The notes beneath the pieces are model-generated. The model saw only the letters and a list, made by a program, of their open reading frames with translations. It searched no databases and had not been told where the DNA came from. The translations under genes were made by a program, and so were the position numbers. A stretch of 64,000 bases of DNA, taken from Chitinibacter tainanensis DSM 15459 (GTDB lineage: Bacteria; Pseudomonadota; Gammaproteobacteria; Burkholderiales; Chitinibacteraceae). Each line of letters begins with the position of its first letter. Within the stretch, counting starts at the first letter, position 1. Below are positions 1 through 64,000 of this stretch, in pieces. Location of the stretch: positions 124,001 to 188,000 of the forward strand of contig NZ_KE386953.1 of the NCBI RefSeq assembly GCF_000429785.1, read 5' to 3'.

Positions 1-146
1 GGCGCATCCAGTAAATCGGCGTTATCCGCCACGATGGCTGGATGGGTGCTACCTTGCGCTGCGGCCACCGGCTTTTTTTTCGCGGCCCACACACTGGGGC
101 TAAGGGCAAAAAAAGCCAGCAAAATCAGGAGTAAAACACGCTGCAT
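1..146 (-). CDS. Putative secreted/periplasmic protein, N-terminal part only
   Basis: An open frame starts with ATG at 146 and runs off the left edge of the window, so only about 48 residues are seen. It begins MQRVLLLILLAFFALSP, followed by a small-residue stretch ending SVWA, then AKKKPVAAA. This is a textbook signal peptide with a likely cleavage after VWA. The mature part starts lysine- and alanine-rich, and no domain can be named from so little. The gene diverges from uup, and the 109 bp between the two starts must hold both promoters. Too short to assign a function. Confidence 0.6.
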   Translation of the reverse strand, partial: MQRVLLLILLAFFALSPSVWAAKKKPVAAAQGSTHPAIVADNADLLDA

Positions 147-192
147 GCGGATGCCTCCATCGTCAGATTGGCCTCGATTCTAGCTTGGGCGA

Positions 193-221
193 TGTCATAG
201 TCCAAACACTGGCCGTATAAT
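193..221 (+). promoter_or_regulatory. Candidate promoter of uup
   Basis: A perfect -10 hexamer TATAAT lies at 216-221, about 35 bp upstream of the uup start. The matching -35 region (around 193-198, TGTCAT) is a poor match, so this rests mainly on the -10 and its position. Confidence 0.4.
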
Positions 222-255
222 TTGTGCTTTCGTTCAAAAAGTTAGTGTTCAAACC

Positions 256-2172
256 ATGCCCGTTTTGCTCGTAGAAAATGCCCACCTCGCCTATGGCCAC
301 TGGCCGCTGCTGGACGGTGCCAGCCTGGTGCTCGAACCGGGTGAAAGGGTTGGTTTGATTGGCCGCAATGGCGCAGGCAAGTCGTCCTTGCTAAAGGCGA
401 TTGCCGGGGTCAACAAGCTGGATGACGGCACCATCCGTCTGGTTAACGATGCCCGAATGGCCTTTGTGCCGCAGGAGCCAACGTTTAATCCAGATCACAC
501 TGTCTTTGAAGCCGTGGCCGAAGGGCTGGGAAATGTGCGGCAGCTGCTGATTGATTACCACCATGCCACCCAACATCTGGATGGCAGCCAGCAGAGCATG
601 GACGAATTAACGCGCTTGCAGCATGCGCTGGAAACGCAAGACGGCTGGCGGTTGGACTCGCTGATCAGCAATACCCTGTCGATTTTAAAACTCCCCGCCG
701 ATGTGCAGATTAAAACCCTGTCTGGCGGTTGGAAAAAACGCGTAGCCCTCGCGCAAGCCTTGGTTACCGAGCCTGATCTACTGCTACTGGACGAGCCAAC
801 CAACCATCTGGATGTGAATGCCATCGAGTGGCTGGAAACCTTACTCAAAGGCTTTGCCGGCAGCGTGTTGTTTATTACCCACGATCGCTCCTTCCTCGAC
901 AATATCAGCACCCGGATTATCGAGCTGGACCGTGGCCAGCTAGCGAGTTTTCCGGGCAACTTTAGCGCCTATGAAAATCTAAAGGCCGAAATGCTGGCCC
1001 AGGAAGACGTCGTTAATCGTAAATTCGACAAATTCCTGGCGCAGGAAGAAGTCTGGATTCGTAAAGGCGTTGAAGCCCGCCGCACCCGCAATGAAGGCCG
1101 CGTACGCCGGCTCGAGCAATTGCGCCGCGATCGCGCCGCACGACGCGAACGCGTGGGCAACGTTAGTTTTCAGCTTGATGCCGGCGAGCGCAGCGGCAAG
1201 CTGATTGCCGAGCTGGAAAACGTGAGCAAAGCCTACCCCAACCCGGACGGCAGCGAAAAAGTACTCATCAAATCGTTCACCACCCGCCTGCTGCGGGGCG
1301 ACAAGGTCGGGCTGATCGGCCCCAATGGTGCCGGTAAAACCACATTATTGAAGCTGATTTTGGGTCAGCTTGCGCCCGACACCGGCACAGTCAAACAAGG
1401 CACCAATTTGCAAGTGGCCTACTTTGACCAGTTCCGCGAACAGCTGGACGAAGAACTCTCGGTGGCCGATACCGTGGGCCAAGGCAATGATTACGTCGAG
1501 ATCGGCGGCCAGCGCAAGCATGTGATGGGCTATCTGGAAGAGTTTCTATTCCCCGCCGAGCGGGCCCGCAGCCCGGTGAAATCACTCTCGGGCGGCGAGC
1601 GCAATCGCCTTTTGCTCGCGCGGCTGTTTACCAAACCGGCCAATATCTTGGTGCTGGACGAGCCCACCAATGATCTGGACATCGATACTCTCGAATTGCT
1701 GGAAGAACTGCTTGCCAGCTACCCCGGCACCGTGTTTGTGGTCAGCCACGACCGGGCATTCTTGGATAATGTCGTCACCCAGACCATCGTCTTTGAACCC
1801 AATGGCGTGCTTTTGGAAAACGCTGGTGGTTATGCCGACTGGATGAGTGCTCGCGAGCGCATGCTGGCCCAGCAAGACGCGAAAAAGCCGGCAAGCAGTG
1901 CGCCAGCGGCCAAAACCAGCGCTGAAAAGCCACGCAATCAACGCACTAAGCTCAGCTATAACGAAACCCGCGAGCTGGAACGGCTGCCTGCCGAACTTGA
2001 GGCCTTGGAAGCCGAGCAAGCAAATTTGCAACAATCTTTGCTTGATCCCGAGCTTTATCGCAAAGAGCCGCTGAAAGCCCGCGAAATGCAAGATAGAATT
2101 GCGACTATTGAAGAGCTGGTTATGGCCAAACTGGAGCGCTGGGAAGCGCTGGAGGCGAAACAAAATCTTTAG
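256..2172 (+). CDS. uup: ABC-F family ATPase Uup
   Basis: This is a soluble duplicated ABC ATPase without membrane segments. The first ATPase half has Walker A GRNGAGKSS near residue 36, signature LSGGWKKR and Walker B LLLLDEPTNHLD. A charged linker follows, then the second half has Walker A GPNGAGKTT near 358, signature LSGGERNR and Walker B ILVLDEPTNDLD. The C-terminal part (about 540-638) is lysine- and glutamate-rich and coiled-coil-like, which is the hallmark of Uup among ABC-F proteins. The length of 638 aa matches E. coli Uup (about 635). ABC-F proteins act on ribosomes, and Uup has also been linked to transposon precise excision and branched DNA in E. coli. The gene diverges from the upstream secreted-protein gene, and the sensor kinase frame begins at or just before its stop. 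Confidence 0.93.
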   Translation: MPVLLVENAHLAYGHWPLLDGASLVLEPGERVGLIGRNGAGKSSLLKAIAGVNKLDDGTIRLVNDARMAFVPQEPTFNPDHTVFEAVAEGLGNVRQLLIDYHHATQHLDGSQQSMDELTRLQHALETQDGWRLDSLISNTLSILKLPADVQIKTLSGGWKKRVALAQALVTEPDLLLLDEPTNHLDVNAIEWLETLLKGFAGSVLFITHDRSFLDNISTRIIELDRGQLASFPGNFSAYENLKAEMLAQEDVVNRKFDKFLAQEEVWIRKGVEARRTRNEGRVRRLEQLRRDRAARRERVGNVSFQLDAGERSGKLIAELENVSKAYPNPDGSEKVLIKSFTTRLLRGDKVGLIGPNGAGKTTLLKLILGQLAPDTGTVKQGTNLQVAYFDQFREQLDEELSVADTVGQGNDYVEIGGQRKHVMGYLEEFLFPAERARSPVKSLSGGERNRLLLARLFTKPANILVLDEPTNDLDIDTLELLEELLASYPGTVFVVSHDRAFLDNVVTQTIVFEPNGVLLENAGGYADWMSARERMLAQQDAKKPASSAPAAKTSAEKPRNQRTKLSYNETRELERLPAELEALEAEQANLQQSLLDPELYRKEPLKAREMQDRIATIEELVMAKLERWEALEAKQNL

Positions 2173-5074
2173 TCTGGGCGCAATTCGGCAAGCCAGTCAC
2201 CCCAATAATCACAAAACCCGGCAGACCCTGCGTGGTCTGCGCAGCGGTTTACTGGGGTTTTATGGGGTTATGGTCTTACTGGTGCTGCTGTCGCTGGCAT
2301 GGATCACTGTTCGCGATTATCACCAGGCCTTAGCCGAAGCCCAACGCAGCGATCAATCATTGGCTCGGGCGCTGGATGAAAATGCCACCCGCGCCTTTGT
2401 GTCGGTCGAACAGGCGATGCAAAACATCGCCGAAGATCTGGATCGCCTCGGCGGCGTAACCCACGCCGACGAATACCTGATGCACCTTTCACTAAAAGAC
2501 AAGGTGCGCCTCACACCGCAGATTCGCGGCATTATCACGATTGGCCCAGATGGCGTCATTCATAGCCACGGGCTGGAATACCCGGCGCGGCACATCAATC
2601 TCAGTGATCGGGCGTATTTCCACTACCACAGTCAAACCAATAGCACCGCCCCATTTATCAGCGAACCCATCCTGTCGCGTACCGATGGCAAATGGCTTAT
2701 CGCCCTTACCCGCCGTATTAACACCCCGCAGGGCGAATTTGGCGGCGTATTGCTCTCGGGGATGGAACCCACCTATTTCCTGCGCTTTTACGAATCTCTC
2801 GATCTCGCCCCGGGCGTGACCATCAACCTGCTGCGCAGCGATGGCGTGGTGTTGGTGAACTATCCCTACGATGAAAGCCGCCTTGCGACCAATGTGCGCC
2901 AAAATGACACGCTCCTGTTCGAGCAGATGCGCTTGCGTCGGCATAGCTCCGAGCGCGTCCAGTTTGCCAATGGCCGCGAGCAGCTACTGACCTTTAATGT
3001 GAATCAGGCCGGTCTGCCGCTGATTATCACGGTAAGCCATGATCTAGACGTGATTCTGGCCCCATTCAAAGAACAAACCATCACCCGCATACTGGTGGCG
3101 ATGGGGCTGATGGCCGTGGTGTCGCTGCTCTTGTATATCCTGCTACGGCAGATCCGCCACCTCGAACAAGTTGAGGGCCGGCTGTTTCTCACCCAGCACA
3201 CGGTCGATGAATCGCCCGATCTCACGCTCTGGTGCGATCAAAGCGGGCTTATCCGCTATGCCAATAAAAGCATGGCCAGCCATTCGGGCTATAGCCGCCA
3301 AGAGCTCAATCATCAGCATTTTGTCGATCTCTTTACCGAGCTAACCGACCTGAATTGGCTGGATTACTGGCATGCGCTGCAGGAACAAAAGCAGCTCACG
3401 GTCGATACGCCACTGCAAACCAGCAATGGCGACAAACTGGCGATGGAGCTCACCCTCTCGCTGATCAAATATCAGCGTGAAGCCTACATCTGCTGCACGG
3501 CCCGCGATATTTCCGAGCGCCGGCAAGCCGAGCAGGAATTACGTCAGCACCGCGATCAGTTGCATGAAATGGTGCAAGAGCGCACGGCCGAGATCCGCAC
3601 GGTGCTCGATGCCAGCCCGCTGGCGATTATGCTGACGATGAATGGCGTAGTGCGGCTCGTAAACCCGGCCTTTGAGCTGCTGTTTGGTTACGCCAGCAGC
3701 GATATTATCGGCACCGAAACTGGCCAACTCTTTAGCTCAGCCGACAAATACGACGAACTGCGCCAGCGCATCTGGTCACGCATAGCCACCGGCGGCGTGT
3801 TCCGGGGTGAAACCGAGCTGTACCGGCGCGATCACTCGCCATTCTGGGCCATGATCTATGCCAAAGCGCTGGTAGCGGGCGATATGAGCAAGGGCATGAT
3901 TGCGGTGATTGAAGACATCACCTCGCAACGGATTGCCGCCCAGTCGCTGCGCCAATCCGAGCGTCTGAACCGGACAATTATTGACCAGACCGCGGATGGC
4001 TTCTTGCTGATTGATGCCGACCATCGCATCCGCGAGGTGAATCAGTCATTCACCCGCCTGCTGGGATATCAGCGCGAAGCGCTGATCGGGCTGAATCCGA
4101 AATCGATCTGGGGCGATACCTGTACCCAGTTCTTCCCGGACGACCTGATGGATCTTGCCTTGCAGGAACATACCACCAAGGATATCGAATTACTCGATCA
4201 GCATCACAAGATCCGCCCCTTCCTGATCAACAGCGGTGTGGTCTTGGATGAGCAGGAAAACATCGAATACGCCTACGCCTTCTTTACCGATATTGCACAG
4301 CTGAAAGAAATCGAGCGCCGGCTGGTCGATGCCAAAGAAGCGGCCGAAAACGCCAACTTGGCGAAATCGTCCTTCCTCGCCAATATGAGCCACGAGCTGC
4401 GCACACCGATGCATGCGATCTTGTCCTTCTCCGAAATGGGGCTGGCCAAAACCGGCAAACTCGATGGGCCGGAAACCAATCACCTAAACCGCTATTACGA
4501 GCGCATCAATGCCTCGGGCAAGCGGCTGCTGTTGCTGCTGAATGATCTGCTTGATATGTCGCGGCTGGAAGCCAACAAGATGAGCTACGACAAAGGCCAG
4601 CACAGCCTGCAGGTGATCACTCGCCAAGCTATTGCCGAAATGGGCTCGCTCATTGCCGGCAAACAGCTGCAGATCGACTTCCAGGAAGGCGAGCAAGAGC
4701 TGATTACCGTGTTTGATAAAGCGCGGATCACGCAGGTGATCGTGAATCTGCTCTCCAATGCGATCAAATTCAGCGCCAACCACAGCCGGATCGAAATTCA
4801 GACCCTACCGGTCGCCTTGCTCGACGATGGCAGCCCGGCCATCGGGCTGGAAGTGCGCGATCATGGCCCCGGAATTCCAGATAACGAACTGGAAACCATC
4901 TTCGATAAATTTATCCAGAGTAGCCGCGTGCGCCTCGGTGGCGGCACCGGCCTCGGGCTAGCGATCAGTCGGCAGATCATGCTTGATCACGGCGGCCATA
5001 TTGCCGCCCGTAATCACCTGCAAGGCGGTGCGGTGTTTACCATCTTGCTGCCGATCACCCTGCCGACCGCCTAA
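2099..5074 (+). CDS. Membrane sensor histidine kinase with a periplasmic sensor and three PAS domains
   Basis: Reading from the 5-prime-most possible start (TTG at 2099), a transmembrane helix lies near residues 52-72, a periplasmic Cache-like sensor at about 73-325 and a second helix at about 327-349. Three PAS-like domains follow (from about 364, 501 and 627). Then come a canonical HisKA domain with H-box SHELRTPMHA near 765 and an HATPase domain with N-box NLLSNAIKFS, DHGPGIPD and GGGTGLGL. No receiver domain is present, so a separate response regulator is expected, and none is adjacent. The start is unclear. The only early ATG (2270) would cut into the first helix and remove its positively charged cytoplasmic tail (RQTLRGLRSG). 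The real start is therefore probably a non-ATG codon between 2099 and about 2180, overlapping or touching the uup stop. The ligand is unknown. Confidence 0.85.
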   Translation: MRLLKSWLWPNWSAGKRWRRNKIFSLGAIRQASHPNNHKTRQTLRGLRSGLLGFYGVMVLLVLLSLAWITVRDYHQALAEAQRSDQSLARALDENATRAFVSVEQAMQNIAEDLDRLGGVTHADEYLMHLSLKDKVRLTPQIRGIITIGPDGVIHSHGLEYPARHINLSDRAYFHYHSQTNSTAPFISEPILSRTDGKWLIALTRRINTPQGEFGGVLLSGMEPTYFLRFYESLDLAPGVTINLLRSDGVVLVNYPYDESRLATNVRQNDTLLFEQMRLRRHSSERVQFANGREQLLTFNVNQAGLPLIITVSHDLDVILAPFKEQTITRILVAMGLMAVVSLLLYILLRQIRHLEQVEGRLFLTQHTVDESPDLTLWCDQSGLIRYANKSMASHSGYSRQELNHQHFVDLFTELTDLNWLDYWHALQEQKQLTVDTPLQTSNGDKLAMELTLSLIKYQREAYICCTARDISERRQAEQELRQHRDQLHEMVQERTAEIRTVLDASPLAIMLTMNGVVRLVNPAFELLFGYASSDIIGTETGQLFSSADKYDELRQRIWSRIATGGVFRGETELYRRDHSPFWAMIYAKALVAGDMSKGMIAVIEDITSQRIAAQSLRQSERLNRTIIDQTADGFLLIDADHRIREVNQSFTRLLGYQREALIGLNPKSIWGDTCTQFFPDDLMDLALQEHTTKDIELLDQHHKIRPFLINSGVVLDEQENIEYAYAFFTDIAQLKEIERRLVDAKEAAENANLAKSSFLANMSHELRTPMHAILSFSEMGLAKTGKLDGPETNHLNRYYERINASGKRLLLLLNDLLDMSRLEANKMSYDKGQHSLQVITRQAIAEMGSLIAGKQLQIDFQEGEQELITVFDKARITQVIVNLLSNAIKFSANHSRIEIQTLPVALLDDGSPAIGLEVRDHGPGIPDNELETIFDKFIQSSRVRLGGGTGLGLAISRQIMLDHGGHIAARNHLQGGAVFTILLPITLPTA

Positions 5075-5082
5075 GCGCCCTA

Positions 5083-5120
5083 CCCGCCAACGCCGCTTGC
5101 GCGTACAATGGCGGGTTTTT
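5083..5120 (+). terminator. Rho-independent terminator after the sensor kinase
   Basis: CCCGCCA at 5083-5089 pairs with TGGCGGG at 5109-5115, with an inner ACGC/GCGT stem, followed by five T. It overlaps the first possible prfC start at 5108, which argues against that start. Confidence 0.7.
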
Positions 5121-5140
5121 CTGCCGTCCCTCTTTTGACT

Positions 5141-6730
5141 ATGCCGGATATTCGCAGCGAAGTGGCGCGTCGTCGTACGTTTGCCATTATTTCCCACCCG
5201 GATGCGGGTAAAACCACCTTGACCGAAAAACTGCTGTATTTTTCGGGCACGATTCAGGCCGCCGGTACCGTCAAAGGCAAAAAAGGCGGCAAGTTCGCCA
5301 CCTCCGACTGGATGGAAATAGAGAAACAGCGCGGCATTTCCGTGGCCTCTTCGGTCATGCAGTTCGATTACCGCGAGCACGTAGTCAATCTCCTAGACAC
5401 CCCGGGTCACCAGGATTTCTCGGAAGATACCTATCGCGTACTCACCGCCGTGGATTCGGCGCTGATGGTGATTGATGCCGCCAAGGGTGTGGAAGCGCAA
5501 ACGATCAAACTTTTGAACGTCTGCCGCATGCGCCATACGCCGATTATCACCTTCATGAATAAGTACGACCGTGAAGTGCGGGATAATCTAGAGCTACTGG
5601 ACGAAGTAGAAAGCGTATTGGGCATTCGTTGCGCGCCCATCACCTGGCCGATCGGGATGGGCAAAACCTTCCGCGGCGTATACAGCATTTTGTCGGATGA
5701 AATTATCCTCTTCACCCCCGGTCAAGGCCCGCTGGATGAAGTGGAAATCATCAAAGGCATTGATAACCCACGCCTGGATGAGCTATTCCCACTCGAAATC
5801 GACCAAACCCGTATGGAGCTTGAGCTCGTGCGCGGTGCATCGCACCCGTTCGATCTGGAGGAATTCCTCGCCGGTACACTCACGCCGGTGTTCTTTGGCT
5901 CTGCCATTAATAACTTCGGTATTCGCGAGATTTTGAATGCGCTGGTCGATTGGGCCCCGCAACCGAGCGAATCGGAAACCATGCAGCGCGACGTGGCGCC
6001 TACCGAAGAAAAATTCTCGGCCTTTGTATTCAAAATTCAGGCCAATATGGACCCGAAACACCGCGACCGGATTGCGTTCTTGCGCGTGTGCTCGGGCGAA
6101 TTTACCCGCGGGATGAAATTCAAACACTTGCGCCTCAACCGTGAAATCGCCGCCAACTCGGTGGTGACATTCATGGCGCAAGGCCGTGAGCAAGTCGAAG
6201 AAGCCTACGCCGGCGACATTATTGGCCTGCCTAATCACGGCAATATCCAGATTGGCGATTCATTCTCGGAAGGCGAACTGCTGACCTTCACCGGTATTCC
6301 GTTCTTCGCACCAGAAATGTTCCGAGTGGTGCGGATCAAAAACCCGCTGAAAATCAAACAGCTACAAAAAGGCTTGCAACAGCTGGGCGAAGAAGGCGCG
6401 GTACAGGTATTCAAGCCGCTCAACGGCGGCGATTTGATCCTGGGCGCGGTGGGTGTACTGCAGTTTGAAGTGGTTGCATCCCGCCTATTGAACGAATACG
6501 GCGTGGAAGCGATTTTTGAATCGTCGCCCATCTACACCGCTCGTTGGGTGAGCTGTGAAGACGCGAAAAAACTCGCCGACTTCGAGAAAAATCTGGTGAA
6601 CAATCTGGCCCGCGATGCCGCCGATAGCCTGGCTTATCTGGCGACCAGCCGCGTGAATCTGGATCTGACCATGGAACGCTGGCCTGAGCTGAAATTCCAC
6701 GCCACGCGTGAGCATGCGGTGAAGCTGTAA
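5141..6730 (+). CDS. prfC: Peptide chain release factor 3 (RF3)
   Basis: This translational GTPase recycles RF1/RF2 from the ribosome after termination. Motifs seen are the G1 P-loop HPDAGKTT near residue 19, the G2/G3 region with DTPGHQDF and the G4 motif NKYD. The rest continues through the RF3-specific domains to an end rich in charged residues (REHAVKL). With the ATG at 5141 the protein is 529 aa, exactly the E. coli RF3 length. A further in-frame ATG at 5108 would add 11 residues, but it lies inside the preceding terminator hairpin, so 5141 is preferred. The gene is followed by a strong terminator shared with the convergent dadA. Confidence 0.96.
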
Positions 6731-6759
6731 CACATCGCAGCGAGCGCCCGCACCCAGTC

Positions 6760-6817
6760 AAAGGGGTATTGCCCGCCATGCTTTTTAATACAAGCCTTGG
6801 CGAGCAATACCCCTTTT
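6760..6817. terminator. Bidirectional terminator between prfC and dadA
   Basis: AAAGGGGTATTGC at 6760-6772 is the exact reverse complement of 6804-6816. The stem continues inward as CGCCA/TGGCG after one mismatch. It has a T run on one side and an A run on the other, so it can stop both convergent genes. Confidence 0.85.
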
Positions 6818-6838
6818 GTTATTTCAAGCGCACCCCGC

Positions 6839-8098
6839 TCAAATCCCCCGCAGGAAGGGATAATCCACCTCAGGCACTCGCCCAGCGATCAAATCGCTAA
6901 TCGCCTTGGCCGAGCCGCAACATTCCGTCCAGCCCAGCGTGCCGTGGCCGGTATTGAGCCACAAACTTGGATAACGGGTTTGGCCGATATAGGGCAGATT
7001 GCCCGGCGTCGCCGGCCGCAACCCCGTCCAGAATTCGGCGCGTGCGTAATCCATGCCCTCAGGGAAAATCTGGCTGGTTCGCTCAATCAGTGCCTTGCAG
7101 CGAATCGGATTAAGCTCCAGATTGTAGCCATTAAATTCGGCCGTACCGGCCACACGCAAATGGTCGCCCAGCCTTGAGAACACCAGCTTGTAGCCATCAT
7201 CGGTCAGGCTCACAGTCGGCGCCTGGCTCGGATCAAGCACCGGGATCGTCGCCGAATAGCCCTTGGCAGGGTAAATATCCAGCGTAATCCCCAGCGGCGC
7301 CAAATGCAGCGGGCTGTAGCTACCGAGACAAACCACGATTTGATCCGCATTCAGCCGCTCGACGCCCTGTTCGGCGCTGCGTACCCGTACGGTTTGCACA
7401 TCGTCGCCGATTTTCTCTAGCGCCTCGATGGCGCAGTCGTAGCGAAACTCTACGCCCAGCTCGTTACAGCGCGCCGCCAGCTCATTGGTAAACAGCCGTG
7501 CATCGCCTGATTCATCGCTTGGGGTATACGTGCCACCAACAATCGGATGGCGCGACTTGGCCAGCGCTGGCTCAATTGCCAAACACTCGGCGGCAGTTTT
7601 CACCTGCCGGTCTAGCCCTACTTCGCGCATCAGCGCCGCCGCCGGAATCGCTGCCGCGTATTCGGCCGGATCGGTGTAGTAATGCAAAATCCCTTCGGTG
7701 CGCTGCTTGTATTCCACCCCGGTTTGCGCCCGCAGGCTTTGCAAGGTATCGCGGCTATACAGGCCCAAGCGGACGAGATTTTGCAGATTGAATTTGGCTT
7801 TTTCGCGCGTGCACTGCTGCAAAAAACGCAGGCCCCAGCGCCATTGATTCCAATCCAGCTTGAGGCGGAACAACAGCGGCGCGTCTTCCTCGCCCAGCCA
7901 TTGCAAGGTTTTCCACGGCGCTTTCGGATTGGCCCATGGCTCGGCGTGGCACACCGAGATTTGCCCGCCATTGGCATAGCTGGTTTCGCGCGCGGGCTCT
8001 TGCGCCCGCTCGATCACGGTGACCTGATGGCCATCCCGCGCCAGAAACCAGGCGGTGGTCACACCGATGACCCCGGCACCCAAAACAATCACTTTCAT
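6839..8098 (-). CDS. dadA: D-amino acid dehydrogenase, small subunit-type flavoprotein
   Basis: This FAD-dependent oxidoreductase of the DAO family deaminates D-amino acids (typically D-alanine) to keto acids and passes electrons to the respiratory chain at the inner membrane. The N-terminus has the dinucleotide-binding motif VLGAGVIGVTTAW followed by an acidic residue in VIERAQEPARETS and the DadA-type YANGGQIS. The C-terminal part has FWTGLRPATPGNLPYIG and NTGHGTLGWT, typical of the family. The 419-aa length is close to the usual 430. The gene stands alone, without the racemase dadX that is often adjacent. It converges on prfC across a shared terminator. Confidence 0.92.
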   Translation of the reverse strand: MKVIVLGAGVIGVTTAWFLARDGHQVTVIERAQEPARETSYANGGQISVCHAEPWANPKAPWKTLQWLGEEDAPLLFRLKLDWNQWRWGLRFLQQCTREKAKFNLQNLVRLGLYSRDTLQSLRAQTGVEYKQRTEGILHYYTDPAEYAAAIPAAALMREVGLDRQVKTAAECLAIEPALAKSRHPIVGGTYTPSDESGDARLFTNELAARCNELGVEFRYDCAIEALEKIGDDVQTVRVRSAEQGVERLNADQIVVCLGSYSPLHLAPLGITLDIYPAKGYSATIPVLDPSQAPTVSLTDDGYKLVFSRLGDHLRVAGTAEFNGYNLELNPIRCKALIERTSQIFPEGMDYARAEFWTGLRPATPGNLPYIGQTRYPSLWLNTGHGTLGWTECCGSAKAISDLIAGRVPEVDYPFLRGI

Positions 8099-8328
8099 GG
8101 CGAGCCCCTGTTATGGTTTGTTTGCCCGCTATTATGCCGTGCGCGTGCAGTGATCCCCAGCGGATTTTCGGCGCAAGCTGCTACAAATCAAATCCCATGC
8201 GGGCAAGGCCCCAGATGGCGCGGCTGTGCAGATCAAGTTTGCGCCAGAACAAGACATGGTCTGAATAAATAAACTCGATTAGACTGCAAGGTATCTCTGT
8301 TAAGACCGTATGAATCGAGCATTCCGGC

Positions 8329-10182
8329 ATGAATCTGTCTCTGCGTCCGGCGGTTATTCTGGCAATTTTGCTTGGGTTGTTGCTGCCCGCAACGCTCAAT
8401 GGCTACCTGAGCATCCGCACCGAACTGCAACAAGCCGAAAACTATATGCAGCAAGACCACGAGCGGCTGGTGGATATTCTGGTGCTGGGCATGCAGGAGC
8501 CACTATGGAATCTGGCCCCCGAATCGGGCAAACCGCTGCTCGAATCGGTGATGAGTGATCAGCGCGTGGTGCGCATCGTGGTCAACGATGCCTCGCTGGG
8601 GATTTTTCTAAGTAGTGACAAACCCGAGCGCCGCAAAGGCCAGCTCTCGTCGCTCTCGCATCTGGTGAGCAAGCAAGGCAATGTGATCGGCAATGTCACG
8701 CTGGAGCTGGATGACGGTCTTGCCACCGAAAATATCCGCAACAAGCTGCGTCAGTATCTGGTGGCGGTGGTGCTACAGGTGGTGTTTAGCCTGGGCCTGA
8801 TTCTCTTTTTGCTCAATTCCCGCGTCTTGCGCCCCTTGCAGCGGCTGACCAAACAGGCCGGCCAGCTGGCCAGCCACCAGCTTGATCAGCCGTTTTTATG
8901 GCAGCGCGAAGATGAAATCGGCCAGCTGGGTAGCGCGCTGGAGCGCAACCGCCTGGCACTGAAAGACATGATTGGCGCACTCGAACAAAAAAACCTGCAG
9001 CTCGAAGCCGATTTGATGAGCCGCCGGCAGATCGAATCCGCCCTGCGGGTGAGTGAAGATCGCATGCGCCGGCTGGTGGAATCCACCCGCCTGATCCCTT
9101 GGGATGCGCGCCCGGAAGAATGGCGCTTTACCTATGTAGGCCCGCAGGCCGAGCAATTACTGGGCTATCCGTTGTCGGAATGGTATAGCGAAGGCTTTTT
9201 AACCAGCTATCTGCACCCGGATGACCGGCATTTTGCCTATCCATTGTTTGCCGATGTGCATGAACCGGGGCAGATTTATGAATTTGAATGCCGGCTGCTG
9301 GCGGCCAGCGGCAAAGAAGTCTGGGTACAAATCAGCGCCAGCTGCGATCTAGACCCCAACGGCCTGCCGCATTTGCAGGGTTTTCTGTTTGATATTTCCA
9401 GCCGCCGCGCCAATGAAATTCAGCTGGAAAACTATCGCAATCACCTCGAAGAAGTGGTGGAAGAGCGCAGTCGTGAGCTTGCCACCACCAAGCATGAGCT
9501 GGAAATTCTGATCAATATTCTCACGCAGGATTTACGCACTCCGCTGCGCACGGTGGAAGGCTTTAATCAAGTCTTGCTGGAAGACTACCAAGATCAGCTC
9601 GATAACAATGCACGCAATTATCTGCAGCGGATACGCAGCAGCATCAGCAGCATGAGCAGCCGGATTGATGATTTGCTGATGCTGCAGCAATTCCTCGCCA
9701 CCGAGATTCGCCCGCAAGAAATTAACCTGAGCTTAATGGCGCAAGACATCATGGATGAAATCACCATGCTGCAGCCAGATCGGGCTAAAGACATCAATAT
9801 CAGCGAGGCCCTGAGCGCCGAAGCCGATCCCAAACTGATCCGCATCGCGCTCTACAATCTGCTGGAAAACGCGTGGAAATTCTCCCAGCATTGCGATGTC
9901 ATTAAAATCACCTTCAGCCAGACCTTGGTCAATGGCCAGCGGGTGTTTTATGTGGCCGATGAAGGCGTCGGCTTTAATATGGCGCAGGCCAAGCAGCTCT
10001 TTACCCCGTTCTACCGCCTGCACTCGCAAAGCCAATACAGCGGCAACGGCATTGGCCTAACCGCCACCCAGCGGATTATCAGCCGTCATGGCGGGCGCAT
10101 CTGGGCCAAATCCACCCCGAACGAAGGCACGATTTTCTACTTCACCTTGCCAAGTAGCCCCGAGATCTCGCTCAATTTCTAA
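8329..10182 (+). CDS. Histidine-kinase-like membrane protein lacking the phosphoacceptor histidine
   Basis: The domain order is transmembrane helix (about 5-25), short periplasmic sensor (26-140), second helix (143-165), HAMP (164-217), PAS (246-360), a phytochrome-kinase-type dimerisation helix pair (385-460) and HATPase (500-615). The ATPase part looks intact: N-box NLLENAWKFS, G1 DEGVGFN and G2 GNGIGL. In the H-box, however, the expected SHDLRTPLR reads TQDLRTPLR, with CAG (Gln400) at 9526-9528 where the autophosphorylated histidine should be. The protein therefore cannot use the normal His-Asp relay as written. It may be a pseudokinase that modulates a partner, or a decayed gene that is otherwise fully open. 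No response regulator is adjacent. Confidence 0.85.
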   Translation: MNLSLRPAVILAILLGLLLPATLNGYLSIRTELQQAENYMQQDHERLVDILVLGMQEPLWNLAPESGKPLLESVMSDQRVVRIVVNDASLGIFLSSDKPERRKGQLSSLSHLVSKQGNVIGNVTLELDDGLATENIRNKLRQYLVAVVLQVVFSLGLILFLLNSRVLRPLQRLTKQAGQLASHQLDQPFLWQREDEIGQLGSALERNRLALKDMIGALEQKNLQLEADLMSRRQIESALRVSEDRMRRLVESTRLIPWDARPEEWRFTYVGPQAEQLLGYPLSEWYSEGFLTSYLHPDDRHFAYPLFADVHEPGQIYEFECRLLAASGKEVWVQISASCDLDPNGLPHLQGFLFDISSRRANEIQLENYRNHLEEVVEERSRELATTKHELEILINILTQDLRTPLRTVEGFNQVLLEDYQDQLDNNARNYLQRIRSSISSMSSRIDDLLMLQQFLATEIRPQEINLSLMAQDIMDEITMLQPDRAKDINISEALSAEADPKLIRIALYNLLENAWKFSQHCDVIKITFSQTLVNGQRVFYVADEGVGFNMAQAKQLFTPFYRLHSQSQYSGNGIGLTATQRIISRHGGRIWAKSTPNEGTIFYFTLPSSPEISLNF

Positions 10183-10213
10183 TTTGCTGCACGCAACAAT
10201 TTTGCGCCAGCTA

Positions 10214-10241
10214 TTGCAATACAGAACGATTGTTCTATAAT
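10214..10241 (+). promoter_or_regulatory. recA promoter overlapping a LexA-like palindrome
   Basis: The -35 is TTGCAA (10214-10219), followed by a 16-bp spacer and a perfect -10 TATAAT (10236-10241). The palindrome AGAAC-GATT-GTTCT (10223-10236) sits in the spacer and touches the -10, where a repressor would block transcription. It fits GAAC-N4-GTTC, the Bacillus-type SOS box, rather than the CTGT-N8-ACAG usual in beta- and gammaproteobacteria. Confidence 0.65.
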
Positions 10242-10276
10242 CACTCCATCCAAACCTAATCGCGCAGGACATGACC

Positions 10277-11323
10277 ATGGACGACAACAAAAGCAAGGCC
10301 CTCGCCGCCGCCCTAGCCCAAATCGAACGCCAGTTTGGTAAAGGCGCCATCATGAAAATGGGCGACAACCAGATTGAAAACGACTTGCAAGTCGTCTCTA
10401 CCGGCTCACTGGGCCTGGATCTGGCGCTGGGTGTGGGTGGTTTGCCACGTGGCCGGATTGTCGAAATCTTCGGGCCAGAGTCTTCCGGTAAAACCACGCT
10501 GTGTCTGCATGTGGTGGCCGAAATTCAAAAACTGGGCGGTGTAGCCGCCTATATCGACGCAGAAAACGCGCTCGACCCAGTCTATGCCCAAAAACTGGGC
10601 GTGAACGTATCAGAAATGCTGATTTCCCAACCTGACACCGGTGAGCAAGCGCTGGAAATCGCTGACATGCTGGTGCGCTCAGGCGGTGTAGACATCATCG
10701 TGGTGGACTCTGTTGCCGCGCTGACGCCCAAAGCCGAGATCGAAGGCGAGATGGGTGATGTGCACGTGGGCCTGCAGGCCCGTCTGATGAGCCAGGCGCT
10801 GCGTAAACTCACTGGTAACATCAAACGCACCAACACCCTGGTGATCTTTATTAACCAGTTGCGCATGAAGATCGGCGCAATGATGCCAGGGCAAAGCCCG
10901 GAAACCACCACCGGTGGTAATGCGCTGAAGTTCTACGCCTCTGTGCGGCTGGATATCCGCCGGATTGGTGCGGTGAAAAAAGGCGAAGACATCATTGGTA
11001 ACCAAACCAAAGTCAAAATCGCCAAAAACAAAGTTTCACCTCCATTCCGCGTGGTGACCTTTGACATCATGTATGGCGAAGGCATTTCCCGCGAAGGCGA
11101 GATCATCGAGCAAGGTGTGGCCAACAAGATCATCGATAAATCCGGTGCTTGGTACAGCTACAACGGCAACAAGATTGGTCAAGGCCTGGAAAACGCCCGC
11201 CAATTCCTGAAAGACAACCCTGAGCTTGCCGAAGAAATCGTGAATAAAGTCCGCGAGAAAATTGGCGGCGCACCGCTGCCGATCGAGATGGGCGGCGATC
11301 TGGATGGTGATTTGGGCGAATAA
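10277..11323 (+). CDS. recA: Recombinase RecA
   Basis: This ATP-dependent strand-exchange protein is the centre of homologous recombination and the co-protease for LexA. Seen are Walker [10 protein letters not shown], the multifunctional motif region [10 protein letters not shown], the N-terminal helix [16 protein letters not shown], and an acidic C-terminal tail (DLDGDLGE). Two ATGs lie 6 bp apart (10271, 10277). The ribosome-binding AGGA at 10266-10269 is only 1 nt from the first but 7 nt from the second, so 10277 (348 aa) is chosen. The upstream promoter overlaps a palindromic operator. A strong terminator separates it from recX, so recX is probably read through or expressed from a lower level of transcript. 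Confidence 0.97.
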
Positions 11324-11334
11324 GCCCACCCCAC

Positions 11335-11359
11335 AGCCCCCGCCCTGCGGGGGCTTTTT
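11335..11359 (+). terminator. Terminator between recA and recX
   Basis: AGCCCCCGC (11335-11343) pairs perfectly with GCGGGGGCT (11347-11355) around a 3-nt loop and is followed by five T. Partial read-through here is the usual way recX is kept below recA. Confidence 0.85.
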
Positions 11360-11417
11360 GTTGGCCCTGACAAACCAGCGCATACCTCACTCAATCCGCT
11401 CTCCAGCCTCTACCCAG

Positions 11418-11915
11418 ATGAAACCACCGCTCAGTCTGCGCAATAAGGCGCTGCAATTTTTAAGCAAACGCGAATACTCGCGCGCCGAGCTTGCCGGCAA
11501 GCTACGCCTACAGCTCGACCCCGAGCAGCTAGAAGCCCAACAGGCCGAGCTGCAGCAGATTTTGGATGATTTCGAGCAAAGGGGTTGGCTCTCGGATGAG
11601 CGCTTTGCAGAGCAATGGACGCATTTTCGCAGCCAGCGCTATGGTCCCGGGCGACTCAAGCAAGAATTACGGCAAAAAGGCGTGGCCAGCGTGCTGATTG
11701 AGCAGAGTCTGGAGCAAGTAGCTGATCAGGAAGAAGCCACCGCACGCCGCCTGTGGCAGAAAAAATTTGGCCAGCCGCCGCAAGATGCCAAAGAGCGCGC
11801 CAAGCAACTGCGCTTTTTAGCCAGCCGCGGCTTTAGCACCGGTGTGATTTACAAAGTGGTACAGGGCGGCGGGATGGATGAGGACGACATGGACTTCGCA
11901 CCCGACTTTGATTGA
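11418..11915 (+). CDS. recX: Regulatory protein RecX
   Basis: A small helical modulator that binds RecA filaments and limits their activity. With the ATG at 11418 it is 165 aa, the usual RecX size. It has three-helix RecX repeats, with recognisable LSKREYSRAELAGKL near the start, RGWLSDERFAEQW in the middle and LASRGFSTGVIYKVV near the end, then an acidic tail. An open frame continues upstream into recA, but it overlaps the recA end and the terminator, so the internal ATG is preferred. Its place directly after recA supports the call. Confidence 0.93.
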   Translation: MKPPLSLRNKALQFLSKREYSRAELAGKLRLQLDPEQLEAQQAELQQILDDFEQRGWLSDERFAEQWTHFRSQRYGPGRLKQELRQKGVASVLIEQSLEQVADQEEATARRLWQKKFGQPPQDAKERAKQLRFLASRGFSTGVIYKVVQGGGMDEDDMDFAPDFD

Positions 11916-12212
11916 TACCCAGTCAGGTATAAGCTTCAGATCATTAATTTAATTAAGCTACAGCCATATACCCCAACCTCAATCATCAGGCAGCGCCTAC
12001 TTGCGCAATAGCGCAGCCTAAAGCCCGCTCAATCTCGCAGCGCAAGCACGGCGCCCTCACCCCGCGGGCTGGCGCAAAGCCCCAACAGCAACGCCACCGC
12101 AGGTATCCGCGCCAAAGACCAGCACAGTCTGGGCTGTTACCCTACCCGCCCGCCGCGCTTTGCTTTAAAATCGATGGTCTTGAATTTAAACCGTGCCCGT
12201 GTGTAACGTCTT

Positions 12213-14831
12213 ATGAAATCTTCCCAGATTCGCCAGAAGTTCCTGGACTTTTTTGCCAGCAAGAGCCATCAGGTGGTGGCTTCCTCATCGCTGATTCCGG
12301 CCAATGATCCGACCATCCTGTTTACCAACGCCGGGATGAACCAGTTCAAGGATGTGTTTCTGGGCTTTGATAAGCGCCCATACACCCGCGCCACCAGCAG
12401 CCAGAAATGCGTGCGCGCTGGCGGTAAGCACAATGACCTGGAAAACGTCGGCTACACCGCGCGTCACCACACTTTCTTTGAAATGCTGGGTAATTTCTCG
12501 TTTGGCGATTACTTCAAACGCGAAGCCATTTTGTACGCCTGGGAATTTCTGACTTCGCCCGAGTGGCTGGCCATTCCAAAAGAAAAGCTGATGGTCACCG
12601 TCTACGCCACGGACGACGAAGCGTATGACATCTGGCACAAAGAAGTCGGCGTACCGGCGGAAAAGATCGTGCGCATCGGCGACAATAAAGGCGCGCCTTA
12701 CGCTTCGGATAACTTCTGGCAAATGGGCGATACCGGCCCATGTGGCCCATGTACCGAAATTTTCTACGATCACGGCCCACAACACTGGGGTGGCCCTCCA
12801 GGATCGCCGGAAGAAGACGGCGACCGCTTCATCGAAATCTGGAATAACGTATTTATGCAGTTCAACCGCGACGAAGCGGGCGTGCTGCATCCACTGCCCA
12901 AACCATCGGTTGACACCGGTATGGGTCTGGAGCGGATTTCGGCCGTGATGCAAGGCGTGCATGCTAACTACGAAATCGATTTGTTCCAGCACTTACTGGC
13001 TGCGGCGCAACGCGAAACTGGCGCCACGGATGCCAATTCGCCTTCGCTGAAAGTGATTGCCGACCATATTCGCTCGTGTGCTTTCCTGATCGCCGATGGT
13101 GCGCTGCCAAGTAATGACGGCCGTGGCTATGTATTGCGCCGGATCATCCGTCGCGCCATCCGTCACGGTTACAAACTGGGCCAGAAAGGCTATTTCTTCC
13201 ATAAACTGGTGGCCCCACTGGCCGAGATTATGGGCGACGCCTACCCTGAGCTGCGCCAGCGCAAAGAGCACATCATTGATGCGCTGAAAACCGAAGAAGA
13301 AATCTTCGGCCGCACGCTGGAAAACGGCATGACCCTGCTCGACACGGTACTGGCCGGCGGCAAGCAAGTGCTCGATGGCGATGTGGCATTCAAGCTGTCT
13401 GATACCTATGGTTTCCCGATCGATCTGACTGCTGACGTATGCCGCGAGCGCAATGTCACTGTTGATATCGCGGGCTTTGAAGCGGCGCTTGAAGCGCAGC
13501 GCAAGCAATCTAAAGCTGCGGGCCAATTCAAAATGGCCGCTGGTTTGGCTTACGAAGGCGAAGCGTCGTGCTTCCACGGCTACACCGAAGCGAGCCGTGC
13601 CGCCAAAGTGGTGGCGCTATACAAAGGTAATGAGCCGGTAGATAGCCTCGCCGATGGCGACGAAGGCGTGATCGTACTGGATCACACCCCGTTCTACGCC
13701 GAATCAGGGGGTCAGGCCGGTGATACCGGTGTGATCGCCGGCGCGGGCGTGTTTAACGTCACCGACACCCAAAAAATCAAAGCCGATGTATTTGGCCATC
13801 AGGGCGTGTTGATCAGCGGCAGCCTGAAAGTGGGCGATGCGGTCACGGCCAGCATCGACATTGCCAAGCGCCAAGCCAGCCAGCGCAACCACAGTGCCAC
13901 GCACTTGCTGCACGCCGCTTTGCGCGAAGTGCTGGGTAGCCACGTAGAGCAAAAAGGCTCGCTGGTTACTCACGAGCGCACCCGTTTTGACTTCTCGCAC
14001 CCCAAAGCGCTGACCGCCGAAGAGCTGAGCAAAGTCGAAAGCCTGGTGAATCACGTGATCATGGCCAATGAAGAAGCCGTGGCCAAGCTGATGAGCTACG
14101 ACGACGCGATCAAATCCGGCGCGATGGCGCTGTTTGGCGAAAAATACGGCGATGAAGTGCGCGTATTGAAAATGGGCGACTTCTCAACCGAGCTGTGTGG
14201 TGGTACGCACGTCGGCCGCACTGGTGATATCGGCCTCTTCAAGATCGTATCGGAAGGTGGCGTGGCTGCGGGCGTCCGCCGGGTCGAAGCCATTACCGGC
14301 GTCGCGGCGCTGGCCGCTGTGCAAGCGCAAGATGCCGAGCTTAAAGCCGCCGCCAGCCTGACTGGCGCCCAAGGTGGCGAGCTGATCAGCAAGCTGGAAA
14401 AACTGCAAGCTGATCTCAAAGCCGCGCAAAAAGAAGTGACGGCGCTGAAAGGCCAGATGGCCTTCACGCAGCTTGATCAGCTGATTGGCGTAGGCCTGCG
14501 CACCATCGGTGGCGTGAAATGCATCGGCAGCGTGGTGGAAGGCGTAGAAGCCGGCATGCTGCGCGAGATGAGCGACAAGCTGATGGATCGCTTGCAAAGC
14601 GGTATCGCGCTGCTGGCCTGCGTGAACGACGGTAAAGTAAGCCTGATCGCACGCGTTTCCAAAGATCTGACTGGCCAAGTGAAAGCAGGCGAGCTGGTGA
14701 ATGTAGCCGCGCAAGTGGTGGGTGGTAAAGGTGGCGGCCGCCCAGACATGGCCCAAGCCGGTGGCCCGGACACCGACAAAGTCGGCGACGCGCTGCAAGC
14801 CGCCGCCAGCTGGCTGGAAGGCAAGCTGTAA
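12213..14831 (+). CDS. alaS: Alanyl-tRNA synthetase
   Basis: This class II synthetase charges tRNA-Ala and edits mischarged Ser/Gly. The N-terminal catalytic domain has the motif 1 region [15 protein letters not shown], and motif 2/3 sequence is present. The editing domain has the zinc/editing residues HSATHLLH and [11 protein letters not shown]. The C-terminal C-Ala part ends with the glycine-rich [15 protein letters not shown]. The 872 aa match the E. coli enzyme (about 875). About 300 bp with no recognisable gene precede it (11916-12212). Only a weak AT-rich -10-like patch near 12160 is seen there. Confidence 0.97.
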
Positions 14832-14847
14832 ACGCAATACACAGCAC

Positions 14848-14875
14848 ATGGCCACCTGCGGGTGGCCATTTTTTT
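14848..14875 (+). terminator. Terminator of alaS
   Basis: ATGGCCACC (14848-14856) pairs perfectly with GGTGGCCAT (14861-14869) around a TGCG loop, followed by seven T. Confidence 0.88.
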
Positions 14876-14938
14876 GCCCGAGATTTATAGGGTATAGCCC
14901 TACAAGCCAATCCTATCAATATTTAGCGAGATATACCC

Positions 14939-15169
14939 ATGAGCGATATGCCAAAACCTGATTTTACCCCCGGCCTTTACCGCCATTACAAAGGCAACCT
15001 GTATCGCGCGCTCGACATCGCCCGTCATTCCGAAACCGATGAATGGCTAGTGATCTATCAGCCGCAGTATGGCGAGCGGGGCTGGTGGGCGCGACCGCTG
15101 GCGATGTTTCTGGAAGACGTCATCATTGATGGCCAAGCCCAGCCGCGATTTGCCAAAGTGGACGAGTAA
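14939..15169 (+). CDS. DUF1653 family small protein
   Basis: A 76-residue soluble protein with the features of DUF1653: LYRHYKGNLYRALDIARHSET near the start, the tyrosine-rich centre LVIYQPQYGERGWWARP and the end RFAKVDE. Proteins of this family are small beta-rich domains of unknown function, often encoded alone. It sits between alaS and the yedI-like gene. A 51-bp gap to the next start allows but does not prove co-transcription. Confidence 0.8.
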   Translation: MSDMPKPDFTPGLYRHYKGNLYRALDIARHSETDEWLVIYQPQYGERGWWARPLAMFLEDVIIDGQAQPRFAKVDE

Positions 15170-15220
15170 CGGCACACTGCCAAACTTAATAAAAATTAAT
15201 CTGCACGGAGAGGAAACATC

Positions 15221-16132
15221 ATGGCTGGAGCCAGTTTACTGACGCTGTTGGACGATATCGCCACCATTTTGGATGACGTCGCAGTCATGACCAAAGTGGC
15301 CGCCAAGAAAACCGCCGGGGTCCTGGGCGACGATCTAGCGCTCAATGCCGAGCAAGTCAACGGTGTGCGCGCCGAGCGCGAATTGCCAGTGGTCTGGGCG
15401 GTGGCCGTGGGCTCGCTGAAAAACAAAATCATCCTGGTACCGGCCGCACTGTTGATCAGCGCCTTCGCGCCATGGGCGGTGATTCCGCTCTTGATGATCG
15501 GCGGGCTGTATCTGTGTTTTGAAGGGGTGGAAAAGCTCGCGCATAAATTCTTGCCGCATGATGAAGCCGCGGACAGCGCCGAACACGATAGCCATCTGCA
15601 AGCCCTGGCCGATGGCAGCGTTGATCTGGCCGCGCTGGAAAAAGAAAAAATCAAAGGCGCGATCCGCACCGATTTTGTGCTCTCGGCAGAGATTATTGTC
15701 ATTGCGCTGGGTACCGTCGCCGGCCAGCCCATGACGACCCAGTTTGCCGTACTGGCCGGCATTGGCCTGATTATGACCGTGGGGGTGTATGGGCTGGTGG
15801 CCGGGATTGTGAAGCTGGATGACATCGGCTTCTGGCTGCAAAAACAGGATCGCCCCGTGGCACAGCTATTGGGCAGCGGCTTTGTGGCCACCGCGCCCAA
15901 GCTGATGAAGCTATTGACCATCGTCGGCACCGCCGCGATGTTCCTCGTGGGGGGCGGGATTTTGGTGCACGGTATTCCGCAGCTGCATCACGGGCTGGAA
16001 CACCTAGCCGCCGAAAGCGGCAATTTGCTTGGCGCCGTAGTGCCTAGCATTGGCAATCTGCTCGTCGGTGTGATTGCTGGCGCGGTAGCGCTGGTTGTCG
16101 TCACCCTCGTAGGTAAACTGCGCGGCCGCTAA
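15221..16132 (+). CDS. yedI: DUF808 family inner-membrane protein (YedI-like)
   Basis: A 303-aa polytopic membrane protein of the DUF808/YedI family. The characteristic N-terminus reads LLTLLDDIATILDDVAVM, followed by KVAAKKTAGVLGDDLALNA. Several hydrophobic helices are seen, including IILVPAALLISAFAPWAVI, MLIGGLYL-type segments, and a C-terminal helix near LVGVIAGAVALVVVTLV. The biochemical role of YedI is not established. A strong ribosome-binding site (GGAGAGG at about 15206) precedes the ATG, and a long terminator follows. Confidence 0.88.
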   Translation: MAGASLLTLLDDIATILDDVAVMTKVAAKKTAGVLGDDLALNAEQVNGVRAERELPVVWAVAVGSLKNKIILVPAALLISAFAPWAVIPLLMIGGLYLCFEGVEKLAHKFLPHDEAADSAEHDSHLQALADGSVDLAALEKEKIKGAIRTDFVLSAEIIVIALGTVAGQPMTTQFAVLAGIGLIMTVGVYGLVAGIVKLDDIGFWLQKQDRPVAQLLGSGFVATAPKLMKLLTIVGTAAMFLVGGGILVHGIPQLHHGLEHLAAESGNLLGAVVPSIGNLLVGVIAGAVALVVVTLVGKLRGR

Positions 16133-16152
16133 AGCTCGCGCAGCGCCAAGGA

Positions 16153-16181
16153 AAAAAACCGCCGGCAACGGCGGTTTTTTT
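16153..16181 (+). terminator. Terminator of the yedI-like gene
   Basis: AAAAAACCGCCG (16153-16164) pairs with CGGCGGTTTTTT (16169-16180) around a GCAA tetraloop. The A and T runs make it work in either direction. Confidence 0.88.
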
Positions 16182-16273
16182 ATGGCGTTTTGGCGCGTTT
16201 GAGCTGACAAACGGTCAAAAATCAGCTAACCTCGCTGCCCCGCCGCCGCCGTTTAGATTTAGCGCCCGCCATC

Positions 16274-16873
16274 ATGATCGCCAAAACCCATATTGCCTTT
16301 GCTTCGCTGCTGATGGTTGGCTGCAGTGTGGGGATTTTAGGGCGTATGCCGCATATTTATGAAGTGGCCATCGCCGGTGCGGCCGGGCTATTGCCCGATC
16401 TGGATCACCCCAAATCCACCTTAGGGCGGATTGTGCCGTATATCTCGATACCGCTGGCCAAGTTGTTTGGCCATCGCGGCATTACCCATTCGCTATTAAT
16501 GGTGGGGCTGGTGATCTGGTTTTTACTCACTCATCCGGGTGAGCGCGAATGGCCGGTATTGCCGCTGGTGATCGGCTATTTGTCGCATATTCTGGGGGAT
16601 TTGCTCACGCCCTCGGGGGTGCCGCTGCTGTGGCCGGTGCGCAAGAAATTCAGCCTTAATCTCTTTAAAGCCAATGGCCCGATGGAAAACCTGATTTTCC
16701 TCGCCTGCTGGGCGGGCGTGCTGTATTTCATCTGGGTGGCCATGCACCGCCCCGGCGAAACCTGGCTGCGCCCGCTGCGCGAAAGCCTGTGTCAATGGGG
16801 GCAAGCGCAGGTGATCTACAGCAGCGGCCGGCTGGCCGAATGGGTAGTCACCCTGGTGCGCGCCCTCGCCTAG
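16274..16873 (+). CDS. YdjM-like membrane protein, putative metal-dependent hydrolase
   Basis: A 199-aa membrane protein of the YdjM/DUF457 group, annotated in many genomes as a metal-dependent hydrolase. Conserved polar residues sit at membrane edges as in the family: KTHIAFA near the start, AGLLPDLDHPKSTLGR (acidic DLDHP), FGHRGITHSL (histidines) and YLSHILGDLLTPSGVPLLWP. These histidines and aspartates could bind metal. Four to five hydrophobic helices are seen. E. coli ydjM is LexA-regulated, but no LexA-type box is evident upstream here. It converges closely on the next gene, 22 bp apart. Confidence 0.8.
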   Translation: MIAKTHIAFASLLMVGCSVGILGRMPHIYEVAIAGAAGLLPDLDHPKSTLGRIVPYISIPLAKLFGHRGITHSLLMVGLVIWFLLTHPGEREWPVLPLVIGYLSHILGDLLTPSGVPLLWPVRKKFSLNLFKANGPMENLIFLACWAGVLYFIWVAMHRPGETWLRPLRESLCQWGQAQVIYSSGRLAEWVVTLVRALA

Positions 16874-16895
16874 CCACACAGATTACCAGCCTGCC

Positions 16896-17939
16896 TCACA
16901 CCCCGGTTTTTACAAACTTCATCACCGTGGCCGCATCCAGCTGACGAGCTTGTTGCTGAATCTGCGGTAAATACTGCGCCTGCAGCTGTTTGGCTGGCCC
17001 CAGTAGCTGGTTAAAGGTGTCTTTGAGCACCACCATCTGCATTTGCCGCCCACCGGCGTAATAGCGCTTGGCCAACTGCCCCAGCGCGTAAGTGGTGGCA
17101 AATGACATCGCCACGCCCGTGGCCGCACCACCGATTTTGCCGGCGGTTTTGCCCACGTATTTCCCCAGCAGCCCGCCCAGTAATTTGCGGCCAAATTGCT
17201 CGACATATTGCGAGGTGAGCCCCACCCCAGCCGCGGCCAAAAACTCGCGCACATGGCCCTGATCTAGCTCTACGCCATAGGCATTGCCCACGCTGTGCAC
17301 TAGCTTAAGCTGCAGCGGCACAATCGCCATGGTGGCCCAGGATTGCGGCAAGAGTTCCAGCGCCCCGCACACAATCGCAAAGCGCAGCACGCTTTGATCA
17401 AGCTGCTGTGCCGCCGCCTCGGGCAAGACAATCAGGCCGGTCGGATCTGGGCGTGCCACTGGGCTGATGCCTGCGGCCGGGTTGAGCGTTGCTGCAGCAG
17501 TCGCAGCGCCCATTCCGGCCCCCATTCCGGCGCCCATCGCCGCCGCTGGCGCTGCGGCTGGGGCGCTATCGTAGCCAAACCAGGCATTGGCCTCTGCCTC
17601 GATCTGGCTGGCCTCGTGTTTGAGCTGTAGCGCCTCGCGCAATTGCAGCAAAAAATCCGCCTCCGCCGCCGTTTGCCGCCCATCGGCATCGACCACACAC
17701 ACCGCCATTTCATACGCCAATTGGCGCAGCGGCCCTGCCGATAAGGCGGCTACGGCATCGCTGAAGGTATAGCGCGCCAGCAAGACATCTTGATACAGCC
17801 GCGGCAAATCGATCCCCTGCGAGCCTAGATTAGCTGCAATGCCCTTAATCGCATCGCGCTCGCGATGATCTTTATCCCCATCGCAAAACGCGGCCAGCAA
17901 AGTAATCGCCAGGATGGCTTGTTGTTCGGTGGCTGTCAT
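16896..17939 (-). CDS. TerB-like N-terminal domain fused to a DUF697-like membrane-associated domain
   Basis: The N-terminal about 130 residues are helical and resemble TerB/tellurite-resistance folds: acidic AFCDGDKDHRERDAIK and VDADGRQTAAEADFL match the two acidic sites of that fold. A low-complexity linker rich in Ala, Pro and GAGMGA repeats follows (about 135-170). The C-terminal half has hydrophobic glycine-rich segments (KLLGGLLGKYVGKTAGKIGG) like DUF697/YcjF proteins, ending in a lysine/glutamine-rich tail. The family is linked loosely to stress or envelope functions, and the exact role is unknown. ATG at 17939 is chosen; an upstream in-frame start at 17954 would add five residues. Confidence 0.65.
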   Translation of the reverse strand: MTATEQQAILAITLLAAFCDGDKDHRERDAIKGIAANLGSQGIDLPRLYQDVLLARYTFSDAVAALSAGPLRQLAYEMAVCVVDADGRQTAAEADFLLQLREALQLKHEASQIEAEANAWFGYDSAPAAAPAAAMGAGMGAGMGAATAAATLNPAAGISPVARPDPTGLIVLPEAAAQQLDQSVLRFAIVCGALELLPQSWATMAIVPLQLKLVHSVGNAYGVELDQGHVREFLAAAGVGLTSQYVEQFGRKLLGGLLGKYVGKTAGKIGGAATGVAMSFATTYALGQLAKRYYAGGRQMQMVVLKDTFNQLLGPAKQLQAQYLPQIQQQARQLDAATVMKFVKTGV

Positions 17940-18151
17940 CGCAAAGTTCCGCACAAAATCAATGCGACCAGTACAGGGGCTGAGGGTTCCCTATCTGCTA
18001 AACGGGTGAGACTTCACTCTGCCGCCGCATAGCCACTGGCTGAGGAGTAGCCAGATTTTTACGCGTTTTATATTTCGCCCGCTGCAGAATTGACAGCATT
18101 TTAAGCCCCCGCCCCGTAGGCTATAGCGACTATCTTTTGCGCGGAGGTCGC

Positions 18152-18283
18152 ATGAACGACATTCAACTATTAATCGCCCTGCTGGTAGCCGTCATCTTTT
18201 TCCCCTTGCTGATCTTGCCGATCAGCGCGGTGGTGGATTGGCTGCAGCACAGCAAAGCAGCGCGCAAGCGCTATGTGCCGTGA
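18152..18283 (+). CDS. Small single-span membrane protein (43 aa)
   Basis: ATG at 18152 has a strong ribosome-binding site, GGAGG, a few bases upstream. The 43-residue product is MNDIQLLIALLVAVIF followed by more hydrophobic residues through about residue 30, then a basic tail HSKAARKRYVP. This is an N-out or N-in single transmembrane helix with a positively charged end. No family is recognised. The spacing, start site and amphipathic layout make translation plausible, but it is short. Confidence 0.5.
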   Translation: MNDIQLLIALLVAVIFFPLLILPISAVVDWLQHSKAARKRYVP

Positions 18284-18370
18284 TGTGAAGTGGCCGTGTG
18301 GTGGGCTGCGGTACAGTCTGTAAACTAAAGCAGCCGATCAACTTCAAATCGGATATGGGCTACAAGCTGC

Positions 18371-18958
18371 TTATTCGGCAAGCATAACAGCTACTTCTGC
18401 CTTACCTTGTCGCGCTAAATATGCTGTCAACTGTTCTACAAAAGGAAAAAGCATATTATTGAATTTGCGGCGGCGTATTTTAAGCACGCCTAATGTATCG
18501 GTCTGAATTTCTTTTTTAAGGCGCATATCAATCACTTGAACAGCACGCCCCATGCCATTTGGCGCGACCTCAGACAAATGCAAAGTACAATATCCAGTGG
18601 GCCTTGTGGTGATATAGGCAGAGAGGCCATCAATTTTAAATCCACTCTGCCCACCTTCATTTTCGCCGGACTGAGCCGAGAATTCGTAGAGATATTTCCA
18701 GACTAAGATATCGCGGTAAGTATCTAAGTATTGCACAACGCCTTGCAATTTAAGCAACATCATATCTGCAGTATCGCGCACCAAGACTCGATCTTCGGGT
18801 ATCTTCTCCAAGCCTTTTGCGTAATTAATCCCCAAAGTGCTGCGGAATAATTTAGCCGAGCCAGTCACAAAATCATCACAATCTAGACAGCACAATGAAG
18901 GGCGATCAATCTCTAATTCAATCCGCTCCTGCTCACTCTGCATTACAAATTTGAACAT
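18371..18958 (-). CDS. Uncharacterised protein
   Basis: A soluble 195-aa product with no membrane segment. The ATG at 18958 is chosen because AGAGGTG lies 7 nt upstream; a GTG at 18967 would add three residues. It has a Cys-rich patch near the start (SLCCLDCDDF) and a basic segment near the end (VLKIRRRKFNNM). No family is recognised. Base composition is AT-richer than the core genes on the left, marking the beginning of the accessory stretch. Confidence 0.6.
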   Translation of the reverse strand: MFKFVMQSEQERIELEIDRPSLCCLDCDDFVTGSAKLFRSTLGINYAKGLEKIPEDRVLVRDTADMMLLKLQGVVQYLDTYRDILVWKYLYEFSAQSGENEGGQSGFKIDGLSAYITTRPTGYCTLHLSEVAPNGMGRAVQVIDMRLKKEIQTDTLGVLKIRRRKFNNMLFPFVEQLTAYLARQGKAEVAVMLAE

Positions 18959-19527
18959 ACACCACACCTCTGGGTAGACCGATTGCTGATCAACGATTTA
19001 TTAGCAATTTGTTCACGCGATGAAATGATAGTGTGCAATAAACTGCATACCGCATCGATGTTTTTTATGCCTATGTTGCGTATGAAAATCAAAAACTTGA
19101 TGCGCTAGTATGGCCTGCTGGCGCAGGGGGTGAACCGGCGGTTTCGCCCGCCGGACGAGCAAGGCGTGACGGAGCTTGGCGCTTTAGCGCCTAGCGAAGG
19201 CCGTGCCCTTAGGCCAGTCGGTCTTGCTCCGCCCCTTGCAACCCTAACGCGCCCGATCACCGCGAAACCCGTCCATCCAGCGCTTGGCAAGGCGCCGCAA
19301 AACTCGCTGCGCGCTAGCGTCGCGCAGCTCAAACAGGTTGCGGCTTAAAACCTTGCCAACCGCTTCCCGAACGGCGCGGCTCCACGGGCGACTTGTGCTA
19401 ACGACCGTAGGGGTATATTCATCAAAGGCATAAAAAGAAAGGCTTGCAGCACAATACTGCCGCCAGTATTTACCGCACTGGTGAAGCTGGGGCTTGGTTT
19501 CCCGTGTAGCGAAAACCGCAGCAAGGA

Positions 19528-19640
19528 GGGAGACAAACGGCCTTTTGTTTGGCTCACGACGACGCAAGGGCAGCGCGGAGCGCTTTGAGCCCGGGTCGCC
19601 TTTGGGGTGAAGGGGTATTTGGCGAAGCAAATACCCCTTC
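19528..19640 (+). repeat. Dispersed intergenic repeat, copy A, ending in a perfect hairpin
   Basis: The stretch begins GAGGGAGACAAACGGCC, continues with TTTGTTTGGCTCACGACGAC and GGGTCGCCTTT, and ends in a 13-bp perfect hairpin: GAAGGGGTATTTG (19609-19621), loop GCGAAG, CAAATACCCCTTC (19628-19640). The same order of blocks occurs in copy B (48123-48253) with different stem arms. The surrounding 18968-19791 holds no convincing gene. Open frames there come from high-GC repeat DNA with further small palindromes, for example CCGGCGG/CCGCCGG at 19135-19154. Confidence 0.7.
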
Positions 19641-19791
19641 CCGTCTGCGCGGCGGAACGCGCATTGAAACATCGCGGCAACGGCGCATAAAACAAAACCG
19701 CCAGAATCTATCCAGCGGTTTGTATTAAATAGGTAGGATGCATTCACCACGAAGCGACAACACACCAAATATGTGCATACGGCGCCACAGG

Positions 19792-20961
19792 TTAAAAAGA
19801 GACTCCAACTCTATATGTAACATATGCCAAGCTGGCGGTAACTAATATGAGTGCAGTCATCCCAATAAAGGCCTGCCTATCGAACAAAGGCGGCGGATTT
19901 TCTTTATAGTGGCTTTGAATCCTTTCCTTGACAAAACCATCGACAATATTGACAAATTGCCGCGCACCACCAAAATGATCCACACTCTCATTCATCACAA
20001 TATCGCGAGCTGCATCGCCCAAAGGCACTGCAGCATATGCATGACGAGCGCAGACAACTTTTAAAGCGTCTAAAAAAACATAATAAAGATGCTCGAGTGC
20101 TTTATCACTTACCAATTCTTCCTGATGAAAATCCATTACTTTTTTACAAAAGCCTTCAAGAGACTCAACCCAACCCAGTTCAAAGTGAGCATTAATTCTA
20201 TGAATCAAGACAATCTCATCCGGCGGCAGGTCTCTGCTACAAGCTTCAAAATAAACACCCTTCTTTAGATTTGAATCGCCATCAAAAACAAGTGAAATAT
20301 AATCATCAGCCTGAAGCAAGCGTTTTCGAGCTTTAACCCTGCTTGAAAGCTCATGAAAAAATCCAAACACTAGAAACAACAAAACCAAACAGCAAATTGC
20401 TACAGCCGAGACATCAATTGGTCTAAAAAAGGCAGAATACCCCACACGTTCGCCACCATCTCGGTAATCCACCGATGCCACATCACTTATTCGCCCTAGA
20501 ACTTTTGGATTAGCCATTTCTCCATCTAAGACAACAGTAAAATCAACTTTATCGCCAGGATTTAACAAACCATGATTAACAGATACATCACCTGCCCCAG
20601 CAACAACATCTGCTATTAAGTTCTCAGGGGCTTTAGCATCAACCTGAGCATCAATAACTTTTGCACCTTTAAATACAACCGTAACCGGCTTTTCAATATC
20701 ACTTTTTTGAACAGGAATTTGGCCAGTATTTTGCAGGGACAAGTTAATCACCCAAGGGTTATTAACTTGCACCCCATCAAACAACACCTTAAGATCACCT
20801 TCTCGTTTTACAGCACCAGAAAACAACCTTTGCTTCGACTGCTCAACAATAGCCAGCGATTTTTCTTTTGCCTACCAAAAACTAATATAAGAGGGAACGA
20901 GAATAGAACAAACACCAATCAATATTGTAGCTATATTAAATATGGTTTTATTTTCCACCAC
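19792..20961 (-). pseudogene. Membrane protein gene interrupted by an in-frame amber codon
   Basis: The main open part reads as 344 aa from a TTG at 20826. It has a periplasmic-like N-terminal half with immunoglobulin-like strand patterns (SLQNTGQIPVQKSD), a membrane helix (VSAVAICCLVLLFLVFGFF), a cytoplasmic helical part and a C-terminal helix. Reading upstream in the same frame gives AKEKSLAIVEQSKQR, then a TAG at 20874-20872. Beyond it is a clean transmembrane segment (IFNIATILIGVCSILVPSYI) that begins at GTG 20958 or 20961 behind an AAAGGCGGG ribosome-binding site. The natural protein therefore seems to start at about 20961 with an N-terminal helix and to be cut by one stop codon. Alternatives are a sequencing error or a shortened product from TTG. 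The function is not recognised. Confidence 0.6.
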
Positions 20962-21263
20962 GCCCGCCTTTGTTAAAAATAAACAACAGCAAAAATCAAT
21001 AAAAAAACAACCTCAATTCTTCTTGAGCAGCAAACGACACATAATCCCGCATTCACTCTATTTAAAAATCAACAATCTATACAAGGCAACGACAATCACA
21101 ACCAATTTGGTTCGACAGATTAACTTGCACAATTCCAGAAGAACGACACATATGCTTACATTTCAGATTTTGGTCGGTACGAGCAGTAGCGCTCATTACT
21201 CGCAGTCACTGCGCTGAAGATCCGTGTAGAATCTAATGGATACAGATTAGTCGCCTCTGCCTA
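20962..21263. other. AT-rich stretch without a recognisable gene
   Basis: No open frame here has a ribosome-binding site or a protein-like composition. The sequence is A-rich on the plus strand and may hold the promoter of the leftward interrupted gene. No clear repeat or hairpin was seen. Confidence 0.5.
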
Positions 21264-21395
21264 TCATTCTCCATTTCGCCAAAACTCCCACTGATGCGTA
21301 ATAAGCGCGAAATCCAATAAATCGCGATTCGATGGCGAAATACCTAGAATACCAAAACTACTATCCGACATATCATCGTGAGCTAGAGCGCTCAT
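21264..21395 (-). CDS. Possible small protein (43 aa), low confidence
   Basis: An ATG-started frame of 43 codons (MSALAHDDMSDSSFGILG then SPSNRDLLDFALITHQ) lies 30 bp downstream of the DUF5677-like gene on the same strand. The composition looks protein-like and ends WEFWRNGE. No good ribosome-binding site is seen, and it may be a remnant of a longer gene. Confidence 0.25.
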   Translation of the reverse strand: MSALAHDDMSDSSFGILGISPSNRDLLDFALITHQWEFWRNGE

Positions 21396-21425
21396 GTTAA
21401 AGCTAGAATACGTAGAGGAAACGAG

Positions 21426-22667
21426 TCACGTGGTACGAATTTTCTTAAGTGCTTTCTCTTCTTTTAGAAGCGCATTAGCCGATCTGTGCAATGCAGCTTC
21501 CGCAGCATCCCGTAAACGAACAACGGATTCTAAGACAGCAATTTGATCTAAATTAGTTGAGCTCCCAGCATATAGGCTAGTAATGAGTGTAAGTGATTGC
21601 GCAGTGCGTCCACCTGGATCTTCTAATCCGGCATTACTTCTACCTGTAAGCAAAAGTTCTCGATCTCCAGCGGTGCTTAAATTAAAAAACAAACTACGTG
21701 CGCTGGCATGGACTCCAAATGAAGCCAGTTTATAGTAACTGTTCATTCCTGCATGCTCTGCTCTGGTTTGAAGATCTTTGAAAGTAGGTTTTTTTAGATT
21801 CAAATGATTCGCAGCCCATCCATATGGGTGAGCAAATGTAGAGCCAAATCTATCTAAAACAGCTTGGTATTCCTGATCAATTACCTTTCGTGCTCGTTTA
21901 CCAATCGGAGTTGCTCCAAGAATTACTTGAGTCATCTCGTACTCATCGGCTTGACGTTTCACCTCTACAGCATCATGAAGAATATAGCGTTCGGCTAAAT
22001 CTTCATCACCATTCGCGATTATTGTCGCAACTACAGATAGTTCATGAATGGTTCTCCAGCGAGCCATAGCGCCATCGGCAAAGCCATTTTCCATGAGGCA
22101 AATAATTTCGTCTGCTACTTGGCAAGCGCGCGCATGTAATCGAACAAGTACCCAGCGACGCATCGCATGTCGTTTTGATTTTGACTTGTTATGACGCTTA
22201 AGAGTCTGACTACCTACTTCACGACAACAAGTTAGTAGCATACGAAGATAATTGAGTCCGTTACCCCAACGCTCTTCTAAGTCCTCTTTAAATACTTGCA
22301 ATTCATATTGCTGGGCTAGCTGCTCACCACCCCATTTTCTTTTAATATTATTGAATAAGATATCACTTGTTTTATCAAGTGCAATACGAACTGCTTTTGG
22401 GATCGCCTCTAAGGCCTTATTGATTGCATCCTCAATCTCAAGTTTATCTTCCTCCGTAAATGTCAATGTAAAACCATGAATGGAATCATCTAAACCATCA
22501 TCCCATATAAAGTTATCACTTTTACCAGCCAAGAGATGATCAGCAAATGCATCTAATGCATCTGAGGGGAGATCAATTTTGTGCTCTTCAAGTTTACGAA
22601 TCAAAAGCTTACGAAATATAATTTTAGGCAAAGAATCAATCGCACTTTGCAAAGTCTTTTCAATCAA
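21426..22667 (-). CDS. DUF5677-like protein
   Basis: A soluble 413-aa helical protein. The central part has the pattern of DUF5677: RLHARACQVADEIICLMENG, then GAMARWRTIHELSVVATII, followed by LAERYILHDAVEVKRQADEY and a later stretch where conserved Tyr, His and Arg residues cluster (NSYYKLASFGVHASARSL). DUF5677 proteins are of unknown biochemical role and are frequent in accessory regions. The N-terminal 100 residues are variable and charged. It lies among AT-rich genes left of the Wadjet operon. Its link to defence is only positional. Confidence 0.65.
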   Translation of the reverse strand: MIEKTLQSAIDSLPKIIFRKLLIRKLEEHKIDLPSDALDAFADHLLAGKSDNFIWDDGLDDSIHGFTLTFTEEDKLEIEDAINKALEAIPKAVRIALDKTSDILFNNIKRKWGGEQLAQQYELQVFKEDLEERWGNGLNYLRMLLTCCREVGSQTLKRHNKSKSKRHAMRRWVLVRLHARACQVADEIICLMENGFADGAMARWRTIHELSVVATIIANGDEDLAERYILHDAVEVKRQADEYEMTQVILGATPIGKRARKVIDQEYQAVLDRFGSTFAHPYGWAANHLNLKKPTFKDLQTRAEHAGMNSYYKLASFGVHASARSLFFNLSTAGDRELLLTGRSNAGLEDPGGRTAQSLTLITSLYAGSSTNLDQIAVLESVVRLRDAAEAALHRSANALLKEEKALKKIRTT

Positions 22668-22945
22668 CTGTTAACCACCACTCTTTGTATTAACACCATC
22701 AACATAGCACAATTAATTACAGGCAACGTCTCGGCCAATAATTACTTTTCACAAAAAATCAACCCGCAGGATTAACTAATTCAAGAACCAACAATTTAAC
22801 CACTCAACCAAGAAGAGGCTCATTAAGGATGCAAACCATCATTTACACTTATGCAGAACCTAAATTCAAAAAAAAGAACAATATCAACCTAAAATTGCGC
22901 AAACAAGCCCAAAAGCTCTAATCTCTTTAAAAAAACATAACCAAC

Positions 22946-23695
22946 CTACTTCCTTTTACGGTTCCTTTCCTTCCTTAGCATAGACTTCTCCTTTCTAACT
23001 TGCTCATTCCAAATATGAGCCCCTACTACCATGTCTTTATATAACCCTGGGCTCTGGGGTAAGCTTTGAAAAATAGAAAGGAGAGCAGGAGAAACTTCCA
23101 TTCTTTGCTCGGTCAAAATATAAGTAATTTGCTTGGCCCCGAAAAAAAATGCGATAGCAGCAAACAATATTGACAATTGAACCCAGAGAGACTGCAATCC
23201 ACTTATCTGTCCTGCCAAGATATACGACAAAAGCCAAGCAGAGAACCCATATATAAAAAGTTGGATACTTGCATAACCCAGCGCTATATATTTTGGAAGC
23301 CTTCTATTTGCTATTTTTATTCCTGCACTTTGTTTGGTCTCCAATAAGGCTGTAGCGAGAAAAGGAAGTCCTGAACTAGCAATGTCGATATTAGATAAAC
23401 TATATGAGGCCGGTGAATTCATAAACAGAACCAGCAACGTAACCCCAACAATAACATTAACAATCAATTCATTTTTGATTTTTTCGTGAAACCTGATCAT
23501 ATATTTTGAGTTATTCCCCATCATACTCATAAAAAAATCATAGAGGAATAATATGGCCACCAACCAAAAAATAGACATATACGTGGTAACAATAAACGAG
23601 GAAAATGGCCCTCCATTATTATTGGCAATTAACTCAAAAACAAAAATCGAACCAACCAATGCATATATAATGTATTTAACCACAGCACTCACCAA
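22946..23695 (-). CDS. Uncharacterised polytopic membrane protein
   Basis: A 249-aa protein with about six hydrophobic helices: YIIYALVGSIFVFELIA at the start, FIVTTYMSIFWLVAILFLY, VNVIVGVTLLVLFM, ALGYASIQLFIYGFSAWLL and WVQLSILFAAIAFFFGA. A strongly basic C-terminal tail (KSMLRKERNRKRK) probably lies in the cytoplasm. No family is recognised. The base composition matches the accessory neighbours, and a 278-bp AT-rich gap separates it from the DUF5677-like gene. Confidence 0.6.
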   Translation of the reverse strand: MVSAVVKYIIYALVGSIFVFELIANNNGGPFSSFIVTTYMSIFWLVAILFLYDFFMSMMGNNSKYMIRFHEKIKNELIVNVIVGVTLLVLFMNSPASYSLSNIDIASSGLPFLATALLETKQSAGIKIANRRLPKYIALGYASIQLFIYGFSAWLLSYILAGQISGLQSLWVQLSILFAAIAFFFGAKQITYILTEQRMEVSPALLSIFQSLPQSPGLYKDMVVGAHIWNEQVRKEKSMLRKERNRKRK

Positions 23696-23817
23696 TCGTT
23701 ATTTTCAATTAGAGCCGACATTCCACATCTACAGTAACGCAAAATTTAAATAACCATATATCACCGAACTTTAAAAAACTTTCACAAAAATTTACTTTTA
23801 TGCATTGACATAGCACT

Positions 23818-23849
23818 AGGAGCAAATCTTGACATCAAGATTTGCTCCT
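23818..23849 (-). terminator. Hairpin at the end of the WYL regulator gene
   Basis: AGGAGCAAATCTTG (23818-23831) is perfectly complementary to CAAGATTTGCTCCT (23836-23849) around an ACAT loop. It overlaps the stop codon of the regulator gene. The T tail is weak, so it is probably a terminator or RNA-stabilising hairpin. Confidence 0.55.
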
Positions 23850-24660
23850 AACTCAAAGTAGCCACAATTAGCTGCTGTGCCGCTGGATTGCCCTCATAAT
23901 CCCGCACGAACTTGGAATTCAAGTAAAACAACATGGATTTTCTAATTTTCAGGGTTAACTTCAGCGTGTCATGTGGGATTTGATATTCTGTTGCAATGGC
24001 CTTACGTTGCTCCAACGCAAGACTTGGATTTGGCATAACCACTACATATACCTGAGTATGCCAATCAAGGTCATCTTCTTGATGCACCTCAGAGCCCTTG
24101 CTAGATCCAGTTTCAAGAACACGTCCAAGCACAAAATCTCTAAATTCATTGTGCGTATGACAGAAGGCTCGCACATGCCAGCGCTCACCATCTGAAGCAA
24201 ATGCATGGGGAGAAAGCCAACGCCACGCAGGTTGCTTACCACTCATGGACTGATATCTAACTTCAATCATCCGCCTCTCCCTGACTGCAGAAACCATTAC
24301 CTGCAATACCGATGGTGCAGCTTTACGAATAGGTAGCGGCCAGGTATCAATGGGTACCGATATAGAGGGCAGTCCCATAAATTCGTCCAGTGTGGCAGGG
24401 AAAATCACTTGTGGTTTGAAACCGGGCATCGGGACATATCGGCGGATAGAACTCTTGTACTCCATAGAATTCGGAAATTGCTCCATATAAGCTCGGAAAT
24501 CTTTTGCTGCCTGGATTGGATTTATTCCAAATTCATCGATCAAATCTGCGCGCTTTAACTCACCACGCCAAAATAAACAGCGCTCGATATGCTGCATGCG
24601 TTTAAGTACTGTCGGTGACCACTCTTTTACTGTTTGTAGGTTTGTATTTTCATTCGTCAT
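23848..24660 (-). CDS. WYL-domain transcriptional regulator, BrxR/CapW-like
   Basis: A 270-aa protein with an N-terminal winged helix (LFWRGELKRADLIDEFGINP, residues about 30-55), a central WYL domain (about 120-190, with VRYQSMSGKQPAWRWLSPHA and WHVRAFCHTHNEFRDF) and a C-terminal WCX-like domain (KLTLKIRKSMLFYLN). This layout and size fit the BrxR/CapW repressors that control phage-defence operons and may sense nucleotides through the WYL pocket. It is divergent from the Wadjet-like operon, so it most likely represses that operon and itself. An upstream TTG at 24669 is possible, but ATG 24660 is preferred. Confidence 0.82.
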   Translation of the reverse strand: MTNENTNLQTVKEWSPTVLKRMQHIERCLFWRGELKRADLIDEFGINPIQAAKDFRAYMEQFPNSMEYKSSIRRYVPMPGFKPQVIFPATLDEFMGLPSISVPIDTWPLPIRKAAPSVLQVMVSAVRERRMIEVRYQSMSGKQPAWRWLSPHAFASDGERWHVRAFCHTHNEFRDFVLGRVLETGSSKGSEVHQEDDLDWHTQVYVVVMPNPSLALEQRKAIATEYQIPHDTLKLTLKIRKSMLFYLNSKFVRDYEGNPAAQQLIVATLS

Positions 24661-24718
24661 TTTTGGCAACCCTTTACTTCCTGCGACTAATATCCCGCGG
24701 CACTGACTTGATCGCTAG

Positions 24719-24747
24719 TTGACAAACGTCGACCCAACCATTACCTT
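24719..24747 (+). promoter_or_regulatory. Candidate promoter of the Wadjet-like operon
   Basis: A perfect -35 TTGACA (24719-24724) is followed after 17 bp by TACCTT (24742-24747), a moderate -10. It lies in the 162-bp region between the divergent regulator and the operon. A short inverted pair CTAGTTG (24715-24721) and CAACTAG (24806-24812) overlaps the -35 and lies just before the first gene, and could be operator halves. Confidence 0.5.
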
Positions 24748-24822
24748 TAACTACGGGTAGCATATTACTACATATAGCCAAAATCAACACTAATTGATTA
24801 CCAAGCAACTAGGGGCACAGGA

Positions 24823-27800
24823 ATGGATAACAAAGTAGCCGACCATGACGATGACGTGATTCCACGCTATGCGCTACTTAGGGTCATTCTCATTGACTCT
24901 TATACAGAGGGACGAATCACTGAATTGCCCATTGAGGGTGGAACAGCATTGGTTAGCGGCAACGGACGTGGAAAAACCTCACTACTGCAGTTGATACCAG
25001 CATTCTTTGGTGAGCGTCCCGACCGTATTGTCAAGCCTGTAAGCAACCAGGGTAATTTTGCGCATTACTATCTACCCCGCTCGACTTCCTTCATTGTATT
25101 TGAATACCGACGTGATGCAGCCCTGTGCTGTTCTTTGCTGAGTTCAGATCCGACCGGAGATGCGGTTGAATATAGGTTTGTGCGCTCTGGCTACCAGCGT
25201 GACTGGTTTGTAGACGAAGATAGCAGCATGTTGGTGACTAGCGGCAATTTGCCGGAACGACTGAAGCTGCTAGGGGCAGATTTTTCACGCAAGATGCCTC
25301 TAGATCAATACCGAGCCATCATCCAGGGCAAGAGAGCCCACGGTTCTGATCTGAAGCAGCATCGCCGTGACCTTAACGATTATGCCTTTTGCCCTAGCTC
25401 ACGCTCTCTACCTCACATCGAGCGGATTGTATTTGGCATGTTTGCGCGCAAATCCAACTTCAACGACCTTCAGCGAATGATTGTATCGACAGTCACCGAT
25501 GCCAATACAAAACTTTCACTCGGTGCAGAGCGCAAGAAGATTGAAGTTTGGCCGGATGCCTTTGATAGCTATCTGTCCGTCATGCAAGAAGCATCGCGTC
25601 TAGATGATATCCAACGTTCCTATGACGACGTACTAGGGGCAGAGCAAGAGCTTCGCAATATCCACGGGCGATTTGTTGCACTCGATCAAGAGCTAAAAAT
25701 CCGAAAAGAAGAAAAGACCACTGAGCTGCAGCGGGCCAAGATAAAACTTGAGGAGTCAGAGACTACTTTCAAAGATACCCAATCTCACCTTGCCGCCCAG
25801 ATCGGAGAGTTGGATCGTGAAATTACGGCTTGCCAATTCAAACTTACTGGGCTGAACGATAAGCAGCGCTTCTACCAAGAAAAAAATATTGAATCTCTGA
25901 CAGAGTTGTTGGAGCAGGAACAAGTAATTAAGCGGGAACTAACTCAGCTCACAGAGCGAAGAGTCACCTTACTGGATCAGCAATCAAACATCGAAGCGAA
26001 GTACCAGGAAATTCTCAACAAGTTGAAGCTGACCCATCAAACGATGCTGACCACGTTCGAACGGGAACGCACTGCGGCACAGGGGGACTTTCAGGAAAAA
26101 ATCAATACGCTCCATGCAGAGAGCCGGGCAGAGGAAGATGCTGTAAGGCAAATCTCCCTCGACGATGAGAAAATATTGCAGCTAACGATTGAAACGGCAA
26201 ACGAGGCTGTAGGAGCCACCCGGGAGAAGATGAACAATCCACAACCGGATCCTGTTTTGGTCTCCAATGCAGAGGCGCAGGAAGAAAATGTCAGCAAATT
26301 CCGTGATGCTCAAGAAGAAGCAAGTAAGCAGGAGTCCGAGGCACTAGAAGCCTATAGCTTTGCCAAAGAGAAATATGAGTCCGCGGAGTTAGCACTGAAA
26401 GTCCTACATGGCCAGATTACCTCTGAGAATGATCGTCTCGAAGCGTTACTTAAGAAGGCTGAACCAGATGAGAACAGCTTGCTCCACTACCTCCGTCTAA
26501 ATCGATCAGACTGGACACTCGATATTGCCAAAGTACTGCGGGAAGACTTGCTCTCTCGAACCGATCTTGCACCGACCTTGGTTGCCATACACGACAGCGT
26601 GTATGGCCTACAAATTGATCTTGATTATTTGAGTACTCCGCTTGCCGCTGACGAAACTGCACTCCAGGCAGAAATTGAGCAGATACGAACCGCTATCAAA
26701 AGCCTCTATGTCCAACAGGTTAGTCTTGAGGTCGGATTGACCGAACTCAGCCAAATCCGGAGTACTTCAAACAGTAAGCTATCTGAGATGTCGGCTAAAA
26801 CATCGCTTGCCAATAAAGCTCTTGAATCCGAACAGATTGCGCTCAAGGCAGCCCGGCTTGCTGTACAGCGCAGCCGTGAGTCTGCAGGAGAACAGGCCAA
26901 GCAACAATACGATCATGCAGTCAAAATCGCTCAAGAGGCTAAGCAGGCTTTGCATGACCATCGCGAACAGCTGAAAAAGGATATCCTGGGGATTCAGCTT
27001 CGTCAGGAAAATCAGCAGGAAGAGTATCTGGTGGCCTTGAATGCAACTCTGGCTCGCATTCATCAGGCAGAAACCGATGCAGAGAAAAAGCATAAAGCCC
27101 AAAGTCAGCAAATCGAGATGGAACGTCTTGCCAAACTCAAAGACAACGGTGTCGATACCATGGTTCTGCGGGAGCTTGAACTGCAAATCGGCGAGGGATC
27201 GGAAAAACTGACCTTAATCGATTCGTCTCGTAACCTAGTTGCCGAATGGCGCCTGTGGCGAGAATCGGAGTGGTCAATGAAGGCGACTATAGAGCGATCA
27301 ATAAATATAGCGAGCCAGCATAAAGCAAGAATCTCCTCCGAGAAGAATGAATTGAGTAAGGGCTGGTTTAAAGATCAAAACCAACGTAAGCAGTCAATAC
27401 AAACACTGACCAATGCCATCGACATTATTGAGAAAGAGTTGAGTCATATCGCTCTCCAGAGGCAAGTCCTTGCTGACTTCCCTCCCAACCTTGTTGCGTA
27501 TCCTGAACACATAGCTCACCTCACGCTCCAAGTTTTAGTTGAGCAGGTCAACAATCAACGGAAAAATCTGGATAAGCATGAGGAAATATTAAAACGGGAA
27601 ATAACAGCTCTCAAACGGGTGTTCAGCAATACTCGTAACTCTCCAGCTGATCAGTATTATGAGTCAAGGCGCAAGGAGATCGGCCCGGATCGAGCTGAGC
27701 ACCCCAGAGAATGGGTACCAATCTTTAGGGATTGGTATCAGACCATTCACAAAGAATGCCACCGCTTGCTCCATATCGACGCGAGGACGATCGCGGACTT

Positions 27801-28509
27801 AGTCGGCGATTTCCGAGACAAGATGACTATGTTTCATAGCAAGGTACAGCAGTTTAACCGTGAGCTGCAAGACAATATCAATGCAAACCAAGGATTCAAG
27901 AGCATTGGCGGCCTGACGGTTGAGATAGTTTCCTCAATACGAGAGCTGGAATATTGGACCACCGTAGACAAGCTTGCAGATTCCCGCTTGGAATGGCTGG
28001 CAGGTAATCAAACTAACTTACCCCCGCCGGAGTTCGCATTGGCGTTACGCGAACTATTGGATCACTGGCAACTAAAGGAGGGCATCCAGGCCGAACTAAC
28101 GCACCTGGTTCGTATCCAGGGGGAGGTTATTGAGAATGGCAAACGGCGCCCATTTAAGAAAGCCGAGGACTTGGAGCACATTTCATCCAATGGACTTTCC
28201 TATATCGTGATGGTGCTGCTATTCATGGCTTTTATCAATAGAGTCAGGGGAAATAGTGCGATTAATATCGTTTGGGCGCTCGATGAGATCGGGTCACTCG
28301 ACACAGGTAATACGGTCACACTGGTTAATATTCTGAAAAAAAACAACATTACGCTGGTTACGGCCTGCCCAGATCCGAAACCAGACGTATTGGCTACGTT
28401 CAGAAATAGGCGTGCGATCAGCAGTGACAGACGAATTTACGAGCCAACTCCATCAAACATCTCGCCAAAGCACATATCCAGTGCAACAAAGGAAAACAGT
28501 TATGTTTGA
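24823..28509 (+). CDS. Wadjet JetC-like SMC/MukB-type ATPase
   Basis: A 1228-aa SMC-like protein. The N-terminal head has Walker A GNGRGKTS (residues 46-53). About 700 residues of alternating Glu/Lys/Gln coiled coil follow, interrupted by a hinge-like globular part. The C-terminal head has a signature-like SSNGLSYIVM segment and Walker B INIVWALDEIGSLD with the catalytic glutamate. This architecture belongs to the MukB/MksB/JetC group, which extrudes DNA loops; in Wadjet it senses small circular plasmids and presents them for cleavage. It is the first gene of a four-gene overlapping set. Its last 8 bp overlap the next gene. In most described Wadjet loci this gene is third, not first. Confidence 0.85.
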   Translation: MDNKVADHDDDVIPRYALLRVILIDSYTEGRITELPIEGGTALVSGNGRGKTSLLQLIPAFFGERPDRIVKPVSNQGNFAHYYLPRSTSFIVFEYRRDAALCCSLLSSDPTGDAVEYRFVRSGYQRDWFVDEDSSMLVTSGNLPERLKLLGADFSRKMPLDQYRAIIQGKRAHGSDLKQHRRDLNDYAFCPSSRSLPHIERIVFGMFARKSNFNDLQRMIVSTVTDANTKLSLGAERKKIEVWPDAFDSYLSVMQEASRLDDIQRSYDDVLGAEQELRNIHGRFVALDQELKIRKEEKTTELQRAKIKLEESETTFKDTQSHLAAQIGELDREITACQFKLTGLNDKQRFYQEKNIESLTELLEQEQVIKRELTQLTERRVTLLDQQSNIEAKYQEILNKLKLTHQTMLTTFERERTAAQGDFQEKINTLHAESRAEEDAVRQISLDDEKILQLTIETANEAVGATREKMNNPQPDPVLVSNAEAQEENVSKFRDAQEEASKQESEALEAYSFAKEKYESAELALKVLHGQITSENDRLEALLKKAEPDENSLLHYLRLNRSDWTLDIAKVLREDLLSRTDLAPTLVAIHDSVYGLQIDLDYLSTPLAADETALQAEIEQIRTAIKSLYVQQVSLEVGLTELSQIRSTSNSKLSEMSAKTSLANKALESEQIALKAARLAVQRSRESAGEQAKQQYDHAVKIAQEAKQALHDHREQLKKDILGIQLRQENQQEEYLVALNATLARIHQAETDAEKKHKAQSQQIEMERLAKLKDNGVDTMVLRELELQIGEGSEKLTLIDSSRNLVAEWRLWRESEWSMKATIERSINIASQHKARISSEKNELSKGWFKDQNQRKQSIQTLTNAIDIIEKELSHIALQRQVLADFPPNLVAYPEHIAHLTLQVLVEQVNNQRKNLDKHEEILKREITALKRVFSNTRNSPADQYYESRRKEIGPDRAEHPREWVPIFRDWYQTIHKECHRLLHIDARTIADLVGDFRDKMTMFHSKVQQFNRELQDNINANQGFKSIGGLTVEIVSSIRELEYWTTVDKLADSRLEWLAGNQTNLPPPEFALALRELLDHWQLKEGIQAELTHLVRIQGEVIENGKRRPFKKAEDLEHISSNGLSYIVMVLLFMAFINRVRGNSAINIVWALDEIGSLDTGNTVTLVNILKKNNITLVTACPDPKPDVLATFRNRRAISSDRRIYEPTPSNISPKHISSATKENSYV

Positions 28510-29125
28510 ACAATCAATGTCGTTGTTATTGTCAGGTGAGTTTATTTGCGAGGTGCGTTACCCCGATGCCTTTCGATACTTGGCAAGCGATGCCAACCAG
28601 AAGGATGCTAATGCCTACTTGACCCGTATTGGACGTACGCTTGCATCTACTGAATTGGGTGGAGCATGGTTTGCATCATATGCATACATGGGCGATGAAG
28701 AAAGAAAAGTCATCAAGTCTGAATTTACAAAACTCTGGCAACGTACCCGTTTTTTAGTGGATTTCTTTGGCAAGGCAATGCGAGCCTCCAATAAAGAGGA
28801 TTATTACTCACGTGGCGACAAAATCGAATTTCATGCACTGATGGCCGCAGTGGATGGAAATCCTGGCTTAAGAGCGGAATTTCAGGCACTCGGCAGATTG
28901 ACTGGGGGGAGTTCCAGTGACGGAAAACTTCGCTCTTTATTAGCTAACTTTTTCAAAGAGCTAGTCAGTGATGGTTATCTGATTGTGGCTAATTCAGAGC
29001 GGGAGATTTACCAAGTGACCGGAAAGATAGAATACTTAATTGAAGTGGTGCAATTCCTGATGACCACACACAACATTTCTGATGACACTGTGGAAGAGCA
29101 GGAAAGCGCTGCTTCGCTGTTCTAA
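28502..29125 (+). CDS. Wadjet JetB-like (MukE/MksE-type) subunit
   Basis: A 207-aa winged-helix-rich protein. The start at 28502 overlaps the end of the SMC gene by 8 bp and has AAGGAAAAC upstream; the open frame extends further upstream but inside the SMC gene. The size, acidic C-terminus and position between the SMC and kleisin genes match MukE/MksE/JetB subunits, which bind the kleisin and DNA. A wing-like segment is seen in SDGYLIVANSEREIYQVTG. Identification rests on context and general resemblance rather than on a diagnostic motif. Confidence 0.7.
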   Translation: MFEQSMSLLLSGEFICEVRYPDAFRYLASDANQKDANAYLTRIGRTLASTELGGAWFASYAYMGDEERKVIKSEFTKLWQRTRFLVDFFGKAMRASNKEDYYSRGDKIEFHALMAAVDGNPGLRAEFQALGRLTGGSSSDGKLRSLLANFFKELVSDGYLIVANSEREIYQVTGKIEYLIEVVQFLMTTHNISDDTVEEQESAASLF

Positions 29126-29129
29126 AGCC

Positions 29130-30365
29130 ATGACGACTAAATCCGATCTAGTTCTTCAACACCTAGAAACGCTCTTCAAATATCGTGCGCTGGTTGCAAC
29201 AGCATATCACCAAGGTGCCGTAGATTCTTCCGATGATCCCGCTGGGGGCAAGGGTATTGAGAATCTTAGGCAGGCAGGCATTCTGCTGCCACGCAACGAA
29301 GGTTCATATCGACTATCGTCGTCACTAATGCGCCACCTAGATGAAACCTTGCAAAAAGAGCGGCTGTATTCCTCGTCAGGAGCAGAGCTCTTTGAGCTTG
29401 CGCAACGCTTACCTGAAATCACCAACATGGTTGCGGATGCTGCTTATGAAGGCAGAATTGAAGATGCAGATCATTACATCGACGAATTCGATCTCAAAGT
29501 ATTTGAGATCGCAGATAGTGTACAAGCCTCTCTAGTTACCCTGCGTTTCCAGTGTGATAATAATTTCGCGAATGTAAGCACATTTTCTGAAAAACAACAT
29601 CAAAACGAGTATTACCTTGAACGTGCTACTCGGATCAGTGAGACCTTGAGCTCGATTCAATCCAATAACCTCGCTCATGCTCTAGAGTCAACACCAGAGG
29701 GCGGGCGCATGCTGGTGACTTATCAGTCCCAGATCGCCAAGCATCTGAGCGAGTGGCGCGCCCAGTTGCTGGATATCACCTCGATCCTACATGCTTATCT
29801 TCATAAGACCCGGAATATACAGATGGTTGCGCGACGGATGCGAGCCTTCGAGCTTTTCCTGAGGCGCAATCCAGGCTTTGTGCCTGATGAACTCGACGAT
29901 ACGGTCAACCTCCCAGATTGGATTAAGCGAGCACGTAGCCTCCCATTAAAAGCGCATATCAGTGTACAGGCCCCTGAATTTGATGAGGAACTACTTAATA
30001 TCGCCCACAGCATTCCAAACACTAAACAAAAGGAGTCACCTCCTCCACGGATTGGATCATTGCTACCGGATGCGCCGATCGATACAGAGGAAAATATCAT
30101 GGCCGCCCAAGAGTGGGAGCTGGCTATCTTGGCATTTCTCAGCGAACTGAGTACTGAACCGATCTCGGCAATAGAATGGAAAGCTACTAAACCCAAATTA
30201 GCATACATCGATGATGATATTTGGCTTCTATGTTTACTGCGCGAAGAAGAGAATGATTTAGCTCGGAATGCGGATGTGCGCTTTGAGCACGTTTCGCTAC
30301 CAACTCTTCAAATATGCGGCAACATTTACTTGGTCGATATCTATTTATCAAGGTTAGCAGCATGA
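29130..30365 (+). CDS. Wadjet JetA-like kleisin (MukF/MksF-type) subunit
   Basis: A 411-aa protein from the ATG at 29130, 4 bp after the preceding stop. The N-terminal part is a winged-helix-like segment (LETLFKYRALVATAYHQG, then RQAGILLPRNEGSYRLS). A long helical middle follows (residues 100-250), and the C-terminal part carries a second winged-helix-like segment. This is the pattern of MukF/MksF/JetA kleisins that bridge the SMC heads. The last four bases (ATGA) overlap the start of the TOPRIM gene, showing tight translational coupling. Assigned mainly from layout and operon. Confidence 0.7.
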   Translation: MTTKSDLVLQHLETLFKYRALVATAYHQGAVDSSDDPAGGKGIENLRQAGILLPRNEGSYRLSSSLMRHLDETLQKERLYSSSGAELFELAQRLPEITNMVADAAYEGRIEDADHYIDEFDLKVFEIADSVQASLVTLRFQCDNNFANVSTFSEKQHQNEYYLERATRISETLSSIQSNNLAHALESTPEGGRMLVTYQSQIAKHLSEWRAQLLDITSILHAYLHKTRNIQMVARRMRAFELFLRRNPGFVPDELDDTVNLPDWIKRARSLPLKAHISVQAPEFDEELLNIAHSIPNTKQKESPPPRIGSLLPDAPIDTEENIMAAQEWELAILAFLSELSTEPISAIEWKATKPKLAYIDDDIWLLCLLREEENDLARNADVRFEHVSLPTLQICGNIYLVDIYLSRLAA

Positions 30366-31204
30366 ACAAAACAACAGCTAAGAGTCTTCTCAGAATTATT
30401 CAGAGTTCGACTGATCGCATTGAATTCCCGGGTTCTAATGTGCTTCTTCAGTTCGTTCAGGAAAGCGGCATTGGCCTAATTAAAGGTCGTAAAGTTATTT
30501 TCAACGAAGGGCATAAGATTAGGATCCGTAAATGGTTAGAAGCAGAACAGATTGATCCGAATTCCTCGCCTGACGTCTGGAATGAGGCAAGCCGCTCAGA
30601 TGCAATTAGGCTTGGCCCTGATGAGAAATGGGCCGGTATTGCGGTAAGAAGTAAGCGGATTGCAATAAAGAGTTTTCATGGAAAACCACTAAACGTATCA
30701 GGAAACAATCTTTTCCTTCCGCTCGGTGCAAATCTCGAGTGGGATTACTCAGATGCAATCAACTTCCTGCTGCATACAGATGTGATCGTTGTCGAAAACT
30801 GGGAGGTTTTCGAGCACATAGATTACCTTCAAGTTGACTTTAGTAGAGTTTCAAGTAATCCACTTATTCTTTGGCGTGGCGGCTCCACTTCGACTGCTGG
30901 ATCTGCTAGACGTTTTCTTGAAAATTATGGGCGTCCTGTATGGTCTGCTCCAGATTATGATCCGGCCGGACTAGCAATTGCAGCTAACTTACCCTGGCTT
31001 GCTGGAGTATTAGCTCCAAGTGACAAAGAGCTGAGTTTATTACTCAAAAAATCCAAGTTACATCAGCGCTTTAGCGACCAACTGCCGGGATCATTAACAA
31101 CAATAGAATCTTCAGTTGACCCTGACATTCAACGAATCTGGCAACTAGTATTTGAGAGCAAAAAGGCGCTACCACAAGAGGCATTATGCCGGAGATCGGC
31201 ATGA
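30362..31204 (+). CDS. Wadjet JetD-like TOPRIM nuclease subunit, short form
   Basis: A 280-aa protein with a C-terminal TOPRIM-like core: a strand ending in the glutamate of VIVVENWE (E145) and the acidic pair of APDYDPAGLAIA (D198, D200). These are the expected metal-binding residues of JetD/MksG, which cuts the plasmid. It is shorter than the JetD proteins usually described (about 350-400 aa), so the N-terminal arm domain must be reduced. The start ATG at 30362 overlaps the kleisin stop (ATGA). The gene ends 73 bp before a convergent gene of the Tn7-like block. Function is inferred from the operon and the TOPRIM residues. Confidence 0.78.
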   Translation: MNKTTAKSLLRIIQSSTDRIEFPGSNVLLQFVQESGIGLIKGRKVIFNEGHKIRIRKWLEAEQIDPNSSPDVWNEASRSDAIRLGPDEKWAGIAVRSKRIAIKSFHGKPLNVSGNNLFLPLGANLEWDYSDAINFLLHTDVIVVENWEVFEHIDYLQVDFSRVSSNPLILWRGGSTSTAGSARRFLENYGRPVWSAPDYDPAGLAIAANLPWLAGVLAPSDKELSLLLKKSKLHQRFSDQLPGSLTTIESSVDPDIQRIWQLVFESKKALPQEALCRRSA

Positions 31205-31277
31205 TTAAGACATTGAAGTTATCTAAATGCGATTAGCGCCAACTTTTTTTCTTGGAAAATACTCAGACTAACCGCGA

Positions 31278-31592
31278 TTACTTGAGCAAGTATGCCGCAA
31301 ATGGCGTATTTTGGCGAAGGCGATTAGAAACTACTGAGTCATCTTCAAGCAATGCAGCCACCTTCCTGGGAGAGCTCAAAAGAGAAGTCCAGTCACTGAT
31401 ATAATCCGAACTGCACAATTTATTATATTTCCATTTTTTTACTTGTTTCATTGCTGCTCGAACTACTGCATTTTTAGACCGCCTAGACCTTAACATCGCA
31501 ATCACTTTTGAATGTGCGTGTTTTAGCCCTTTAACTCGACAGGCCTGAGCCTCACGCGCTATTTTTTTAAACGCAAGAATATCTTCATCCAT
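31278..31592 (-). CDS. Small basic protein at the end of the tns block
   Basis: A 104-aa protein when started at ATG 31592, which has GGTGGA three bases upstream; a longer frame begins at 31637. It is lysine- and arginine-rich and helical (ACRVKGLKHAHSKVIAML, then RSRRSKNAVVRAAMKQVKKW), so nucleic-acid binding is possible. It lies 65 bp downstream of the tniQ gene on the same strand and is probably co-transcribed. No family is recognised; it is not the known TnsE. Confidence 0.5.
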   Translation of the reverse strand: MDEDILAFKKIAREAQACRVKGLKHAHSKVIAMLRSRRSKNAVVRAAMKQVKKWKYNKLCSSDYISDWTSLLSSPRKVAALLEDDSVVSNRLRQNTPFAAYLLK

Positions 31593-31657
31593 AAATCCAC
31601 CAATTGTGATGGGGCAAGCTATAGCGTACACCATCACAATATATACACTAGTAATTA

Positions 31658-33757
31658 TTAGTTAAATTTAGTACGGGAACTAATAGGTATTAGCCTATAC
31701 TCTCGGGCAACAAGAGCCACATCTTCCTTAGAATAAAACTTCACTCGGCGCTTCCCTTCCCCTACATAAAGCGGTTTAATTCCTAACCTTGACTCCAAGT
31801 TTGGAAAAAAACTACGATGCATACCAAAAAGCATACCTGCTTGCGAGGCTGAAAAATAATCAGCAGCAAGCTTCTTTGGATACAATAAGTCATGCTCATG
31901 GATTAGCCGCCATACATGGAGATTTATCACTTTTACCATGCCAGTCTCAATAAAATACACCTCAAATTGATCTAATGTGTACCCTAGTAACTCTGCCGCT
32001 TCAGCAACTTTAATATAAGTAGGAGAAAATATAATCTCGGCTAACGCACTTAAAGACCTTTCCGTAACTAAAACATCGCGACAACTTGAATTCTCCTTCC
32101 TCAAGACTCCTTTGTGAATTAGTGAGGCAACCGCCTGATTAGAAACCCCAAGCAGTCTGGCAGAGGTCGTCAAAGAAACTCCAGAGGCCGGCTGAAATAC
32201 GGAATTTTTCCGTGGCCTACCTGCTTTTGTTTTATATTCTTTAAGATCTTTTATCAAAGAGCAGTCAATTCTCTCTAAATCTGATTTTCGAAAGAAATAA
32301 ACTAAAACACCATCGACACAAGGACCAGCAATCGGTAGAGCACCAAGATGGACTAATTTTTCAGCACAGTTGGTGGGATTTATTCCGATTGATCGAGCAA
32401 GTGAACCCGCAGACTGATAATTTTGATTAAACAATTCAACACTAGCCGTATTTAGCATGATTTTTTTCGGTTTTTCTCCATCCAAAAATCCATGATCAAT
32501 CCAACCTTTATGAAGCAAACTTCTGACCACTTCGATATGAACATCGAGCAACAAAGCCACATCGTGAAACGACATGACAATTTCATTATTAGGCTCCAGC
32601 TTGGAAGATTTCACTTTTATTGCAAGAGATTGAAGCCCAGTTTTTAGATCATAGCCAAGCGAATACGCCTTCCCACTCAATAGCAGCTTTAGCCTCTCAA
32701 CTAGGCTCACACGAGAAGGTGTTAAGGATGGCAACTCATCTCCTATTGATTTATTTTGAAAATTAAAAAGTAATTCCTCCAGCCCATTCAATTCGAAACA
32801 TAAATATGCACCACCATACTCCACCATCTTTAACACGCCTTCAGAGACAAGGTCATCAAGTTGATGTCGACCTACGCCGAGGATATCACTTGCTTCACGT
32901 CTGCCAACCTTATAATTATGATCTTTAATATCCTTTTCAAAACTGACGCCATTTAATTCACCTAAAATCTGACATGCATATTTTTTTAAAGTATTGCCAG
33001 CACATAGAAAGCTTCGTAGAGCTACTCTAGGATGCCTACCTTGATCAAGGACTAACTTCCTAATCTCATCTACAGCAACTTCATCTGAATAATACCAAGC
33101 GATAGTGACCCGTAGCCGCCATAGCTCTTTAATTGCTGAAGCATTCTCATCATCCACTTGTGTCAATGCCATCCAGAATTTAAAGAAGCCATCTAATTTA
33201 GCTTTCTCACTTCCTTCCAGCAAAGCATACAACCATTGAGTTGGCTTTGGATCCTCTAGAATTCTAGGCGAATGAGTTAAATCAGCCCCGCACTCGCAAT
33301 AAAATAGCCGATCTCGATTAAAATCAAGTGGTTTACTACATTTATAGCAACTTAACTGCATTAAAACTGCATGGATATGGCAAACAGAATATGGGCGCAG
33401 CAGCCACAACTTTCTCCAATATGGTTTTTCGATAATACAAATTGGACAAAATGCAGAACAATCTTCTCGAAAAGCAAGCTGAGGTATCAACTTTTCGTTA
33501 TAGCGCCTACAATCCACCCCAGATCGACTTACCCTATGGAGTATAGATTCCGAAAAATCTCCAAACAATCCAAAAATATTAACAAGCCTATCAATACTCC
33601 TCGCAGTAGAAAAAGAAGGTGAATATATATAATTAACACGATGCGCTAGAAACATTTCCCTTGCATTTTTATAACCATTACCTTCTGATGCACGCAAAAA
33701 GAAGGAAGCAACAGACTCACAAGGCTGCAGTATTGGGCGAAATAATAAGCCAGGCAT
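31658..33757 (-). CDS. TniQ/TnsD-like target selector with multiple helix-turn-helix units
   Basis: A 699-aa protein. Residues 1-160 form a TniQ domain with the typical start (LLFRPILQPCESVASFFLR) and two Cys/His clusters, FCPICI (about 103-108) and CHIHAVLMQLSCYKC plus CEC (126-156), likely zinc sites. The rest carries about six helix-turn-helix-like segments near residues 286-309, 396-420, 449-474, 529-552, 583-608 and 637-660, each with the pattern LLGV-x(7)-LxxxGxL. Such TnsD-type proteins recognise a fixed attachment site and recruit TnsC. The number of HTH units suggests recognition of a long DNA site. The target is unknown. Confidence 0.82.
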   Translation of the reverse strand: MPGLLFRPILQPCESVASFFLRASEGNGYKNAREMFLAHRVNYIYSPSFSTARSIDRLVNIFGLFGDFSESILHRVSRSGVDCRRYNEKLIPQLAFREDCSAFCPICIIEKPYWRKLWLLRPYSVCHIHAVLMQLSCYKCSKPLDFNRDRLFYCECGADLTHSPRILEDPKPTQWLYALLEGSEKAKLDGFFKFWMALTQVDDENASAIKELWRLRVTIAWYYSDEVAVDEIRKLVLDQGRHPRVALRSFLCAGNTLKKYACQILGELNGVSFEKDIKDHNYKVGRREASDILGVGRHQLDDLVSEGVLKMVEYGGAYLCFELNGLEELLFNFQNKSIGDELPSLTPSRVSLVERLKLLLSGKAYSLGYDLKTGLQSLAIKVKSSKLEPNNEIVMSFHDVALLLDVHIEVVRSLLHKGWIDHGFLDGEKPKKIMLNTASVELFNQNYQSAGSLARSIGINPTNCAEKLVHLGALPIAGPCVDGVLVYFFRKSDLERIDCSLIKDLKEYKTKAGRPRKNSVFQPASGVSLTTSARLLGVSNQAVASLIHKGVLRKENSSCRDVLVTERSLSALAEIIFSPTYIKVAEAAELLGYTLDQFEVYFIETGMVKVINLHVWRLIHEHDLLYPKKLAADYFSASQAGMLFGMHRSFFPNLESRLGIKPLYVGEGKRRVKFYSKEDVALVAREYRLIPISSRTKFN

Positions 33758-34729
33758 TTATTTATACCGCCTGAATTCACCAGCCAAATCGGCCTCACTT
33801 AAACGAAAAGGATTTCTTTTTGTGCAGGATGCCGAGTGCATAATCCCTGAATCCCATACGATAGCAAAATCATCAAGAGTTAATTGCTTCCCAGCCGCTC
33901 CAAGCGTTAGTTGCAACCCTTCCTTGATCAACGTCATTATGTAGTCCAGGTTTCCACTTGTTGCTAAATATATTCTCACCGTATTTAGATAACTATCTGC
34001 CAAATGGACATTCTCTAATAAAAACTCCTTCTTGAGATGAGTCCCCATCCGATCAAGAAAATAGTAAAGCTCACCAGGATTTTTTGAAGTTCCTGGCATC
34101 AACTTCCTAATTCTAAATCTGTATTTAAAGCGCCGAGTTAACTGAAAGCTCATATCTGAATCTATTATCGACTCACTCTCCTCGGTGCCAACTAAACAAA
34201 GACAGGCGCTAGTACTATTAACTAGCGATTTTATCCATCTTAGTGCTGCAATGTGCGCTGAATTTCTAACTGGGCTTGCAACTAAAAAGTTGTGACACTC
34301 ATCCAAAAAAATTACCTTTGTTTGACAATTTTTTATATGGGTTGCAATTCTCTTTGTTTTACCTGCAATTGTTCCAGAGTCTGGGGTTGAATCACTCAAC
34401 CCAGATAGAATATTTGAAGCAAGATGGCTAAGTGAGATTTGTGATGGCACCTCTGCACGAAAGGCAGAAATTATTTTTATTTCTTCAGTTTCAGTTTTGT
34501 GTATACCTTTAGGAAGACCAGCTTCAATCAACTTGCATATTGTGCTCTTCCCCATCCCTCCCTCAGCAAGTAACATACACCCTACTGGCTCCCTATACTT
34601 CTCCGATAAATTAATACATCGTTTAATACCTTCAATAGCATTAATCATATCAGGATGCTGAACAACCACATTATCTAGTTTTGCAATCCGATCAATCAAG
34701 TCTTCGCTTTTAAAATTATCATCAATCAT
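33758..34729 (-). CDS. tnsC: TnsC/TniB-like AAA+ transposition ATPase
   Basis: A 323-aa ATPase when started at ATG 34729, one base after the tnsB stop and behind TTGGAGAAT; the frame extends upstream only inside tnsB. Walker A reads AEGGMGKST and Walker B VIFLDECHNFL, with a sensor-like CLVGTEES. TnsC/TniB proteins form ATP-bound filaments on target DNA and connect the target selector to the transposase. It is followed directly by tniQ (TAAATG). The size agrees with TniB rather than with the longer TnsC of Tn7. Confidence 0.85.
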   Translation of the reverse strand: MIDDNFKSEDLIDRIAKLDNVVVQHPDMINAIEGIKRCINLSEKYREPVGCMLLAEGGMGKSTICKLIEAGLPKGIHKTETEEIKIISAFRAEVPSQISLSHLASNILSGLSDSTPDSGTIAGKTKRIATHIKNCQTKVIFLDECHNFLVASPVRNSAHIAALRWIKSLVNSTSACLCLVGTEESESIIDSDMSFQLTRRFKYRFRIRKLMPGTSKNPGELYYFLDRMGTHLKKEFLLENVHLADSYLNTVRIYLATSGNLDYIMTLIKEGLQLTLGAAGKQLTLDDFAIVWDSGIMHSASCTKRNPFRLSEADLAGEFRRYK

Positions 34730-34730
34730 T

Positions 34731-36716
34731 TTAATTCTCCAAAAATAGAATGTCATAGCCATCTGAATTATTGACACCATCTTCTTTAGAGAGCTTCTCG
34801 CCAGAAAGATCATCGCTTGATAGAGGTAAAGCACCTGCGGTGGTATAATCATCAGCAATAGCTGTTACACTACTAGAACCAATAACAAAATCAACATCTA
34901 CCTTCTTTTCCTTAGCATGCTCAATACGTCCTTTGCCATTGGTAATTCGTGCAATTTGCTTTTTTGCCATAGCAGAATCTTTGTTAATTTTCTCCATTAA
35001 TGTCCACCATGCTAATAATGGCGCATATCGACCCAATTTTTGGCGATCAGCCTCGGACATATTTTTTATTATTTTCTTGGTCTCTTGATGCTCATACCAA
35101 GTTAAGTCTTTTGTATAATCAGGATTTGTTGATTCGGCCAATATATGAGTACCAGGTTCAGTTGGATGTTCAACGTAAACAGAATGAAGGTTAAGTTCAT
35201 CAATAAGCACCGTGACATTAGTTTCTCCCATGCATTCAAGAGTTGCTAATGCATGCGAGAAATATTCGATCTTATCTATCAGAACTCGGCCTTTACTGAT
35301 TTTTTTCTGTACAGGCCATCGCGCTATTACATTTATTTCTTCAGGTGTAATCTCTGGGGCTTCCCAGCCACTGGTAGCATCACTCCATGCCAAAATTGGA
35401 GCGCGGCCGGTCCGCGTATGAATCGTCTTGTGATAAACCTCATTAATCCATTCAAGAATATAACCATGCAATTTTTCCAAAACGACTGACGCATTTTTTT
35501 GTGAATCGTAATCACCGCGATCAACTGGGCTGGAAAATGTTGTGCCTTTTAATTTCTGAATCAAACCATAAGTCAAAGTCCTAAAGAACGATTCAATATG
35601 GGCTTTATCATTTGGATCGCGGACTTCGGCTGGCAACAGAATGATGTTGAAATGTGCACAGAGTCGGGAAAATGCAGTGTTTTTAAATTCAACACCATTA
35701 TCAGGAATAATTCTGACTGGAATACCTCCAGGCAATCCCAATCCCAAACGCGTTAACATATCTTTCGCTGCTGCTAGCGTTGTTGTTGCTGAAGGCGGAA
35801 ACATACTGATGTATGTCCCGACAATAGTTCGCGTGTACACATCTGTTATGCACACCAAGTAAGGTCTGCCAATAATCTCACCCGTATCTGGATCAATGAT
35901 GATCACATCAATTTGATGAGTATCAATTTGCACAATGAACATTGCTCGTGGACTTAATAATTCGCGACCCGCAGCCCGTAATAGGCGATCCGCAGCCGCT
36001 TTCCCTTTTTTAACCAGAGCGACAACATAAGGGTCGAGTGACTTAATCCTTCGTTCTATAGTACGTATAGAAGGGACAGGGATCATTGAGTCATGGCTGG
36101 TCAGCAGCCCTTGCTCCGCGAGCTTACCGACGACATAGGCCAATACATCTTTTGCATTTTTCCGTTCAGGGACAAGATAGATTTGTTGTATTCCCTCACT
36201 AATCAAAATCTCAATCTGCGGCGAAAAACGTAACGTGCGATTACCTTTGAGATACCTTTTTGGATAAAAGGACATGCCCGACTTGTTTTCTGCGAAGTAA
36301 TTTTGAACCCAACCGGCAACAGTTCTCGACGATGGTGCTGCGGAATCTTGTAATTCTTCAGCCAAAATTGGAATCATTGCATCCAGCTGCAGCTTAGAGC
36401 ATGGTTTACTCAATCGAGTCACAGCGGCTTCGACATATCTCATTTGCCTTATCGACGCCTTCCTCTCTTCCTCATTGAGCTCAGCCAATTTTCGATTCTT
36501 GCCATCAGCAGACATCCGCTCAACTTCGGTCGGCGAAATCAACAATACATCTGACCGCTGCATCTCCATAAATCGCTCAAAAGGGATGCGAAACGCTTTT
36601 CCACCAATACAAGCGGCATATCGGACCATGCCCGCGCCAACATAGGCTATTTCAAACTCACAACCATGGATGGCAAATCTTAGTCCGGGTCTTGGAATGA
36701 ATGCTGTTTTTGTCAT
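34731..36716 (-). CDS. tnsB: TnsB-like DDE transposase
   Basis: A 661-aa Mu/TnsB-type transposase. N-terminal DNA-binding HTH regions are followed by the integrase core with the DDE acid residues in FIVQIDTHQIDVIIID, RIIPDNGVEFKNT and DPNDKAHIESFFRTL. The C-terminal part holds the beta-barrel domain and a charged tail that would contact TnsC. The ATG at 36716 overlaps the tnsA stop by four bases (ATGA). TnsB binds the transposon ends and performs strand transfer. A further 21 upstream codons are open inside tnsA but are not needed. Confidence 0.9.
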   Translation of the reverse strand: MTKTAFIPRPGLRFAIHGCEFEIAYVGAGMVRYAACIGGKAFRIPFERFMEMQRSDVLLISPTEVERMSADGKNRKLAELNEEERKASIRQMRYVEAAVTRLSKPCSKLQLDAMIPILAEELQDSAAPSSRTVAGWVQNYFAENKSGMSFYPKRYLKGNRTLRFSPQIEILISEGIQQIYLVPERKNAKDVLAYVVGKLAEQGLLTSHDSMIPVPSIRTIERRIKSLDPYVVALVKKGKAAADRLLRAAGRELLSPRAMFIVQIDTHQIDVIIIDPDTGEIIGRPYLVCITDVYTRTIVGTYISMFPPSATTTLAAAKDMLTRLGLGLPGGIPVRIIPDNGVEFKNTAFSRLCAHFNIILLPAEVRDPNDKAHIESFFRTLTYGLIQKLKGTTFSSPVDRGDYDSQKNASVVLEKLHGYILEWINEVYHKTIHTRTGRAPILAWSDATSGWEAPEITPEEINVIARWPVQKKISKGRVLIDKIEYFSHALATLECMGETNVTVLIDELNLHSVYVEHPTEPGTHILAESTNPDYTKDLTWYEHQETKKIIKNMSEADRQKLGRYAPLLAWWTLMEKINKDSAMAKKQIARITNGKGRIEHAKEKKVDVDFVIGSSSVTAIADDYTTAGALPLSSDDLSGEKLSKEDGVNNSDGYDILFLEN

Positions 36717-37429
36717 GGCTTCATTCCCACTAATGTTGTCAAGCGAAGTGGCCGGTTTAGATTTGCCTGAAATACGCAATGAAATAAAAGATGATCAGCA
36801 AGCAGCGGCGAAAGCCCACCCATTTTAAATTTTGCATACAAATCTCCCAGTTGCACCGGAGCATCTAGTTTGGATATAAGCTGGATTGCGAGCTCCTCCT
36901 CAAGAGAAGTCCATTCTTTATTGATCGATCTTTGATATAGAAAACTCAGATTCTCAAACTCAACGCGTCCAGGTAGATCGGTTTGATCGATAACGTCGAA
37001 ATCAAAGCCGTTGGAATTAAGGATGTTCTTAATCAGGGCATGCCGTTTTTGCACTTCATCAGGAAGTAATTTTTTATCGGGTTTGACCTCACGAACTAAC
37101 CATTGCTCATCAGCCGTTCGAATCAAAAAATCTGGGAAATAGCGAGTCCCATGACCGAGTTCCAGTTCAAGAGCTTGGCACCGATAAACGCTTACATTGG
37201 GGTTTCGTTCACACGCAACACAAAAGGCCAGTTCCAATTGGCTTTCTAAGGCGATCGTCATACCGTTCTTACGACTAGGAAATAAAGCTGTGCGTTTTCC
37301 ACGTGCACCTTGTGTGATTCGTCTACGACCATGCACTACACCGGCAAGGTCAGGTTTTTCGGCAAATGCCTCTTCGACTTGCCCCATCAATGTTTTGAGC
37401 AAGGATTCTTGGAAAGTGGTGTTAATCAT
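36713..37429 (-). CDS. tnsA: TnsA-like endonuclease
   Basis: A 238-aa protein with the restriction-endonuclease-type fold of TnsA: catalytic glutamate in ALESQLELAF, aspartate in RYFPDFLIRT and lysine in WLVREVKPDKK. This matches the Glu-Asp-Lys triad of TnsA. The C-terminal half carries a helical domain that in Tn7 contacts TnsC. TnsA cuts the 5-prime strands at the ends, so the element would move by cut-and-paste. It is the first gene of the leftward tns operon and lies nearest to the expected right end of the element. Confidence 0.88.
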   Translation of the reverse strand: MINTTFQESLLKTLMGQVEEAFAEKPDLAGVVHGRRRITQGARGKRTALFPSRKNGMTIALESQLELAFCVACERNPNVSVYRCQALELELGHGTRYFPDFLIRTADEQWLVREVKPDKKLLPDEVQKRHALIKNILNSNGFDFDVIDQTDLPGRVEFENLSFLYQRSINKEWTSLEEELAIQLISKLDAPVQLGDLYAKFKMGGLSPLLADHLLFHCVFQANLNRPLRLTTLVGMKP

Positions 37430-37674
37430 TCAATCTCCAGTCGATGCCAAATTTTGGGCAAAGCAGCCCCTTTTCGGCATCGAAGACCAAATTTAAATGC
37501 CTGGATTTGGGCGTAAAAAGTCCCGCTGAGGTTATTGAACCTCAGAATCACAGTACGGTATTGGTTAGGGAAGGCTTGACACTTGCGAGCAGAATGACGA
37601 CACTAGATTTGCGAATCAGTATTTGCCATCAGGCACTTACGCTCTGGGGACAAGCCTTCAAAAGCTTGTCCCTT
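37430..37674. promoter_or_regulatory. tns upstream region with inverted repeats; possible transposon right end
   Basis: This region between tnsA and the Xre gene has three inverted repeats: TCGATGCC (37441-37448) with GGCATCGA (37476-37483), CTGAGGTT (37526-37533) with AACCTCAG (37538-37545), and GGGACAAGC (37647-37655) with GCTTGTCCC (37664-37672). CCAAAT also recurs near 37447, 37487 and, inverted, 37505. Some may be TnsB or regulator binding sites. No terminal TGT/ACA with a duplication was recognised. Confidence 0.4.
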
Positions 37675-38115
37675 TTACATTTTTACCTCCCCCTTTGTTC
37701 TCCGACGGATCTTATGAGCCAGCATGGGCTCCATGCGGGTTTTCTTTTGATCTAACTGCATAATCCCCCTGATTAAATCAATCTCTGCAGGATGCAGAGT
37801 TGTTAAATTTCGCTTCAAATCCAAAAGCAACCAATACACGGCCTCCGAAACATCAGAAGGGATGATCAACTTGCGCTGAGAGGCTTCGACCACCTCGTAC
37901 AGTTCTGTTTGCTCAGACTCAGAAATTGAGAGCGCACGGATCAAACGCTCGATAAATTCAGGCGTAGGAGGCCCTTTCGTACCATTTTCTAACGCAGATA
38001 CATACGTCTGGTCATAACCGACCAGTTCAGCGAGCTCAACTTGGCGCAGCCCATAGTTCATTCGCAGTTGATAGAAGTATCTAGAAAACGGACTCATGTG
38101 TTTCAAAATGGTCAT
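37675..38115 (-). CDS. Xre-family transcriptional regulator
   Basis: A 146-aa protein with an N-terminal Cro/C1 helix-turn-helix: the recognition region is LRQVELAELVGYDQTYVSALENG (residues about 23-45; the stretch starts at Leu23). The C-terminal half is helical (LYEVVEASQRKLIIPSDV) and may form dimers or sense a signal. It lies 245 bp upstream of tnsA on the same strand, so it may control the transposition genes or be a passenger. An alternative start at codon 7 (38097) exists. Neither start has a strong ribosome-binding site. Confidence 0.78.
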   Translation of the reverse strand: MTILKHMSPFSRYFYQLRMNYGLRQVELAELVGYDQTYVSALENGTKGPPTPEFIERLIRALSISESEQTELYEVVEASQRKLIIPSDVSEAVYWLLLDLKRNLTTLHPAEIDLIRGIMQLDQKKTRMEPMLAHKIRRRTKGEVKM

Positions 38116-38426
38116 CTTTAGTATGACTTTGCAGATTAATGCTTGACCAAGTACATGTCAAAACAAAAACACACCTAAGTCATTGTTTTTATTGTTTAAT
38201 ATAAATATATCACTCGCGTTTTTGATATTACTTTTTCTGACGTCGGAAATACAAAGGCTTATTGCTGCTAATAATCTGCAGCAATAGGACGTGCGCAGCC
38301 AAGCATGTGGCCTATCAAATCTTCCAAAAAATGACATAGATCATTCAAAAAATACTTAACGTAGTTATGCTGAAATCTTACTTGGCTTGGTAGAATTTCG
38401 GGATCCTCGACATAGCTACAGATTTC
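38116..38426. other. AT-rich gap between the Xre gene and sbcD, no convincing gene
   Basis: It contains a very AT-rich core (around 38190-38215) suited to promoters for the leftward Xre gene and rightward sbcD. The only long frame (leftward, 38268-38540) runs antisense into the sbcD start and lacks a ribosome-binding site. This junction marks the change from AT-rich accessory DNA to the sbcDC genes. Confidence 0.5.
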
Positions 38427-39647
38427 ATGCGCATACTGCACACATCCGACTGGCATCTGGGCCAGCACTTCATGGGTAAGACTCGACAAGATGAGCATCA
38501 AGCGTTTATTGCTTGGCTTGTTGATCAGGTCGCAAAACATAGAATTGATGTAGTTTTAATCGCTGGCGATATTTTCGACACTGGTGCGCCGCCCAGCTAT
38601 GCACGGGAAATCTACAACTCGCTCATCGTCAAGTTGCACGACACAGGCGCTCAGCTTGTCGTACTCGCTGGCAATCATGATTCCGTGGCAACCTTGGGTG
38701 AAAGCAAGCATTTGTTGGCTCGCCTAGGTACACATGTCATTCCCGCTGTTGCAGACTCACTGGAGAACCAGCTACTCACACTTAAGAATCGTTCAGGCCA
38801 ACCCGCTGCATTGCTCTGTGCGATTCCCTTTATTCGCCCCCGCGACGTGATGCAAAGTCAAGCCGGACAGAGCGCGGAAGAGAAGCAACTGAGTCTGCAA
38901 GAAGCAATTCACGCTCATTACCAACAGCTGTATGCGCTCGCAGAAGAATACCGAACACAATATGAGACTCATTTGCCAATTATTGCCACCGGCCACCTAA
39001 CCACAGTGGGTGCCAGCGCCAGCGAATCGGTACGCGAAATCTACGTAGGGTCGCTAGAGGCCTTCCCTACCGCAGCATTCCCGCCTGCGGACTACATTGC
39101 ACTCGGGCATATTCATCGGCCACAAAAGGTCGGTGGGCTGGAACATATCCGCTACTGCGGCTCGCCTATCCCACTCAGTTTTGATGAACTTGGACAACAA
39201 AAAGAAGTGCTGCTGGTAGATCTTGATGAAACAGGATTGAAGCAGATCACGGCCATCCCTGTGCCTATATTTCAGCCACTTGCCAGTATCAAAGGAACGC
39301 TAGAAGAACTGGGTCCAGCAATTCATACCGCAGCACAATCTGCGCAGTCTGAGCGTCCTGTATGGCTGGAGGTAACGGTGCGAGGCGATGACTATCTGTC
39401 TGACTTGCAACCACGCATTCAAGCCTTGACCGAAGGTTTGCCAGTTGAGGTACTACGCATACGGCGAGATCGCAGTGAAGTTGCTGCTAGGTTGCATGCT
39501 GAGGCTAAGGTCACCCTAGATGAACTTAGCCCAGATGAGGTTTTTGCCAAACGCCTTGAACAGGAAGACCTGCCCGAAGAACTGACTCAACAACTCAAAC
39601 AACGTTACCAGAACATCGTTTCGCTACTTCGTGAGGAGCAGGCATGA
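38427..39647 (+). CDS. sbcD: Nuclease SbcD (Mre11-like subunit)
   Basis: A 406-aa metallophosphoesterase nuclease that with SbcC removes hairpins and protein-blocked DNA ends. Phosphoesterase motifs are in order: [32 protein letters not shown] and LGHIHRPQ. The start [13 protein letters not shown] is the universal SbcD start, so the coordinate is secure even though the ribosome-binding site is weak. The C-terminal part carries the capping and SbcC-binding region. The stop overlaps the sbcC start (ATGA), the usual sbcDC arrangement. Confidence 0.95.
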
Positions 39648-42600
39648 ACATCCTCACCCTGCGTCTGAAAAACCTTAACTCGCTCAAGGGCGAGTGGAAG
39701 ATTGATTTCACACAACCGCCCTTCAAGGACAACGGTTTATTTGCCATCACCGGCCCAACTGGAGCCGGTAAATCTACCCTGCTCGATGCGATCTGCTTGG
39801 CGCTTTATCACGAAACACCACGACTCAAGAACATTTCGGCCTCATCGAATGAAATCATGACGCGGCATACAGCTGACTGCTTGGCCGAAGTGGAATTTGA
39901 GGTAAAGGGGCAAATCTATCGTGCATTCTGGAGTCAGCGGCGGGCACGTGACAAAGCCGATGGTGCCCTGCAAGCCCCCAAGGTTGAGTTGGCAGATGCT
40001 AATGGCACAATCCTAACCACCCACAGCAACGATAAACTCAAACGTATTGAAGCAATCACCGGTCTGGATTTTGGACGCTTCACGAAATCAATGATGCTAG
40101 CCCAAGGTGGCTTTGCGGCCTTCCTGAATGCCAATGCTAATGAGCGAGCAGAACTACTGGAAGAACTAACCGGAACCGATATCTACGGGCAGATTTCACA
40201 GCGCGTTTTTGAGCAAGCTCGTGATGCTAAGAACACACTTGATCAGTTGAAAGCAAAAGCTGACGGTGTAGAGTTGCTTCCCGATGAAAAACGCCAAGCG
40301 ATGCAAGCAAAAATCGCCGAACTCACCGAGCAATTATCCGTGCTGCAGAGCGAGCTCGGACAACTGCAACAGCTACGACAATGGCGCCTTCAACTTTCTC
40401 AGGCAGAAAAGGCGACTCAGGAAGCGAAGCAAACAGAAGACACAGCAAGACTTGCACTAGAATCGGCGCAACCACAACTGCATCAGCTTGAACTCAGCGA
40501 GCCAGCAGAAGCCCTCCGCCCCACTTTTGCTGCATGGCAAGATGCAGACGGACGCCTCCACCATGTTCAGTCCAGTTTGAGTGCTGTTCAGGAAGAACTG
40601 TCCAACGCTCGAAAACAATCAGTCACAGCCCATTGGCAGGCAAAGACAATTGCAGAAGAATTAGCGGCAAACGAGACCAAGCTCTATGAAGACCTCAAAC
40701 ACCACATTAAACAGCTGGAAGCCTGGCAGACCGAGCACGCCCACTTTGCAACTTTAGGTGAAAAGCTTAATGGGTGGCAGGTTGAACACCGGCAGTTAGA
40801 GCTAAATCGACAAGCGATTCTGGCCCTTGAGGCGCAACATCAGAAACAAAGCCAAGCACAAGCCGAAGTCGCGACCCAAATTGTCAGCCAACAACAGATC
40901 CAGCAACAGGCCCAATCGCAGTGTGTAGAGAGTAAGAATCTCGTCGCAGCTGCCGAGCAACAACTCAACCAGCTGTTGAACGGCAGTACTCTGCAAGCGC
41001 TGCGCGAGAACTGGCAACGCACACAAGAACAGCTGATTGCTTGGCAGCAAATCAGCTCTTTGGCCGAGCAACTGCGCAGGAACAGCAAGCATTGTAGCGA
41101 TCAGGAAAGCCAAATTGTGACGGCCAACCAGCAACTGACTGAACTACAGACCGCGCTAGATACTGCTCGAAATAACTACCGACAACTTAAAGAACAGGCA
41201 GATGACAAGCGCAAGCTGCTGCAGCAAGAGCAACGAATTCAGAGCTTGGAGTTTCACCGTGCAGCATTGAAGTCAGGAGAGGCATGCCCATTATGTGGCT
41301 CCCCCGAACACCCTAGCGTTCAAATCTATCAGCAGCTCGATGTGTCTGCCACTGCGCTCTCATTGCAGGAAAAAGAAGCAGCATTGCAGGAAGCATTAGA
41401 AGTTGGCCAAGCGATCAAAAGCCAGATCGACCAGCTTACCGGTAGCCTGACACAGTACCAGCAAGTACTAGCTGGACTGATTCATACTCAACAAGAAATT
41501 CAAGCCAAGTGGGATGCTTCAGCTACTGCTCTAGGGTTAGCATCAACGACTTGGCAAAATCCCGAGTTGCTCACACAAGAGCTAGAAAATATGGCGCGGC
41601 AAGAAGCCGAGCTCAGAGCTGCACTTGAGCGCACCGAGACGGCCCAGCAAGCTTTGATCAAAGCCCGCGAAAACAAGGCTGCGCATGATGCGCAGCTACA
41701 AGCTGTAGATACGCAATTGGCGCTACTCCAGCAAAGTTATGATCAAGCTGTCCAGCGCATCTACGAACTTGAGCAACAAATTGCCAAGGATGCAGCAGCT
41801 CAGCAACAAGCGACGATGGCGCTAAGCACCGCCATTAATGATTCAGGTTTTGCTCCCGCCGATGATATGAGTAGCTGGCTGGAAAGCCGCCAGCAAGACT
41901 GGCAAACATGGCGGGAAAAGCTAAAAGCACTGCAACTTCAAGCCAACGAACTACTAAATCAACAGCATCGTAGCGAGCAAGCGACTAACCAGAAAGTGGC
42001 ATGGCAATCGCGTTGGGACAAACTGGCGGAACCTATTACACCGCAACGCTTGGACATCACAATCAGTGAATCAATGCTTGTGCAGTACACGGCAGAAGTC
42101 GAACGACTAACGACGCTAATCGCTACTTTGCACGGTCAAGAAACGCAATTGGAGGCAGATAGGCAAACCCAGCAGCAAGTTTGCGAAGTCGCCAAAGCCA
42201 ATTGGCATATGGCATTGTCGCAAAGCCCTTTTGCCGACCAAGCGGCCTTTGCGCAAGCGCTGCTACCCACAGAAACCCGTCAACAGCTACTCGCTCTGCG
42301 ACAACAGCTACATCAAGCACTTGAACGCAGCCAAGCTGTGCAACAAACAGCGACAGCGGCACTGCTCCAACTACAAGAACAAGCCCTCACCCCGCTTGAC
42401 CTTACCGAGCTAGAGACACAAATCACAGCGTTAGATACACAACGTCAAACCATTTCTGCTGAACAAGGTGCGCAACAGGCGCTGTTACACGACGACGCAC
42501 AGCGCCGAGAGAATCAAGTCGTTCTATTCCAGGAAATTGCGATGCAAACGGCAGATGCAGACCTCTGGCAGCGACTTAATAGCCTGATCGGCTCCAAAGA

Positions 42601-43063
42601 AGGCGACAAATTCCGCAAATTTGCACAAGGGCTGACTCTCGACCACTTGATGCATTTGGCCAATCGCCATTTAGAGCGGCTACATGGCCGCTATCTTATG
42701 CAGCGCAAGAATAGTGGCGAGCTGGAACTAGAAATTGTGGATACCTGGCAGGCCGATGTCACTCGTGATACTCGTACCTTGTCCGGTGGAGAGAGCTTTT
42801 TAGTAAGTCTAGCGCTGGCTTTGGCTCTTTCAGACCTTGTGAGCCATAAGACATCTATTGATTCGCTTTTTTTGGATGAGGGGTTTGGCACGCTTGATGC
42901 CGAGACTTTGGAGGTTGCACTTGATGCGCTTCACGTAGTTAACTCTTCAGGGAAGATGATTGGTGTTATTAGTCATGTAGATGCCATGAAAGAAAGAATC
43001 GCTGTACAAGTGAAAATAAAAAAATCTAATGGTGCAGGATTCTCCACAATTAACTTTCAGTAA
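39644..43063 (+). CDS. sbcC: ATPase SbcC (Rad50-like subunit)
   Basis: A 1139-aa SMC-related ATPase. The N-terminal head has Walker [10 protein letters not shown] and the Q-loop region, followed by two long Gln/Glu-rich coiled coils that flank a zinc-hook CPLCGS near residue 548. The C-terminal head has signature [17 protein letters not shown] and Walker [12 protein letters not shown]. SbcC with SbcD processes DNA ends and palindromes and helps control cruciforms. Translation is coupled to sbcD by a four-base overlap. The coiled coils are unusually glutamine- and alanine-rich. Confidence 0.95.
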
Positions 43064-43084
43064 TAACAAAGCAAAGGAAAATAT

Positions 43085-44851
43085 ATGTTTGTAAAGCTGG
43101 AAAAATTAATTATTAAAAACTTCAGATCAATCGGATCGAACCCCATAGAAGTAAGTTTGGATGACATTGTTGTTCTTGTCGGTGAGAACAATGCAGGGAA
43201 AAGCACAATCCTAAGGGCGTATGAAGCGGCAGTGGGGGGCGAGCAGCTATCAATTGATGATTACCCAGGCATGGAACCTGATGCAAATAACCTGCCGGAA
43301 GTGGAAATCCATACTTTGGTCGACCAAGAGGCGGCTCCGGATCTAGCTTCTTGGTGTGAGAAAATCAATGAAGACCCTTTGCTGTATAGAGTTAAGGAGA
43401 GATGGACATGGCCATTTAAAGCAGGTAGTAAGCCAGCTAGATTTGGCTTCCGTGTAGACTTGAGTAGATGGGCAGATGACAGCAGCAAACCTAAGCAACC
43501 ATGGGCAACTGACAATGTTGCAATAGCTAGGAGGCCCAAAGTACATAGAATTGGTACTTTCGATAACCCACAAGAGCAGTCTGATGCTATCAAATCCTTG
43601 GTAATGGATATTTTGCTAGAGGAAAAAATAAAGTCCTACATTCCTAAAGATGGAGAAGCCGGAATATCTGGTTTGACAGAACGTTTTGCAACAATTAAAA
43701 AAGAATTCATAGAGGCAAGCAAGGAAGGGTTAAGTGATATTGCAGAGAATATTAATAAATATGTTTCAAAGGTTATAGCTGGACACCAATTAACACTTGG
43801 AGTAGGTGATGCAGAAAAAGAGATCGGATTGAAAATATTTGATGCCGAAGATCTTGAAATTTCGTTTGGAACGCCTGATGAGTTATATCCGATAGAAAAT
43901 CATGGCAGCGGGGCGCGCAGAACTCTTATGTGGGCAGTTCTTAAGGCTTTGGCTGATATGGGCTACTCTGCCTCGGGAAAAGTTAAGGGCAAGAAGTATG
44001 AAACCATTCAAAATAGATGTGGCCATGTACTACTTCTTGATGAGCCTGAGATAAGTCTTCACCCACAGGCCGTGAGGGATGCTTGTGATGTTCTGTATAG
44101 TTTACCTAGTGGATCAGACTGGCAGGTTATGATAACGACTCACTCCCCAAGTTTCATCGATCTATCCAAGGATCACACAAAGATAATCCGAGTCGAGAAA
44201 ATTGGCTCTAGCGTAGCATCTACAACCTTGTTTTCCGCTGATGAGGTAAAACTCTCCGCGGATGAACGAGATAACATGAAGCTTCTCAATTTAATTGATC
44301 CACATGTTCTTGAGTTCTTCTTTGGTGGCAGAGTAATTTTAGTCGAAGGAGATACAGAGTATACGGCTTTCAATGAATTGATTCAAAAGATGGATGAACT
44401 AAAAGATATAGATATCTTGGTGGTTCGTGCGCGTGGAAAAGTGCAAGTTGCATCTCTAATGAAGGTTCTCAACCACTTCAAAAAACAATATGTCGTATTA
44501 CATGACACCGACATCCCCAAAACAAAGAAAACAAAAAAAACTAAGCTACCCGATGGAAATTATAAGTTAGAAGAACAAGAAATTGTGAATCCTGCCTGGA
44601 CTAATAATTGGAAAATATTAGATGCCATGTCGGCTCACTCCAAAGTTTTTGCCTCCATTCATAATTTTGAAAGTGCATACTTTGGAGAGATTATTGACAG
44701 TGGAAAACCAGAGAACGCAATGGAAATGATGAGAGATCCTGATAAGCATCAGATTATCAAGACACTTCTACTGGGGCTCCTAGGACTTGGAGAGCTCCCA
44801 GAGGGTGTTATAAATTGGACAAGTAGAGCAGATTTGGAAAAATTGTTCTGA
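43085..44851 (+). CDS. OLD-family ATP-dependent nuclease (AAA ATPase plus TOPRIM)
   Basis: A 588-aa protein with an N-terminal ABC-type ATPase: Walker A GENNAGKST (residues 33-41), signature region HGSGARRTLM, Walker B LLLDEPEISLHP, and a histidine switch TTHSPSF. A C-terminal TOPRIM has the glutamate of VILVEGDTEY (about 420) and the acidic pair of VLHDTDIPKTKK (about 472). This is the OLD (overcoming lysogenisation defect) family, whose members act in phage defence or as helicase-partnered Gabija proteins. No UvrD-like helicase is adjacent, so a class 1 stand-alone OLD is more likely. It starts 22 bp after sbcC and could be in the same transcript. Codon use is AT-rich compared with sbcC. 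Confidence 0.85.
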   Translation: MFVKLEKLIIKNFRSIGSNPIEVSLDDIVVLVGENNAGKSTILRAYEAAVGGEQLSIDDYPGMEPDANNLPEVEIHTLVDQEAAPDLASWCEKINEDPLLYRVKERWTWPFKAGSKPARFGFRVDLSRWADDSSKPKQPWATDNVAIARRPKVHRIGTFDNPQEQSDAIKSLVMDILLEEKIKSYIPKDGEAGISGLTERFATIKKEFIEASKEGLSDIAENINKYVSKVIAGHQLTLGVGDAEKEIGLKIFDAEDLEISFGTPDELYPIENHGSGARRTLMWAVLKALADMGYSASGKVKGKKYETIQNRCGHVLLLDEPEISLHPQAVRDACDVLYSLPSGSDWQVMITTHSPSFIDLSKDHTKIIRVEKIGSSVASTTLFSADEVKLSADERDNMKLLNLIDPHVLEFFFGGRVILVEGDTEYTAFNELIQKMDELKDIDILVVRARGKVQVASLMKVLNHFKKQYVVLHDTDIPKTKKTKKTKLPDGNYKLEEQEIVNPAWTNNWKILDAMSAHSKVFASIHNFESAYFGEIIDSGKPENAMEMMRDPDKHQIIKTLLLGLLGLGELPEGVINWTSRADLEKLF

Positions 44852-44885
44852 TTCATTTTAAAGCCCGTGCTGGCATATAGGAATT

Positions 44886-44923
44886 CAAATTTAAAAGCCC
44901 GCATGTGCGGGCTTTTAAATTTG
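44886..44923. terminator. Bidirectional terminator between the OLD gene and nrdB
   Basis: CAAATTTAAAAGCCCGCA (44886-44903) and TGCGGGCTTTTAAATTTG (44906-44923) are perfectly complementary over 18 bp. A- and T-rich flanks allow it to end the convergent OLD and nrdB transcripts. Confidence 0.9.
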
Positions 44924-45005
44924 GCGTACAACCATATGCGTCGTCGAGTGTGGGCTTATCTGTCGTCCTAGCAAGCTTATTTGTCGCTCGACGTTGAGCA
45001 TAAAA

Positions 45006-46097
45006 TCAATCCCAGCTCAACGCCCCACCCGTCTGATACTCCGTCACCCGAGTCTCAAAGAAATTCTTCTCTTTCTTCAAGTCGATCATTTCCGACATCC
45101 ATGGGAATGGATTATTCGCGCCCGGGAACAGCTCGTTCAAACCAATCTGCACCAAACGACGGTTGGCGATAAAGCGCAGGTATTCTTTAAACTGGCTGGC
45201 ATTCAGGCCCAATACACCGCGTGGCATGGTGTCTTCGGCGTAGGCGTATTCCAGATCAACGGCTTTTTGGAACAGGCCGTAGATTTCTTGCTTGAATGGC
45301 TCAGTCCACAGCAGCGGGTTTTCCAACTTGATGGTGTTGATGAGGTCGATACCGAAATTGCAGTGCATCGATTCATCGCGCAGGATGTATTGATATTGCT
45401 CGGCGGCGCCGGTCATTTTGTTTTGACGGCCCAGCGCCAGGATTTGTACGAAGCCGACATAGAAGAACAGGCCTTCCATGATGCAGGCAAAGACGATGAT
45501 CGAGCGCAGCAGCTGTTGATCGGTTTCGAGCGAGCCGGTTTTGAAGGCCGGATCGGTCAGCACGTCAATGAAAGGCATCAGGAAATGATCTTTGTCGCGG
45601 ATCGATTTCACTTCGTTGTAGGCGTTGAAGACTTCGCCTTCGTCCAGACCCAGCGATTCCACGATGTATTGGTAGGCGTGGGTATGGATGGCCTCGTCGA
45701 AGGCTTGGCGCAGCAGGAACTGTCGGCATTCGGGTGAGGTGATCTGGCGATAGGTGCCCAATACGATGTTATTGGCGGCGAGCGAGTCGGCGGTAACAAA
45801 GAAGCCGAGGTTGCGCTTCACGATGCGCATTTCGTCTTCGGTGAGCTGGCCGGTTTTCCATTGCTCGATGTCGCGCTGCATGTTTACTTCTTGCGGCATC
45901 CAGTGGTTAGCACACTGGGCCAGGTATTTTTCCCACGCCCATTTGTGCTTGAACGGCACCAGTTGATTCACGTCGGTGGTGCCGTTGATCACGCGTTTGT
46001 CGTCGGCGGTGATGCGGGCCGGTACGGGCTGGCCGCCTTGGGCTGGGGCTTGGCCGCTGGCGGTGCGGGTGGTGATGGCGTCGTCAAAGCTGAGCAT
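45006..46097 (-). CDS. nrdB: Ribonucleotide reductase class I, small subunit
   Basis: A 363-aa R2 protein that makes the diiron-tyrosyl radical for NrdA. Ligand and radical residues are seen in [12 protein letters not shown] (Asp), [15 protein letters not shown] (Glu, His and Tyr) and [14 protein letters not shown] (Glu, His). The C-terminal tail that docks into NrdA ends GGALSWD. It is separated from nrdA by a lipoprotein gene, a deaminase gene and a repeat block, whereas nrdA and nrdB are usually adjacent. It converges on the OLD gene across a strong terminator. Confidence 0.95.
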
Positions 46098-46192
46098 CGT
46101 GGTTCCTTTCTGTTCTGACTATTGTTGATTGCTGTTCATTACGGTTGATTCGGTACCGAGTGGCAGCCCGGGCTGCGCATGCGGTGGTGGAA

Positions 46193-46783
46193 TCAGGTTG
46201 AGGGCTTGGCCAGCGGTTGCTGGCGGATATTCTCGGTGCGGCTCACGCCATGGCGCTGCTGCAATTCGTATTGGTCGCGGGCGAAATCCTGCCGGTAATC
46301 GACCGTGGATTGGTAATTCATCTGCAGATGAATTTCGCCCAAGTATTGCACTTCGCCCGCGCGGACGGTAAAGCGCTGATCAAGCGGCACAAAGACGTTT
46401 TCCCAGTTGCCGAATAAATCAAAGCTATTCCCGGGCCGGCGCCAGCTGCCGTAGATATTGCCGAGGCGATATTCACCGGCGGGCAGCGGCAGCACAAACA
46501 GTCGGCCGCTGGGGTTGCTCTGCTGGCCGGGGGCGCGGATAAAGTCGGTGACCAAGCGCAGCTGCAGCCATTGGCGGCCGGCGGGGCCATCGAGCTGCAG
46601 GCGGGCTTCGGCGGTATCACGATCAAAGCTCTGCGCGGTGAAGGCCAGCACGGCAATCCCCTGCCCGGCCGGCGGCTGCAGCTGGCCATCTTGCACCAGA
46701 TTCACCTTGGGCGCGGCCAGATTGGCGCAGGCCGTCAGCACGGCCAGCAGCGCGATGAGGGATAGACGTTGGCAGAGTTTGAA
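46193..46783 (-). CDS. Putative outer-membrane lipoprotein
   Basis: From the ATG at 46783 (46792 is another option) the protein begins MFKLCQRLSLIALLAVLTAC, a clear lipoprotein signal with lipobox LTAC. The mature part of about 175 residues looks beta-rich (LQLDGPAGRQWLQLRLV, GEYRLGNIYGSWRRP, VQYLGEIHLQMNY), as in a carbohydrate- or membrane-associated sandwich fold. The function is not recognised. A longer upstream frame overlaps the deaminase gene and is rejected because the signal peptide sets the start. It follows the deaminase gene by only 19 bp, so the two are probably one transcript. Confidence 0.7.
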   Translation of the reverse strand, partial: FKLCQRLSLIALLAVLTACANLAAPKVNLVQDGQLQPPAGQGIAVLAFTAQSFDRDTAEARLQLDGPAGRQWLQLRLVTDFIRAPGQQSNPSGRLFVLPLPAGEYRLGNIYGSWRRPGNSFDLFGNWENVFVPLDQRFTVRAGEVQYLGEIHLQMNYQSTVDYRQDFARDQYELQQRHGVSRTENIRQQPLAKPST

Positions 46784-46802
46784 CATGGCGGCCATTTCCG
46801 GT

Positions 46803-47852
<1,050 letters not shown>

Positions 47853-47859
47853 TTAAAGC

Positions 47860-48353
47860 AAAACTCACCTAGCTGCGTTACTTTGTCTGGCCGTACGACT
47901 TGTACAGGCTGCGACAAAGTGCCTTGCTAGGCGACTTTTCCATAAATTTAAAATCGGGATCACCGATATTTAAAACGCCTCACCGAAGCGTCTTAAATAT
48001 CGGCGCCGCTATGCGGCACCGGGGTATATCAATGCAAGCAATATCCGAAAAGCTTTTCAGGCATATACCCACCCTACGGCAGTACCACGCTGATTGCGCT
48101 GGGGTTTAAACCCCTTTCGCCCATCGCCGAGGGAGTGGAGCGAGACAAACTGCTTTATCGTTTGGCTCGCGACCGACCGAGGGAAGCCCGGAGGGCCGCA
48201 GGCGGGGGTCGCCTTTCTTTGATGACTTTCTTTGGCGACGCAAAGAAAGTCATCCCCGCCGCGGGTAGCGGCACCAAAACATCGGTGCCGCAGGCAATGC
48301 TAACCGACACCGCCGGCTGCAATCGATAAAACCGCTTGCAAGCAAGCGGTTGA
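47860..48353. repeat. Composite intergenic repeat block with hairpins (copy B included)
   Basis: No real gene lies here. A palindrome CCGATATTTAA (47963-47973) pairs with TTAAATATCGG (47993-48003), continuing with ACGC/GCGT. Farther on, 48123-48253 repeats the block order of copy A (GAGACAAAC, TTTGGCTCGCGACCGAC, GGGTCGCCTTT) and ends in a perfect 13-bp hairpin: ATGACTTTCTTTG (48222-48234), loop GCGACG, CAAAGAAAGTCAT (48241-48253). Frames here give the repeat-derived peptide FFGDAKKVIPA seen as spurious ORFs in many genomes. Confidence 0.7.
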
Positions 48354-48358
48354 GTGGA

Positions 48359-51256
48359 TTACTGGCAAGCCTCGCAATCCGGATTATCAATCGAGCAGAA
48401 CTTCGCATCGGTCGCTGGCGTAGCATCCGCCACTGCAGCGGCTGCAATCGCCGCTTGGGCTGCAGCAGCAGCGTTGTAGCCACCATCCACTGGTACGGCA
48501 TTGAGCTCACCGCCACGGCCGGTCGATTTCTCGGCCGAAGTGGCTGCCAGCGTGCGCAGGTAGTAGGTGGTTTTCAGGCCACGCGTCCAGGCGAGTTTAT
48601 ACAGCTCGTCCAGTTTTTTACCTGAAGCACCGGCCATGTAGATGTTCAGCGATTGCGCTTGGTCGATCCATTTCTGGCGACGTGAAGCGGCTTCCACCAG
48701 CCATTTCGGATCCATCTCGAAGGCGGTGGCATACAGCTCTTTCAGATCGTGTGGAATACGATCAATGCGCTGCACCGAGCCATCGAAGTATTTCAAGTCT
48801 GACACCATCACTTCATCCCACAGGCCACGCGCTTTCAGATCGCGCACCAGGTGTTCGTTGATGACGGTGAATTCGCCCGACAGATTCGATTTCACGTACA
48901 GATTCTGGTAAGTCGGCTCGATACACGCATCCACGCCAATGATGTTGGAAATGGTGGCAGTGGGCGCAATAGCCAGGCAGTTCGAGTTGCGCATGCCGTA
49001 GGCGGCGATGCGGTCGCGCAGCATGGTCCAATCCAGCCGCGAGCTGCGATCCACTTCCAGATAGCCGCCGCGCTCTTCTTCCAACAGGCGCAGTGAGTCT
49101 TGCGGCAAGATGCCACGATCCCACAGGCTGCCTTTGTAGCTGCCGTAAGTGCCGCGCTCTTGCGCCAGCTCGGTTGAGGCCCAGTAAGCGTGGTAGGCCA
49201 CGGTTTCCATCGACAGGTCGGCAAATTCCACCGCCGCCTCTGAGGCATACGGTACGCGCAGGGCGTGCAGGCAATCCTGGAAGCCCATAATGCCCAGACC
49301 CACCGGACGGTGTTTCAGATTGGCATTGCGCGCTTTGCGCACCGGGTAGAAGTTAATGTCGATCACGTTGTCGAGCATGCGCATCGCGGTTTTCACCGTG
49401 CGCGACAGTTTCTCGGCATCGAGCTGACCATTTTTCAGGTGGTTGTACAGATTGATCGAGCCCAGATTACATACGGCGATTTCTTCATCGTTGGTGTTCA
49501 GGGTGATCTCGGTACATAGGTTCGACGAATGTACGACGCCAACGTGTTGCTGCGGGCTGCGGATATTGCATGGGTCTTTGAACGTGATCCATGGGTGGCC
49601 GGTTTCGAACAGCATGGTCAGCATTTTGCGCCACAGCGTCAGCGCCGGGATTTTCTTCGCCACGCGCATTTCCCCACGGGCCGCTTTGGCTTCGTAGTTC
49701 AGGTAGGCGGTTTCAAAGGCTTTGCCGACTTTATCGTGCAGATCGCTGGCTTCGGATGGGCTGAACAAGGTCCACTCGCCGCCTTCCATCACGCGCTTCA
49801 TAAACAGATCAGGAATCCAGTTGGCTGAATTCATGTCGTGGGTACGGCGACGATCATCACCGGTGTTTTTACGCAGCTCGAGGAATTCTTCGATGTCGGC
49901 GTGCCAGGTTTCCAGGTAGGCACACACGGCGCCCTTGCGTTTACCACCCTGGTTTACGGCCACGGCCGTGTCGTTCACCACTTTCAGGAATGGCACCACG
50001 CCTTGTGATTTGCCATTGGTGCCCTTGATGTGGCTGCCCATCGCACGAACGTTGGTCCAGTCATTGCCCAAGCCACCGGCGAATTTCGACAGCAAGGCGT
50101 TTTCTTTCAGTGCTTCGAAAATGCCATCCAGATCATCCGGTACGGTGGTCAGGTAGCAGCTCGACATCTGGCTGTGACGGGTACCCGAGTTGAACAGCGT
50201 CGGGGTTGAGCTCATAAAGTCGAAGCTCGACAACACGTTGTAGAACTCGATGGCGCGCTCTTCACGATTGATTTCGTTCAGCGCCAGGCCCATGGCCACG
50301 CGCATAAAGAAGATTTGCGGCAATTCGATGCGGCGATCTTCAATATGCAGGAAATAGCGGTCGTACAGGGTTTGCAGGCCGAGGTAACCGAACTGGTAAT
50401 CGCGGTTGTGATCCAGCGCAGCAGCGAGTTTTTCCAGATTGAACTGGGCCAGTTTTTCATCCAGCAACTCGGCATCGATGCCTTTTTTCACATAGCGCGG
50501 GAAATACTCGGCGTAGCGCGTGGCCATCTCTTCGTGGCTTACCTCTTCGCCCAGCACTTCACGGCGCAGGCTGTGCAGCACCAGACGGGCGGTAACTTGG
50601 GTGTAGGCTGGGTCGACTTCCAGGAAGGTACGCGCCGCCAATACGGTGGATTTGCGCAGCTCTTCGGCCGGTACACCGTCGTAGAGGTTTTTCAGGGTTT
50701 CGGCCAAGATTTGTTCTTGGTCGGTGTAGGCTTCCAGGCCCGTACACGCAGAGGCGATCAGCGCTTTGAGCTTGCTGATATCCAGCGGACGGCTAGAGCC
50801 ATCTTCGTATTGCACATTGATCGCGTGTTGCTGCTCGGCCGGCTGATCCTGGCGGGCGGCCGCGCGCTCGCGCTGACGCTCATTGCGATACAGTACATAG
50901 GCACGCGCTACGTCGTGTTCGCCCGAGCGCATCAGCGCCAGCTCAACCTGATCTTGGATGTCTTCGATATGGATCGCGCCACCATCGGGCTTGCGACGCA
51001 TCAGCGCGCTGACCGCAGCATCCGTCAGACGCGCCACCAGCTCACGCACCGCCGCGCTGGAAGCAGCATGGCTACCCTGTACGGCGATAAAGGCCTTGGT
51101 TAGCGCCACGGTGATCTTGGTGGGCTCAAAAGGCACCACCGCGCCATTGCGACGGATAATCTTGTAGTTGGCGTACTGCGCAGCATCGTGCGACAGCGCC
51201 GGTACTTCGGCATTCTCGTTGCGGCTGGCTGGGGTACTTTCAAGCGTAGCGTACAT
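48359..51256 (-). CDS. nrdA: Ribonucleotide reductase class Ia, large subunit
   Basis: A 965-aa R1 protein from the ATG at 51256; the frame continues upstream through the promoter region and is not needed. An N-terminal ATP-cone (about residues 35-125, IIRRNGAVVPFEPTKI) senses dATP/ATP. The ten-stranded barrel follows, with active-site cysteines in SSNLCTEITL and NSNCLAIAPTATIS. The C-terminal redox pair is in NPDCEACQ. It reduces nucleoside diphosphates to deoxy forms with NrdB, which is encoded about 2.3 kb downstream. An NrdR-type box in the leader suggests repression by NrdR. Confidence 0.96.
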   Translation of the reverse strand: MYATLESTPASRNENAEVPALSHDAAQYANYKIIRRNGAVVPFEPTKITVALTKAFIAVQGSHAASSAAVRELVARLTDAAVSALMRRKPDGGAIHIEDIQDQVELALMRSGEHDVARAYVLYRNERQRERAAARQDQPAEQQHAINVQYEDGSSRPLDISKLKALIASACTGLEAYTDQEQILAETLKNLYDGVPAEELRKSTVLAARTFLEVDPAYTQVTARLVLHSLRREVLGEEVSHEEMATRYAEYFPRYVKKGIDAELLDEKLAQFNLEKLAAALDHNRDYQFGYLGLQTLYDRYFLHIEDRRIELPQIFFMRVAMGLALNEINREERAIEFYNVLSSFDFMSSTPTLFNSGTRHSQMSSCYLTTVPDDLDGIFEALKENALLSKFAGGLGNDWTNVRAMGSHIKGTNGKSQGVVPFLKVVNDTAVAVNQGGKRKGAVCAYLETWHADIEEFLELRKNTGDDRRRTHDMNSANWIPDLFMKRVMEGGEWTLFSPSEASDLHDKVGKAFETAYLNYEAKAARGEMRVAKKIPALTLWRKMLTMLFETGHPWITFKDPCNIRSPQQHVGVVHSSNLCTEITLNTNDEEIAVCNLGSINLYNHLKNGQLDAEKLSRTVKTAMRMLDNVIDINFYPVRKARNANLKHRPVGLGIMGFQDCLHALRVPYASEAAVEFADLSMETVAYHAYWASTELAQERGTYGSYKGSLWDRGILPQDSLRLLEEERGGYLEVDRSSRLDWTMLRDRIAAYGMRNSNCLAIAPTATISNIIGVDACIEPTYQNLYVKSNLSGEFTVINEHLVRDLKARGLWDEVMVSDLKYFDGSVQRIDRIPHDLKELYATAFEMDPKWLVEAASRRQKWIDQAQSLNIYMAGASGKKLDELYKLAWTRGLKTTYYLRTLAATSAEKSTGRGGELNAVPVDGGYNAAAAAQAAIAAAAVADATPATDAKFCSIDNPDCEACQ

Positions 51257-51299
51257 GCACGGATCCTTGTGTATAAGTCTGTGTATAGTTTGTGGGGAA

Positions 51300-51315
51300 A
51301 CACAACATCTTGTGT
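51300..51315. promoter_or_regulatory. NrdR-like box upstream of nrdA
   Basis: The palindrome ACACAAGATGTTGTGT (read on the minus strand) matches the NrdR consensus closely and lies about 50 bp before the nrdA start. A poorer second match overlaps a TATACA element at about 51280-51295. The spacing of the two is shorter than the usual NrdR pair, so the second is doubtful. Confidence 0.65.
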
Positions 51316-51519
51316 TGAGCTCACCTTGTTGGCACAAATACTAGGGGAAAGTGGGGGACTAGTGCAACAGGCGCGCGATGTGCTAGCGGACCAGCGGTGG
51401 TGGCTAGGCCGGCAAACCAAGCAAAGCGGGACTTGGCTCAGCTGTGCTCACATTAAACTTACATGACAGGCGGTTGCAAGTTTGCAACAACTGCGAAAAC
51501 GCCAGCTTGGCAAGGGATG

Positions 51520-51547
51520 AAAAACGGCGACCTAAGGAGATCGCCGT
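51520..51547 (-). terminator. Terminator of slyD
   Basis: On the minus strand ACGGCGA (51547-51541) pairs with TCGCCGT (51530-51524) around a 10-nt loop, followed by a run of T at 51523-51520. It lies 50 bp after the slyD stop. The rest of 51316-51519 shows nothing recognisable. Confidence 0.65.
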
Positions 51548-51596
51548 GAATATTACCGCGCGGAGATGACAGCCATGCTGCCATCGCTAGCACAGA

Positions 51597-52076
51597 TTAA
51601 TGGTGGTGGCCGTGTTCACCATGCACGTGGCCGTGCGCGATTTCTTCGGCACTGGCTTCACGCACATCAGTCACCTGAGCTTTGAACACGATGTTCATGC
51701 CGGCAAATGGGTGGTTACCATCCACAGTCACGCGGTTGCCTTCGATTTCAGTCACGCGGAACAGAATGATTTCGCCGGTTTCTGGATCATCTGCTTCAAA
51801 CATCATGCCCACTGATACTTCAGGTGGGAACTGATCTTTCTCTTCGTCGCGTACGAGTTCTGGGTCGAATTCACCGAAAGCGTCGTCAGCCGACATGCTC
51901 ACTTCCACCAGATCACCGGTGGTTTTGCCGTGCAGTGCTTCTTCAACCAGCGGCAGAATATTGTCATAACCGCCATGCAGATATGCAATCGGCTCTTCGG
52001 TTTTGTCCAGTTGGTTGCCCTCTGCGTCGAACATCTGATAGTGCAGTGTAACAACGGAATTTTTAGCGATTTGCAT
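51597..52076 (-). CDS. slyD: FKBP-type peptidyl-prolyl isomerase SlyD
   Basis: A 159-aa cytoplasmic chaperone/isomerase. The FKBP part starts MQIAKNSVVTLHYQMFDAEG and has LPLVEEALHGKTTGD. The insert-in-flap domain reads DAFGEFDPELV then EVSVGMMFEADDPE. The C-terminal tail is histidine-rich (HGHVHGEHGHHH), as in SlyD proteins that bind nickel for hydrogenase maturation. The gene lies 7 bp downstream of the Bcp-like peroxiredoxin gene on the same strand, so they probably share a transcript. Confidence 0.92.
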   Translation of the reverse strand: MQIAKNSVVTLHYQMFDAEGNQLDKTEEPIAYLHGGYDNILPLVEEALHGKTTGDLVEVSMSADDAFGEFDPELVRDEEKDQFPPEVSVGMMFEADDPETGEIILFRVTEIEGNRVTVDGNHPFAGMNIVFKAQVTDVREASAEEIAHGHVHGEHGHHH

Positions 52077-52083
52077 AGTTGGA

Positions 52084-52551
52084 TTATCCTAGCTGTTTGA
52101 CAAGATTTAGTATTTCGGCCGCATGGCCTTTGGGCGATACGTGATACAGAGCGTGGCGGATCACGCCAGCCTGATCGATCACAAAGGTAGAGCGCTCAAT
52201 GCCGTATCTTACCATGCCCTGTGCTTCCCATTCGTGCACGGCATGATACAGACGGCTGACTTCCAGCTCGGTGTCGGCCAGCAGATCAAACGCCAAACCT
52301 TGCTCATCGATAAAGCTGTCGTGCGACAGACAGTCATCCGAGCTAACCCCGAGAATAATCGTCTGGTATTGCGCAAATGCGTCAACCCGATCGGAAAACT
52401 CCACCGCCTCGACAATGCCGCCCGGGGTGTGATCTTTGTTAAAAAAGTACAACACGACATTGCGCTGGCCACGAAACTGGCTCAATTGCACCATGTCCAT
52501 GGCGGCATCCGGCAAGGCAAAGTCCGGTGCCAGGTCTCCGGCATTCAGCAT
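52084..52551 (-). CDS. bcp: Bcp/PrxQ-like peroxiredoxin lacking the peroxidatic cysteine
   Basis: A 155-aa thioredoxin-fold protein from the ATG at 52551, the usual Bcp length. The N-terminal GDLAPDFALPDA and the later SSDDCLSHDSFIDEQGL and ERSTFVIDQAGVIRHA fit Bcp/PrxQ. The active-site loop should read KDDTPGCTTEAC. Here it reads KDHTPGGIVEAV, with GGC (Gly) in place of the peroxidatic cysteine and Val in place of the second. A cysteine remains in SSDDCLS but is not at the known catalytic position. The protein is otherwise complete, so it may have lost peroxidase activity or use another residue. An upstream extension to 52605 is possible but not needed. Confidence 0.85.
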   Translation of the reverse strand: MLNAGDLAPDFALPDAAMDMVQLSQFRGQRNVVLYFFNKDHTPGGIVEAVEFSDRVDAFAQYQTIILGVSSDDCLSHDSFIDEQGLAFDLLADTELEVSRLYHAVHEWEAQGMVRYGIERSTFVIDQAGVIRHALYHVSPKGHAAEILNLVKQLG

Positions 52552-52610
52552 GAATTCTCCAGTCGGTGCGATAATAGTCTTTGTTATGGTTTTCTTTATA
52601 GTCACTCGCG

Positions 52611-53768
52611 ATGCGTAAAACAGCTTTCCATGCCCCGCTGCTCGGCGGAATCAGCCCTGAAACCTTTCTGGCCGAATATTGGCAGAAAAAACCGCTGCTG
52701 ATTCGCCAGGCCTGGGATCGCTTTCCCGAGCTGATCGATTTTGCCCGCTTAAGCGAATTTGCCCAGCGCGACGACATCGAATCGCGGCTGATTACCCAGC
52801 AAAACGGCCGCTGGACGCTCGAGCGCGGCCCGTTTAGCCCCAGCCGCCTCAAGCGTTTGCCCGAAACCGACTGGACTATCTTGGTACAAGATGTGAACCA
52901 TCAGGTGCCGCACATCGCCGAGTTTTTATACCAGTTTAATTTCCTGCCCTATGCCCGGCTGGATGACGTGATGATCTCCTACGCCCCACCCGGCGGCACA
53001 GTCGGCCCGCATTATGATTCTTATGATGTGTTTTTGTTGCAGGTGGGCGGCAAAAAACGTTGGCAAATTTCCAGCGACGACGCGATGGGCTTTATCGAAG
53101 ACGCCCCAATCCGGGTCCTGAAAGAATTCAACCCTGAGCAGGAATGGATTTTGGAACATGGCGATATGCTGTATCTGCCGCCCAAATATGCGCACTATGG
53201 CGTTGCCCTTGAGCCGGGCATGACTTATTCGGTGGGGTTTCGCGCCCCGAAAACCCAGGAAATCGCCAGCAAGTTTCTGGAATACCTGCAGGATGAATTG
53301 TGCCTCGATGGCATGTACAGCGACCCTGACGCGCAAGTCACCACTACCCCGGCTCAGATTGATGCGCAATTTACCGCCCGCATTCAGCAGATGCTCACGC
53401 AAATCCGCTGGGATGAACAGATGGTGCAGGACTTTATTGGCCGCTATTTCTCCGAGCCCAAGCCGCATGTGTTTTTTGACCAGCACAGCGACCCGCTCGA
53501 GTACGACGATTTTGTCGCCGCCGTAGCCAGCCACGGGGTAGCGCTGAATCTGAAATCGCAAATGCTCTACAACGAACAAGGCATTTATCTGAATGGCGAA
53601 GCGCTGGAAGCCGATGAGTTAGCCAGCCTCACCGCCTCCGAGCTCGCGCAGCTGCGCGCGCTGGCCGATCAGCGCAGCTTACCTGCTGGTGAATATGACG
53701 AGGCTTTGCTCGAAGTCTTATATACCTATCACGAATACGGCTATCTGGCCCCCGCCAACCATGACTGA
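52611..53768 (+). CDS. roxA: Ribosomal protein L16 arginine hydroxylase, RoxA/YcfD-like
   Basis: A 385-aa JmjC/cupin oxygenase dependent on Fe(II) and 2-oxoglutarate, known in E. coli as YcfD/RoxA for hydroxylating an arginine of L16. Iron ligands are the HxD of GPHYDSYDVFLLQVGG and the distal histidine in PPKYAHYGVAL. The helical C-terminal part (from about 240) fits the dimerisation and winged-helix domain. The start MRKTAFHAPLLGGISPE is typical. It diverges from the bcp-slyD pair, and its stop overlaps the next gene by 8 bp. Confidence 0.9.
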   Translation: MRKTAFHAPLLGGISPETFLAEYWQKKPLLIRQAWDRFPELIDFARLSEFAQRDDIESRLITQQNGRWTLERGPFSPSRLKRLPETDWTILVQDVNHQVPHIAEFLYQFNFLPYARLDDVMISYAPPGGTVGPHYDSYDVFLLQVGGKKRWQISSDDAMGFIEDAPIRVLKEFNPEQEWILEHGDMLYLPPKYAHYGVALEPGMTYSVGFRAPKTQEIASKFLEYLQDELCLDGMYSDPDAQVTTTPAQIDAQFTARIQQMLTQIRWDEQMVQDFIGRYFSEPKPHVFFDQHSDPLEYDDFVAAVASHGVALNLKSQMLYNEQGIYLNGEALEADELASLTASELAQLRALADQRSLPAGEYDEALLEVLYTYHEYGYLAPANHD

Positions 53769-54249
53769 TACGGCAGCGCAGCGCGAACGTTTTGATACCC
53801 GCGCAGGGTATCAAGCCGGGATCGATCAATTATTTGATCTGGCCAGCCATACCCTGCAAATCAGCGAAAACGATGCCAGCGAGATGGGGCTAGGCAGCGC
53901 GGCCAACCAGCAGCGCTTATGGCGCTTTTTTACCCAGCCCTCGCCGGGGCGGCTGCAACTGCTGCTGGCCCGCGAGGATTACCTGCGCACCGGCTGCCCG
54001 CGCTTTACACAACTGGCCGAACGATTTGCGCATTTAATTGAAGTGCGCTTAATTCCCGCTGAGTTACGCCATCAGCCAAAAGGCTGGCTGATTGCCGATC
54101 ATTTACATTATCTGGAACGCCATCATTACGACTGGTTTCGGGGTGAATGGGGTAGTCAGCGCCAATATGCCACTCAATTGAGCCAACTTTTTGCCACACT
54201 CTGGGCGCAATCCTTACCGATTAACGCCTCGCAACGTCTTGATTTATAA
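53761..54249 (+). CDS. Uncharacterised small protein coupled to roxA
   Basis: A 162-aa soluble protein. The ATG at 53761 lies inside the end of roxA (overlap of 8 bp), so translation is probably coupled. The sequence has FDTRAGYQAGIDQLFDLASH near the start and LLAREDYLRTGCPRFTQLAE in the middle, with a His/Tyr-rich C-terminal part (HLHYLERHHYDWFRG). It may belong to a DUF7931-type group of short uncharacterised proteins, which I could not verify. The function is unknown. Confidence 0.6.
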   Translation: MTDTAAQRERFDTRAGYQAGIDQLFDLASHTLQISENDASEMGLGSAANQQRLWRFFTQPSPGRLQLLLAREDYLRTGCPRFTQLAERFAHLIEVRLIPAELRHQPKGWLIADHLHYLERHHYDWFRGEWGSQRQYATQLSQLFATLWAQSLPINASQRLDL

Positions 54250-54455
54250 GGATGTACACGGCGTTACACGGAGTAGCAGTTTACATTGCATTTTTAAGGC
54301 CAAAAGCCGCTTGCAGCACTAGCAATTTACCGACGAGCTGATTAGAATTCGCAGCGTTGGTTGTGAAACACCTCACGCCGAAGTGAATTTAGGCGATTGG
54401 CCAATTGGCCGGTTACCGAAACTTTTTAGTTAATCTTTTCGAAAAGGATTTCAAA

Positions 54456-54662
54456 ATGAAACAATCTCTGCTCGTTGCTGCTCTGTTGGCTGTTGCTCTG
54501 TCTGCTTGTGGCAAAAAAGAAGAAGCTACTGAAGCTGCTTCTGCTGTAGTTGAAGCTTCTGCTCCTGCTGCTGAAGCTTCTGCTCCAGCTGCTGAAGCTT
54601 CTGCTGCTTCTGAAGCTGCTGCTGCTCCTGAAGCTTCTGCTGCTTCTGAAGCTGCTAAATAA
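54456..54662 (+). CDS. Small alanine-rich lipoprotein
   Basis: A 68-aa lipoprotein: signal MKQSLLVAALLAVALSAC with lipobox LSAC, then GKKEEA and a low-complexity tail made of Ala, Ser, Glu and Pro in imperfect ASAPAAE repeats. The tail is extended and negatively charged, and the repeats are nearly identical at DNA level (GAAGCTTCTGCT). A good ribosome-binding site (AAGGATTTC) precedes the ATG. The function is unknown; similar small lipoproteins are common in Neisseriales and relatives. Confidence 0.75.
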   Translation: MKQSLLVAALLAVALSACGKKEEATEAASAVVEASAPAAEASAPAAEASAASEAAAAPEASAASEAAK

Positions 54663-54684
54663 TTCGGAATTTTCCGAATTAGCG

Positions 54685-54711
54685 AAAAGCCGACCGATTG
54701 GTCGGCTTTTT
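54685..54711 (+). terminator. Terminator of the small lipoprotein gene
   Basis: AAAAGCCGACC (54685-54695) pairs with GGTCGGCTTTT (54700-54710) around GATT, with a T tail. A second short hairpin AATTCGG/CCGAATT (54661-54680) precedes it. Confidence 0.85.
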
Positions 54712-54769
54712 GCATTTCAGGCCCTCTACTAGCCTGATAAAATAAGCCATCTGCTTTTTCGAGCTCATC

Positions 54770-56089
54770 ATGGCGACCGATATCCTCTTTCCGCGCTGGC
54801 TAATTCCGGTAGTTCCCCGCCACACCGTACTGACCGAGCATGCGCTGGTCATCACCGATGACCGAATCAGCGCCATTTTGCCGCGCGAACAAGCAATAGC
54901 CGCCTATCCCGCGGCGCGCCACCACGAATTACCCCAACACGCACTGCTACCCGGGCTGATTAATCTGCACGCCCACTCGGCCATGACGCTATTGCGCGGT
55001 TATGCCGATGATTTGCCGCTAATGCGCTGGCTGCAAGAACACATCTGGCCGGCCGAAGGCGCGCATGTTAGCGATGATTTTGTGTTTGATGGCACGCAGC
55101 TGGCGATTGCCGAGATGATTGCCGGCGGCACCACCAGCTGTAATGACATGTATTTCCATCACAGCGCCGTGGCTCGCGCAGCGCTGGCCAGCGGTTTTCG
55201 CATGACCATTGGCTGCTCGATTCTCGAGTTCCCCACCCCCTATGCCAGCAATGCCGATGATTACATTGGCAAAGCATTAAAAAGCCAGGCCGAATTTGCC
55301 GGCGAGAAACTACTGCAATTCACCTTGGCGCCACATGCGCCCTACACGGTGAGCGATGCCACCTTCCAGCGAGTAATAACCCTCGCGGATGAACTTAATC
55401 TCGGCATTCACTGCCATATCCACGAAACACTGGATGAAATTAACACCAGCCAGAAAGAACACGGCGTGCGCCCGCTAGAGCGGCTAGCTGGGCTGGGCCT
55501 CTTGGATAGCCCGCTGGTGGCGGCACACATGGTGCACACCACCGATAGCGAGATCGCGCTCTTGGCCAAAAAAGGCGTGCATATTGCGCACAACCCGGCC
55601 AGCAATCTAAAGCTCGCCTCGGGGCTAGCGCGAATTCAGGCGCAGCTGGCGGCCGGCGTGAATGTGGGCATTGGCACCGATGGCGCAGCCAGCAACAATA
55701 AACTCGATATGCTGGCCGAGCTGCGGCTGGCGGCCTTGCTGGCCAAGGGCCAGAGCGGCGATCCGGAAGCGATTCCGGCTTGGCAAGCGCTGGAAATGGC
55801 TACGCTTAATGGCGCCCGCGCCTTGCAGCAGGAAGATCAGCTGGGCTCGCTGGAAGTTGGTAAACAAGCCGATTTGATCGCCGTGGATCTCTCCGCGGTG
55901 GGCACCCAGCCATGTTACGATCCGGTCTCGCATCTGGTGTACGCCGCCGATCGCCAGCAGGTGAGCGATGTCTGGATTGCTGGCCGCGCCGTATATCGCC
56001 ACGGCCAGCACCAAAGTTTGAATCTGGCGCAAGTTCAGGCCAAAGCACGACAATGGCAAAGCAAGATTAGCGCGGGTATACGCGCGTAG
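54770..56089 (+). CDS. mtaD: 5-methylthioadenosine/S-adenosylhomocysteine deaminase-type amidohydrolase
   Basis: A 439-aa TRZ/ATZ-family amidohydrolase. Metal ligands are in [15 protein letters not shown] (HxH), [11 protein letters not shown] (His) and [11 protein letters not shown] (Asp). The MtaD features [17 protein letters not shown] and [11 protein letters not shown] are present. It would deaminate methylthioadenosine or S-adenosylhomocysteine, helping recycle SAM by-products. The gene lies just ahead of ubiG, a SAM-dependent methyltransferase that makes S-adenosylhomocysteine, so the pairing is metabolically sensible. The gap to ubiG is 20 bp. Confidence 0.9.
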
Positions 56090-56109
56090 ACCTTATAAGG
56101 ATTAGCATT

Positions 56110-56865
56110 GTGAGCAATACCCCAGAGCAAACCACCGAACACATCAATGTTGATGAAGCAGAAATCGCCAAGTTTTCTGCACTGGCCCACAAATGGTGGG
56201 ACAAAACCAGCGAATTCAAACCGCTGCACGACATCAACCCGCTGCGGCTGGGCTTTATTGCTCAACACGCAGGGCAAAATGCCGAGCTGGCTGGGCTGAA
56301 GATTCTGGATGTGGGTTGCGGCGGCGGCATTTTGTCGGAAGGCATGGCCGAGCGTGGCGCCGACGTCACCGGCATTGATCTGGCCGATAAATCGCTGAAA
56401 GTCGCCAAGCTGCACCTGCTGGAGCGCGGCACAGACAGCGGCCTTGCCCTCAATTACCGCAAAGTGCCGGTGGAAGCGCTGGCCGAAGAATGCCCGGAAA
56501 GCTTTGATGTGGTCACCTGCATGGAAATGCTGGAGCACGTGCCCTCGCCAGCCAGCGTGGTTGCCGCCTGCGCCCGCCTGGTCAAGCCTGGCGGCTGGGT
56601 GTTTTTCTCTACCATCAATCGCAACCCGAAAGCGTATTTGCTGGCCGTCGTGGGCGCTGAATATGTACTGAATATGCTGCCGCGCGGTACGCATGAATAC
56701 AGCAAATTCCTCAAACCATCAGAGCTGGCGCGCATGACGCGCACGGCCGGCCTGGATACCGTGGCCCTCACCGGCATGAGCTACAACCCGCTCACCGATG
56801 TGTACAAACTGGGCGACGATACCGATGTGAACTATCTGGTGGCCACAAGGAAAGCCCATGTCTAA
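56110..56865 (+). CDS. ubiG: Ubiquinone biosynthesis O-methyltransferase UbiG
   Basis: A 251-aa class I SAM methyltransferase that performs both O-methylations of ubiquinone. The SAM-binding motif I reads [16 protein letters not shown], and the UbiG-typical start region [19 protein letters not shown] and [11 protein letters not shown] are seen, with [20 protein letters not shown] later. Translation starts at GTG 56110. The last 8 bases overlap gph, so the genes mtaD, ubiG and gph probably form one operon. Confidence 0.95.
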
Positions 56866-57517
56866 ACCGATTCGCGGCGTGTTGTTCGATCTGGATGGCA
56901 CGCTGGCCGACACCGCACCCGATCTGGGCGCCGCACTAAACCGCCTACTGGCCGAAGAAGGCATTAGCGCCCAGCCCTACAGCGCCATTCGCCCACTGGC
57001 TAGCCACGGCGCCCGCGGCCTTTTGGAGCTGGGTTTTGGCGTAACGCCCGCCGATGCGCGCTTTGCCGAATTACGCGCGCGCTTTCTCGATCACTACGAG
57101 CAAGACCTTTGCGGGCAAACCACCCTCTTTGATGGCGTGCGCGAGCTGATCGAGGGTATCCATGCCCGCGGGCTGGCTTGGGGCATTATCACCAACAAGC
57201 CAATGCGCTTTACCGATCCGCTGGTGGAATTACTCCCCCTCCCTATCCCGCCGCAGACCTGTGTATCCGGGGATACCGTGGGTATACCCAAGCCTGATGC
57301 CAAACCCATGCTGCATGCTGCGGCGGAGTTAGGGCTAGATCCGGCCGAATGCCTGTATGTGGGCGATGCCGAGCGCGATATCGAGGCGGGCCGCAAAGTG
57401 GGCATGACCACTGTACTGGCGCGCTATGGCTATATCAGCGCTACCGACCAGCCCGAAGCCTGGGGCGCCGATCTGGCCATCGCGCATCCACTGGAATTGC
57501 TGGCTCATTTAGACTGA
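56858..57517 (+). CDS. gph: Phosphoglycolate phosphatase (HAD superfamily)
   Basis: A 219-aa HAD hydrolase. Motif I is [16 protein letters not shown], the motif II threonine region is [12 protein letters not shown] and motif III/IV are KPDAKPML and [13 protein letters not shown]. This is the Gph subgroup that removes 2-phosphoglycolate formed during DNA repair. It overlaps ubiG by 8 bp, a common pairing in proteobacteria. The tmRNA gene follows after about 47 bp and has its own promoter-like TACAAT near 57525. Confidence 0.92.
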
Positions 57518-57564
57518 TTCGGGTTACAATCCGTATTCTTCATGCCGCATGAAGGCCTCGAACC

Positions 57565-57925
57565 GGGGGTGCCATGGTTTCGACAGGGGTTGCAAAGCGG
57601 ATGGGGGCATGCCGGGTTCTCAGACTACCCGTAAAACACTGAACCAAAATAGTCGCAAACGACGAAACTTACGCTCTAGCTGCTTAAGCTAGACTCTACA
57701 CCGCAGGGCCCATCGGGCGGGCTGGGTCAAACCAGCAGTAGAGTCATTTAGATGGGATCGCCTCAGGTCGGGTTACTTGGCCGGGGGTTAAACTTAAGGT
57801 AACTCGCACTGTTCAAGCCTGTCGGTCGGCGTGACTCAGTGTTAAATCCAAATGGCTAGACTAAGCATGTAGAACTCACTGTAGAGTGCTTCTGGACGGG
57901 GGTTCAACTCCCCCCACCTCCACCA
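57565..57925 (+). ncRNA. ssrA: Transfer-messenger RNA (tmRNA)
   Basis: The 5-prime acceptor arm GGGGGTG (57565-57571) pairs with CACCTCC (57915-57921), followed by ACCA. The 5-prime end continues with GGTTTCGACAGGGGTTGC, the tRNA-like signature of tmRNA. The resume codon is GCA at 57655, and the tag frame (57655-57687) encodes ANDETYALAA and ends in TAA. The 3-prime part has the T-arm GGTTCAACTCC. It rescues stalled ribosomes with SmpB. A terminator hairpin (57960-57994) follows. The 3-prime end serves as the attachment site of the adjacent island. Confidence 0.96.
57906..57918 (+). other. Island attachment site attL within the ssrA 3-prime end
   Basis: AACTCCCCCCACC occurs here and again at 63459-63471, bounding the integrase island. 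Beyond this core the flanking bases agree as TTY upstream. Insertion leaves the tmRNA acceptor end intact. Confidence 0.75.
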
Positions 57926-57959
57926 ACACTTCGATTCACGATGTATCGTGATGACTCAG

Positions 57960-57994
57960 AAACCCGCATAAAGCCTAGCTTTAGCGGGTTTTTT
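57960..57994 (+). terminator. Terminator of ssrA
   Basis: AACCCGC (57961-57967) pairs with GCGGGTT (57984-57990), with an inner TAAAGC/GCTTTA stem and CTA loop, followed by a T run. It lies inside the island, so the island supplies this terminator. Confidence 0.85.
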
Positions 57995-58040
57995 CTTGCC
58001 CAGCGTGTAGCAAGACGCACCAGCAAAGCGCAAATAATTT

Positions 58041-58099
58041 CTACCCCCTTTCCTACCCCCGATATATGATTTCAGGGGGTAGATCGTAAATGGGGGTAG
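58041..58099. repeat. Arm-type repeats near the integrase start
   Basis: CTACCCCC is found at 58041-58048 and 58053-58060 (12 bp apart) and in inverted form GGGGGTAG at 58075-58082 and 58092-58099, the last one just before the integrase ATG. They are likely integrase arm sites or a self-repression operator. Confidence 0.65.
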
Positions 58100-58102
58100 A
58101 AC

Positions 58103-59374
58103 ATGCCACGCGCCAAGACTGAACCAGCCAGCAAAAGCATCAATCGACTCACGCCGTTAGAGGTAAAAAACGCCACGCCCGACGAAGGCAAAAGCGAGAA
58201 AAACCTCAACGATGGCGGCCGCCTGTATTTGGTGGTCACCGCCACCCGTAAACGCTGGCAATTCCAGTTTGGCCTTCACGGCAAAATGTACAAGCAATGG
58301 CTGGGCGAGTACCCCAAAGTCACCTTGGCACAAGCGCGCAAGCTGCGCGATGAAGCCGCCAAGCTGGTAGATGAAGGCAAAGACCCGCGCATCGAAAAAC
58401 AAATCGCCAAAGCGCACGCCAAGCTATCTAGCGAAAACACCTTTGAAGCCATAGCGCTGGAATGGTTTGAAAAAGCGATGGCCGATAAATCGCACAGCCA
58501 CCGCGAGCGCACGCTCAATCGTCTGCAAACCGATATTTTCCCTTGGCTGGGCAAGCGGGATATTGCCACGATAGAAGCCCCTGAATTATTGGCTTGCCTG
58601 CGCCGTATCGAGGAAAGGGGCGCAATCGAAACCGCGCATCGTGTGCGCTGGTCATGCGGCAAAGTGTTTGCCTATGCAATGGCCACAGGCCGCGCCAAGG
58701 GCAACACTGCCGATGTATTGGCGCAAAGCGATGTACTGCAAAAGCCAATTAGCAAGCCCTTCCCCACCATTAGCGACCCTGCCGAAGTAGGCCACCTGCT
58801 GCGCGCCATTGATAGCCTGAATGCCACCTTGGTTGTTAAATGTGCCTGCCAGCTAGCCCCGCTGGTGTTTACCCGCATTGGCGAGCTACGCAAAGCCGAA
58901 TGGCAAGAAATCGATTTCCCGCGCAAGCAATGGCGCATTCCAGCCGAAAAAATGAAAACCCGCGCCCCGCATATTGTGCCGCTATCGGCGCAAGCGCTGG
59001 CCATCTTGCAAACCATACAGCCACTCACTGGCCATAAACGCTATGTGTTTGAAGGTGGGCGCAGTAATGACCGCCCAATGAGCGAAGCCGCGATCAATAA
59101 CGCCTTGCGCCGCCTAGGCTATGGCAAGGAAGAATTTACAGGGCATAGCTTTCGCAAAATTGCCTCAACACTGCTGAATGAATCACACCTCTGGCATCGT
59201 GACGCGATTGAGCGCCAACTTGCCCACGGCGAAAAAGACACGGTGCTGGCCACCTACAATCACGCGCAGCACTTGCCCGAACGTACCGAGATGATGCAAT
59301 GGTGGGCTGATTATCTGGATAAATTGAAGGTTGGTGCGGATGTGATCCAGTTTCCCAGCAGACGTTTCGCTTAA
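58103..59374 (+). CDS. int: Tyrosine-type integrase, P4 family
   Basis: A 423-aa phage integrase. The N-terminal DUF4102/arm-binding domain is about residues 1-100 (NLNDGGRLYLVVTATRKRWQ). A core-binding SAM-like domain follows, then the catalytic domain with the arginine region FTRIGELRKAEWQEID, the HxxR region FTGHSFRKIASTLLNES and the C-terminal tyrosine in LATYNHAQHLPER. It would recombine the island at the ssrA 3-prime end. Its start is preceded by repeated GGGGGTA motifs, which suggests that the protein controls its own expression. Confidence 0.95.
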   Translation: MPRAKTEPASKSINRLTPLEVKNATPDEGKSEKNLNDGGRLYLVVTATRKRWQFQFGLHGKMYKQWLGEYPKVTLAQARKLRDEAAKLVDEGKDPRIEKQIAKAHAKLSSENTFEAIALEWFEKAMADKSHSHRERTLNRLQTDIFPWLGKRDIATIEAPELLACLRRIEERGAIETAHRVRWSCGKVFAYAMATGRAKGNTADVLAQSDVLQKPISKPFPTISDPAEVGHLLRAIDSLNATLVVKCACQLAPLVFTRIGELRKAEWQEIDFPRKQWRIPAEKMKTRAPHIVPLSAQALAILQTIQPLTGHKRYVFEGGRSNDRPMSEAAINNALRRLGYGKEEFTGHSFRKIASTLLNESHLWHRDAIERQLAHGEKDTVLATYNHAQHLPERTEMMQWWADYLDKLKVGADVIQFPSRRFA

Positions 59375-59419
59375 AAATATATACGCCCCAAAATCTCATC
59401 AAATATATGCGGGAATGCC

Positions 59420-60259
59420 ATGAACACAAAAATTCCAGAACGTCTGTACTACAACTTAACTCAAGCTGCGGCCAAACTTCAATGCTCAGAAGATGATTTA
59501 TTGCATTTCTGTGCAATTGGCCATCTCGAGCTATCGGTGGCTCTTGACCTCCCTTATCTGTACATTCAAAGCTTTGAGAATTTTAATCCCAAAGCTTTAA
59601 AATCCCTTTGCTACTTCCCTGATTCGACTATTTTCTTTGCTCCAATTCATCCGCTCGATGCTCTAAATCTAGAATGTACGGGAGAGTCAAAAGCAGGGAT
59701 CGATTTTGAATGTATCATCGAACCCATACATCTAAGTAAATCGCTAAAAACCACATATTCTTGGGAAGTGTTTGGCAAAAAAACGCCAACTGAAAAGATT
59801 CTTTTTCTCAAACAAGTATGTCCATTCGACTGGTGCTCAGATACGGCCGAAGGTGCAGTTGATGTAACAAATGGAGTAGAAGGCGATACTCGTTTCATTC
59901 AAGATGAAGCCGAGTGTAATATGCACCGCGAATATATAGAGGCCAATGAGATTCGCCTACACAAGGGAAATCTCTTTGTGATGGCAGATTCTTTGAACGA
60001 ATTCATGAATAGCAGCCCGCCAAAAAAAAGACGGATTGAACATGGAAACACAAAGCGTTTTTCATCCGTTCGAGAGCAAATACTTGCAGTAGCGTTGGCA
60101 TGCAAACATCACTTTCCTGATGAATGCAAAACCATAGCTGCGTGGCAAAGAACAATAGATCAAAAGTGGCCGCTTTATTGCGCGGATCAACTCGAGCCCC
60201 CACTTAAACCATCAGGCATCGAGAATTTACTATCTGAAGCATTAAAAATCACAGACTAA
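59420..60259 (+). CDS. Uncharacterised island protein
   Basis: A soluble 279-aa protein with AT-rich codon use unlike its neighbours in the island. The N-terminus has a helix-turn-helix-like LTQAAAKLQCSEDDLLHFCA, and the C-terminal part includes REQILAVALACKHHFPDECK, a pattern of small helical domains. Several cysteines are scattered. It is a cargo gene placed directly after the integrase. The family is not recognised, so no function is offered. Confidence 0.6.
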   Translation: MNTKIPERLYYNLTQAAAKLQCSEDDLLHFCAIGHLELSVALDLPYLYIQSFENFNPKALKSLCYFPDSTIFFAPIHPLDALNLECTGESKAGIDFECIIEPIHLSKSLKTTYSWEVFGKKTPTEKILFLKQVCPFDWCSDTAEGAVDVTNGVEGDTRFIQDEAECNMHREYIEANEIRLHKGNLFVMADSLNEFMNSSPPKKRRIEHGNTKRFSSVREQILAVALACKHHFPDECKTIAAWQRTIDQKWPLYCADQLEPPLKPSGIENLLSEALKITD

Positions 60260-60378
60260 AATTACTATGCCGATAGTAAATATTTAGTCTCGAGACTACC
60301 TAAATCACTTAATTAAATAATGCCTCCCATGCATCGCCCTGATGCATGACGTTCAACCCTGACGTAACCGGAGGCACT

Positions 60379-60573
60379 ATGCCCAATACACCTTTAATTT
60401 TTCGCATCAATGCGGCCGCCGCCTCGCTAGGCCTAAGCCGCGCCACGATCTACCGCCTTGCCCAACGGGGCGAGCTAGAGCTGGTAAAACTATCCCCCAA
60501 CACCAGCGGCATTCCAGCCGAGAGCCTGCACGCCTACCTCGCCCGATGCACCCAAGCGACCAAGGAGGCCTAA
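60379..60573 (+). CDS. AlpA-like DNA-binding protein
   Basis: A 64-aa protein with a helix-turn-helix of the AlpA/excisionase type: INAAAASLGLSRATIYRLAQ followed by RGELELVKLS. The ATG at 60379 is preceded by GGAGG at the right distance, so the longer frame starting at 60346 is rejected. AlpA-type proteins control excision or gene expression of such islands. It begins a closely packed run of five rightward genes. Confidence 0.72.
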   Translation: MPNTPLIFRINAAAASLGLSRATIYRLAQRGELELVKLSPNTSGIPAESLHAYLARCTQATKEA

Positions 60574-60576
60574 GCG

Positions 60577-60882
60577 ATGAGCAAAAAAAATCGCCGCCAC
60601 CACGCGGGCAACGACGACAAACAGCATCGCCAGCTTAAGCGCACCGATAGAGTCGCGCAACAAGATCGGCTTGAACTTGCACTCAGCACAGGCACGAAGA
60701 ACACCTTTGAGCTACGCGACTTGCATAACATCTTGCACCCCGCTGGGCGTATTAAGGAACTGAACGAGCAAGGCGCAGAAATCCACGTTGAACGCCGCCG
60801 CGCAGTCGACCGAGATGGGCGCGAGCATTACGGCATTGCGCATTACACCCTCATCAAACGTCGCCCAAAGAAGGAGCAATGA
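60577..60882 (+). CDS. Small helix-turn-helix-like basic protein
   Basis: A 101-aa basic protein. The middle part (RLELALSTGTKNTFELRDL, then HPAGRIKELNEQGAEIHVER) resembles a winged helix of the HTH_39 kind used in phage and island regulators. It starts 3 bp after the AlpA-like gene and overlaps the next one by four bases, so the genes are co-translated. The specific role is unknown. Confidence 0.6.
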   Translation: MSKKNRRHHAGNDDKQHRQLKRTDRVAQQDRLELALSTGTKNTFELRDLHNILHPAGRIKELNEQGAEIHVERRRAVDRDGREHYGIAHYTLIKRRPKKEQ

Positions 60883-61565
60883 TCATGGCTTACCTGATTC
60901 CAGTACCTGAACACGATTTTGATCTGATCGGCAGCACCAGCGAACCATTGCTTGATTCACGACTGCTGGCATGCAAATTGGGCGTAAAACATCGCCACCT
61001 GTTACGCCGAATTGAGCAACATTACTCGGATTATGCAGCGCTAGGGGTAATGCGCTTTGAAAGCGCAAAACCTCAAGTGCTGGGCGGCAGGCCTGAACGC
61101 TTTGCCTTTCTCAACGAAGATCAAGCCATGCTGGTGCTGACCTACACGCGCAATACGCCCGAAATTCGTGCCATGAAAGCCTGCTTGATTCAGGCCTTTG
61201 GCGAAGCACGCCGCGCATTAGCAGCCCGCAATCAGCAATACCTACCCTCGTATCGCCATGCACACCAAGCAGCAAGCCAGCTTGCAGAATATGCCCAGCA
61301 ACACGGCAGCACCACGCCAGCCCAAATGCACCACATCAACCTTGAAAAGCTGGTGAATAAAACCATCGGTATCGACAAGGGGCAGCGGGCAAGCCTGAAC
61401 ACAGCGCAACTCACTACGCTGGGCTGCTGCTATGTATTGGCGGCCGAGAGTGTGCAACATGCGCTAGCCGCTGGTGCTGACCACAAGCAGGCCTATCAAG
61501 CTGTCAAAGCCAAGCTGGCCATGTTTAAGAGCTTGTTCATGCCTGCTAGTTTATTGGAGGGTTAG
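60879..61565 (+). CDS. Rha-like phage regulatory protein
   Basis: A 228-aa protein. The N-terminal part (SRLLACKLGVKHRHLLRRIE, then RFAFLNEDQAMLVLTYTRN) is typical of the pRha/Rha regulators found in prophages and satellites. The C-terminal part is helical and alanine-rich (AADHKQAYQAVKAKLAMF). It starts with ATG at 60879, overlapping the previous stop, with a second ATG at 60885. Its regulatory target is unknown. Confidence 0.72.
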   Translation: MIMAYLIPVPEHDFDLIGSTSEPLLDSRLLACKLGVKHRHLLRRIEQHYSDYAALGVMRFESAKPQVLGGRPERFAFLNEDQAMLVLTYTRNTPEIRAMKACLIQAFGEARRALAARNQQYLPSYRHAHQAASQLAEYAQQHGSTTPAQMHHINLEKLVNKTIGIDKGQRASLNTAQLTTLGCCYVLAAESVQHALAAGADHKQAYQAVKAKLAMFKSLFMPASLLEG

Positions 61566-61567
61566 CG

Positions 61568-62035
61568 ATGGCGGGCAGCAAAGCCAAAGCGGCCGCGCTG
61601 CGCGATCTGAAAGAGGGGCGTGAAAAAGGCCTATTCATGCCCCTGCCAATGGTCGTGATTACGTCCGAGGAATTTGCTGCACTTAGCCCTTATGCCGTGA
61701 AGTTGCTATTTGATTTAGCCAGCCAGTGGCACCCGAATCGCAATGGTTATTTATCGGCAGCATGGACACTGATGCAGCCTAGAGGATGGCGCAGCAAGGC
61801 GACCTTGGCCAAGGCGCTGAAAGAGCTAGAGGAAAAAGGCTGGCTCATTCGCACCCGCCATGGCGGCCGTAATCAATGCAGTTTGTTCGCGTTTAGCTTT
61901 TACAAGATCGACGATCACCAGAAAGGCAAGCCGCTGGATGTTCGCCCAACCAGAGTGCCGCTATCGTATTGGCGCAATGAAACGGGACTGATTAAAAACG
62001 CGAACGCTACCCCGCGAGCTGGGGCAATAGCGTGA
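61568..62035 (+). CDS. Winged-helix replication-like protein
   Basis: A 155-aa basic protein starting 2 bp after the preceding gene. It has a helix-turn-helix stretch (LSPYAVKLLFDLASQWHP) and a second (RSKATLAKALKELEEKGWLI) typical of winged helices in replication or replication-control proteins of small elements. The last 26 bp of its coding frame contain the first of three CCCC-N7-GGGG repeats, which suggests that it binds its own downstream region. The assignment as a replication protein is an inference. Confidence 0.55.
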   Translation: MAGSKAKAAALRDLKEGREKGLFMPLPMVVITSEEFAALSPYAVKLLFDLASQWHPNRNGYLSAAWTLMQPRGWRSKATLAKALKELEEKGWLIRTRHGGRNQCSLFAFSFYKIDDHQKGKPLDVRPTRVPLSYWRNETGLIKNANATPRAGAIA

Positions 62036-62099
62036 AAACTACCCCGCCAGATGGGGCACGATTTAAGCCATTAGCCAAAGATTGCCCCACCACATGGGG
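62010..62099 (+). repeat. Three phased CCCC-N7-GGGG repeats
   Basis: Repeats at 62010-62024, 62042-62056 and 62085-62099 share CCCC-RCSASMT-GGGG followed by C. Their starts are 32 and 43 bp apart, close to three and four helical turns, so proteins bound there would face the same side. They may be iterons, operators or small RNA hairpins. Confidence 0.6.
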
Positions 62100-62182
62100 C
62101 AGTCAGCCACTTTTAGCCGACTTTCGTGCCCCGCCTGCTGTACACCCTCTTAGATATTGCCATCTTATGGGAATGACAAACC

Positions 62183-62599
62183 TTAGTAGTGAGTACAGCG
62201 ACCAAAGTAAACAATGTCATTAGTCAGGAACACAAACGGCTTGGTAGGCGATTCAGCATGCTCATTGATCTGCAAGGTGTATATCGCTGAACTGCGACCA
62301 ATTCCCTGCTCTGCACGCATCGTGGTTACCGCTTTAAACCCATTTTCCTTTGAGCCTTGGTCAATAACAACTGGGCGGGTCTGATACGCATTTTTAAGTG
62401 CCCCTGCCATGATGCCGGTATTGCGATCCACAGTGAATTCCTTGCCAAGCGTGATTTTCCTAGCGAACGAAAGCACCGGATCGGCATCAGGGTCTGCACC
62501 ATGAACACGCTCAATTACGCATCGATAGTCTGATAGAGCAAATGCGTGGGAATTGACGCCGACAAATATGGCCAGCAGAACAGACATAGAAGCCCGCAT
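62183..62599 (-). CDS. Putative secreted protein
   Basis: A 138-aa protein starting at ATG 62599: MRASMSVLLAIFVGVNSHAFA is a signal peptide with cleavage after AFA. The mature part starts LSDYRCVIERVHG and contains one further cysteine near the end (YFGRCTHY), so a disulfide is possible. The longer frame up to 62668 is rejected because the signal peptide fixes the start. It is read against the other island genes and may be a cargo gene. The family is not recognised. Confidence 0.6.
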   Translation of the reverse strand: MRASMSVLLAIFVGVNSHAFALSDYRCVIERVHGADPDADPVLSFARKITLGKEFTVDRNTGIMAGALKNAYQTRPVVIDQGSKENGFKAVTTMRAEQGIGRSSAIYTLQINEHAESPTKPFVFLTNDIVYFGRCTHY

Positions 62600-62724
62600 A
62601 TTGGTTTTAAAACCCTTCGCAGAATGAATGAAGAATAACTGTACACTAATGCAAATTGCGCAGCCCATTAGGCATTGGAAATCTGCGTAGATTTTGCCAA
62701 ATGATTTCGTGAAAAAGGTGAACC

Positions 62725-63363
62725 ATGGGCGGCATTGGTAGTGGTCGGCATTTTTACTTTGGTGGCAAAGCTAAAACCAGCGATTACCGGCTTGTTGATA
62801 TTCGCCGCTGGCAACGTGATGGTCTGTTAAATGGATCAGCATTCACTTGGTCTTGGTTTCGTGACGGTCAAAGTGTTGCCAGCATCTATGTCAAAGCCAC
62901 CGAGCGTGCGATCAAACTACAGTACCGCATCAAACGTGATGGCGATTGGCAAGATGTAAATTCTGAGATTGGAATCAGCAAGACTGCCTGCCATTTAGGC
63001 GGGGCGCGCTCTTGGTTTATTTGCCCCTGCTGCGGCCGCCAAGCAGCTATTCTGTACATCGGCAAAGTGCCAGCCTGCCGCAAGTGTTACCAACTCTGTT
63101 ATGACAGCCAAAGCGAAAGCACCCTAGATCGGCAAATTAGGCAACTCGATAAACTGAGGGCGCAACTGGGCTGGCCAGCGGGCTTTTTAAACGGCGAAGG
63201 TGGTAAACCCAAGGGCATGCACTGGAGCACCTACAATCGACTCTACAACCAACACACGCAACTAGCAGCACAAGCTGAACGACACTTTGATGAGGCGTTT
63301 AACATAGTTACCCAGCGCGCAGACAAAGCAATGGCCGCGTACAAAAAGCGCCGTGCGATGTGA
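62725..63363 (+). CDS. Zinc-ribbon-like protein common in genomic islands
   Basis: A 212-aa protein with the conserved start MGGIGSGR, a beta-rich N-terminal part (YRLVDIRRWQRDGLLNGS), and a zinc-binding centre: CPCCGR (about residues 99-104) and CRKCY (about 118-122). A basic helical tail follows (KAMAAYKKRRAM). Proteins of this shape occur in many proteobacterial islands but have no established function. DNA or RNA binding is plausible. Confidence 0.7.
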   Translation: MGGIGSGRHFYFGGKAKTSDYRLVDIRRWQRDGLLNGSAFTWSWFRDGQSVASIYVKATERAIKLQYRIKRDGDWQDVNSEIGISKTACHLGGARSWFICPCCGRQAAILYIGKVPACRKCYQLCYDSQSESTLDRQIRQLDKLRAQLGWPAGFLNGEGGKPKGMHWSTYNRLYNQHTQLAAQAERHFDEAFNIVTQRADKAMAAYKKRRAM

Positions 63364-63381
63364 GCATAGCGAGGTACATAC

Positions 63382-63401
63382 CTACCCCCATATCTACCCC
63401 C
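63382..63401. repeat. Arm-type repeat pair near attR
   Basis: CTACCCCC is found at 63382-63389 and 63394-63401, 12 bp apart with a 4-nt spacer. The pair at 58041-58060 at the opposite end of the island has the same orientation and spacing. Confidence 0.7.
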
Positions 63402-63458
63402 TTTATTTTGTACTTAGCCAACAAAACCAGCAAAAATAAGCATTACAAAGGTGAATTT

Positions 63459-63471
63459 AACTCCCCCCACC
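63459..63471 (+). other. Island attachment site attR
   Basis: AACTCCCCCCACC is identical to positions 57906-57918 in ssrA. Sequence after this point (CCAATACTC) differs from the ssrA end, so this is the right border of the island. Confidence 0.75.
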
Positions 63472-63481
63472 CCAATACTCA

Positions 63482-63515
63482 ATGAAAAAGCCCTGATTTA
63501 TCAGGGCTTTTTCAT
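63482..63515. terminator. Bidirectional terminator after attR
   Basis: ATGAAAAAGCCCTGA (63482-63496) is perfectly complementary to TCAGGGCTTTTTCAT (63501-63515). It lies just outside attR, so it may have been the original terminator of ssrA before the island inserted. The remaining sequence up to 63630 shows no gene. Confidence 0.85.
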
Positions 63516-63638
63516 TTTAACTGTAGCTCAGTGTACCATTCAATGTACCAGCACGAATTGGCTTTCATTGGACAGTTTCAGAGATATCTGGACGCTCTGC
63601 AATCGACCGGCAAATTAAAATAGCTAAAGTGAACAGAG

Positions 63639-64000
63639 AGGGTGTCCTAAATTTTGTGTAAACGGTCATTTGGCAGGAAACTGCCGTATTGTCCGGAGAC
63701 ACCATGACGCCCCCAAAGCACCCCATTCCTGATGAATTGATCACAGACCTGCTTGCTAACTACCAAAAACCCGAAGACCTCATCGGTGAGCAGGGTCTGC
63801 TCAAGTACCTGACCAAACTGATCGTCGAAAAAGCCCTCGATGTCGAAATGGCTGAGCATCTCGGTCATGGCAAAAACCAGCCAGTCAGCAACACCAGCGG
63901 CAATACCCGCAACGGTCGTAGTCGTAAAACGCTCAAAGGTGAATTCGGTGAGCTGCCAATTGAAGTGCCACGTGATCGGCATGGCACTTTCGAGCCACAG
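63639..64000 (+). mobile_element. Left part of an IS256-family insertion sequence
   Basis: The transposase gene is preceded by GAGGGTGTCCTAAATTTTGTG, a typical left end of IS256-like elements, starting at about 63639. The element runs off the right edge, so the right inverted repeat and the target duplication cannot be checked. Confidence 0.75.
63704..64000 (+). CDS. IS256-family (Mutator type) transposase, N-terminal part
   Basis: Ninety-nine residues are visible. The sequence LLKYLTKLIVEKALDVEMAE followed by HLGHGK and SGNTRNGRSRKTLK is the classic N-terminal pattern of IS256 transposases, and GELPIEVPRDR leads into the catalytic domain. The catalytic Asp/Asp/Glu residues lie beyond the window. 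Whether this copy is intact cannot be judged. Confidence 0.92.
   Translation, partial: MTPPKHPIPDELITDLLANYQKPEDLIGEQGLLKYLTKLIVEKALDVEMAEHLGHGKNQPVSNTSGNTRNGRSRKTLKGEFGELPIEVPRDRHGTFEPQ

What the first reader, a model, noticed from the sequence alone, without database searches (positions are those of the whole stretch)
24823..31204. Wadjet-like anti-plasmid operon with the order C-B-A-D and a short TOPRIM subunit
Four overlapping genes encode an SMC ATPase, a MukE-like protein, a kleisin-like protein and a TOPRIM nuclease. Type I Wadjet/MksFEBG operons run A-B-C-D (F-E-B-G); here the SMC gene leads. The TOPRIM protein has only 280 residues but keeps E145, D198 and D200. The N-terminal arm of known JetD proteins must be reduced or replaced, which may change how DNA is cut.
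Basis: partly seen in the sequence, partly recalled or inferred. Interest (0 to 1): 0.75.

Follow-up and report, generated by a model that had tools for sequence, protein, structure and literature searches.

The report
Unnamed SMC–nuclease anti-plasmid-like operon family
Four overlapping bacterial genes encode a DNA-looping motor complex joined to a small DNA-cutting enzyme, a relative of the known plasmid-destroying Wadjet machines, and in other bacteria the same motor is a standard chromosomal gene set that often lacks the cutter.

Summary
Window 24823-31204 encodes an SMC ATPase (DUF3584, 626 bits), an MksE-like KITE, a MukF/JetA-like kleisin and a 280-aa TOPRIM nuclease (DUF7281) with E145, D198, D200. 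It is not a rearranged type I Wadjet but a separate SMC-nuclease family, unnamed in the libraries searched. The order SMC-KITE-kleisin(-TOPRIM) is kept in 123 of 123 rows with the first three genes, in 12 of 13 opened plasmid hits and in one phage. The nuclease has roughly 80-110 residues fewer before the TOPRIM than MksG/JetD. Context is defence-like: Tn7-like genes here, a BREX-like locus in a relative. The 12 plasmid carriers (one copy broken) are 107 kb or larger, consistent with Wadjet-style size sensing. Most likely it entraps small circular DNA and cuts it; activity is untested. Unexpectedly, the trio is near-universal in one family of the same class (94 of 96 genomes), with the nuclease adjacent in 51 of 94, absent or not adjacent in the rest; the state changes at least 15 times on the tree, and the motor's dN/dS is about five-fold below the nuclease's there. 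That suggests repeated conversion between defence machine and housekeeping condensin.

The parts
24823..28509 (+). SMC ATPase, DUF3584 family (JetC/MukB-like), 1228 aa; Walker A GNGRGKT (46-52), signature SSNGLSY (1121-1127), Walker B WALDE (1151-1155)
   Evidence: PF12128 1.4e-187 over 22-1199; core motif residues conserved with and without the nuclease; motif names recalled
28502..29125 (+). KITE subunit (MksE/JetB-like), 207 aa
   Evidence: Pfam MksE 6.9e-5 for the window protein (23.7 bits, cut-off 27), 12 of 13 family members; DUF4194 9 of 13
29130..30365 (+). kleisin (MukF/JetA-like), 411 aa: N-terminal winged helix, helical middle, linker, C-terminal winged helix
   Evidence: AlphaFold model; the ten best Foldseek hits in the PDB are nine chains of MukF/MukBEF entries and one of E. 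coli JetABCD, best E 2e-4, two under 0.001, TM-scores low
30362..31204 (+). TOPRIM nuclease (DUF7281; JetD/MksG/TopoVI-A-like), 280 aa; N-terminal winged-helix-like domain ~1-61, TOPRIM with E145, D198, D200
   Evidence: PF23947 4.4e-20; VIA top hits MksG 8b7f Z 7.0 and JetD 7til Z 5.5
23848..24669 (-). divergent WYL-domain regulator, probable repressor of the operon (inferred)
   Evidence: PF13280 9.2e-14; in the same place, 68% identical, in Chitiniphilus (L042)
31658..33757 (-). TniQ-like target-selection protein of a Tn7-like transposon next to the operon
   Evidence: PF06527 4.2e-9; PADLOC TniQ_IF 1.8e-20
33758..34858 (-). TnsC/TniB-like ATPase
   Evidence: PF05621 1.3e-18
34731..36779 (-). 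TnsB-like transposase
   Evidence: rve 5.2e-6 and Mu-transpos_C 8.1e-4, both below the curated cut-offs
36713..37429 (-). TnsA-like endonuclease
   Evidence: PF08722 3e-8

Best explanation
The operon encodes a Wadjet-like SMC-nuclease defence complex of a distinct family (DUF3584 SMC, MksE-like KITE, MukF-like kleisin, DUF7281 TOPRIM). Proposed action: SMC, kleisin and KITE form a dimer of SMC motors that entraps DNA and extrudes loops with ATP. On a small closed circle the two motors run into each other and stall, the short TOPRIM nuclease is positioned on the bent DNA, and it makes a double-strand cut. Shown here: gene content, family and fold assignments, intact ATPase and TOPRIM residues, fixed gene order, mobile and defence-island context. 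Inferred from characterised Wadjet systems: entrapment, extrusion, size sensing and cleavage. Also inferred: the WYL protein represses the operon, and the reduced N-terminal part means the nuclease is held and released differently from the long-armed JetD.
For: Families and folds. Catalytic E/D/D in 65 of 65 rows and in 13 of 13 plasmid and phage copies. Order kept in 123 of 123 rows. Sporadic in the window's relatives: over the PF12128 cut-off in 6 of 150 genomes; DUF7281 over its cut-off in 11 of 369 genomes of the class. Adjacent TnsA/TnsB/TniB/TniQ-like genes; in L045 the cassette lies between an Eco57I-type methylase (PglX position) plus an AAA/DUF3226 pair and PglZ-BrxL. The 12 plasmids that carry the four genes (11 apparently intact, one broken) are of 107-1168 kb, above the 50-100 kb Wadjet threshold quoted in PMC12287153 (passages).
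Against: No activity data. No significant full-length match to any PADLOC Jet model. The plasmid-size pattern has no control for the size distribution of PLSDB, and the 32 plasmid records with partial SMC matches were not opened. The TOPRIM model is middling (pLDDT 73, residues 139-166 low), no Foldseek hit passes E 0.001 for it and its VIA Z values are under 8, which by the tool's note can mean only a common arrangement. Relatives without the nuclease show that the trio has another use in some lineages.
Confidence: 0.72

Rival explanations
1. The complex is mainly a chromosome- or replicon-maintenance condensin of the MukBEF/MksBEF kind, with the TOPRIM protein acting as a topoisomerase-like or repair accessory and not as a plasmid-cutting effector.
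For: The trio is near-universal in family f240 (94 of 96 genomes), often without TOPRIM and under strong constraint. No f240/f141 genome tested has a convincing MukB (three partial matches of 20-25 bits, one of them, G898, over the cut-off). Large plasmids and a phage carry the four genes.
Against: In the 17-row clade of the window every row has all four genes, the distribution is sporadic, neighbours include BREX-like or Tn7-like genes, and the SMC evolves at higher rates in three pairs of mobile-type loci (dN/dS 0.17-0.28). ScpA is present in all 29 trio-bearing f240/f141 genomes tested, so the trio is not their only condensin.
Confidence: 0.15
2. An anti-phage system (or inter-element weapon) that uses the same motor and nuclease but responds to phage DNA structure or replication and not to small circles.
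For: Lies in BREX/OLD-type neighbourhoods; a 209-kb phage record carries a complete copy.
Against: Nothing in the sequence shows phage specificity; the characterised SMC-TOPRIM system, Wadjet, acts on plasmids (PMC10586767, passages).
Confidence: 0.1

Closest known systems
Wadjet type I (JetABCD / MksFEBG)
   Same: SMC, KITE, kleisin and TOPRIM nuclease in one operon; nuclease core of JetD/MksG/TopoVI-A type with E and DxD
   Different: order SMC-KITE-kleisin-TOPRIM; DUF3584 and DUF7281 families; nuclease 280 aa against 374 (7til) and 368 (8b7f) residues in the solved chains. The aligned TOPRIM part starts at residue 94 here and 206 in 7til, or 159 here and 242 in 8b7f
Wadjet types II and III
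   Same: four-component SMC-TOPRIM plan; long SMC (1228 aa here; PMC12647877 says types II and III tend to have longer coiled coils, passages)
   Different: no match to type II or III JetA, JetB or JetC models for the window proteins; only a 73-residue JetD2 match at 0.0078
MukBEF
   Same: kleisin fold: nine of the ten best Foldseek hits come from MukF/MukBEF entries; order SMC-KITE-kleisin
   Different: no MukB (PF04310) match in the window SMC scan; a TOPRIM gene follows
MksBEF(G)-like loci with DUF7281-like nuclease (L023, L027; also L024, L028)
   Same: DUF7281-type TOPRIM, ~280 aa in L023 and L027; MksE-family KITE in L027
   Different: SMC of ~917-956 aa, kleisin-KITE-SMC-TOPRIM order in L023 and L027, little sequence similarity

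Membership tests
Wadjet types I-III | Four-gene operon of SMC, KITE, kleisin and TOPRIM nuclease | tested here: met
Wadjet types I-III | Proteins recognised by the JetA-D profiles of a described type (PADLOC-DB 2023) | tested here: not met
   Best JetC1 6.8e-4 over 41 aa, JetB1 1.8e-3 over 53 aa, JetD2 7.8e-3 over 73 aa, no JetA. DUF4194, which PADLOC names for JetB, matches 9 of 13 homologues of the second gene
Wadjet type I | Gene order kleisin-KITE-SMC-nuclease (mksFEBG / jetABCD) | tested here: not met
   SMC-KITE-kleisin-TOPRIM in all rows with the nuclease; type I order from PMC10123090, passages
Wadjet type I | MksG/JetD with DUF3322 and DUF2220 domains, long N-terminal part with CAP domain, then TOPRIM | tested here: not met
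   No DUF3322/DUF2220 match; DUF7281, 280 aa, one small winged-helix-like domain
Wadjet types I-III | TOPRIM catalytic glutamate and DxD | tested here: met
   65 of 65 rows and 13 of 13 plasmid/phage copies
Wadjet types I-III | Cleavage of small circular plasmids in vivo or in vitro | not testable with these tools
   Experiment needed
MukBEF | MukB N-terminal family PF04310 | tested here: not met
   Not among the Pfam matches of the SMC up to E 1
DUF3584 (PF12128) | Profile match above the curated cut-off over the full length | tested here: met
   626 bits against a cut-off of 31, residues 22-1199
DUF7281 (PF23947) | Profile match above the curated cut-off | tested here: met
   72.5 bits against a cut-off of 27

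The most novel reading that the evidence does not exclude
The DUF3584 family is a living intermediate between plasmid defence and chromosome organisation. A mobile SMC-nuclease weapon settled at fixed chromosomal loci of certain Gammaproteobacteria, its motor trio became a highly constrained housekeeping condensin, and its fast-evolving nuclease has been lost (or exchanged) many times at the same spot, repeating in many lineages the route proposed for the origin of MukBEF from Wadjet-like ancestors.
Probability: 0.45. Interest if true: 0.87.

Novelty: new variant of a known kind. Interest (0 to 1): 0.7.

Why it matters
It adds a widespread SMC-nuclease family, annotated only as 'ATP-binding protein' and 'hypothetical protein' in the annotated plasmid records opened, with a natural minimal nuclease. 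It can show which part of JetD is really needed for docking and control. Closely related genomes with and without the nuclease at one locus make a standing question directly testable: how a DNA-destroying SMC machine and a condensin turn into one another, as proposed for MukBEF/MksBEF (PMC10586767, passages).

Tried and rejected
Rejected: a rearranged type I Wadjet. Rejected: the short nuclease as a truncated gene (lengths of about 265-300 aa recur). Rejected: decayed nuclease genes at nuclease-free loci; 57 such loci show no TOPRIM trace in up to 1.5 kb after the kleisin (best 1.3 bits). One of the 57 (L121) ends at a contig edge 815 bases after the kleisin and is unresolved; L102, cut at the kleisin, was left out.

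Led nowhere: the first genome-contig scan with an 11-row SMC alignment (588 pattern hits, no relative); PDB sequence searches with the SMC, KITE and kleisin profiles (coiled-coil, P-loop or unrelated matches); PDB sequence search with the TOPRIM profile (TopoVI-A at 0.053); a search for transposon ends by inverted repeats (nothing convincing), so the element's ends are unresolved; sbcD as an empty-site marker (of six genomes only the window's own and, in part, G370 match), so the accessory region may extend past 38.4 kb. In the kleisin VIA list STAT and syntaxin helical bundles score as high as MukF, so only the Foldseek ranking and the domain plan are used.

Full report
1. What is there. The four ORFs lie at 24823-31204 on the + strand and overlap. 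From overlaps and homologues the starts are SMC 24823, KITE 28502, kleisin 29130 and TOPRIM 30362 (for TOPRIM; KITE and kleisin by the same reasoning and the alignments). The SMC matches Pfam DUF3584 over residues 22-1199 with 626 bits; the last gene matches DUF7281 with 72.5 bits; genes two and three match nothing significant on their own as first called. With 13 homologues of the trimmed second gene, MksE is matched by 12 of 13 (window protein 6.9e-5, 23.7 bits, under the curated cut-off of 27) and DUF4194 by 9 of 13. The third gene was folded from a 13-row alignment (pLDDT 71.6, pTM 0.40): winged helix, helical middle, poorly predicted linker, winged helix. The ten best Foldseek hits in the PDB are nine chains of MukF/MukBEF entries and one of E. 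coli JetABCD (8q72_E); best E 2e-4, two under 0.001, TM-scores to the query 0.13-0.21. The VIA list mixes MukF with unrelated helical bundles of equal Z.

2. The nuclease. The 280-aa model (pLDDT 73, pTM 0.51) has a confident small winged-helix-like domain (residues 1-61) and a TOPRIM half whose middle (139-166) is poorly predicted. Foldseek puts topoisomerase VI A first, but at E 6.8e-3; VIA puts MksG (8b7f, Z 7.0, 111 residues, 3.5 A) and JetD (7til, Z 5.5, 142 residues, 5.0 A) at the top, TopoVI-A close behind. The aligned part starts at model residue 94 against JetD residue 206, or 159 against MksG residue 242: about 110 or 80 residues fewer before it. E145, D198, D200 with K89, N146, G173, G203, Q240 and Q272 are invariant in 65 of 65 rows; in the plasmid and phage copies only K89, E145, N146, R172, G173, D198, D200 and Q272 of those looked at stay invariant.

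3. Not one of the described types. PADLOC gives JetC1 6.8e-4 (41 residues), JetB1 1.8e-3 (53), JetD2 7.8e-3 (73) and no JetA for the window proteins; a distant member (L018) gives only JetC2 at 0.52. Literature: 'DUF3584' is held by five papers, none on defence by title; one passage (PMC9674854) lists it for a plasmid 'chromosome segregation ATPase'. 'DUF7281', 'PF23947' and 'PF12128' together give one methods paper; 'MksB' with 'Shewanella' and 'condensin' gives none. Wadjet papers of 2025-2026 were seen as a listing of 22, two of them also by passages (PMC12647877; PMC12287153). The library lacks most subscription papers, including the two I asked for, PMC6387622 and PMC3179180, so 'undescribed' means only 'not found there'.

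4. Family and order. One search scanned 124 rows (window, L017-L019, L021, L022, L042-L046, L075-L094, L096-L108, L110-L189; left out beforehand were L020, which starts at a contig edge, the second-group or incomplete loci L023-L029, L095, which is the same contig as L042, and L109, a fragment). Of the 124, 123 hold the first three genes, all in the order SMC-KITE-kleisin on one strand, 65 followed by the TOPRIM and 58 not; L098 shows only the SMC, and L102, one of the 58, is cut at the kleisin (L017 and L107 are one contig). Among plasmids the SMC finds 45 records, 13 covering at least 80% of the query; all 13 were opened. Twelve carry the four genes in the same order, one of them with broken SMC and kleisin frames (L198); the thirteenth (Persicobacter) has another order. 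The nuclease alone finds 11 plasmid records, two of them not among these 13. One phage record of 50,697 (Dolichospermum phage Dfl-JY45) carries all four. The 12 plasmids are of 107-1168 kb; a passage in PMC12287153 gives a Wadjet size threshold of 50-100 kb. This agrees with size sensing but has no control.

5. Context. In the window the operon is flanked by a divergent WYL regulator and, after one small ORF, by tniQ, tniB, a TnsB-like and a TnsA-like gene. The nearest relative found, Chitiniphilus eburneus (L042 and L095; SMC 61%, TOPRIM 59% identical), has the same five genes; beyond its WYL gene lie ORFs that resemble TniQ/TniB by eye. In L045 (same genus as the window) the cassette lies between an Eco57I-type methylase with an AAA/DUF3226 pair and PglZ-BrxL, i.e. 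inside a BREX-like locus; in L044 it adjoins a WYL gene and a helicase gene with a NOV domain. In 150 relatives 6 genomes exceed the PF12128 cut-off; DUF7281 exceeds its cut-off in 11 of 369 genomes of the class: sporadic, as for defence genes.

6. The unexpected part. In family f240 PF12128 is present in 94 of 96 genomes and in family f141 over the cut-off in 47 of 98. These 141 genomes were searched with a 19-row nuclease profile (matches of about 20 bits dropped: G955, G960 and the second of G968). In f240, 53 of 94 have a match over 100 bits; by coordinates one (G917) belongs to a second SMC copy and one (G899) lies on another contig than the SMC, which leaves 51 adjacent to the main SMC. 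In f141, 7 of 47, all adjacent. The nuclease-free loci fetched show no TOPRIM remnant. In genus g384, 19 of 20 nuclease-plus loci share a downstream gene with 12 of the 17 nuclease-free loci fetched (a symporter by eye; the pairs printed are 76-81% identical), so presence varies at one locus. On a FastTree of 120 trios the nuclease state changes at least 15 times; on a 98-row subset without the distant, mostly long-branched rows also 15, against a mean of 31 (minimum 23) for 200 shuffles of the labels, and 24 losses if only losses are allowed. Apart from the unresolved L121, all branches outside the 87-row clade keep the nuclease, including the 17-row clade of the window. Direction is not proven: no true outgroup was used, and the first tree carries long-branch warnings.

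7. Rates. Trio and nuclease distances correlate (Spearman 0.60 for 63 rows; 0.88 for 31 rows of the 87-row clade; maxima of 999 permutations 0.15 and 0.44), which argues for mainly joint inheritance. In ten pairs of that clade dN/dS is about 0.03-0.13 for the SMC (median about 0.04) and 0.11-0.36 for the nuclease (median about 0.2), a five-fold difference; in three pairs of mobile-type loci 0.17-0.28 and 0.13-0.26 (pairwise estimates, few pairs). In one further pair (L124/L182, a distant version of the operon at the symporter locus) the values are 0.08 and 0.5; the window pair is saturated. So the motor is under housekeeping-like constraint in the core lineages and looser constraint in the mobile ones, while the nuclease stays below 1 in every pair that could be estimated. 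MukB is convincing only in G743 of 75 genomes; three other genomes pass the cut-off with partial matches of 22-25 bits. ScpA is present in 36 of 40, among them all 29 trio-bearing f240/f141 genomes tested, but not in G000, G372, G743 or G881. The core trio is therefore an extra, not the only, condensin there.

8. Verdict. Best reading: a Wadjet-like SMC-nuclease defence system of a separate family. The larger interest lies in its relatives, where the same motor appears as a constrained core complex with a dispensable, fast-evolving nuclease.

Noticed in passing
L027:1174-6567, also L023, L024, L028: Second group: a TOPRIM gene of DUF7281 type near a shorter SMC (917-956 aa), with the order kleisin-KITE-SMC-TOPRIM in L027 and L023, an MksE-family KITE and a WYL-like gene in L027.
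   Followed up: partly
L192 (PP438435.1 81931-95539): A 209-kb cyanophage record carries the complete four-gene set, annotated as hypothetical proteins.
   Followed up: partly
L045:91-16618: Cassette embedded between a PglX-position methylase and PglZ-BrxL, i.e. inside a BREX-like locus, with an AAA/DUF3226 pair in front.
   Followed up: partly
L145, L124, L182, L183 (genus g384): A distant four-gene version of the operon sits at the same symporter locus as the core version of other species of the genus, as if the whole operon had been exchanged.
   Followed up: no
G917 (L149): One genome holds a main copy without nuclease match and a second, divergent four-gene copy elsewhere.
   Followed up: no
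L112, L185, L187 (genus g387): Nucleases of only 220-224 aa whose match to the family profile begins at position 68-75: the N-terminal winged helix seems to be missing or mis-started.
   Followed up: no
window 38427-44851: SbcD-like and SbcC-like ORFs (by eye) and an OLD-like TOPRIM ATPase gene (Pfam) beyond the Tn7-like genes; the sbcD DNA is absent or only partial in the five other same-genus genomes, so the accessory region may be larger than the transposon.
   Followed up: partly
window 57565-59374: tmRNA gene followed by a tyrosine integrase gene, possibly a second integrated element at the tmRNA 3' end.
   Followed up: no
G000 and G372 (whole genomes): No ScpA match and only partial 22-24-bit MukB matches in the window's genome and a congener, so the usual condensins may be absent there.
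   Followed up: no
L203 (NZ_AP025295.1): Persicobacter plasmid (Bacteroidota) with a 1228-aa SMC preceded by a weak KITE match: another, more distant relative with a different gene order.
   Followed up: no
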